34,160 nucleotides of DNA, taken from the NCBI RefSeq assembly GCF_900113415.1, contig NZ_FOPH01000027.1:1-34160 (forward strand). The letters run 5' to 3'. This DNA comes from Oribacterium sp. WCC10 (GTDB taxonomy: Bacteria > Bacillota > Clostridia > Lachnospirales > Lachnospiraceae). This document shows positions 1 through 34,160 of this stretch, piece by piece. Below the pieces are notes generated by a model. That model was given only the letters and a program-made list of their open reading frames with translations, had not been told where the DNA came from and did not search any database. How positions within the stretch are numbered: position 1 is the first letter of the stretch; every line of letters starts with the position of its first letter. The translations under genes and the position numbers were made by a program.

Positions 1-17
1 GTTATTCGTGTTCGGGC

Positions 18-71
18 GGGTCATAAAGTCTCAAATCATCGTGCAAGCACGTGATTTGGTACTTTTGACCC
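18..71. repeat. Long imperfect palindrome (REP-like hairpin)
   Basis: A near-continuous stem of about 23 bp can be drawn by eye. GGGTCA (18-23) pairs with TGACCC (66-71), AAAGT (25-29) with ACTTT (61-65), CAAATCA (32-38) with TGATTTG (52-58), and CGTGC (40-44) with GCACG (47-51). Single-base bulges lie at 24 and 39, and the apical loop is tiny. A second, smaller inverted repeat (72-79 / 91-98) follows. There is no U-tract, so it is not a normal terminator. No convincing gene is seen in positions 1-340. The palindrome looks like a dispersed extragenic repeat, but no second copy is present in this window. Confidence 0.5.
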
Positions 72-208
72 TTACATCATTACATATCATTGATGTAACG
101 CATTTATCTTATGGAACTCATTCGTTAAGATATTGGAATGATTCAGCATTCATAAATCACATAAAATGTAAAGCTGATCACTTCATGTCAACTTCATTTT
201 AAGCTACT

Positions 209-255
209 AAAAAAGACTTTAGATGTCCCAATAGTGATATCTAAAGTCTTTTTTT
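209..255. terminator. Bidirectional intrinsic terminator after garK
   Basis: A perfect stem of about 15 bp (arms 209-224 and 239-254, core GACTTTAGAT / ATCTAAAGTC) encloses a 14-nt loop. It has an A6 run on the left and a T7 run on the right, so it works as a rho-independent terminator on either strand. It lies about 90 nt beyond the garK stop and probably ends the garR1-PPC-garK transcript on the minus strand. Confidence 0.85.
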
Positions 256-340
256 ATCATTTTAAGATGGTATGCTGAACATTGTATCAAAACCATGACA
301 GGATTTTATCTTATCAGTGGTTGTCAAATGCTGTCGATAT

Positions 341-1486
341 TCATCCGGCACTGAGTGTCATACCGGCTTTGATGAACCTGAACATACGGACAGCACCCTT
401 ATAATAGAGATCTTCTGCATTATCAAGAGCATCCTTCAACGGCATTGGTCCGTCAACAGTTGTCATGATGGAGCTGATACCATGCTCATAGATCTTCTCA
501 TAGTCAGGGCCAAGACTTCCGCAAAGCGCAGCCACCGGCACCTGATGATTCTTCGAACGATCCCCTATACCCTGCATAACCTTTCCGAAGCAGGACTGCC
601 AGTCGGTTCTGCCTTCACCGGTTACAACAAGATCAACTCCCTTTAAACGTCCATCAAAGTCAATGAGATCAAGTACCGTATCGATACCGGATTTCATCTC
701 TGCTTTCAGGAATACCTTAAGAGCGGCTCCCAGACCTCCGGCAGCACCGGTTCCCTGAATCTCATCGGGATTGATACCGAATTCTTTAATGATCACATCC
801 CTATAGTTCTTCATTCCGCTCTCAAGCTCATCCAGTATCTCAGGAGTACCGCCCTTCTGTTTTCCAAAAGTATAAGTCGCTCCGTCAGGACCGCAAAGAG
901 GATTGGTTACATCACACATAACAGTGAAATGAGCATTCTTCACAGCAGGATCAAGACCGGTGACATCTATATGTCGTACTTTTACAAGGTCACTGCCCTT
1001 TCCTTCAAGTTCCTTACCATCTTCATCTATAAATCTTATTCCGAGAGCTCTTGCAAATCCCATGCCGCCATCGTTTGTGGCCGAACCACCGATGGCAATG
1101 GCTATATCTGTATAACCCTCGTCAAGAGCCGCTTTAAGAAGCTCTCCTGTTCCATAAGTAGTTGTATTTAACGGATTTCTTTTATCTTCAGGAACCATAG
1201 GAAGTCCTGAGGCTGCTGCCATCTCAAGTATGGCCTCTTTATCCGAAAGCTTTCCGTAGAAGGCATGTTCCGTTTCCATGAGCGGTCCATGGACATCAAC
1301 ATTAACAATCTCACCATGTCTTGCTTTAACTACAGCTTCTGTTGTTCCCTCACCGCCATCAGCAACGGGAACACCATCCGTCTCACACTCTCCAAATACC
1401 TCGCGAACCGCCTTATTGAGCAATTCGATGGTCTGGTCACTTGATAAAGTTCCCTTAAATGAGTCTGATGCAAATAAAAATTTCAT
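341..1486 (-). CDS. garK: Glycerate 2-kinase (GarK family)
   Basis: The product is 381 aa, the usual length of the GarK/GlxK family. It opens with the characteristic ASDSFKGTLSS segment and carries the Gly-rich IAIGGSATNDGGMGFARALG-type stretch (about residues 131-150) and VTGEGRTDWQS (about 288-298) that mark glycerate kinase. It phosphorylates D-glycerate with ATP, in this family to 2-phosphoglycerate, which enters glycolysis. Its start is preceded by GAGGAAT, and the stop of the upstream PPC gene lies only 12 nt away, so the two are almost certainly cotranscribed and possibly translationally coupled. It is the last gene of the island and supplies the final step after tartronate semialdehyde reductase. 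Confidence 0.95.
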   Translation of the reverse strand: MKFLFASDSFKGTLSSDQTIELLNKAVREVFGECETDGVPVADGGEGTTEAVVKARHGEIVNVDVHGPLMETEHAFYGKLSDKEAILEMAAASGLPMVPEDKRNPLNTTTYGTGELLKAALDEGYTDIAIAIGGSATNDGGMGFARALGIRFIDEDGKELEGKGSDLVKVRHIDVTGLDPAVKNAHFTVMCDVTNPLCGPDGATYTFGKQKGGTPEILDELESGMKNYRDVIIKEFGINPDEIQGTGAAGGLGAALKVFLKAEMKSGIDTVLDLIDFDGRLKGVDLVVTGEGRTDWQSCFGKVMQGIGDRSKNHQVPVAALCGSLGPDYEKIYEHGISSIMTTVDGPMPLKDALDNAEDLYYKGAVRMFRFIKAGMTLSAG

Positions 1487-1498
1487 TATGATTCCTCG

Positions 1499-1927
1499 TC
1501 AGTCAAACTTGAACAGATTAAGTCCTGTATTTGTGATGTTATCCTTTTCTCTTCCAACGTGTCCATCAATCACTGTAATAAACAGTTCTGATGTCCCGCT
1601 TATCCTGACTTCCTTCAGATGTCCACCATAGGTATGACCTTCCGAATCGGAAGCGTTGATGTGGATGTGAAGATACGGTTTCCCATTTATTTCGGTAATA
1701 TTTCCAACAATTGATGTTATCTCAAGAGGAATATCAAGTCTTGTCTCATTGAACTGCTGCGCATCGACATCGTACAATCCCATAACAAGATGGTCAGCCG
1801 CACCGAGACCAACAATCGATCCAAGCCTTATATTCTCTTCCTCGCACACCTTTGTAACAGACGCCATGATTTCCTCACCGCGGTCTACCCTTAAAACTAT
1901 CTGATCTCCAAATACTCTGTAATCCAC
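1499..1927 (-). CDS. PPC / DUF296-domain protein, GTG start
   Basis: This is a single-domain PPC (plants and prokaryotes conserved, DUF296) protein of 142 aa. Visible family marks are the Gly-rich SIVGLGAADHLVMGLYD segment and the histidine cluster HIHIN...GHTYGGH, thought to bind metal in prokaryotic members. I chose the GTG at 1927-1925 because GGGAGGAA stands 6 nt upstream of it. The in-frame ATG at 1972 has no good ribosome binding site and sits against the 1981-2011 hairpin. The family includes DNA-binding AT-hook relatives in plants, but the bacterial function is largely unknown. Its position between garR1 and garK suggests a role in glycerate or tartronate-semialdehyde metabolism or its control; that is inference only. 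Confidence 0.85.
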   Translation of the reverse strand: MDYRVFGDQIVLRVDRGEEIMASVTKVCEEENIRLGSIVGLGAADHLVMGLYDVDAQQFNETRLDIPLEITSIVGNITEINGKPYLHIHINASDSEGHTYGGHLKEVRISGTSELFITVIDGHVGREKDNITNTGLNLFKFD

Positions 1928-1980
1928 TCTATGTTCCTCCCAATGAATGATTTCAAACAATCCATTATACATCCATCATG

Positions 1981-2011
1981 AAAGTGACAGACATCTAATG
2001 TCTGTCACTTT
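1981..2011 (-). other. Perfect 14-bp intercistronic hairpin (garR1 / PPC)
   Basis: Arms AAAGTGACAGACAT (1981-1994) and its exact complement (1998-2011) enclose a 3-nt loop, in the gap between the garR1 stop and the PPC start. Only three T follow the stem on the minus strand, so termination should be weak. A processing, stability or partial-terminator role within the operon is more likely. Confidence 0.6.
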
Positions 2012-2048
2012 TAAACGATAACATACTTTGAGCAGCAACCGCTTATGA

Positions 2049-2939
2049 TCAGTCTTCCCTGACGGAAACACCGGTCATTCTCTCATAGTATCTTACAATA
2101 TCATCATGATCGCAGTCAGCCTCATCATGATTCATAAGCTCCTGCATAACTTCCATCATATGTGCTGTCATAGGAACAGGCATGTTGATTGCATGAGCGG
2201 CATTTAATGCATTGGTGAGATCCTTGATATGAAGTTTGATGCGGAATCCCGGATTGTAATTTCCGGAAAGCATCATAGGAGCCTTGGCATCAAGAACTGT
2301 TGAGCCTGCCAATCCGCCTCTGATAGCTTCGTAAACAAGTCTCGGATCAGTTCCGGCCTTCTTTGCAAAGGTTAATGCCTCTGCAACAACACCGATGTTT
2401 GCAGCAACAATCATCTGGTTCGCGAGCTTCGCAACATTTCCGGAACCGCTTGGTCCTACATAAACAACTGATGAAGCCATCGCCTTAAGTACTGATACGT
2501 ACTTGTCAAATGTTTCCTTCTTTCCGCCGACCATAACAGAAAGTGTTCCGTCAATAGCCTTTGGCTCACCACCTGATACAGGACAGTCAAGCATATCGAT
2601 ACCCTGTTTTGCAAGCTCTGCAGATATCTTCTGTGATTCAACCGGATCGATAGATGACATATCAAGAACTGTCACATCTGATCTGCCGCCTTCGATGACA
2701 CCGCCTGCTCCAAGTGTAACCTCACGAACCTGTGGGCTGTTTGGAAGCATGGTGATGATTACTTCACATCCCTGCTTTACTTCATCTGCTGCATTCCTGG
2801 CACCTTTCGCTCCAAGAGCAACAAACTCATCTATAACTTCCCGCTTATGTGTTGTAACAACTACATCATGTCCTGCCTTGATAAGGTTCTTAGCCATCGG
2901 CTTACCCATGATTCCAAGTCCGACAAATCCTATCTTCAT
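2049..2939 (-). CDS. garR: 2-hydroxy-3-oxopropionate (tartronate semialdehyde) reductase, copy 1
   Basis: This 296-aa member of the beta-hydroxyacid dehydrogenase family reduces tartronate semialdehyde to D-glycerate. It shows the N-terminal Rossmann motif GFVGLGIMGKPMAKN (about residues 4-18), the substrate-binding DMSSIDP and PVSGGEPKAIDGTLSVMVGG segments, and the catalytic Lys in GNVAKLANQ (about 171). The start at 2939 is chosen from AGGAG about 7 nt upstream; an ATG 27 nt earlier lacks one and would add residues absent from the paralogue at 7419-8309. After strand beta-2 it reads TTHKR (29-33), where copy 2 has YDFNQ. Loss of the acidic residue and gain of Lys/Arg suggest NADPH preference. 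It is followed by the PPC gene and garK on the same strand. Confidence 0.93.
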   Translation of the reverse strand: MKIGFVGLGIMGKPMAKNLIKAGHDVVVTTHKREVIDEFVALGAKGARNAADEVKQGCEVIITMLPNSPQVREVTLGAGGVIEGGRSDVTVLDMSSIDPVESQKISAELAKQGIDMLDCPVSGGEPKAIDGTLSVMVGGKKETFDKYVSVLKAMASSVVYVGPSGSGNVAKLANQMIVAANIGVVAEALTFAKKAGTDPRLVYEAIRGGLAGSTVLDAKAPMMLSGNYNPGFRIKLHIKDLTNALNAAHAINMPVPMTAHMMEVMQELMNHDEADCDHDDIVRYYERMTGVSVRED

Positions 2940-3369
2940 ATCTTTTCTCCTCTTCTCAGGAAACATCCTGTATAGTTCCTGACGGATGGTTCCTTCACAA
3001 TATTAAAGATCCTGTTAATCGCTGTTTTTCTTTTGTCCGCGTAGAAAATCATCGCATTAAGTTTATCTTTACCTTAAAGATCACTATTACTCTCTGAAAT
3101 CATCATTTCTTCTTTGGTAATCTTTACGATCATATCTTATTAAATATCTCATTTATAAACAATCTCAAATCATCACAAAGGACGTCAGTAATTTTGCTTC
3201 ATACGTCAAAACAATTCGAGACATTTCAAATAGTTTCAATACAGCTCATATTCTGTCAAAATACATCAGAATCCGACCATACATGCTGAATTGCAGATGA
3301 GATCCAAGTCGAGGTGCCGGTTTGTAAGGTGAGATGCGGCCATCCATCCCTCATCATCACACACCCGGT
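2940..3369. other. 430-bp non-coding region between regulator and garR1
   Basis: No credible gene is seen on either strand. It is AT-rich, with several TTTGAAAT / TTGAAAC-like words on the minus strand and a short inverted repeat, GACGT-N17-ACGTC, near 3181-3207. A perfect TTGACA on the minus strand (plus 3254-3259) has no good -10 at normal spacing. No terminator is visible after the regulator gene, so read-through into garR1 is possible. No -24/-12 (sigma-54) promoter was recognised. Confidence 0.4.
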
Positions 3370-4950
3370 TCAAAGTATGTCATATCTCTTCAGTTTTCTC
3401 CAAAGTGTTGTTTTGCTTATTCCAAGCTCTGCAGCGGTTTTCTCTCGATTTCCCATGTTTTTGCTGATGATCTTTAGTATGCGATCCCTTTCAAGATCCT
3501 GAACAGTCAGGTTACGGATAACCCTTTTCCCGTTCCCGGAAAACTCCGCCATTCCGAAATCCTCTTTTTTGTCATAAATAGTCTCATCCACCATGTCACC
3601 GCTTTCACTACAGTTCTCAGCAACCTCAGAAAGTCTGTCTACGGTTTCTTTTCCATAAAGCTCATCATATAGTTCTTTTATATCTGCCGCCTTCAGGTTT
3701 CTGTGCTCTGCGCTTATAACAAGTCTCTCTATAAAACTTTCAAGCTGAATCCTACCTCCATTCCATCCATGAAGCTCCAGTTCCTTCTCTCCGTCCTTTG
3801 TAAGAATATGATACTTTCCATAGCGTTCCGTCACGCTCTGCATATAGACATTGGCAAGATATGCGATGTCCTCAGGTGTCTCCGAAAGAGACGGGATTTT
3901 GATGACAAATGCAGACATCCTTGCGTAAAGATCGGGTATGAAATGAACCATGTAGTTTTCATTCTTTGCCACCATGATGACATGCCTGAACATCAGGATC
4001 TCAAGCAGTTTCTTTTGCGATCTTTCATCCAGATACTCTATATTGTTTATAACGAGGGAACCCTTAAGAGAATCATTGACCTTTCCATTACGACCGTATA
4101 GATCATCATAGGCAGACTTACCCTTCTCACAGTCATAAATAACAAGTTTTTCCTTTGAGTGTTTCGAGCTGTTATGTATGGCATTGATAAAGGCTCTATG
4201 AAGATTTCCCACAGGTTCAACGATAATCTTTGGACAATCCGTCTTTGAAAGCTTTTCCGCAAGATCCACAGCTTTCTGCATCTTCTGACTCTTATATGGA
4301 AAATTCACAAATGAATTATCTTCTTTACCTGCTCCCTTTTCCTTAATGCGTATACCATTAACCGGTATCTCGCCGTTCTCAAATGTATCCGCAAGGAGAA
4401 ATGCCTCTTTGATGGCATTTTTCACCGCATCCTCAGTATTTGCGAGATACAGCGCCGGTATTCCTGCATTATCTGCCATGCTGAGAACCGTGGATCCCCC
4501 TATGATAAGGTCTGCTTTGTCCTCTATCGCCTGCATGGCAGCAGATTTCAAAAGCTCAGGATTCTGTATAAGATACTCTCTTAAGTTGACTCCACACTTT
4601 TCTCCTATACCGGTCATATCACAGGCCATATTTTTGGACATGACTATAGCGATATTAGGATTCTTCTTCCCTAAAATCCGCTTCGCCCTTTCAAGCATAT
4701 TTATGAGTCCCTGTCGCGTCATGATTATCTCCACAACAGAAACATCCGTATACTGTTTTATGACTGTGGCCTGAAGACCTCTCGCTATAATGATGTCTGC
4801 CCCCTGGTTTATGGCCTGACGGGCTTCTGTCACTGCACTTTCCGTTTCAATTACTTTCATCAGAAAAAGACGCTTCTTCATTTCCTGCAGAACATCATGG
4901 GAAAGTCTGAACAGTTCATCATTGGGTACCAGTAGCGCTATATTCGCCAT
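3370..4950 (-). CDS. PrpR_N-type transcriptional regulator with degenerate sigma-54 AAA+ domain
   Basis: The 526-aa product has three parts. Residues 1 to about 185 match a PrpR N-terminal sensor fold (two Rossmann-like lobes, with the ADIIIARG motif typical of that family). Residues about 220-430 keep the outline of a sigma-54 activator AAA+ module. A Fis-type helix-turn-helix ends the protein (about 488-526, NREKTAAELGISKTTLWRKL). The AAA+ part is broken at every key site. The Walker A loop is replaced by EPVGNLHRA (245-253) with no Gly-Lys, the GAFTGA loop is deleted, and Walker B LFLDEI has become LVINNI (299-304). It should therefore neither hydrolyse ATP nor remodel sigma-54 holoenzyme. 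GGAGGAGAT lies directly before the ATG. As the gene upstream of garR1-PPC-garK, it probably controls the island in response to a small acid; ligand unknown. Confidence 0.85.
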   Translation of the reverse strand: MANIALLVPNDELFRLSHDVLQEMKKRLFLMKVIETESAVTEARQAINQGADIIIARGLQATVIKQYTDVSVVEIIMTRQGLINMLERAKRILGKKNPNIAIVMSKNMACDMTGIGEKCGVNLREYLIQNPELLKSAAMQAIEDKADLIIGGSTVLSMADNAGIPALYLANTEDAVKNAIKEAFLLADTFENGEIPVNGIRIKEKGAGKEDNSFVNFPYKSQKMQKAVDLAEKLSKTDCPKIIVEPVGNLHRAFINAIHNSSKHSKEKLVIYDCEKGKSAYDDLYGRNGKVNDSLKGSLVINNIEYLDERSQKKLLEILMFRHVIMVAKNENYMVHFIPDLYARMSAFVIKIPSLSETPEDIAYLANVYMQSVTERYGKYHILTKDGEKELELHGWNGGRIQLESFIERLVISAEHRNLKAADIKELYDELYGKETVDRLSEVAENCSESGDMVDETIYDKKEDFGMAEFSGNGKRVIRNLTVQDLERDRILKIISKNMGNREKTAAELGISKTTLWRKLKRYDIL

Positions 4951-5103
4951 ATCTCCTCCAAAAAGTATATTTATAAATCCGAACGGGTAAGCACATTCAT
5001 TCGGATTCCGACCTGATCACTTACATTACTGTGGTATAAATCAATGCCTCATATCGATAATTTCAAATCATTTCAACCTGTTTCATTTTTGTATTTTAGC
5101 ATC

Positions 5104-5136
5104 AAAAAAGAGCATGGTACAGAAAACCACGCTCTT
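5104..5136 (-). terminator. Intrinsic terminator downstream of the aldo/keto reductase gene
   Basis: In minus-strand RNA, AAGAGCGUGG pairs with CCAUGCUCUU (one G-U pair), followed directly by a run of U (plus 5104-5109). It ends transcripts from the aldo/keto reductase and upstream genes before the regulator gene. Confidence 0.8.
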
Positions 5137-5179
5137 AGTAAGATTAGAAATACTGATGTCTGTATAAGCATTATTACTG

Positions 5180-5301
5180 AGGAACCACTGATTATATCAG
5201 TGGTTCCTCATAGCCTCCTGCGTCGGGCACGGATTTTCATATGAATTTGATGCTTCGCATCAAAAATCCGGCCAGAGAAACGCTTTAATCAGCGTTTCCC
5301 T
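5180..5301. mobile_element. MITE-like element, copy A
   Basis: This 122-bp segment consists of three hairpins: AGGAACCACTGA / TCAGTGGTTCCT at the left, CGGATTTT...AAAATCCG with an inner GATGC / GCATC in the middle, and GAAACGCT / AGCGTTTC at the right. The outer ends are inverted relatives of each other (AGGAACCACTGATTA against AGGGAAACGCTGATTA), giving terminal inverted repeats. By eye it is close to 80% identical to the segment at 15727-15849. There is no coding capacity and no clear target duplication. Confidence 0.6.
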
Positions 5302-5391
5302 TAAACTCTGAGTTTTAAATGTCAGCAGATCAAAAGCTCCCGCATCTATAAATCATACGGTGTACCTTTAATAGCGGTAATACACCTCCCA

Positions 5392-6246
5392 TTACTGCAT
5401 ATCAAGATATTCCTTGCGGGTCGGCGCAGGATATGCCTTGTCTATGAGAGCAAGTTCCTCTTCTGTCAGTTCAATACTGTCTGCATGAGCATTGGACAGA
5501 GTATGCTCGGGTCGCGAACTCCTTGGTATAGCGATGGTATGTCCGTTCCTTATGTTCCACGCAAGAAGGATTTCCGGTACAGCTACCCCGTATTTCTTGG
5601 CAATTTCCTCTAAAGTATGATTCTGCATGAGACCTCTCTTCAGTGAACCTGCCTGGGCAAGCGGACAGTAGGACATAAGTGCCACATTATGCTCCAACAT
5701 CCAAGGAAGCAAAGAGTACTCTATACCTCTTGAACCTGTATGATAAAGAACCTGATTCACAAGGCAGTTCTTTCCATCCGGTACACTCCAAAGTTCCTCC
5801 ATGTCATCTATATCAAAGTTAGAAACGCCCCATGCTTTGATAAGACCCTCTGCTCTAAGCTCCTCAAGTCTTGAAACTGTCTCTGAAAGCTTAAAGGAAC
5901 CTCTCCAGTGATAAAGATACAGGTCAAGATAATCCACTCCCATGCGGGAAAGACTTCTTTGAAGAGCCTGACGCATTCGTTTTCCGCCTGCATTTGTGGG
6001 AAGAACCTTTGAAACCAGATATAGACTTTTCCTGTCAACGGTACTGATTGCTTCGCCAAGCATATCCTCTGCTGCACCGTTTCCATACATCTCAGCTGTA
6101 TCAATGAGCGTCATTCCCGCTTCTATACCCTTACGAATACCATCTATCTCTCTTTTTCTCTGAAGACTGCTCTCACCGAGATACCAGGTGCCCTGTCCGA
6201 GAGCCGGTACTTTTATGCCATTTCCAAGTGTAACTTCATGTTTCAT
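5392..6246 (-). CDS. Aldo/keto reductase
   Basis: This 284-aa, full-length aldo/keto reductase is an NAD(P)H-dependent TIM-barrel enzyme that acts on aldehydes or ketones. The catalytic tetrad is intact: Asp49 and Tyr54 in LIDTAEMYGNG, Lys80 in LVSKVLP, and His113 in LYLYHWRG. The C-terminal cofactor motif IAIPRSSRPEH is also present. It resembles the bacterial 2,5-diketogluconate-reductase/YeaE branch. GGGAGG precedes the ATG. It lies 99 nt after the DapA-like aldolase gene on the same strand with no terminator between, so it probably shares that transcript. Its substrate may be a sugar-acid or aldehyde intermediate, but the sequence does not say which. Confidence 0.9.
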   Translation of the reverse strand: MKHEVTLGNGIKVPALGQGTWYLGESSLQRKREIDGIRKGIEAGMTLIDTAEMYGNGAAEDMLGEAISTVDRKSLYLVSKVLPTNAGGKRMRQALQRSLSRMGVDYLDLYLYHWRGSFKLSETVSRLEELRAEGLIKAWGVSNFDIDDMEELWSVPDGKNCLVNQVLYHTGSRGIEYSLLPWMLEHNVALMSYCPLAQAGSLKRGLMQNHTLEEIAKKYGVAVPEILLAWNIRNGHTIAIPRSSRPEHTLSNAHADSIELTEEELALIDKAYPAPTRKEYLDMQ

Positions 6247-6345
6247 AACTGCCTCCCATCATCCTGTGTATTAAATTAATAATACCACATGAACGATGAT
6301 GATTTCATTGAATATATAAGCTTTTTTAAGCTTTTTCCAATGCTA

Positions 6346-7245
6346 TCAGATGAGACCGGCTTCCTTCATAACCTTCCTGAAATAATCAAGTGTTGCAGCA
6401 TTTGTTGTTGGAAGTGATGGCAGATAAGGATCTCCTACATTTTCACCGCGGATGTTAGCCATATCCTTTGCGGCCACAGGGAATGAAGCCTTGTCCATAG
6501 CAAGACGAACAGGATTAAGCTTGAACTGAGCCTCACGTGAACCCTCAAAATCACCGGCTACGTACTTATTGTAAACATCGCCTATAAGCTCAGGCATGAA
6601 GTTTCCTGCAGTACATACGCCGCCTACAGCTCCAAGACAAAGAGATGCAAAAAGAAGTGTGTCCTTTCCTCCGAATACCTTGAAGTTAATGTCTCTGTTT
6701 CTTCTGATAAACTCCTCTGTAAGTGTGATATCTCCTGAGGTATCCTTCATTCCCACGATGTTTGGAACCGCATGGGCAATCTCTGTTACAAAGTCTGCGG
6801 TCATTCCATATCCCACACGCCCCGGATTGTTGTAAAGAAGAACAGGTGTCTCCGGAACAGCTTCGGCTATAGCCTTAAAATGATTGAAAAGTTCATCATG
6901 TGTAGGCTTCAAAAACATTGGCTGGAGAATGGAAACGCAGGCAGCTCCGTTTGCTACTGCCATCTTTGCCAGACGGATGCACTTCTTTGTATTGATGGCA
7001 CCGATTCCGAAATATACAGGAACTCTGCCGGCAGCCTGATCAACCATAATCTTGAGTCCTCTCTCCATCTCCGATTCTTCAAGCTGGTAGAACTCACCGT
7101 TTGAACCGAAAGCAAGAATTCCCTGAAGTCCGCCGTTGATAACATAATCAACCTGCTTTCTCATTCCTGCTTCGTCGATTTTCTCATCCTTATCGATAAC
7201 TGTGATGATAGGTACCACAACACCTTTGATAAAATCTGTATTCAT
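6346..7245 (-). CDS. DHDPS/N-acetylneuraminate-lyase-fold aldolase, candidate 5-keto-4-deoxyglucarate aldolase
   Basis: The 299-aa product is a class I (Schiff-base) TIM-barrel lyase of the DapA/NanA family. It has GSNGE (47-51, in place of the usual GTTGE), the catalytic Tyr138 in VLLYNNPGRVGYG, and the Schiff-base Lys167 in NIVGMKDTSGD. The start at 7245 follows AAAGGAT; the earlier ATG at 7269 has no ribosome binding site. Known functions in this family include dihydrodipicolinate synthase, KDG aldolase, sialate lyase and 5-dehydro-4-deoxyglucarate dehydratase (KdgD). The cluster has GarD, GudD, GarR and GarK but no GarL and no alpha-ketoglutarate-semialdehyde dehydrogenase. Retro-aldol cleavage to pyruvate and tartronate semialdehyde therefore fits better than the KdgD reaction. 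The exact reaction is inferred. Confidence 0.85.
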   Translation of the reverse strand: MNTDFIKGVVVPIITVIDKDEKIDEAGMRKQVDYVINGGLQGILAFGSNGEFYQLEESEMERGLKIMVDQAAGRVPVYFGIGAINTKKCIRLAKMAVANGAACVSILQPMFLKPTHDELFNHFKAIAEAVPETPVLLYNNPGRVGYGMTADFVTEIAHAVPNIVGMKDTSGDITLTEEFIRRNRDINFKVFGGKDTLLFASLCLGAVGGVCTAGNFMPELIGDVYNKYVAGDFEGSREAQFKLNPVRLAMDKASFPVAAKDMANIRGENVGDPYLPSLPTTNAATLDYFRKVMKEAGLI

Positions 7246-7324
7246 AAGATATCCTTTCGTATTAAACATTTTTCAAAATATAAAAACGCTCTTCACCCGA
7301 GCTGAATTTCCTTTTTATGCTTTG

Positions 7325-7368
7325 AAAAATCCCGGTACCGGATGTATCAAAACATTTACAGTACCGGG
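7325..7368 (-). terminator. Intrinsic terminator between garR2 and the aldolase gene
   Basis: CCCGGTAC (7331-7338) pairs with GTACCGGG (7361-7368). An additional ATGT/ACAT pairing lies inside the loop, and ATTTTT follows on the minus strand. It probably ends or attenuates the tctCBA1-MBL-garR2 transcript before the aldolase gene. Confidence 0.65.
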
Positions 7369-7418
7369 TGCATGCAAGTGATATATAACTATGGCTTATC
7401 CGGATTGCGGATCAGGCG

Positions 7419-8309
7419 TTACTTCTTTACGATTGAAACGCCTGTCATTCTCTCATAGTATCTTACGATGTCATCATGATCGCATGATCCCTCATCGTGA
7501 TTCTTAAGCTCCTGCATTACTTCCATCATCTGAGCTGTCATAGGAACAGGCATATTGATGGCATGAGCAGCATTAAGGGCATTGGTGAGATCCTTGATGT
7601 GAAGGTCGATTCTGAATCCCGGCTTGTAGTTGCCTGAAAGCATCATAGGAGCCTTTGCATCCATAACTGTTGAACCTGCAAGACCGCCGCGGATAGCCTG
7701 ATATACAAGCTCAGGATCTGTTCCTGCCTTCTTGGCAAATGTAAGTGCCTCTGCAACGATACCGATGTTTGCAGCAACAACCATCTGGTTTGCGAGCTTT
7801 GCAACATTTCCTGAACCGATAGGTCCAACGTATACTACTGAACCTGCCATAACCATGAGCATGTCATAGTACTTGTCAAATGTCTCCTTCTTTCCTCCAA
7901 CCATTACAGAAAGTGTTCCGTCGATAGCCTTTGGTTCACCGCCTGATACAGGAGCATCAAGCATATCTACGCCAAGCTTCTCAAGATCTGCAGAAATCTT
8001 CTTTGACTCAACCGGGTCGATGGATGACATATCGATGAGAACTGACTCACCTTTACGGAAGCCCTCCGCAAGACCCTTCTCATTAAATACAGCAGCGCGT
8101 ACATGTGGTGAGTTTGGGACCATTGTGATAACAACATCAGCAAACTCCGCAAGATCCTTGCCGCAGGTACCTGCCTTTGCTCCACAGGAAGCAACATCAT
8201 TTACCGCCTCCTGATTGAAATCATAAACCATAAGCTCATGACCGGCCTTTAAAAGATTCTTTGCCATCGGACGACCCATGATACCAAGTCCAAGAAAACC
8301 AACTTTCAT
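7419..8309 (-). CDS. garR: 2-hydroxy-3-oxopropionate reductase, copy 2
   Basis: This second 296-aa tartronate semialdehyde reductase is paralogous to the one at 2049-2939. The C-terminal half (from about residue 108) is nearly the same in both, whereas residues about 25-105 have drifted to roughly half identity. This copy keeps Asp30 after beta-2 (VYDFNQ), as in Escherichia coli GarR, which favours NADH. The Rossmann motif GFLGLGIMGRPMAKN, PVSGGEPKAIDG and the catalytic GNVAKLANQ Lys are intact. GAGGATTTTCAG precedes the start. It lies downstream of the MBL-fold gene and tctCBA1 on the same strand, with a 257-nt AT-rich gap that may hold its own promoter. Confidence 0.93.
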   Translation of the reverse strand: MKVGFLGLGIMGRPMAKNLLKAGHELMVYDFNQEAVNDVASCGAKAGTCGKDLAEFADVVITMVPNSPHVRAAVFNEKGLAEGFRKGESVLIDMSSIDPVESKKISADLEKLGVDMLDAPVSGGEPKAIDGTLSVMVGGKKETFDKYYDMLMVMAGSVVYVGPIGSGNVAKLANQMVVAANIGIVAEALTFAKKAGTDPELVYQAIRGGLAGSTVMDAKAPMMLSGNYKPGFRIDLHIKDLTNALNAAHAINMPVPMTAQMMEVMQELKNHDEGSCDHDDIVRYYERMTGVSIVKK

Positions 8310-8566
8310 CTGAAAATCCTCACTTTCGTTTTTAATACTGATTGATCTTTCATTTCGGATTAATGCACATATCCTTCATTAATACCGTTTTATCGGAGAC
8401 TTTTCTGTCTCCAGACTTTTCTATAAATCTTGTATGGTCATGATATATAATTCACGATTTTGTCACAACACGTAAAATATCCAAAAATAATATATATAAT
8501 GTGCATTTCGTCAAATGAATCATTCCATGATTAAAATATTTCATTTCGTTTCATTTATTTACTTTC

Positions 8567-9403
8567 TCATTTCATCAGTGCCTTCACCTGACGCACTCTC
8601 TCATCGATAAAATCCGCCCAGACCGTATCGTCGAGATAAGGCTGACTCTCATGAGTATATGATCCCGCCCTGTCCATTATTTCTATCTGATTCGGATGTG
8701 ACGGAAGTGCTATATCCACATGAATCTTCTTTAACTTCTCTGCATCATTAAAGAAGCGTTCTCTAAGATCAGGAGTCAGGTATTTGCTGGTGCTGTAATA
8801 ATCATCGTTCATGGTATTGGCACCCACACCACCATGCATTGCAACAGTGTAGGTTTCACCTGTCACAGGATTCTTTTCATCCCAAAAGAAACTGGTACAT
8901 CCGATCGTATGACCCGGGGTAAGAAGTGTACGTATGGAAATGTCTCCGAGAGTTATGGCATTATCATCACTGTAATGCTTATCCACTCTGATATGCTGAA
9001 CATGCCACATATCGTGAGGCAGTTCTGTTTCCTCAGGCACCTTCTGCATGAATTCATCATCTTCCTTTGACATATATACAGGAGCACCGGTAAGGTGATG
9101 CATAATGGCAGCTCCTCCGAAGTGATCAAGATGAGCATGACTTATGAGTATCATCCTTATATCTGACATTCTGTATCCCAACTTATAAATGGAGTCCACC
9201 ATCATATAAGCACTTTCCGCAATACCGGTATCCAACAGTATAAGTCCGGCACCGGTATCAATGATATATGCACCCACCCATGTCTGACCTCCCACATAGT
9301 AGGTTCTGGGTGAAACCTGAAAAGGTTCCACCGCATATTTCCACGGCTCTTCACAGAGGGTCCGTACAGGATCCGGCAGAGCCTTTGAACATCTGAATGG
9401 CAT
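8567..9403 (-). CDS. Metallo-beta-lactamase-fold hydrolase, subclass-B3-like, cytosolic
   Basis: The 278-aa product has the HAHLDH zinc motif (His89, His91, Asp93, His94), His165 in LTPGHTIG, and a late His236 in ALPSHPNQ. The usual bridging Asp of glyoxalase-type members is missing; the segment reads VAMHGGVG. The terminal His and the VGGQTWVGAYIIDT opening follow the subclass B3 layout. There is no signal peptide, so a periplasm-type beta-lactamase role is unlikely. AAGGAATTTTT precedes the ATG, and the gene lies 121 nt after tctA1 on the same strand. In an aldarate operon a lactonase acting on aldarolactones is a reasonable guess, but the substrate is not visible from sequence. Confidence 0.8.
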   Translation of the reverse strand: MPFRCSKALPDPVRTLCEEPWKYAVEPFQVSPRTYYVGGQTWVGAYIIDTGAGLILLDTGIAESAYMMVDSIYKLGYRMSDIRMILISHAHLDHFGGAAIMHHLTGAPVYMSKEDDEFMQKVPEETELPHDMWHVQHIRVDKHYSDDNAITLGDISIRTLLTPGHTIGCTSFFWDEKNPVTGETYTVAMHGGVGANTMNDDYYSTSKYLTPDLRERFFNDAEKLKKIHVDIALPSHPNQIEIMDRAGSYTHESQPYLDDTVWADFIDERVRQVKALMK

Positions 9404-9524
9404 AAAAATTCCTTCTTTCGTTTTATTTCCAAAATCACTATATTCTGTATGTTTCTATTCTTTCGATGTATCACACATAGTATTTACATCATTTATGCAA
9501 ATACCATAATCATTTTTTCTCTTG

Positions 9525-11039
9525 TCACGCGGCAGTATCCACTTTCTTATCTTCTTTCTTTACGACCCTGGCGAAAACCATCTTTATGACAGGCGAGAAC
9601 ACACAGCATATTGCGATAACATTAAACACACATGAAATAGGGCGGGTGAAGAATGTTGCAACTGTTTCAGTGTTTTGGAATGCCTTAAGCATATTGCTTT
9701 CCATGGTCGGTCCGAGGATAAATGCAAGGATCAGCGGTGACTGGGGCAGTCCGCCGTAAGCCATGATACAACCGATAACAGCGAAGAACAGCATCATTCC
9801 GCACTTATAAAGTGATGATGAATCAACATAGGCACTGATAAGAGAAACCACGATAAGCGCCGGATACATATAATGATATGGCACCTTCAGAATCTGTGGG
9901 AACACCCTCATTCCGATAGCCTGAAGCACAAAGCAAACTGCCGCACAGATGGCAACAACCACAAACATAAGGTAAACGATGTCACCACTGTTTCTGAAAA
10001 CCATAGGTCCCATTTCAAGCCCGTGAATGGTAAGAGCACCTATAAGGAGGGCTGTACATGAGTCTCCCGGGATGCCGAGAGCCGCCATAGGAATCATGGC
10101 GCCACCGATGGAAGCATTGTTGGAACACTCGGAAGCCCAGACGCCCTCCGGATTACCTGTTCCGAAAGCCTCAGGATGTTTTGAATTGTTCTTTGCCATA
10201 GAGTAGGCAACAAGATTGGAAAGTCCTGAGCCCATGCCCGGAAGGAATCCGATTCCAAGTCCGATAAGAAAAGAGCGGATAATGTTTACGATATTTTCTC
10301 TTATATCAGAGAATTTGATACCTATTCCCTTTATCATGTTGGTGTCAACTGTTGGCAGCGGATCAAAACCCTTTGCATGAGCGATGATCATCATGCTCAC
10401 ACCGAAGATACCGATGAGAACCACAGTCATACCGAGGCCGCCCATAAGGTACATATTGTCAAAGGTAAATCTGGCTTGCGCATCTATAGGTGAATAGCCG
10501 ACTGATGCAAGAAGGAGTCCGAGACAGGCACTTGAAAGGCCCTTAAGCATATTGCCCTTTGAAATGGCAAGCACCATTGTGATAGCCATGAAGCAGAGGC
10601 CGAAATACTCCCATGGACCAATAGCAAATGCAATATTTGCAACAGTCTGTGCCAGGATGGCGCCTACTACCGCACTGAAAAATGTTCCTATAAACGACGC
10701 TGTCATACCTATGGCCAGGGCTCTTCCCGCCTGTCCCTTTTTAGCCATAGGATGCCCGTCAAAGCAGGTTGCAACAGACGAAGGCGAACCCGGAATACCA
10801 AGAAGAACAGATCCGATAAATCCGCCTGAGCATCCCCCGATCCAAAGTGATAAAAGAAATACTATCGCCGGGCCTGTGGACATTCCGTAAGTAAGTGGCA
10901 TGAATAGCATAACCGCCATGGTTCCGTTAAGTCCCGGGATTGCACCAAACACGATTCCGATAACATTACCAACAAGTAGAAGTAACAGGTTAAGAGGATT
11001 CGTGATCTGTGCAATGATAAACGCTGCATTTTCCAACAT
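9525..11039 (-). CDS. tctA: Tripartite tricarboxylate transporter, large permease subunit (TctA), system 1
   Basis: This is a 504-aa polytopic membrane protein of the TctA family, with about 12 hydrophobic segments. Family signatures are GAIPGLNGTMAVMLFMPLTY near residue 33 and GIPGSPSSVATCFDGHPMAKKG near 82-103. A second-half repeat follows, GFLPGMGSGLSNLVAY near 265-280, with ALGIPGDSCTALLIGAL near 320. It forms the main channel of a secondary, binding-protein-dependent importer with TctB and TctC. GGGGAGGAATAGAA precedes the start. Only 16 nt separate it from tctB1 upstream. Genomic context (garR, gudD, garD) points to aldarates rather than citrate as substrate; inference. Confidence 0.93.
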   Translation of the reverse strand: MLENAAFIIAQITNPLNLLLLLVGNVIGIVFGAIPGLNGTMAVMLFMPLTYGMSTGPAIVFLLSLWIGGCSGGFIGSVLLGIPGSPSSVATCFDGHPMAKKGQAGRALAIGMTASFIGTFFSAVVGAILAQTVANIAFAIGPWEYFGLCFMAITMVLAISKGNMLKGLSSACLGLLLASVGYSPIDAQARFTFDNMYLMGGLGMTVVLIGIFGVSMMIIAHAKGFDPLPTVDTNMIKGIGIKFSDIRENIVNIIRSFLIGLGIGFLPGMGSGLSNLVAYSMAKNNSKHPEAFGTGNPEGVWASECSNNASIGGAMIPMAALGIPGDSCTALLIGALTIHGLEMGPMVFRNSGDIVYLMFVVVAICAAVCFVLQAIGMRVFPQILKVPYHYMYPALIVVSLISAYVDSSSLYKCGMMLFFAVIGCIMAYGGLPQSPLILAFILGPTMESNMLKAFQNTETVATFFTRPISCVFNVIAICCVFSPVIKMVFARVVKKEDKKVDTAA

Positions 11040-11055
11040 TTCTATTCCTCCCCTC

Positions 11056-11514
11056 TTATCCGAATATTCCCATCGGAAGCTGATATCCGAAAGCTATCTG
11101 ATATGCCAGAAAGATCACTGCCGTCATACCTAGTGAAAATATGATCCTTGTCACCGGCTTTGTTTCATATCCTTTTGCATACCAGGTTGATAATGCATAA
11201 AGATATACAGGTGTGGCTATGAAGAAACCAAGGTACTTCATTACAAGGATATATGCAGCGATGGCAACGATATTTACGATGAGTTTTATCCAGCCTTCCT
11301 TTACAAGGAAAGTCTTTTCGACCTTATTCCTGCAGCCTTCCAAAAAAATCCCTGCACCGCAGATGACAAAGCCAATGGCTGCAAGTCCGGGTAATGCTTT
11401 GGGACCGGGGTAGCTTGCTTTAAACGGAACTTTAAAACTGCTGATCATCACGAATACAAATATGCCGAGAGCCACAATCACAGCTCCGGTTATCTGATCT
11501 CTGGTAACCTTCAT
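11056..11514 (-). CDS. tctB: TTT small permease subunit (TctB), system 1
   Basis: This is a 152-aa membrane protein with four hydrophobic segments, typical of TctB. It has the family-like GPKALPGLAAIGFVICGAG segment after the first helix. I start it at 11514 (MKVTRDQITG) because AAGGAG lies 8 nt upstream. The longer reading from 11577 has no ribosome binding site and adds a charged, non-conserved leader. TctB subunits are poorly conserved, so the call rests on size, topology and its place between tctC and tctA. Confidence 0.88.
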   Translation of the reverse strand: MKVTRDQITGAVIVALGIFVFVMISSFKVPFKASYPGPKALPGLAAIGFVICGAGIFLEGCRNKVEKTFLVKEGWIKLIVNIVAIAAYILVMKYLGFFIATPVYLYALSTWYAKGYETKPVTRIIFSLGMTAVIFLAYQIAFGYQLPMGIFG

Positions 11515-11602
11515 TATCAATCTCCTTTTATACTCTTTAAGCCCAGCATAAGCCGGGATCATCCGGTTTTTTTCCATATTATGCAGGACTTATATAAGTA
11601 AT

Positions 11603-11635
11603 GCCCACATCGTTCCGCTCAGAAACAATGTGAGC
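11603..11635 (-). other. Intercistronic hairpin after tctC1
   Basis: In minus-strand RNA a 14-bp stem with three G-U pairs and a 5-nt loop (UGAGC) begins 10 nt after the tctC1 stop. The wobble pairs form only in the sense RNA. No U-tract follows. It probably protects the binding-protein mRNA or slows read-through, giving more TctC than TctB/TctA. Confidence 0.6.
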
Positions 11636-11645
11636 ATAATAGTCA

Positions 11646-12641
11646 TTACTTCTGTACAAGTCCAAGTTCTTCAACTACTGAGTTGATACTTGCCTGCATA
11701 TCCGCAAGCTTCTTTGGACCTTCTTCATATGGCAGGAACTCCATAGCCATGCCTGCAGGCTCAAGAACCTCATTTACCGCCTTGCTCTGTGCGGCCGCTG
11801 CATATGCATCATAAAGCTTCTTTGCAACTGCCTCATCCATGTCCTTAGGTCCTGCAAAGATATTGTAGGAAACAAAAGAACAGTCAATGCCGGATTCCGT
11901 AAGAGATGGTACATCAGGAAGAACTGAAGATCTTGCACCCTCTTCACCGTTTGTGACAACAGCAAGAGCATTTGCCTTACCTGACTCAACATACTGCTTG
12001 GCCTGATTAACATTAACGATGCAGGCATCGATGGTATTTCCAACAAGTGCTGTAAGCTTCTCGGTATCTGATCCTGACTCAACATACTTGACATTGATTC
12101 CCGAAGCCTTGGCCATTAGTCCTGTGATAACATGTGTTGTTCCGCCTGTCTCGATACCCATCTTAATCTCACCGGACTTACCCTTGCTTACGAAATCATC
12201 AATCGTCTTCATATCTGAATCAGCAGAAGTTACAAGAATATACTGTCCCTTTTCTGTTCCCTGGCTTACTGCGAAGACCTTGAAATCATCAGTGGCAGTC
12301 TTGTCATAAACCTTTGTGGCAGACTTGATAAGCATTGACGCATGATACTGAAGGATTTTTGCGCCATCGCCCTTTGCCGTACGAACCGTCTCCATGGAAA
12401 CTACTCCACCACCGTCAGTATTGTTAACTATAGTTACATTTGATCCTGTCTGTGTGGCTACCTCCTGACCAAGGGTTCTTGCCATGACATCGGTTCCGCC
12501 GCCTGCCTTTGCAGGAACCTGAACCTCAATATTCTTCGGAAGTTCACCTGATGTTTTAGCGCCACCTGAAGCGCCGCAACCCATAAGTGCAGCAGACATA
12601 GCCGCGATAACCAATCCTGTTAACAGTCTCTTTTTGTTCAT
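11646..12641 (-). CDS. tctC: TTT substrate-binding lipoprotein (TctC), system 1
   Basis: The 331-aa product has a lipoprotein signal peptide (MNKKRLL, hydrophobic core, lipobox LMGCGA with Cys22). It then shows the TctC (Bug family) hallmark IEVQVPAKAGGGTDVMART, which resembles the P/AGGGTD motif binding one carboxylate of the ligand. GGTTHVITG and the conserved IDACIVN region follow in the second lobe. It is anchored outside the membrane and delivers a carboxylated ligand to TctBA. TCAGGAGGACGA precedes the start. It is the first gene of the tctCBA1 operon and divergent from lysR1, with a TATAAT -10 at 12829-12834. Confidence 0.93.
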   Translation of the reverse strand: MNKKRLLTGLVIAAMSAALMGCGASGGAKTSGELPKNIEVQVPAKAGGGTDVMARTLGQEVATQTGSNVTIVNNTDGGGVVSMETVRTAKGDGAKILQYHASMLIKSATKVYDKTATDDFKVFAVSQGTEKGQYILVTSADSDMKTIDDFVSKGKSGEIKMGIETGGTTHVITGLMAKASGINVKYVESGSDTEKLTALVGNTIDACIVNVNQAKQYVESGKANALAVVTNGEEGARSSVLPDVPSLTESGIDCSFVSYNIFAGPKDMDEAVAKKLYDAYAAAAQSKAVNEVLEPAGMAMEFLPYEEGPKKLADMQASINSVVEELGLVQK

Positions 12642-13085
12642 TTCGTCCTCCTGAAATCATGAAGCTTGAAACCACTCTTCTTAAGTCAAAAGAAATGCCT
12701 TCATCCGGACTAATGGTTGTGTGATTGTATTCATCTCTGTTGAATCTGCACATACAATAAATATGTAAGTCTCGAAAGTCTTTGGCATTAAATTCAATCT
12801 TTTTTTCGCTTCATTTAACGTTGACTGTATTATAAATTGGCAGTAATCTTAATTGAACTTAATCGAATTAGTTGATTAGACTTAGTATTATTAAGTGTAC
12901 CGGGCAATCCCAATGGAAGCACTTACAAAAGTCTTATTGCACAAAATACCGAATTGATATTATGCAAAATCACTTGTATTTGGTGCAAATGTTTAATCAT
13001 TTTATACTTCCTAAGCTTTATTCATAAACTTTGTGAACAAATTTCGATTTTTTGTTAATCTGGATTATCAGGAGAAACAAACAGA
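12642..13085. promoter_or_regulatory. Divergent promoter region tctC1 / lysR1
   Basis: This 444-bp non-coding region carries a perfect TATAAT for tctC1 on the minus strand (plus 12829-12834) with a poor -35 (TTCAAT), as expected of an activator-dependent promoter. That gives a leader of about 180 nt. Closer to lysR1 are TTGCA-rich words: ATTGCACAAAAT (12936-12947), ATTATGCAAAAT (12959-12970) and TTTGGTGCAAAT (12980-12991). The first two are direct-repeat-like with a 23-bp period, about two helical turns, which suits a LysR tetramer. No gene is seen here. Confidence 0.5.
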
Positions 13086-14015
13086 ATGGATTTGAAACCT
13101 TTGGAAAATATCATTGCAATATATAACGAGGAAAGCATCGCCAAGGCCGCAGAAAAGATGTTCGTTACACAATCGGCTCTTAACCAGCAGCTCCTAAAAC
13201 TTGAAAAGGAACTGGGAACTCCTCTTTTTGAAAGGCGCTATCACAAAATGATACCTACATTTGCAGGACGCCTTTATATCTCAGCCGCGAGAAATATCTT
13301 AACCATAAAAAATGATACCTATAAGATAATCAGAGACAGTGCCAACAATACCGTAGGTGAATTTTCAGTTGCCTGTACTCCGGAACGTGGAGCAGCTACA
13401 TTTGCAGATATATATCCGCAGTTTCATCAGGAGTATCCGGATTTCACCATTCATCTCGAATGTGCCAGAGTTCCTAAGATGGAGCAAATGCTGCTTCACC
13501 ATGAAGTTGGATTTGCATTCCTCAGCTACTCAAAACTGAATCCCTTAAATCCGGCTTTTGATCATATAGATCTTTCTCCGGAGTCAGTTATACTCGGAAT
13601 CCCAACTTCTCATCCTCTTGCATCTATGGCGGGTAAAGACAGCTGGAAAACATTGCCGTATATTGATATCACACAGTTAAAAAACGAAAGCTTCATCATG
13701 CCGTCTCAGGAAACCATACTGAGGAAGATGCTTGACCAGTCTTTCAGAGATATATCCATGCAGCCTAAGATTCTTTTCGAATCCTCAAGTTCCGTAACAG
13801 TTCTTAAGATGGCTATAAACCAGCTGGGACCGGCATTTTTCCCGGAATCATACGTGAATGAAAAGTTCCCTATTGCATACTTCCGTATAAATAAAGATCT
13901 ACAGTGGATGCGTTGTGTGGCATTTCATAAAGGAACTTATATTACGGCTCCGGAACGACGTCTTTTTGAACTCTGGAAACAGGCTATCAGCAGTCCGTCT
14001 GTAATCATGGTGTAA
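13086..14015 (+). CDS. LysR-family regulator 1, divergent from tctCBA1
   Basis: This 309-aa LysR-type regulator has an N-terminal winged helix-turn-helix (residues about 1-60, KAAEKMFVTQSALNQQLLKLEKELGTPLFER) and a substrate-binding-protein-like effector domain (about 90-300). AGGAG lies 11 nt before the ATG. It is transcribed away from tctC1 and ends facing gudD1. It belongs to the same subfamily as the regulators at 22089 and 25083 (shared QSAL.QQL.KLEK core and similar length). It probably activates tctCBA1 in response to the transported acid or a metabolite; inference from divergent layout. Confidence 0.92.
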   Translation: MDLKPLENIIAIYNEESIAKAAEKMFVTQSALNQQLLKLEKELGTPLFERRYHKMIPTFAGRLYISAARNILTIKNDTYKIIRDSANNTVGEFSVACTPERGAATFADIYPQFHQEYPDFTIHLECARVPKMEQMLLHHEVGFAFLSYSKLNPLNPAFDHIDLSPESVILGIPTSHPLASMAGKDSWKTLPYIDITQLKNESFIMPSQETILRKMLDQSFRDISMQPKILFESSSSVTVLKMAINQLGPAFFPESYVNEKFPIAYFRINKDLQWMRCVAFHKGTYITAPERRLFELWKQAISSPSVIMV

Positions 14016-14034
14016 AATGAAAGGTAAACCCACA

Positions 14035-14196
14035 GAAAAAATGAATCTTCAATGTCAACAAGCCTTGCTACCTGAAAGAACATGAAGCGAAAAAATCCGG
14101 CAGAGATGAACACGTAAGTGTCCAATCCTTGTCGGATTTCTTGAGCATTATGTTCTTTCACCGCAGTGAGGCGTTGACATGAAGACTCATTTTTTC
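14035..14196. repeat. 162-nt nested palindrome between convergent lysR1 and gudD1
   Basis: The outer arms (14035-14065 and 14169-14196) start with GAAAAAATGA and end with its complement. They form about 27 bp with one mismatch and two small bulges. Inside are an 11-bp perfect stem (TGAAAGAACAT / ATGTTCTTTCA), a 10-bp stem (AAATCCGGCA / TGTCGGATTT) and an apical ACAC-GTAA-GTGT hairpin. A6 and T6 runs at the two edges let it terminate both converging genes, but it is far larger than a terminator needs to be. It could be a MITE-like insertion or a structured 3' RNA. Confidence 0.6.
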
Positions 14197-14209
14197 GTCC
14201 GGATACACA

Positions 14210-15559
14210 TCACCTTACAAGGCAAGGCTTCTTATGATCATATTTCCACCCAGGAATCAGGTACTGCATAGACTTCGCATCATCCCTGTCATGACTCGGA
14301 AGACTTTTGTAGAGCCTGTTAGCCTCCATAACCCTATCCATATTGAGATGAACTCCGAGCCCCGGAGCGTCAGGAACCTGAAGCTTACCATTCACGATCT
14401 TAGGAGTATCATAAAGAAGATTCTGACCATCCTGCCAGATCCAGTGTGTGTCGAGAGGTGCAGGTGTACCTACCGCTGCGGCACCCACCTGAGCAAAAGC
14501 AGCAAGAGTAATATCAAAATGATTGTTGGAGTGAACGCCCCATGTAAGTCCCCATGACTCAAGAAGCTGGGACATGCGGACAGCACCGTCAAATCCCCAG
14601 AAATGAGGATCCGCAAGTATGATGTCACAGGCGTTCTGGCTTACAGTGTGATAGAACTGTCTCCAGTCTGTCGCTATCATGTTGGTTGCAACCTGGAAAC
14701 GGGTTGCATTCTTAAACTCACGCATTATCTCACGGCTTGAATAACCTGCCTCAGGTCCGCAAGGATCCTCCATGTATGTGATCACATCGTGCATATCCCT
14801 GCATAGTTCTATAGCTTCTTTCAGACTCCATGCGCCATTCGGATCAATATTAATACGGGCATCCGGGAACCTCTTCTTAAGTGCTCTGCAGGCATCCATT
14901 TCGTCTGATCCCGAAAGAACTCCACCCTTAAGCTTAAAGTTCTTAAAACCATACTTTTCGGATACTGCCTCAGCCTCTTCAACTATTCTCTCAGGTGTAA
15001 GTATCTCTTCACGTCTCAGTCTGAACCATGGATCAAGACTGTTACTTTCATCAAGATACTGCATATCCCCAACAGGAACCTTTTTCTTATCGGAAACGTA
15101 GAAAAGATACCCTAGCATCTCTACTTCTTTTCTCTGCTGTCCCTCGCCCAAAAGATCACACATTGGAACACCAAGGAACTGCCCCATCAGATCCATCATG
15201 GCACACTCGATAGCCCACTCGCTCTTTACAACAAATTTAAGCTTTGAAATATCAAGAGTCTGTATCCCCTCTCCATCATCTTCCGTTGCAGGATTTCCAA
15301 TCCTGTGAATCTTCTGAAGTATCTGGCGATACTTTGATACAGGCTGTCCCTCCACAAGAGGGCGTACTGCATTTAAACAATCACAAGTATAATCTCCTCC
15401 ATGAATCTCGCCTACACCCTGATGTCCGGCATTATCCTCCAGTACAACAAGATTTCTTGTAAATGCAGGCGCATGGCATCCAGATAATGTCATCAGCATG
15501 CTGTCAAAACCCGCAACGGGAATGACTTTCATTTTTGTAATAACCGGTGTGTCTGTCAT
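14210..15559 (-). CDS. gudD: Glucarate dehydratase, diverged paralogue (GudD/GudX-like)
   Basis: This 449-aa enolase-superfamily dehydratase belongs to the glucarate dehydratase group. Metal ligands and catalytic residues are present: the double Lys in NFKLKGG, DPNGAWS, MEDPCG, the Asn of VATNMIATDW, DPHFW, and the His of HSNNHFD. It ends in the family tail [11 protein letters not shown]. It should dehydrate D-glucarate (and/or L-idarate) to 5-keto-4-deoxyglucarate. Compared with the copy at 20413 it differs around QTLDISKLKF (usually QTFDLRT) and has GEIHGG for GE(V/I)PGG, so substrate range may differ, as in E. coli GudX. AAAGGAAATGAG precedes the ATG. It appears monocistronic, with a terminator-bearing leader. 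Confidence 0.9.
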   Translation of the reverse strand: MTDTPVITKMKVIPVAGFDSMLMTLSGCHAPAFTRNLVVLEDNAGHQGVGEIHGGDYTCDCLNAVRPLVEGQPVSKYRQILQKIHRIGNPATEDDGEGIQTLDISKLKFVVKSEWAIECAMMDLMGQFLGVPMCDLLGEGQQRKEVEMLGYLFYVSDKKKVPVGDMQYLDESNSLDPWFRLRREEILTPERIVEEAEAVSEKYGFKNFKLKGGVLSGSDEMDACRALKKRFPDARINIDPNGAWSLKEAIELCRDMHDVITYMEDPCGPEAGYSSREIMREFKNATRFQVATNMIATDWRQFYHTVSQNACDIILADPHFWGFDGAVRMSQLLESWGLTWGVHSNNHFDITLAAFAQVGAAAVGTPAPLDTHWIWQDGQNLLYDTPKIVNGKLQVPDAPGLGVHLNMDRVMEANRLYKSLPSHDRDDAKSMQYLIPGWKYDHKKPCLVR

Positions 15560-15573
15560 CTCATTTCCTTTCT

Positions 15574-15618
15574 AAAAAACGTCAGCCCAATGGATTTCAT
15601 TCTCAAAGGGCTGACGTT
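15574..15618 (-). terminator. Leader terminator / attenuator immediately before gudD1
   Basis: On the minus strand a perfect 11-bp stem (AACGTCAGCCC / GGGCTGACGTT) is followed by T6. The run ends only 2-3 nt before the AAAGGA ribosome binding site of gudD1, so no promoter can fit between. Any gudD1 mRNA must read through it, which suggests transcription attenuation. Confidence 0.75.
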
Positions 15619-15661
15619 ACATTATCTTTCACGCTATAGAAAAATTTATCCCCTGACCGCT

Positions 15662-15690
15662 ATTATAAGCCAAAGGTTCACTTAACCAAA
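15662..15690 (-). promoter_or_regulatory. Candidate gudD1 promoter
   Basis: The -10 is a perfect TATAAT on the minus strand (plus 15662-15667). A weak -35, TTTGGT, stands 17 bp upstream (plus 15685-15690). The predicted start near 15655 gives a leader of about 95 nt that contains the terminator at 15574-15618. The rest of the 15560-15879 gap holds the MITE-like copy B and no gene. Confidence 0.5.
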
Positions 15691-15726
15691 CTTAATGAGT
15701 AACAGGCGATAGACTTAAAATAACTA

Positions 15727-15849
15727 AGGATACACTGATTATTTCAGTGTTTCATCACAGCCTCCGACACAGGGGCACAGATTTTCAAAGGAAAGTGATG
15801 CTTCACATCGAAAATCCGGGCAGAGAAACGCTTTAATCAGCATTTCCCT
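15727..15849. mobile_element. MITE-like element, copy B
   Basis: This 123-bp copy of the element at 5180-5301 lies in the same orientation. It has the left hairpin CACTGATTATTTCAGTG, the middle GATTTTC...GAAAATC stem, the invariant CAGAGAAACGCTTTAATCAG block, and the right end CATTTCCCT. It lies between the stop of the DUF3137-like gene and the gudD1 promoter. Ends are inverted relatives; there is no coding capacity. Confidence 0.6.
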
Positions 15850-15879
15850 GACCGGATTCTTATCATTTGCATTAAATTC

Positions 15880-16845
15880 TTATACTCCAAGATTCTCTGC
15901 CAGTTCCAATATCATCTTTAACTCCGGATATGGATCAAATGTCAGACTCTGCTCAGTGGGAGCCGAACTTGTGGAAACTGCCATTGCAAGGAATCTGCTG
16001 CGAATGTAAACATCCACTATATTCCCACGAACACTTACCGCAATTTTACCGGGAGTATATTTATCGATATCTTCAAATCTCGCCACAAATTTTTCGGGCG
16101 GCAGCATTCTGATCTTCTGTGCCATTGCAGGTATCAATGCATTATCCTCTGCATCTTCATGCTCTTTTTTCCTGCACTGCCCTACATAAAGATAGTAATT
16201 CCCGTTAAGTCCTATCTCTGAAACAGGGACCTTCTTAAGGTTATTCTGTTCTTCATAGAACTTCTGCTGCATAACAGTAGGAACTGCATCCTCTTCAAAC
16301 ATTCTGAAGTCATAACGGGTATTCTCCGGAAGCTCTATATGTGTCCAGCATCCACAGTTCTGAAAGACGCGTTTCTTTCCTCTTGTACCACTGTCCTTTA
16401 ACCTGAAGTCCTCACTTATGACAACATCTGATACTGTGACCTTCATGCCCCGACACTCTCCCTGAACAGTTTCATAAAAGGAAACTCCATCCTGTCCAGG
16501 AAGTACCGGAACCAGCTGAGCCACTTCAATCTCTTTTTTTGTGAGCTGCTCCGATCCGTTTTTCATTACTTCATTCGTTCCCAGCAGTCTTGCAATCGTA
16601 AAAAGGACATTGCTCTCATTCACATCAGATATATACTGTTTTTCAAAAGGCCTGAAGAATAACAGATGGTACGCAACCGCCGCAAGTAAGAGTCCGAAAC
16701 TGACAGGATATTTTTTCACTATTATGGCTATCACGGCCACAACAAGTATTCCTATAAGTCCGAATGCTCTGAATTTAAAATTAATATGTCGCTCCCTCAG
16801 CTCTCTTACAGTTTCTTCCAATGTTTCAAAATTCACCCGTTTCAT
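15880..16845 (-). CDS. Membrane protein of unknown function (DUF3137-like)
   Basis: The 321-aa product is not recognised with certainty. Two closely spaced hydrophobic segments (about residues 27-43 and 48-64) follow a short charged N-terminus with a predicted helix. The rest is a soluble, mixed alpha/beta region. The segment around VSFYETVQGECRGMKVTVSDVVI, with the later FRMFEE and RFEDIDKYTPGKI stretches, recalls DUF3137 proteins; that match is from memory and weak. The ribosome binding site is poor (GGGTAAAT). It lies between the tctA2 terminator and gudD1 and is flanked by repeat elements on both sides, so it may be unrelated to aldarate metabolism. Confidence 0.75.
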   Translation of the reverse strand: MKRVNFETLEETVRELRERHINFKFRAFGLIGILVVAVIAIIVKKYPVSFGLLLAAVAYHLLFFRPFEKQYISDVNESNVLFTIARLLGTNEVMKNGSEQLTKKEIEVAQLVPVLPGQDGVSFYETVQGECRGMKVTVSDVVISEDFRLKDSGTRGKKRVFQNCGCWTHIELPENTRYDFRMFEEDAVPTVMQQKFYEEQNNLKKVPVSEIGLNGNYYLYVGQCRKKEHEDAEDNALIPAMAQKIRMLPPEKFVARFEDIDKYTPGKIAVSVRGNIVDVYIRSRFLAMAVSTSSAPTEQSLTFDPYPELKMILELAENLGV

Positions 16846-16885
16846 ATTTACCCGTATATCCCTGACATCCTTGAATTCAAATACC

Positions 16886-16916
16886 AGGGAAACACTGATT
16901 ATATCAGCGTATCCCT
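16886..16916. repeat. Solitary hairpin related to the MITE-like element end
   Basis: AGGGAAACACTGA-TTATA-TCAGCGTATCCCT matches the terminal hairpin of the elements at 5180 and 15727. It lies just upstream of the DUF3137-like gene and is probably a remnant or solo unit. Confidence 0.5.
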
Positions 16917-17043
16917 AAGTCTCTTCCACATAATGAAATGCAAGCGTGAAGATATTTGCAGCACTATCGGCAGTATAACTGTACCAGGCACCTGATTTGT
17001 GCTTACCGGATGTAAATGGGATCAATCCTTTCTCATGACTCTA

Positions 17044-17085
17044 TAAAAGATCAGGGACGTGCATATATGCGCGTCCCTGAAAAAT
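17044..17085 (-). terminator. Terminator after tctA2
   Basis: TCAGGGACG (17051-17059) pairs with CGTCCCTGA (17072-17080), with an inner GCATATATGC and a TCTTTTA tail on the minus strand. It ends the gudD2-tctCBA2 operon. An A5 run after the right arm adds U-pairing on the left. Confidence 0.75.
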
Positions 17086-17094
17086 ATACTATCG

Positions 17095-18570
17095 TTAAGC
17101 CGCAGCTTCAACCTTTTTTCTGGCCTTCTGCTTACGATCATCCATAACAGCATAAACTATCGATGCTATTATCAATACCCATATAACCCAACCTATAGGT
17201 CTTGAGAAGAAAACAAGGAGTGATCCCTTGGATGCTGATACTGCCTGAATGAAGTAATTCTCAAGATCCTTACCAAGGATAAATCCTATAAGGAAACATG
17301 TCTTTGGAATACGAATCTTTCCAAAAAGATATCCGACTATTCCGGCGATAAGCAGTGACCACACATCAAACATTCTTCCATTTTTGGCAGCATATGCTCC
17401 CACTACACAGATCATGATGATAACCGGATACAGTCTCTGTCTTGGAATGTAGATGATCTTTGAAATCCACTTGATAGGATAGAACATGCAAAGGAACATG
17501 ATTATGTTACAGAGAAGCATTGCAAGGAGGATCTGATGCCATGTCTCTGTATTCTGTGTGATAAACAGTGGTCCCACCTGTATACCCTGAAGCATGAAGG
17601 CCGAGATCAATATAGCAGTTGTAGAGTCACCCGGGATACCAAGTGAAAGAAGCGGTATCATAGCTCCGCCGGTAAGTCCATTATTTGAACTCTCTGATGC
17701 AACAAGACCTTCCGGCACACCCTGTCCTAGAAGTTCAGGATGCTTTGACCAGCTCTTTGCCTGTGAATAAGCAAGTATGGAGGCAGCCGAACCGCCAACT
17801 CCAGGAAGAACTCCCATAAATGTACCTATGATAGAAGATCTCACAAGATTAACACCCTGTCCCTTGAGATCGGACAATGAGAACTTTGTTCCCTCATTAT
17901 TTCCGTCGACCTTTTCTATCTTAAACCGCATGCCTTCTTCTGCTTCCTCAAAAATCTGAGAAATGGCGAAAAGTCCGATAAGAACCGGAAGAAGCTGGAA
18001 ACCGTCAGACAGATATGCTTTAAGAGCCGAAGGTACCATACGATAGGAGTTATTTACACTGAACATTCCGATAAGTGAAACAAGCACTCCGAAAAATCCT
18101 GCAAACACGCCTCTCAGCATCTGACCATTGGAAAGGGCTGCAATTACTGTAAGAGCAAAAAGAATGATAAGGAACTTTTCAACTGCTGAAAACTTGAGTG
18201 CTGCTGCTGAAAGAAGCGGAGTAAACAGAGCCAGTGCGATAAGAGAAATGATTCCTCCGATGAAGGATGAAAGTATACCTATCTTAAGTGCTCTCTCACC
18301 TTCACCACGCTTAGCCATTGGATATCCGTCAAATGTAGTTGTGATGGAGGATGGTGTTCCCGGAATATTGATTAGAATTGCCGGAACAAGTCCGCCGGAA
18401 ATACCACCGATATAAAGTCCTAAAAGAAGATATAAAGCAGGTACAAGATCATAAGCATATGTCATGGGCAGGAATACCGCCACAGCCATGGTTGCAGTCA
18501 TACCCGGAATGGCACCAAAGATAATTCCGGCAATGACACCAAGTACTGCAAGTAAAATATTAGTAATCAT
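17095..18570 (-). CDS. tctA: TTT large permease subunit (TctA), system 2
   Basis: The 491-aa TctA-family permease has GAIPGMTATMAVAVFLPMTYA near residue 20, GTPSSITTTFDGYPMAKRG near 70-88, GVLPGVGGSAASILAYSQAKSW near 248, and LGIPGDSTTAILISA near 308. It is the main membrane subunit of a sodium- or proton-coupled, binding-protein-dependent importer. AAGGAGTGGCTAACA precedes the ATG, and 14 nt separate it from tctB2. The operon begins with gudD2, so its substrate is most likely glucarate or a related aldarate. It is clearly a different lineage from tctA1 (9525-11039), not a recent duplicate. Confidence 0.93.
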   Translation of the reverse strand: MITNILLAVLGVIAGIIFGAIPGMTATMAVAVFLPMTYAYDLVPALYLLLGLYIGGISGGLVPAILINIPGTPSSITTTFDGYPMAKRGEGERALKIGILSSFIGGIISLIALALFTPLLSAAALKFSAVEKFLIILFALTVIAALSNGQMLRGVFAGFFGVLVSLIGMFSVNNSYRMVPSALKAYLSDGFQLLPVLIGLFAISQIFEEAEEGMRFKIEKVDGNNEGTKFSLSDLKGQGVNLVRSSIIGTFMGVLPGVGGSAASILAYSQAKSWSKHPELLGQGVPEGLVASESSNNGLTGGAMIPLLSLGIPGDSTTAILISAFMLQGIQVGPLFITQNTETWHQILLAMLLCNIIMFLCMFYPIKWISKIIYIPRQRLYPVIIMICVVGAYAAKNGRMFDVWSLLIAGIVGYLFGKIRIPKTCFLIGFILGKDLENYFIQAVSASKGSLLVFFSRPIGWVIWVLIIASIVYAVMDDRKQKARKKVEAAA

Positions 18571-18584
18571 TGTTAGCCACTCCT

Positions 18585-19022
18585 TTAATAAATAGTGAAT
18601 CCCTGATTTACGAATGTAATCGTAAACATACCGTTTGGAAGTGTGATCTTAAAGAATACGCCAAATGCTATGCTGACTATCAAAGAGGCAACAACCGCAA
18701 TCAAAAGGCTGATTCCTATGGATTTAGGACTTGTACCGGCATAAAGAATATTGAAGAGAAATACAAATATTATGCTGGTAAGCGTAAATCCGATGATGTC
18801 AAGAGTAACAATATATCCCACGAACAGGACTAGCGTTCCAAAAAGCTTTATGAAATCAGGATTATCTTTAAAGAACTTTTTCGGCATTGAGAAGAATGCC
18901 TCTCCCTTTGCTACACGGGCACGTCCTTCTGTGATAATGATAGCTGCGAGAAGAATGCATAAAATGCAGATGACGATTCTCGGAACTATCCAGTGCTCGG
19001 TAGAATAAACTACATTTATCAT
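18585..19022 (-). CDS. tctB: TTT small permease subunit (TctB), system 2
   Basis: This 145-aa protein has four hydrophobic segments, the size and topology of TctB, and lies between tctC2 and tctA2. Its ribosome binding site AAGGGG (plus 19029-19034) stands 6 nt before the ATG. It is partly enclosed in a small CCCT / AGGG hairpin, which might lower its translation relative to neighbours. The identification rests mainly on context and topology because TctB sequences diverge widely. Confidence 0.87.
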   Translation of the reverse strand: MINVVYSTEHWIVPRIVICILCILLAAIIITEGRARVAKGEAFFSMPKKFFKDNPDFIKLFGTLVLFVGYIVTLDIIGFTLTSIIFVFLFNILYAGTSPKSIGISLLIAVVASLIVSIAFGVFFKITLPNGMFTITFVNQGFTIY

Positions 19023-19046
19023 ATATATCCCCTTATATATAGGGTG

Positions 19047-19083
19047 TGCCTTTTCACAAATATTTCATGTTTGTGAAAAGGCA
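19047..19083 (-). other. Intercistronic hairpin after tctC2
   Basis: A perfect 14-bp stem (TGCCTTTTCACAAA / TTTGTGAAAAGGCA) encloses a 9-nt loop and can be extended past a small bulge by TAGG / CCTA. It lies 56 nt after the tctC2 stop and has no U-tract, matching the position of similar hairpins after the other two binding-protein genes. Confidence 0.65.
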
Positions 19084-19138
19084 TCCTATACTCTCTTATT
19101 ACTTAGTGAACAACTGATATGGTCAGGAGTTATCTTAA

Positions 19139-20278
19139 TTACGCTGTTATATCATCAAGATTTGGAGCCTGCTTGATGATCTGTGCACACATATCACGCT
19201 TTTCAAGGATAAACTTCTGTGAAACATCTAAGCCTACTTCATCCTCAGAAAGAACTGTGTAGTAAAGCTTCTTCATATCAGCCTGGAAGTCAGGATCATT
19301 TACAACCTTCTTCATAGCTGCTTCGTACTCGGCAAGTACGCTTGCATCCATATCCTTAGGGAAGTACATTGCAAAATCCTTAGGGAAATCAAATGCCTTT
19401 CCATCGAACTCAACACCATCATCAGCCATTGACTGGATTTCAACACCTTCAACTGTTGAACCTGAATCAAACATGTTCATAGCAAGCTGTGCATCTACAC
19501 CGTCAAGTGTATACTGCTCGAAAGCTGATGTATCACCATAGATTACATCTGCATTTCTGTCCCAGAGTCTCTGAAGCTTCTCTGCTGTTGTACCACCAAC
19601 GATTGCCTTGATTCTGCCTGCAACCTCATCACCTTCTTTAGCCTTAACGTCAAGATAATATGCTGCAAATGCAATGTGTGATGTTCCGCCTGCCTCAATG
19701 TTAAATGAGACTGTCTTATCCGGATTTGCCTTAAGATACTCGGTTACATCCTTAAGTGATGTCCAGCCGCTTTCCTTCGCTGCACCGAAACAAGCTCCGG
19801 GGTTACGACCAAAACGTGGTCCGATAGTCATATTCTCAAGTGAATATTTCTCATCAACTGCTCCGAAAAGTACTGACATATAAGTCATATCATGGAACAT
19901 CATAACAGTTTTTCCGTCACCCTTGGCTGTCTGCATCTCCTCAAGAGCTGCTGCATTACCGATAGCATCAACCTTTCCGTTGAATCCCATGTACTTTGAA
20001 AGATATCTTGTTACGATATCTGCCATCATGTAGGAATCGCCTGATGTGGATGTTGAGCCTATAACTACTCTTACATTCTGTCCCTTTAATGATGAAGTAC
20101 CATCTGCATTCTCAACCGGTGCAGCTTTGTCACCTGAGCCTGAACCTGCAGCTTCTGATGCAGCCGCTGTTGTTGTGGATGCTGAACCGCCTCCAACCTG
20201 GATACCTGCTGATGAGCAGCCGGCAAGAATGCTCATAGCCATGGCACCGGCTAATACTACTGAAAATAATCTTTTCAT
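19139..20278 (-). CDS. tctC: TTT substrate-binding lipoprotein (TctC), system 2
   Basis: The 379-aa product is longer than usual for TctC (about 320-340). It has a lipoprotein signal peptide with lipobox LAGCSS (Cys21), then a low-complexity Ser/Thr/Ala linker. The two-lobe body includes NVRVVIGSTSTSGDSYMMADI, where the common P/AGGGTD motif is replaced by STSTSGDS, and later EAGGTSHIAF. It should present a carboxylate ligand to TctB2/TctA2. The altered first-lobe loop suggests a ligand different from that of TctC1. ATAGGAGGATCAAA precedes the start. It follows gudD2 by 134 nt, with a hairpin between. Confidence 0.88.
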   Translation of the reverse strand: MKRLFSVVLAGAMAMSILAGCSSAGIQVGGGSASTTTAAASEAAGSGSGDKAAPVENADGTSSLKGQNVRVVIGSTSTSGDSYMMADIVTRYLSKYMGFNGKVDAIGNAAALEEMQTAKGDGKTVMMFHDMTYMSVLFGAVDEKYSLENMTIGPRFGRNPGACFGAAKESGWTSLKDVTEYLKANPDKTVSFNIEAGGTSHIAFAAYYLDVKAKEGDEVAGRIKAIVGGTTAEKLQRLWDRNADVIYGDTSAFEQYTLDGVDAQLAMNMFDSGSTVEGVEIQSMADDGVEFDGKAFDFPKDFAMYFPKDMDASVLAEYEAAMKKVVNDPDFQADMKKLYYTVLSEDEVGLDVSQKFILEKRDMCAQIIKQAPNLDDITA

Positions 20279-20339
20279 TTTGATCCTCCTATAAATAAGA
20301 CCTTACACTCAGGTCTAAAAGATACATGTTTTCATCCAC

Positions 20340-20383
20340 GTGGCAGATAAGAGTCGTATTTATCCAATCTCGTATCTGACCAC
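20340..20383 (-). other. Intercistronic hairpin between gudD2 and tctC2
   Basis: GTGG-CAGATA-GAG (20340-20353) pairs with CTC-TATCTG-CCAC (20369-20383), with one mismatch and one bulge, giving 13 pairs. There is no U-tract. Sitting before tctC2, it could mark an RNA processing site that lets tctC2 mRNA accumulate separately from gudD2. Confidence 0.45.
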
Positions 20384-20412
20384 CAGTTATATTTGAAAGT
20401 CAACTCTTAAAC

Positions 20413-21744
20413 TTATCTAACCATGCAAGGACGCTTGTTATCGAACTTCCATCCGGGAATCAGGTACTGCATTCCGATAGCATCATCACGGGCACCGAGG
20501 CAATTATCTACATAAAGTTTGTTAGCCTTCATGATCTGCTCACGATCCACTTCAACGCCAAGTCCTACTGTCTTGTCGATATCATTAATGCATCCGCCTA
20601 CGATCTGCATAGGTTTCTTTGTAAGACGCTCTCTGCCTTCCTGCCAGATCCAGTGTGTATCGATACCGTTAAGTTTGCCAGGAACAGCTGCTGCGCACTG
20701 AGCTACCATAGCAAGTGAGATATCGAAATGATTGTTTGAGTGGCATCCCCACATAAGACCGAAATCATTGCAAAGCTGTCCTACTCTTACTGAACCTTCC
20801 ATGGTCCAGAAATGTGGATCCGCAAGAGGAATGTCTACACTCTTAAGCTGGATGCAATGTCTCATCTGTCTCCAGTCTGTATCGATCATGTTTGTGGCTG
20901 TCGGCATTCCTGTCTCCTGCTTGAACTCAGCCATAATCTCACGGCCAGAGAAACCGTTCTCTGCGCCACATGGATCCTCTACATAAGCAAGCACCTTCTT
21001 GAGAGCAGGTGCAACCCGAACTGCTTCCTCAAGGCTCCAACAACCGTTAGGATCAAGGTCTACTCTTGCATTTGGAAATGCTTCCTTGATTGCTGTTACA
21101 GCCTTAACTTCCTCATCCGGCTGAAGAACACCTCCCTTAAGTTTGAAATCCTCAAAACCGTACTTCTCATGAGTTGCCCTGGCAAGAGCAACGATGTGCT
21201 CAGGATCCATAGCCTCTTCATGACGAAGTCTGTACCAGTCACAATCCGAATCAGGCTCTTCCTCATATGGAAGGTCTGTCTTTTTTCTGTCTCCTACATA
21301 GAAAAGGTATGAGAGAAATCTGACAGATGTTCTCTGAAGTCCGTCACCCATGAGAGACGCTGCAGGAACCTCAAGGAACTTACCCATAAGGTCAAGGAGA
21401 GGTGCCTCAATAGCAGTAACTACATGTACTCCTGTACGCAGATCAAAAGTCTGAAGGCCTCTTACGTCATCCTTGATATTCTCCGAAAGCCATGCTCTTA
21501 CCTTGTTTAATGTATTCTTGTAATCAGAGATTTTTGTTCCTAAAACCAGATCCTTAACTGCCTCTAATGCATTTGTGATCTTCTGTCCACCGGGAACCTC
21601 ACCTACACCCATAGCTCCGTTAGAGTCTGTCAGGATAACGATATTTCTTGTGAAGTATGGTGCATGTGCTCCAGAAAGGTTAAGCTCCATACAATCGTGT
21701 CCTGCAACAGGAAATACTTCCATTTTTTCAATAACCGGAATCAT
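20413..21744 (-). CDS. gudD: D-glucarate dehydratase
   Basis: This 443-aa enolase-superfamily enzyme is close to E. coli GudD throughout. It has [10 protein letters not shown] (active-site His), [16 protein letters not shown] with both lysines, [40 protein letters not shown], and the family C-terminus [19 protein letters not shown]. It dehydrates D-glucarate (and L-idarate) to 5-keto-4-deoxyglucarate with Mg2+. AAGGAGAGATAAA precedes the ATG. It is the first gene of an operon with tctC2, tctB2 and tctA2, coupling uptake to the first catabolic step, and is divergent from lysR2. Confidence 0.96.
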
Positions 21745-22088
21745 TTTATCTCTCCTTATCTATCCATTAAAACTATGCGTTCTGTTCACGCTTTTTATTT
21801 ACATGATGAAGTTTAACTTAAGGTAGAAATGAAGTAAAACGGGAAAAACTGATGGTTAAATAAGCAAAACTTATTATATAATAGTATTACGATAAGTTTT
21901 GCTTTTAGTTATTCTAATATTTGCATTAGTTTTTCTTATGTATGAATTTTGACCAAAAAGATTTCTGATGCTAAACTCAAAAAAGAATCGGCATCACCAC
22001 ACCGGCAAAACTCTTTTGTTGATTTTTGTATCGATAAACCGGACCGGATTTTCACCCCCACATTTAACCCGTACCGATGGAGAATTAT
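21745..22088. promoter_or_regulatory. Divergent promoter gudD2 / lysR2 with 13-bp inverted repeat
   Basis: A perfect inverted repeat, AAGCAAAACTTAT (21862-21874) / ATAAGTTTTGCTT (21892-21904), flanks a 17-bp AT core. TATAAT occurs in the core on both strands (plus 21877-21882; minus, plus 21873-21878). A second box, ATTCTAATATTTGCAT, follows at 21911-21926. The half-site ATAAGTTTTGCT and the box recur upstream of garD. It is a strong candidate LysR operator overlapping two divergent promoters. No gene is in the region. Confidence 0.6.
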
Positions 22089-23018
22089 ATGGATTTCAGA
22101 ATCTGTGAATATATAGTTGAGATAGAGAAAGAAGAAAACATCACAAAGGCTGCAAAAAACCTATTTATATCTCAGTCAGCCCTTAACCAGCAGCTTCTCA
22201 AGCTGGAAAAGGATTTGGGAACCCAGCTCTTCTTTCGTTCAAGAACAGACTGGCACCCTACCGAAGCAGGAAAGATATACCTGGAGGGGGCCAAAAGAGC
22301 TCTTCTCATAAAACAGGAAACATACAAAAAGATACATGATATTACTCATGCAGGTGAATCAGAGTTAAAGATAGGTCTCACTCCCGGACGTGGCATACAT
22401 ATGTTTACGTCCATTTACCCTGAACTTCATTCCAAGTTTTCAAATCAAAAATTTTCTCCTATCGAAATGGGAGTCTATAAGCAGAAGGATGCCTTGCAGA
22501 ATGGTGATATTGACATTGGCTTTGTCACTCTCAGAGAGGATCAGCGGGGTAACTATGACTATACCCTTCTAGGAAAAGAAGAAATGGTTGTACTGGTTCC
22601 ATCCGTCCATCCTCAATGTGAAAATTACAGTCTCGACAACGGCCAGCTTCCTGTTATCAATCTGAAAAATCTTGAATATGAACCATTTACCCTCATGTCT
22701 TCTCAATCAAGTAATCGTCAGATAATCGATGACATATTCAGTCGTAACGGATTTATACCTTCCATTCTGATGGAAACCAATCATACAGCAAGTATCCCTT
22801 CCCTTGTGGAAACTTCACTGTGCTGTGCTATCATTCCACGATTTTATATAGATCCCCATAATAAACATTACAAATGTTTCGCTCTTCCCAGCCATCCTTC
22901 ATGGGATCTTTGTATAGCAACCCGTAAAGGCTCCTATCTCACGGATGCAGAAAAAGAATTTATAAAGCTTGCAAAGAACTATTGGAATGAACATTTGATA
23001 CCTGTTCAGACCAACTGA
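22089..23018 (+). CDS. LysR-family regulator 2, divergent from gudD2-tctCBA2
   Basis: This 309-aa LysR-type regulator has a winged helix-turn-helix at residues about 1-60 (KAAKNLFISQSALNQQLLKLEKDLGTQLFFR) and an effector domain after about 90. I start it at 22089 (MDFRICEY) because GGAG lies 7 nt upstream and the length then equals LysR 1; an in-frame ATG at 22077 overlaps that GGAG. It probably activates gudD2-tctCBA2 when an aldarate is present. It converges on garD, with a shared terminator at 23071-23120. Confidence 0.92.
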   Translation: MDFRICEYIVEIEKEENITKAAKNLFISQSALNQQLLKLEKDLGTQLFFRSRTDWHPTEAGKIYLEGAKRALLIKQETYKKIHDITHAGESELKIGLTPGRGIHMFTSIYPELHSKFSNQKFSPIEMGVYKQKDALQNGDIDIGFVTLREDQRGNYDYTLLGKEEMVVLVPSVHPQCENYSLDNGQLPVINLKNLEYEPFTLMSSQSSNRQIIDDIFSRNGFIPSILMETNHTASIPSLVETSLCCAIIPRFYIDPHNKHYKCFALPSHPSWDLCIATRKGSYLTDAEKEFIKLAKNYWNEHLIPVQTN

Positions 23019-23040
23019 CGGATATAATGCACGGAATCTA

Positions 23041-23069
23041 AGGAAACACAGATTATATCAGCATTTAAC
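23041..23069. repeat. Degenerate solo hairpin of the MITE-like family
   Basis: AGGAAACACAGATTATATCAG resembles the terminal hairpin of the elements at 5180 and 15727, in the same orientation, but its right arm has decayed. It lies between lysR2 and its terminator. Confidence 0.35.
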
Positions 23070-23070
23070 T

Positions 23071-23120
23071 AAAAAGCCCATCACTATCGACAAATACTTT
23101 TCGATAGAGATGAGCTTTTT
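23071..23120. terminator. Bidirectional terminator between lysR2 and garD
   Basis: AAAAAGC-CATC-CTATCGA pairs with TCGATAG-GATG-GCTTTTT, giving 18 pairs with two mismatches and a 10-nt loop. A5 and T5 at the ends serve both converging genes. Confidence 0.85.
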
Positions 23121-23249
23121 ACTACTGTCAATTAATTCCGGTACAACATAGATTAAGTATCCGGCACATCAGTGTTTTCATGAATATAGTGATTTAAAAA
23201 ACACTTATAATTAATTTGCTTTTCGTCATTAAAATACGTTATACAACAA

Positions 23250-24773
23250 TCAGGTAATTGGTGCCGGATTGAACACACAGAGATCATTTGCAAATCCGTA
23301 CTGCTCTGTAAACGGCCTCTTTATTCCTGATGCAACATCAAGGATGAAGTCAAAGAGTTCCTCACCCTGTTCGGCTATGGTTTTGTCACCAACAGCAGCA
23401 GGTCCTGCATTAAAGTCAATGATATCAGACCACTGCTCCTTCATCTCGTTTCTTGAGCAAAGCTTGATTACAGGAGCCGCTGCAAGTCCGTAGGGAGTTC
23501 CTCTTCCTGTCATGAATACTTCAAGGCCCATACCTGATGCAAGCTGAGAAGGTCCGCACACAAGATCAGATGCCGGCGTTGCCGCAAATATCTCACCGTG
23601 CTTTGTCGGTCTGTCTCCGGGAGAAAGCACTTCCATGATAGGTGATGAACCTGACTTTGCAATGGAACCCATGGATTTCTCTATGATATTGGAAAGTCCG
23701 CCCTTCTTGTTACCGGGCGTTGTATTGGCACCTCTGTCAACGCCACCCTTTCTCAGGTACTCGTCATACCACTTCATCTCCTGAACAAGACGTTTTCCCA
23801 CCTCATCATTTATACATCTCTCAGCTATAAACTGAACTCCGTCACGTACCTCTGTAACTTCTGAAAACATGGCTGTTCCTCCACCGGATACCAGAAGGTC
23901 TGCGGCATACCCTGCTGTCGGATTCGCAGTAATTCCTGAAAATGCATCTGACCCTCCGCACTGCATGCCGACAAGAAGTTCCGAAAGCGGAAGCTCTTCT
24001 CTTCTTCTCTCATTAAGTATCTGAAGTTTCTTCTCCGCCATCTCAATTATGGCATCCATCATAGCCTGATAGCCCTTGTTTTCCTGAAGTATGATAACAT
24101 TTTCCTTAGTGTTGAGTTCCGGCCACCACTCACAGAAACGGTCCACGGTAAATTTCTCGCATCCAAGTCCCACAAGCATGAATACTCCGCCAAAGTTAGG
24201 ATGCATAGCGATATTTCTGATGATCTTCTGCGGAATATATGCATCCGGTGCATCAATGGCAACACCACAGCCATAAGGATGATTAACTGCAACAACATCA
24301 TCAACATTCGGATACTTCGGAAGTATCTCTTCCTTTATCTTTTTTATGGCAACATTGAGGACTCCGGCAACACACTGTACTGTTGTGTTGATACCAAGGA
24401 TGTTTCTGGTTCCGGCATAAAATCCGGATGGATTCCTGTAACCCATCCAGGTGGTTCTTTTGGGCCTGGGAAGATCTGTTCTGATGTTTACACCAAACTT
24501 CATACTGTCAAGATCCGGTGCAGGTGCCATGATCAGATTTCTCTCATTTATCCATCCACCCTTTGGAATATCTTCAGATGTTGTACCGAGACAAACGCCG
24601 TAACGATACACCTCCGTTCCTTTTTTCATCTCTTCAAGTGCAATCTTATGGGCCTGTGGTATATCCACCTGAGTAACCACTCCCGACATTACTTCTGTTC
24701 CCTTAGGAACATCATGTATAGCAATGGCTACATTATCTCTATCAGTTATTCTGATACATAGTCTGCCTGTCAT
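23250..24773 (-). CDS. garD: D-galactarate dehydratase
   Basis: This 507-aa member of the UxaA/GarD family has an N-terminal SAF-like domain (residues about 1-75, IRITDRDNVAIAIHDVPKGT) and a long catalytic C-terminal part. Diagnostic matches to E. coli GarD include HPYGCG, CGGSDAFSGITANPT, TPGNKKGGLSNIIEKSMGS, ATPASDLVCGP, MTGRGTPYGLA and the terminal VFNPAPIT. It dehydrates galactarate (meso-galactarate) to 5-keto-4-deoxyglucarate, the same product as GudD. The start at 24773 (MTGRLCIR) follows GGGAG; an ATG 45 nt earlier lacks one. It is a single gene, divergent from lysR3, with no transporter of its own, so galactarate probably enters through one of the TTT systems. Confidence 0.94.
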   Translation of the reverse strand: MTGRLCIRITDRDNVAIAIHDVPKGTEVMSGVVTQVDIPQAHKIALEEMKKGTEVYRYGVCLGTTSEDIPKGGWINERNLIMAPAPDLDSMKFGVNIRTDLPRPKRTTWMGYRNPSGFYAGTRNILGINTTVQCVAGVLNVAIKKIKEEILPKYPNVDDVVAVNHPYGCGVAIDAPDAYIPQKIIRNIAMHPNFGGVFMLVGLGCEKFTVDRFCEWWPELNTKENVIILQENKGYQAMMDAIIEMAEKKLQILNERRREELPLSELLVGMQCGGSDAFSGITANPTAGYAADLLVSGGGTAMFSEVTEVRDGVQFIAERCINDEVGKRLVQEMKWYDEYLRKGGVDRGANTTPGNKKGGLSNIIEKSMGSIAKSGSSPIMEVLSPGDRPTKHGEIFAATPASDLVCGPSQLASGMGLEVFMTGRGTPYGLAAAPVIKLCSRNEMKEQWSDIIDFNAGPAAVGDKTIAEQGEELFDFILDVASGIKRPFTEQYGFANDLCVFNPAPIT

Positions 24774-25082
24774 AAATAACTCCCATCTGTACGCATAAAA
24801 CCATTTAGCTGATTCCATCTTTTTATCTTTTCCGGAAGCTGAATAATGCTTTATATAAGCTATTCAGGCTATGGTCAATACGCATCTTCAAATTGTCTGC
24901 AATCATTTACAAAACTTTTTGTTCCGTGTAAAATGAGTATAATTGCGTCGGTCGAGTAAGTAAAATTAATAATCATTAACCATCTATAAGTTTTGCTAAT
25001 TCTACAATATTTTGCATTTTATTCAAATAACGAATTATTTATCAAAACCACGTAAAGATCATTTAAGTTCTAAGAGGATTCT
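24774..25082. promoter_or_regulatory. Divergent promoter garD / lysR3 with LysR-type inverted repeat
   Basis: The half-site ATAAGTTTTGCTA (24986-24998) faces an imperfect partner, AAGTAAAATTAAT (24958-24970; 10 of 13 positions fit), 15 bp away. It is followed by ATTCTACAATATTTTGCAT (24999-25017). Both half-site and box closely match the gudD2/lysR2 region, suggesting that LysR 2 and LysR 3 recognise similar DNA. No gene is in the region. Confidence 0.55.
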
Positions 25083-25991
25083 ATGGATACTAAACTGATT
25101 GAATATATTATCAAAATTGCAGATGAGGGTTCTATAACAAAGGCTGCGGAGAAACTTTTTATAACACAATCCGCACTATCACAGCAGCTGCAGAAGCTTG
25201 AAAAAGAAGTAGGAACACCTCTGTTTGTAAGAAACAAGGCAGCCTGGGCTCCAACTCCTGAAGGTCAGGTATACCTGGAAAATGCAAGAGAAATGCTCAG
25301 AATAAAGCAAAAGACCTATACCATCATAGCCGACATGGTTGAGAAGCATAACGGCTATCTTTCTGTTGGTATGACTCAAGGTCGTGGTTTTGATATGTTT
25401 TCCTATGTTTATCCTATCTTCCACGACAGGTATCCCGAATATACCGTTGAACCCAGAGAGCTCAGTGTAAAGCAGCAGCAGGAAGCTGTTCACCGGGGTG
25501 AACTTGACATCGGTTTTGTAACATTGACAGACAGTCAGAAAACAAATGATGAATATATAGATTTATTCAAGGAGGAAATATATCTGGCACTTCCCGAAGA
25601 GTACCCGCTCAGCAGAGAGTTCCTCCAGACTGATGACAGGTATCCGACAGTACCATTAACAGCTCTTCAATATGAGCCTTTTGTCCTTATGTACAAAGAA
25701 TCCACCATCCGTAAGATGGTGGATCAGATATTCCATGATGCAGGTTTTAACCCGACTGTACTTTTTGAAACATCAAGTAACATGACCATTCTTTCAATGA
25801 TCCGGGCAAAACTTGCATGCGGACTTGTACCATATCACTATGTTAAGCAAAAGCCGGACGGTGTAAGATTCTACAGACTGCCATTCAGACCGACTTGGAA
25901 AGTTTGTGTCACATATCCGAAAAATGCCTATTTAAGCAAGGCAGCAAAGGACTTTATTAACCTGGTTACCGTATATTGGCAGAAGGAATGA
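25083..25991 (+). CDS. LysR-family regulator 3, divergent from garD
   Basis: This 302-aa LysR-type regulator has its DNA-binding domain at residues about 1-60 (KAAEKLFITQSALSQQLQKLEKEVGTPLFVR). The effector domain contains VGMTQGRGFDMFSYVYPIF, similar to VGL/IACTP.RG in the other two. AGAGGATTCT precedes the ATG. It probably activates garD in response to galactarate. The three LysR genes form one subfamily within this window, each paired with a different target. Confidence 0.92.
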   Translation: MDTKLIEYIIKIADEGSITKAAEKLFITQSALSQQLQKLEKEVGTPLFVRNKAAWAPTPEGQVYLENAREMLRIKQKTYTIIADMVEKHNGYLSVGMTQGRGFDMFSYVYPIFHDRYPEYTVEPRELSVKQQQEAVHRGELDIGFVTLTDSQKTNDEYIDLFKEEIYLALPEEYPLSREFLQTDDRYPTVPLTALQYEPFVLMYKESTIRKMVDQIFHDAGFNPTVLFETSSNMTILSMIRAKLACGLVPYHYVKQKPDGVRFYRLPFRPTWKVCVTYPKNAYLSKAAKDFINLVTVYWQKE

Positions 25992-26013
25992 TTCTTTCCT
26001 TATTCATACTATT

Positions 26014-26074
26014 AAAACAGGCATAAGCTTTTATTCCCACAGATTTACTGTATGGAAAGCCCATGCCTGTTTTT
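26014..26074. terminator. Bidirectional terminator between lysR3 and the ABC ATPase gene
   Basis: AAAACAGGCAT (26014-26024) pairs with ATGCCTGTTTT (26063-26073), with an inner AGCTTT / AAAGC pairing. A and T runs at the ends serve both converging genes and mark the right border of the aldarate island. Confidence 0.8.
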
Positions 26075-26136
26075 ACGCTCTCAGTTTCTTAACATTATCC
26101 AAATGAAATAAAGATATCCTAATGGCATTTGCCTCA

Positions 26137-26910
26137 TCAATGTCTGTTGATAGAATCAAGGAATTCTCTTGCTCTTTCTGACTTTGGATTTGTAAAAAAC
26201 TCATCCGGTGCAGCTTCCTCAATGATACTACCGTCAGCCATAAACACAACTCTGTCCGCAACACGTCTTGCGAAATTCATCTCATGAGTGACCACTATCA
26301 TTGTCATACCTTCATGAGCAAGCTCAGTCATTACATCCAGAACCTCCTGAATCATCTCAGGATCCAATGCACTTGTGGGCTCGTCAAAAAGCATTACCTT
26401 TGGATGCATGGCAAGTGACCGTGCAATAGCCGCCCTCTGTTGCTGACCACCCGAAAGCTTCGCCGGAAACTTATCCGCCTGACTGTCCACACCAACCCTT
26501 TTGAGAAGTTCCAAAGCTTCCTTCTTTACCTCTTCTTCTGGTCTCTTAAGTACATCTATAGGTCCCATCATAACATTATCGAGTATGGTTCTGTGGGCAA
26601 ACAGATTAAATGACTGAAATACCATTCCTATCTGTGTTCTGAGCTCCGCAAGTTCTTTTCCTCCCTCAGGGAGTTTTTTACCTTCGATACGTATCTCTCC
26701 GGATTTGATAGTCTCAAGTCGGTTGATAGTACGGCACAATGTTGACTTTCCGGAACCTGACGGTCCGATAAGAACAACAACTTCGCCCCTTTCCACACTT
26801 AGATTTATATCCTTGAGAGCATGCATTTCTCCATAGTACTTTTCGACATGCCTTAGTTCTACAACAGGTATTTCAAGTGATTTATCAAGTACATCTTTAT
26901 TTCTTTCCAT
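26137..26910 (-). CDS. Polar amino-acid ABC transporter ATP-binding protein (GlnQ/GluA type)
   Basis: The 257-aa ATPase has Walker [10 protein letters not shown] (about 53-61), Q-loop FQSFN, signature LSGGQQQR, Walker [12 protein letters not shown] and switch His in [14 protein letters not shown], all intact. The pattern and length are those of the polar amino-acid uptake family (GlnQ, HisP, GluA). It powers import through the two permeases encoded directly upstream. AAAGG stands 12 nt before the ATG, a rather long spacing. It is the last gene of the four-gene operon and ends at a terminator shared with lysR3. Confidence 0.93.
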
Positions 26911-26971
26911 ATCTGTAATTAACCTTTCATCAATTCAATTTGTCATTTCAAATATTTACATCCGACACTCT

Positions 26972-27796
26972 TTATCTTCCGACTACCGGTGTCATCCCGC
27001 TTCTTTTGGCTAGTGAAACCGATATTCTGTTAAGAAAATAATTAATAAGAATGTATATCACGCCGGCAACCAGATAAACCGAAAGCAGTGCATCATAGTT
27101 TGATATCAGAACCTTTGCATTCTGCATAAGATCCGGAAAACTCAGGATATATGAAAATGTTGTATCCTTCACAACTATCACAAGATCAGATACGAGTGCA
27201 GGAATAATATACCTTACGGCCTGAGGGAAGATTATCTTTAAAAATACATTAATCTCTCTCATACCAATGGATAAAGCTGCCTCCCGCTGCCCTTTAGGAA
27301 CAGCATTAACCCCTGAACGTAAAACTTCCGAAACCATTCCCGAAGCTGATATAGCTACAGGCAAAGATATTCGCCATACCGTTGGAAGATTTATCCCCAT
27401 CTTAGGAACATCCAAAAAGAAAAAATAAATGAACAAAAGAGTCGGAACACCTCTCGTAAATTCTACAAGCGCAATCCCGATGTAGTTCAAAGGTTTGTAT
27501 ACACATATCCTCATACACATGAAAACAAATCCTATGGCCAACGCTGAAGTACCGGCAAGCAATGAAGCCTCCAGTGTACCAAGGATACCTTCAAATAGAA
27601 ATTTCCATGTCGTAAGCTTAGTAAAGAAAAACCAGTATCTGCTATCCAGCTGTCCGCTTTCCGAAAAAAGCTTCACTATATAACACAGAAATACCATTAT
27701 CACCAATAATGAAACAACCGTAGCAACAGCTGTTTTCTTTCTTGTTTCTTTCCCCGGAGTCTCATACAACATGTCTCTGACTGTTAATTCTCTCAT
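26972..27796 (-). CDS. Amino-acid ABC transporter permease (GluD-like)
   Basis: The 274-aa membrane protein has an N-terminal cytoplasmic extension, then a transmembrane span, then the HisM/GlnP-type permease core. The permease EAA-like loop reads VSEVLRSGVNAVPKGQREAALSIGM (about 165-189). The longer N-terminal part matches the GluD half of glutamate-type systems. Its ATG overlaps the stop of the preceding permease by 4 bp (ATGA), indicating translational coupling; GAGGAT lies upstream. Confidence 0.9.
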   Translation of the reverse strand: MRELTVRDMLYETPGKETRKKTAVATVVSLLVIMVFLCYIVKLFSESGQLDSRYWFFFTKLTTWKFLFEGILGTLEASLLAGTSALAIGFVFMCMRICVYKPLNYIGIALVEFTRGVPTLLFIYFFFLDVPKMGINLPTVWRISLPVAISASGMVSEVLRSGVNAVPKGQREAALSIGMREINVFLKIIFPQAVRYIIPALVSDLVIVVKDTTFSYILSFPDLMQNAKVLISNYDALLSVYLVAGVIYILINYFLNRISVSLAKRSGMTPVVGR

Positions 27797-28452
27797 CGAA
27801 CTATCCTCACTTTCCTGTCAATGTAACTTCCGATCTGTCCGATGATAACCGCTGTTCCACAATACATGACAGCAGAAATCAGGAATGAAGTAACGCCTCC
27901 GGTATCACGTGTATTGATATATGATACAAGTCCCGTAAGGTCCTTTGGATTAAGCGGAACCTGAGATGCAAGAGAGGTTGTGAGCATGGTTGCTATAAGC
28001 AGATTGGTCATTGGCAATATCGAAAATCTGACTGCCTGCGGTATCACTACTTTTCTCATCATGATACCAAAATCCATGCCGAGTGATCTTGCCGCCTCGA
28101 TCTGGCCTATGCCTATCGCATTTATTCCACTCATGAGATATTCCGATGCAAAAGCTGCAGGAATCAGCACTGTAGCTATAAGAACGCATTGATAATATGA
28201 TAGTATCACCTGAAGATTCGGTAATGCATATACAAGAAAAATCAGAAGTGATGCACCAGGGATATTCCTGAATATCTGAACATAAATATCTCCTGATATT
28301 CTAAGTGGCTTTACAGGACATACCCTCATGACAGTAATGATTATGCCGATGATCATCGCTCCGGCAAAAGAAATAAAGGTAAGCTGCCATGTCGTTAAAA
28401 GTGCTTCAACATATTTGTCGCCATACTGAGACAGTAATTCACTTATAGTCAT
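27793..28452 (-). CDS. Amino-acid ABC transporter permease (GluC-like)
   Basis: The 219-aa membrane protein of the HisM/GlnP permease family has the loop ASEYLMSGINAIGIGQIEAARSLGMDFG (about 106-133), which docks on the ATPase. AAGGAATGTTTT precedes the ATG. It pairs with the following permease gene to form a heterodimeric channel. It is separated by 240 nt from the binding-protein gene, a gap that contains a strong hairpin. Confidence 0.9.
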   Translation of the reverse strand: MTISELLSQYGDKYVEALLTTWQLTFISFAGAMIIGIIITVMRVCPVKPLRISGDIYVQIFRNIPGASLLIFLVYALPNLQVILSYYQCVLIATVLIPAAFASEYLMSGINAIGIGQIEAARSLGMDFGIMMRKVVIPQAVRFSILPMTNLLIATMLTTSLASQVPLNPKDLTGLVSYINTRDTGGVTSFLISAVMYCGTAVIIGQIGSYIDRKVRIVR

Positions 28453-28525
28453 AAAACATTCCTTTTAAAAACATAAAACACATAAAAAATAGAAGTAACT
28501 AATAAAAAAGTGCAGAAATGCTTAT

Positions 28526-28566
28526 ACGGCATGACAGAACATAAATATCCTGTTCCGCCATGCCGT
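28526..28566 (-). other. Intercistronic hairpin after the ABC binding-protein gene
   Basis: In minus-strand RNA a 16-bp stem (ACGGCAUGGCGGAACA with UGUUCUGUCAUGCCGU, two G-U pairs) encloses a 9-nt loop, with no adjacent U-tract. Pairing is complete only in the sense RNA, which supports a function at the RNA level, such as keeping the binding protein in excess. Confidence 0.65.
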
Positions 28567-28692
28567 AATCATCATTGATACAAATCAAATTTACTTTATG
28601 CTGACTTTATAAAACAATCTATCCTTCTATAAAGTTTCTTTGGGATATGCCATGATGTGCAGATAAAAGCATTTGCTTTCCTGTCAGATTTA

Positions 28693-29724
28693 TCATCCTA
28701 CAGCCGGAGCTTCAGGTGCATCACTTATTCCGGTTCTGTCACCAAGGCTAACCTTCCAGAGATCTTTCCAAAGCCCCTCTTCTTCAATCTTCTTAAGGAA
28801 GCTGTTTACAAACTCCACACCATCAGAATCCTTTGGAAGACCTATGCCGTAGTTATCTTCAGGTCCGAATACATCACCGGCAATCTCATACTTACCGGTT
28901 TCCTTTACAAGTGCATTGAGCATGAGTGTATAGTCTGTAACATAAGCATCTACTCTGCCCTGCTCAAGCGCTGTACGTGCCTCTATATCTGAAGAGAATT
29001 CCTGAACTGTTGCTTCAGGTGCATACTCCTCAAGAATAGCCGGGCCTGTTGAGCCGGCCTGTGTTGCTACAACCTTGCCAGCCAGATCATCAACACCTGT
29101 TATATCGCTGTTACCTGCCTTGACAAGTACAGCCTGTCTTGAAGTGTAGTATGGACCTGCAAAAGAGATAAGCTCCTTACGCTTATCTGTTATTGAATAT
29201 GTTGCGAATACAGCATCAACCTGACCTGTTGTCAGTACAGATTCACGAGTGCTGGAATCAACCTGAGTAATCTCATACTTTGACTCATCTCCGAGAATAT
29301 ATCTTGCTAAAAGCTGATAAAGACCGGCATCAAAGCCTCTGACTCCGTTATCTGTTTCATCAAGCTGACTGAATAGCTGAGATGTACGTGTTCCGCCGAC
29401 TCTCAGTACTCCTGCCTCCTTTACTGCCTTTGCCCATTCAGAAGCAGCGATCTCATCATCTGATGCTACAGGCCCCTTTGTAAGAAGTTCATCAAATGCC
29501 GCTTTATCTATTGGTGCCGCCTGAGGCTCTGCCACTTCCTGCGCTTTTGTTGTCTCCTCTGCAGCTTCGGTAGTTGATGCTTCAGAAGCTGCCTCCGTTA
29601 CTGCTGCTGTAGTGGCCGATGTAGAAGCAGTCGGTGTTGATGATACTCCGCCACATGCAGTAAGACCTGCAACTGATGCTGAAATCAATAGACCTGCAAA
29701 TAATCTCTTGTAACTCTTCTTCAT
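28693..29724 (-). CDS. Amino-acid ABC transporter substrate-binding lipoprotein (GluB-like)
   Basis: The 343-aa product has a lipoprotein signal peptide and lipobox LTACGG (Cys24), then a long Ala/Thr/Glu-rich linker to about residue 75, then a family-3 periplasmic-binding-protein fold. Recognisable parts are AGVLRVGGTRTSQLFSQ, GFDAGLYQLLARYI, DAVFATYSITDKRKE (ligand-binding Arg region), QAGSTGPA and DAYVTDYTLM. The layout with two permeases and one ATPase recalls glutamate transporters (GluABCD), but the ligand is not certain. AGAGGAGGAGAATT precedes the start, and a terminator-like hairpin lies 43-103 nt upstream. Confidence 0.9.
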   Translation of the reverse strand: MKKSYKRLFAGLLISASVAGLTACGGVSSTPTASTSATTAAVTEAASEASTTEAAEETTKAQEVAEPQAAPIDKAAFDELLTKGPVASDDEIAASEWAKAVKEAGVLRVGGTRTSQLFSQLDETDNGVRGFDAGLYQLLARYILGDESKYEITQVDSSTRESVLTTGQVDAVFATYSITDKRKELISFAGPYYTSRQAVLVKAGNSDITGVDDLAGKVVATQAGSTGPAILEEYAPEATVQEFSSDIEARTALEQGRVDAYVTDYTLMLNALVKETGKYEIAGDVFGPEDNYGIGLPKDSDGVEFVNSFLKKIEEEGLWKDLWKVSLGDRTGISDAPEAPAVG

Positions 29725-29766
29725 AATTCTCCTCCTCTATGGGGACTTAAAAGATCATAAACCCAT

Positions 29767-29837
29767 AAAAAATCTGCACCACTATAAGACAACAATCATT
29801 TGTCCGTCTTACATTAGTGCAGATTTTATCAAAATCT
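29767..29837 (-). terminator. Terminator, possibly conditional, between the ABC-F gene and the amino-acid ABC operon
   Basis: AAAATCTGCAC (29769-29779) pairs with GTGCAGATTTT (29817-29827), with an inner TAAGAC / GTCTTA stem and U6 on the minus strand. A rival hairpin, AGATTTT-GAT-AAAATCT on the minus strand (plus 29821-29837), uses part of the same arm. It may simply end the ABC-F transcript, or it may act as an attenuator for the binding-protein gene downstream. Confidence 0.6.
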
Positions 29838-29930
29838 TCGTTCTTTAAATAATACATATTTCTAATTGACAGCTATAACCTCTATCTATAGAAATATTTT
29901 CTTTATTTAACACCGATTTTATATGAATCT

Positions 29931-31676
29931 TTATTCTTTTATCTCTGATAGTTCTTCTGATGTGGTTTCCCAGATCTCATAAAGTTCTTCAAGTCTCGTA
30001 TCATTCTTCTCATGTTCCTTATGAAGTTCCATAAGTCGTCCGACATCAGCCGCAATTTCAGGATTCTGATAGTCATCATCCAAAACCTGATTTCTTGCTT
30101 CAAGCTTCTGAATCTCATCCTCTGTAGCTTTTAATGTTCGCTCAAGTCTCTGGAGATTCTTCTTAAGTTCCTTCTGCATCTCCCAGTCAAGCTTCTGCTC
30201 GGATTTTACTTCAGGAATAATCTCCTGCGCCATTGCTTTGACAGCATTACCCTGGGCAGAAGTCGTAGTGGAACTACCGTATCTGCGTACATCCTCTTTT
30301 TTTTCAAGGTAATAATCGTAATTTCCGATGTAATTATCAAATCGGTTTTCAAAAAGCTCCAATATGCGGTTTGAAGTCTTGTTTATGAAATATCGGTCAT
30401 GAGAAACGTACAGTACTGTTCCTTCGTAATTGTTGATTGCATCCTCAAGAACCTCTCTGCCCTGTATATCCAGGTGGTTCGTAGGCTCGTCGAGAATAAG
30501 GAAATTGGCATTACTAAGCATGAGCTTCGCAAGTGATACTCTTCCCTGCTCGCCACCGCTCAGATCACCGATTCGTTTATAGACATCTTCCCCTCTAAAC
30601 AGAAAAGCCGCAAGAACATTTCGAACCTTTGTGTTGTTAAGGTAAGGATAATCATCCTGTATCTCATCAAAGATGGTTTTGTCCATGTGGAGTACGGCAT
30701 GCTCCTGATCGTAGTAACCTATTTCCACATTTGTTCCAAGCTTAAAGCTTCCTGTATCAGCATCCACATACTGATTCAGTATCTTAAGGAGCGTTGTCTT
30801 TCCTGTACCGTTGGCACCTATGACAGCCACATGCTCTCCTCTCTTTATCTCAAAGGAGATATTGGAGAACAAAGTCTTATCATCAAATTTCTTGCTGAGA
30901 TCCTTTACCGAAAGAACGTCATTTCCCGACTGAACACTTGGTGTAAGTGCGAGTCTCATCTCATTGTCAAGCTCCTCCGGCTTTTCAAGAAGTTCAACCT
31001 TGGCCAATGCCTTTTCACGGGACTCTGCCCTCTTAATGGACTTTTCTCTGTTAAACTGCTTAAGCTTTGTGATAACAGCCTGCTGATGCTGCAGCTCCTG
31101 CTGCTGGTTAAGATAAGCCTTCAGTTCAGAATCACGTATCTGCTTTTTCTTAACGGCATATTCAGAGTAATTACCCTTGTACATACGGGCCTTACCATTA
31201 TCAAGATCAATGATCTTGGTAACAACATGGTCAAGGAAATAACGGTCATGGGATACAAGAAGTACTGCTCCGTCATATCTCTTTAAGACCTTCTCAAGCC
31301 ACTGTATTGAATCAATATCCAGATGGTTTGTGGGCTCGTCGAGTATCAGCAGGTCAGGCTTATCCTGAAGAATCTCTTCCAGTCTTTTTCTGGTTTTCTG
31401 TCCTCCGGACAGCGTATCAAAATCTTCAACTCCTGTTTCAATATCAGCATGTTGCTGAGCAAGGTATCCTATCTTCCTGTCCTTTGAGAAAGCGATGACA
31501 GACTCACTGTCATCAGGCTCCTCCTGTCCAAGAATACAGCGTATCAGCGTGGTTTTCCCTGAACCATTGATTCCTACTATTGCCGCTTTTTCTTTATCTT
31601 CGATATGGAAGGTTACTCCCTTCAATATCTGTTTTCCAACATAAGTTTTATTTAAATTTGCAATATTTAATATCAT
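29931..31676 (-). CDS. ABC-F family ATPase with shortened first nucleotide-binding domain
   Basis: The 581-aa soluble protein has two ABC domains, an interdomain linker (about 165-235, basic, coiled) and a C-terminal coiled coil (about 490-581). It resembles YfmR/YdiF/Uup-type translation factors that act at the ribosomal E site. Domain 2 is ordinary: GANGTGKTT, LSGGEQGRVSLAKL, LILDEPTNHLD. Domain 1 keeps GINGSGKTT, the Q-loop GYLAQQ and LILDEPTNHLD. Only about 14 residues separate the Q-loop from LSGGQ, where YdiF-like proteins have about 80 to 90. Short first domains are known in antibiotic-resistance ABC-F groups, so this need not be a defect. The ribosome binding site is weak. No membrane segments. 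Confidence 0.88.
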   Translation of the reverse strand: MILNIANLNKTYVGKQILKGVTFHIEDKEKAAIVGINGSGKTTLIRCILGQEEPDDSESVIAFSKDRKIGYLAQQHADIETGVEDFDTLSGGQKTRKRLEEILQDKPDLLILDEPTNHLDIDSIQWLEKVLKRYDGAVLLVSHDRYFLDHVVTKIIDLDNGKARMYKGNYSEYAVKKKQIRDSELKAYLNQQQELQHQQAVITKLKQFNREKSIKRAESREKALAKVELLEKPEELDNEMRLALTPSVQSGNDVLSVKDLSKKFDDKTLFSNISFEIKRGEHVAVIGANGTGKTTLLKILNQYVDADTGSFKLGTNVEIGYYDQEHAVLHMDKTIFDEIQDDYPYLNNTKVRNVLAAFLFRGEDVYKRIGDLSGGEQGRVSLAKLMLSNANFLILDEPTNHLDIQGREVLEDAINNYEGTVLYVSHDRYFINKTSNRILELFENRFDNYIGNYDYYLEKKEDVRRYGSSTTTSAQGNAVKAMAQEIIPEVKSEQKLDWEMQKELKKNLQRLERTLKATEDEIQKLEARNQVLDDDYQNPEIAADVGRLMELHKEHEKNDTRLEELYEIWETTSEELSEIKE

Positions 31677-31730
31677 AACTTCGCTAGTATATATGAAACC
31701 TCTATCCGGTGCAAGTTTTGTCCTGTTTTA

Positions 31731-31761
31731 AGATAAAAGACCGGGCAGATATCCACCCGGT
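31731..31761 (-). terminator. Terminator after tex
   Basis: ACCGGG (31740-31745) pairs with CCCGGT (31756-31761), followed on the minus strand by CTTTTATCTT. It is a short GC-rich stem with a broken U-tract. It separates tex from the ABC-F gene. Confidence 0.6.
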
Positions 31762-31828
31762 TCTGAACCAACAAAAACATAGAACGCAAACAAACTATAT
31801 GTTCATCCTGTTTGTACTCAAAATATTG

Positions 31829-31856
31829 AGGAATCACTGATCATATCACTTCTGAG
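31829..31856. repeat. MITE-like hairpin remnant overlapping the tex stop
   Basis: GAGGAATCACTGATCATATCAC matches the left terminal hairpin of the 5180 and 15727 elements. It runs across the last codons of tex, so an insertion may have set the present C-terminus. Confidence 0.35.
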
Positions 31857-34020
31857 GTACACCCTTCATGGAAAGAGAGATTTTCTTTCTTTCCTTATCT
31901 ACCGACAATACCTTTACATTAACGATATCTCCGACCTTAACAACATCCAAAGGATGCTTTACGAACTTATCCGCAATCTGTGAGATATGAACAAGGCCAT
32001 CCTGATGAACTCCGATATCGACAAATGCACCGAAATCAATAACATTTCTTACAGTCCCGCTCAGAACCATCTCGGGTTTCAGATCATCAAAGTCAAGTAC
32101 ATCCGAACGAAGCACCGGTGCCGGAACATCTTCACGTGGATCACGTCCCGGTTTGGCGAGTTCCTTCACAATATCCTGAAGTGTATATTCACCGACTCCC
32201 ATCTTCTTTGCAAGTTCAGGTATAGACACTTTTGCTTCTTTTAGCTTTTTCTCAATGTCCAGTGTATTTCCGTCTTTTACATCAGTCGCGTCGAATCCAA
32301 GGAGCTTCAAGAGTTCCTTTGCAGCTTCGTAACTCTCAGGATGAACAGACGTCATATCAAGAACATCCTTACCATCACGGATACGAAGGAAGCCGGCACA
32401 CTGTTCATAAGCCTTTGGTCCAAGCTTAGGAACCTTCAAGAGTTCCTTTCTTGAAGTAAATGCACCATTCTCCTCACGGTAGGTCACAATATTCCTGGCA
32501 ATGGTTTTATTGACACCTGAAACATACTCAAGCAGTGAGAATGAGGCCGTATTGACATCAACTCCTACCTTGTTTACGCAATCCTCTACCACATTACCAA
32601 GCTGTTCGCTGAGCTTTGTCTGATTCATATCGTGCTGATACTGACCTACACCTATTGACTTCGGATCTATCTTAACAAGTTCAGCCAACGGATCCTGCAA
32701 ACGTCTGGCCATAGATGTCGCAGATCTCTGTCCGACATCAAAGTTAGGAAATTCCTCTGTCGCAAGCTTTGATGCTGAATAAACCGACGCACCTGCCTCA
32801 TTGACGATAACGTACTGGACCGGAAGCTTACTCTTATTTATAAAGTCAGCAATGATCTGTTCAGATTCACGGGATGCAGTTCCGTTTCCAAGGGAAATGA
32901 TGTCAACATGATACTTTTTGACAAGTCCCTCGATAACTCTCATTGACTCCGCAATCTTGTTCTGAGGTGCTGTCGGGAAAATAACTGTTGTATCAAGAAC
33001 CTTTCCTGTCGGGTCAACAACAGATATCTTACAGCCTGTACGGAATGCCGGATCCCATCCGAGAACAGTCTTGCCAATGATGGGTGGCTGCATCAGAAGC
33101 TGTCCAAGATTCTCTCCGAATACCTTTATAGCTCCATCCTCTGCTTTTTCCGTGAGATCGTTTCGTATCTCGGTCTCTATGGATGGTGCTATAAGTCTCT
33201 TATATGCATCCGCAGCTGCTTCCTCAAGATATGATGTTGTTTCTTTATTTCTTCCTGCACCGATGTGACGGTTCATGAACTTTATGATCTGATCCTCCGG
33301 TGCCTCAATCTTTACAGTGAGAATCTTTTCACTCTCTCCTCTGTTAAGCGCCAGAATACGATGTCCCGGAATCTTTTTAAGCGGTTCTGTATACTCATAG
33401 TAGTTCTCATACACAGTTTTTTCTTCAGCCTGCTTCTTTGTCCTTGCTGTAGATACGATATGTCCTTCCTCGTATGTCTTTTTACGTATCCACTCACGAA
33501 GACTTGCACTGTCTGATAGTGTTTCCGCTATAATATCCTCTGCACCTGCTATAGCTGCCTTTACATCAGGTACCTCTTTTTCTTCATTTATATATCTCTC
33601 AGCCTCAACTGTCACTGGGGTTTGAGACTTTCCTGAAACGATAAATACCGCCAACGGTTCCAGACCCTTCTCCTTTGCTATCATGGCTCTGGTACGGCGC
33701 TTTGGCTTGTAGGGACGATAAATATCCTCAAGCTTTACTGCAGTCTCTGCTTCATCAATCTGCTTTCTCAACTCATCTGTAAGCTTGCCCTGCTCTTCTA
33801 TGGAAGCAATGATAGTATTCTTTCTATCCTCCAGATTACGAAGATACTTGAGTCTCTCATCAAAAGCACGAAGTACATCATCATGCATTGCACCTGTCTG
33901 TTCCTTACGATAACGTGCAATAAAAGGAATGGTATTTCCCTCATCAATAAGCTTAATGACTGCTTCAGTCTGAGTCTTTTTTATACCAAGTTCCTTAGTG
34001 ATTATTTCAACAATATTCAT
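31846..34020 (-). CDS. tex: Tex, S1-domain RNA-binding transcription accessory protein
   Basis: The 724-aa product has the full Tex layout. A helical N-terminal region (about 1-190) holds the signature FIARYRKEQTGAMHDD. A YqgF/RNase H-like domain follows (about 315-450, VLGWDPAFRTGCKISVVDP). Helix-hairpin-helix motifs come next (about 490-560, with FTSRKELLKVPKLGPKAYEQ). A C-terminal S1 domain closes the protein (about 650-720, VIDFGAFVDIGVHQDGLVHIS). Tex is a housekeeping nucleic-acid-binding factor linked to transcription elongation and RNA turnover. AGAGGAAATATT precedes the ATG. It is not part of the aldarate island. Confidence 0.96.
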   Translation of the reverse strand: MNIVEIITKELGIKKTQTEAVIKLIDEGNTIPFIARYRKEQTGAMHDDVLRAFDERLKYLRNLEDRKNTIIASIEEQGKLTDELRKQIDEAETAVKLEDIYRPYKPKRRTRAMIAKEKGLEPLAVFIVSGKSQTPVTVEAERYINEEKEVPDVKAAIAGAEDIIAETLSDSASLREWIRKKTYEEGHIVSTARTKKQAEEKTVYENYYEYTEPLKKIPGHRILALNRGESEKILTVKIEAPEDQIIKFMNRHIGAGRNKETTSYLEEAAADAYKRLIAPSIETEIRNDLTEKAEDGAIKVFGENLGQLLMQPPIIGKTVLGWDPAFRTGCKISVVDPTGKVLDTTVIFPTAPQNKIAESMRVIEGLVKKYHVDIISLGNGTASRESEQIIADFINKSKLPVQYVIVNEAGASVYSASKLATEEFPNFDVGQRSATSMARRLQDPLAELVKIDPKSIGVGQYQHDMNQTKLSEQLGNVVEDCVNKVGVDVNTASFSLLEYVSGVNKTIARNIVTYREENGAFTSRKELLKVPKLGPKAYEQCAGFLRIRDGKDVLDMTSVHPESYEAAKELLKLLGFDATDVKDGNTLDIEKKLKEAKVSIPELAKKMGVGEYTLQDIVKELAKPGRDPREDVPAPVLRSDVLDFDDLKPEMVLSGTVRNVIDFGAFVDIGVHQDGLVHISQIADKFVKHPLDVVKVGDIVNVKVLSVDKERKKISLSMKGVPQK

Positions 34021-34055
34021 AATATTTCCTCTGACCGGTTTATAAAAAATCCTAT

Positions 34056-34066
34056 GTATTATATCA
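34056..34066 (-). promoter_or_regulatory. Extended -10 promoter of tex
   Basis: On the minus strand TGATATAAT (plus 34058-34066) is an extended -10 element (TG-N-TATAAT). No good -35 stands 16-18 bp upstream, which an extended -10 can do without. It lies about 38 nt before the tex start codon. Confidence 0.55.
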
Positions 34067-34160
34067 TGAGTCGCCCGACAAATGGACGTTTATATCACAT
34101 CCATTTTCGATATATTGTTCCTTGAAAACTTAATACACTATCTTTTTTATAAAAAATACG

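Follow-up and report, generated by a model that had tools for sequence, protein, structure and literature searches.

A predicted DHDPS-fold 5-keto-4-deoxyglucarate aldolase of the GudL type in an Oribacterium sugar-diacid cluster, and two candidate sister clades in Clostridia

The sugar-diacid gene cluster

The window, meaning the whole 34,160-nucleotide stretch of Oribacterium sp. WCC10 DNA analyzed here, makes up a complete contig in an assembly of 3.64 Mb (53 contigs, 97.38% complete). A first-pass annotation had described in it GarD, two GudD, two GarR and GarK. These assignments are borne out by the NCBIfam scores, some of which lie below the equivalog cut-offs, and the cluster reads as follows.

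341–1486, minus strand: garK/glxK-type glycerate kinase (TIGR00045, 440.4 bits; 42.6% to E. coli GarK)
2049–2966, minus strand: garR1, tartronate semialdehyde reductase (TIGR01505, 384.2 bits, cut-off 340.75; 73.9% to garR2)
3370–4950, minus strand: PrpR_N/sigma-54-activator-like regulator (PF06506, PF00158, PF02954)
5392–6246, minus strand: aldo/keto reductase downstream of gudL (PF00248), also present in other GudL loci
6346–7245, minus strand: gudL, predicted DHDPS-fold 5-keto-4-deoxyglucarate aldolase (PF00701; residues; GudL clade at 100/100)
7419–8309, minus strand: garR2, tartronate semialdehyde reductase (TIGR01505, 389 bits, cut-off 340.75; 61.2% to E. coli GarR)
8567–9403, minus strand: metallo-beta-lactamase (MBL)-fold hydrolase between the TTT genes and garR2 (PF00753)
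9525–12641, minus strand: TctA1-TctB1-TctC1 tripartite tricarboxylate transporter (TTT; PF01970, PF07331, PF03401)
14210–15559, minus strand: gudD1, more diverged glucarate dehydratase family member (TIGR03247, 619.3 bits, cut-off 828.7; 51.2% to gudD2)
15880–20278, minus strand: second TTT system, made up of TctA2, TctB2, TctC3 and a possible binding protein, as in the next four lines
15880–16845, minus strand: possible binding protein, 321 aa, with no Pfam match at E up to 0.001
17095–18570, minus strand: TctA2 (PF01970)
18585–19022, minus strand: TctB2 (PF07331)
19139–20278, minus strand: TctC3, named from its position (PF03401 at 20.9 bits, below the cut-off of 27)
20413–21744, minus strand: gudD2, glucarate dehydratase (TIGR03247, 719.1 bits, cut-off 828.7)
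23250–24818, minus strand: garD, galactarate dehydratase (TIGR03248, 717.9 bits, just below the cut-off of 730.85; 52.8% to E. coli GarD)

Both GudD proteins and GarD thus fall below their equivalog cut-offs, and no other NCBIfam model comes close. Of the glycerate kinase models, GarK passes that of the subfamily and neither of the two equivalogs.

The gudL gene encodes 299 residues within an enclosing open reading frame at 6346–7269 (minus strand), across which the opposite, plus strand has five stops. Its ATG at 7245 has AAAGGA 6 bases upstream, and aligned relatives share this start position. The first reading had placed the lyase between garR2 and garR1; this order is correct, with two further genes, the aldo/keto reductase and the PrpR_N/sigma-54-type regulator, before garR1.

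The first TTT system is a candidate sugar-diacid importer, and the protein at 15880–16845, judged by its position beside the second system, is probably a diverged binding protein. A TctABC for galactarate/glucarate has been predicted in Halomonas (PMC5507952; also the review PMC5812351); as in the window, a TTT transporter sits there in a sugar-diacid cluster, the Halomonas case being predicted from genomes only. TTT transport of sugar diacids was accordingly rejected as a novelty of the window (PMC5507952). For the MBL-fold hydrolase, our guess would be a sugar-diacid lactonase.

Several minor features accompany the cluster. A PCC-domain protein (PF03479) at 1499–1972, between garR1 and garK, recurs in some further sugar-diacid loci, L041, L044, L046, L074 and L161 (L and G numbers denote loci and genomes of the surveys below). 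The aldo/keto reductase recurs in or near GudL and clade-2 clusters, for example L041–L046, L056, L091, L107, L108, L120, L153 and L155. An ABC-F protein at 29931–31676 exceeds the NCBI cut-off for the ribosomal protection-like ABC-F (452.6 versus 380 bits).

Identity of the lyase

The sole Pfam match of the protein is PF00701 (DHDPS, 195.2 bits). It had been described as a class I lyase of the DapA/NanA family with Tyr138, Lys167 and GSNGE, and these residues are exact: GSNGE spans 47–51, and S48, M110, F111, Y138, R143, K167 and K194 are present. Aligned with E. coli DapA, the window protein retains Arg138 and Lys161 as R143 and K167, and replaces Thr44 with S48, Tyr106 with M110, Tyr107 with F111 and Asp187 with K194.

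Because dapA is the best NCBIfam match, one could take the protein for a housekeeping DapA, or for a sialate lyase, whose presence in the cluster is accidental. We regard this as barely credible. The protein scores 174.8 bits against the dapA model TIGR00674 (cut-off 206.15) and 111.8 bits against the nanA model TIGR00683 (cut-off 382), and DapA is encoded elsewhere in the genome, next to a DapB-like gene (L003). Furthermore, the Thr-Tyr-Tyr proton relay of DapA, which we take to be T44, Y107 and Y133 in E. coli, is not found in the window protein, where S48, F111 and Y138 stand at those columns.

Phylogeny points in the same direction. A tree was built from 51 hand-chosen rows: the window protein, 20 of the 80 named GudL loci described below and L032; eight of nine clade-2 genes (L160, cut off by a contig end, was omitted) and seven clade-3 rows (six genomes, L161 and L145 being the same gene); and six PdxA-neighbour proteins, two DapA, three KdgD and three ungrouped rows (L151, YagE and NanA). 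The 22 GudL rows, including the window protein, form one clade (100/100), apart from KdgD (100/100), DapA (99/99), NanA and YagE. The tree was rooted at the midpoint, and the placement of NanA, YagE and E. coli DapA, all on long branches, is unsure. The comparison with KdgD, NanA and DapA had been proposed by the first-pass annotation as a check, and the window protein groups with none of them. Membership in DapA, NanA and KdgD was rejected on curated model scores and the tree, and membership in YagE on the tree. In a profile search of solved structures, the matches listed (60 of 91) all bear the name of dihydrodipicolinate synthase or of a related protein (YagE, sialate lyase or a putative enzyme), and none of these is named GudL.

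What, then, takes the place of GarL? The absence of GarL, asserted earlier from the cluster, extends to the genome. The GarL model TIGR03239 gave no matches at E up to 0.001, and no garL, which the first reading had named as one finding that would overturn it, turned up elsewhere. The HpcH family model PF03328 has four matches, which were rejected as GarL one by one: two are CitE-like proteins (368.7 and 307.6 bits with citE as best model, below its cut-off of 443.4, each beside a PF06857 acyl-carrier reading frame), one is pyruvate kinase and one is a PEP-utilizing PTS enzyme I-type protein. Since the assembly is 97.38% complete, the absence is strong but not absolute. GarL of E. coli, an HpcH/HpaI aldolase, has the pathway step in common with GudL, but is of a different family, with 19.0% identity over 242 aligned residues and no meaningful similarity. 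The genome has two other DHDPS-family genes, the DapA of L003 and, in L002, a paralogue next to a gene of the PdxA family, and no further candidate 5-keto-4-deoxyglucarate (5-KDG) aldolase was found between them.

A replacement of GarL by a DHDPS-fold aldolase is already known, having been published in 2025 as GudL. Levy et al. (2025, PMC11775122) describe GudL of Enterocloster clostridioformis as a DapA-like protein whose gene shares an operon with garR, garL being absent from the genome. With this GudL, E. coli garL mutants regain the fermentation of glucarate and galactarate. The rescue is lost with K167A and M110A and reduced, though still present, with K194A; K167 is catalytic, and M110 and K194 are given as universally conserved in the GudL clade (PMC11775122). 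The window protein agrees with it in being DapA-like, in having M110, K167 and K194 at identical numbers, and in its garR neighbour and the lack of garL. The window cluster differs in its TTT (TctABC) transporters, where the ABC transporter GarABC is reported for E. clostridioformis (PMC11775122), and in having two garR, two gudD and, in addition, aldo/keto reductase and MBL-fold genes. Of the best 80 loci kept, none is named E. clostridioformis, and Enterocloster sp. L084 and L109, 76.6 and 78.3% identical to the window GudL and in the same clade of the tree, served as stand-ins. ‘Oribacterium’ is absent from the main text of PMC11775122, and our literature search on GudL and 5-KDG aldolase returned no paper on GudL besides Levy et al. 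2025.

We therefore conclude that the window gene is very probably gudL, a DHDPS-fold 5-KDG aldolase of Clostridia. The complementation by Levy et al., the shared residues and the position in the GudL clade support the non-orthologous aldolase proposed in the first reading, which was a correct independent reading of an already published enzyme, the publication having been missed there. Candidates for every other pathway step are present in the same cluster. Counting against the assignment are the dehydratase scores below the equivalog cut-offs and an isoleucine at position 110 in one of the best 80 relatives.

In the proposed pathway, GudD and GarD would dehydrate glucarate or galactarate to 5-KDG, whose C2 keto group would form a Schiff base with Lys167 of GudL. 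A retro-aldol cut by GudL would then give pyruvate and tartronate semialdehyde, the latter to be reduced to glycerate by GarR and the glycerate to be phosphorylated by GarK. R143 and K194 may hold the substrate carboxylates. Since the main text of PMC11775122 gives no purified-enzyme assay of GudL that we could find (‘in vitro’ does not occur, and ‘purified’ occurs twice, both times of DNA), we infer the chemistry and the two products.

KdgD shares fold family and substrate with GudL. It differs in its products, in a GGTGE motif and in forming a separate clade. The KdgD reaction, in which a dehydratase/decarboxylase converts 5-KDG to alpha-ketoglutarate semialdehyde, has thus to be weighed for the window protein. 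The superfamily is the same, KdgD models match at 98–105.6 bits and, as we see it, a rescue of garL mutants scored by medium acidification leaves the product unfixed. We nevertheless find this reading highly improbable. With the KdgD model TIGR03249 the protein reaches 98 bits (cut-off 373.95); it is 22.0–23.8% identical to three annotated KdgD proteins, which have the GGTGE motif (references taken from plasmid matches, 60 of 1528 records listed, all 1528 below 60% identity); and garR lies within 300 bp of gudL in 62 of the 80 best loci of 275 relatives. Moreover, KGSADH, the alpha-ketoglutarate semialdehyde dehydrogenase that would match KdgD, was not found in the genome. The first-pass annotation had noted its absence from the cluster, and genome-wide PF00171 has three matches in two genes, AdhE (scanned as a 258-aa piece) and ProA (in two pieces). 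Because these are the only aldehyde dehydrogenases found, the KdgD product would have no obvious outlet, which argues against the KdgD-type reaction independently of the rescue assay. 5-Dehydro-4-deoxyglucarate dehydratase KdgD, with its fold family and substrate, is the subject of a 2026 paper (PMC13398020).

The lyase could also act on another 2-keto-3-deoxy acid, its aldehyde being reduced by GarR2 or the aldo/keto reductase, with the true 5-KDG aldolase encoded elsewhere. DHDPS-fold aldolases are often promiscuous, and gudL is surrounded by its own TctABC, aldo/keto reductase and MBL-fold genes. This too we judge very unlikely: a homologue takes over from GarL in vivo, for glucarate as well as for galactarate (PMC11775122), and the remaining DHDPS-family genes of the genome, DapA and the PdxA-neighbour type, offer no other aldolase candidate.

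An aldolase of a different fold alters which bacteria count as able to use sugar diacids. As Levy et al. put it in the text of their paper, such use was earlier considered a pathogen trait, garL being missing from commensals able to do it (PMC11775122). For the window gene this point is already in print.

Conservation and distribution of GudL

The nearest named records are from Lachnospiraceae bacterium JC7 (98%) and from records named Oribacterium (90–97%), and a close gudL copy is present in 12 of 17 genomes of the genus (79–100%, two partial). A pattern scan of one collection gave 321 matches, of which 275 encode a relative, and the best 80 were retained as named loci. Among these, M110 is present in 79 and R143, K167 and K194 in all 80. 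The two peptide patterns include M110 and K194, and each locus contains at least one pattern, which biases the counts of M110 and K194; neither R143 nor K167 is covered by a pattern. In a pattern-free set, comprising 12 relatives from a whole-protein search and the window protein, M110, R143, K167 and K194 each occur in 13 of 13. As minor variation among the best 80 of 275, GSNSE replaces GSNGE in L066 and L082, and the one locus without M110 has I110.

The same 80 loci contain garR in 71 cases, within 3 kb of gudL in 69, and GudD or GarD in 41, many loci being short; of the nine that lack garR, four stop no more than 250 bp from gudL. Across 250 genomes of the family, GudL was found in 13 (66–100% identity, two partial; search cut-off 1e-60), and GarL above the TIGR03239 cut-off in none, the E. 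coli control passing. GarR exceeds its cut-off in 30 of the 250, including 12 of the 13 GudL genomes, and the two genes are at most 3 kb apart in 11 of the 13. Against a clean swap of GarL for GudL, five GudL genomes (G059, G127, G152, G165 and G209) have HpcH-family proteins below the cut-off (70–189 bits).

Two sister clades with similar neighbours

The fresh lead of this study is not the window gene, but two sister clades, 35–45% identical to GudL, which group with it at 95/90 in the tree. In two family genomes without GudL (G115 and G126), a DHDPS protein 39% identical to GudL lies directly beside a strong GarR. These two clade-2 genes were noticed through that adjacency, and all other clade-2 and clade-3 genes were found by sequence regardless of context. 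A search with one clade-2 protein (cut-off 1e-65, against 1e-60 for GudL, so that further clades may have been missed) found clade 2 in five of 250 family genomes and four of 291 class genomes, and clade 3 in six of the 291; L151, the only other match, falls in neither clade. Clade 2 (eight rows) has GTTGE, K143 and R194, with M110 in seven and F110 in L159. Clade 3 (seven rows, six genomes) has GSNGE, M110, K143 and T, S or Q at 194.

Neighbourhoods were examined in up to 20 kb per locus. All six clade-3 loci (L161–L164, L172 and L173) contain GarR, and all six GarD or GudD. The nine clade-2 loci contain GarR in seven (at a distance of 7–9 kb in L158 and L159) and GarD or GudD in five; in the complete, closely grouping loci L152–L157, each is found in five of six, L156 having GarR with no dehydratase nearby and L153 having GarD without GarR. 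The L155 cluster holds a glycerate kinase, an aldo/keto reductase, GarR, GudD, the clade-2 gene, TTT genes and GarD. L160, cut off by a contig end, has no aldarate genes in its locus. As a control, six of 16 other DHDPS-family matches were fetched with 5–20 kb each, and none of the six has these aldarate genes nearby; among the 16, some of them on short contigs, only that of G062 shares a contig with a GarR match, 1.2 Mb apart.

The deepest clade-2 members, L158 (G345) and L159 (G441), stand out. Each has an HpcH/GarL-like gene (about 128 bits) in its cluster, together with GarR and TctA/TctC in the same 20-kb stretch, and no GarD or GudD nearby. Their role may therefore differ, a hint of a different substrate, and the context of these two of nine clade-2 members counts against a 5-KDG aldolase role for the sister clades. 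HpcH relatives below the cut-off occur in five of the 15 sister-clade genomes (G054, G345, G441, G347 and G425), and GarL above the cut-off in none of the 15.

On balance we lean, by a modest degree, towards a group of three sister clades, all of them DHDPS-fold 5-KDG aldolases and GudL among them, in which clades 2 and 3 would stand in for GarL in other Clostridia. M110 would in that case mark the activity in all three, and K194 would be a trait of GudL only. Judged from sequence and gene neighbourhood, clades 2 and 3 plausibly comprise additional 5-KDG aldolases that the published M110/K194 definition does not cover. On the same three-clade reading, clade 2 would have the charged residues of R143/K194 exchanged, as K143/R194, and a MOFRL-type kinase would often accompany clade 3 instead of GarK. 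If this is true, some gud/gar-positive bacteria escape surveys that look for M110/K194 or for proteins closely similar to GudL, and the sister clades widen the set of likely sugar-diacid users. They would also offer a natural active-site series (R143/K194, K143/R194 and K143/T194) bearing on substrate choice.

Such genes can be mistaken for dapA. The dapA cut-off of 206.15 bits is passed by a small margin by all six clade-3 genes (216–226 bits) and by five of the nine clade-2 genes, and these may well be misannotated as dapA; a separate DapA at 306–354 bits is present in all 15 sister-clade genomes.

A protein of the MOFRL/DUF4147 glycerate 2-kinase family is found in four of the six clade-3 loci, the one identified in L164 scoring 271 bits (curated cut-off 550). 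In these four (L161, L162, L164 and L172) it lies between the clade-3 lyase and GarR, apparently replacing GarK.
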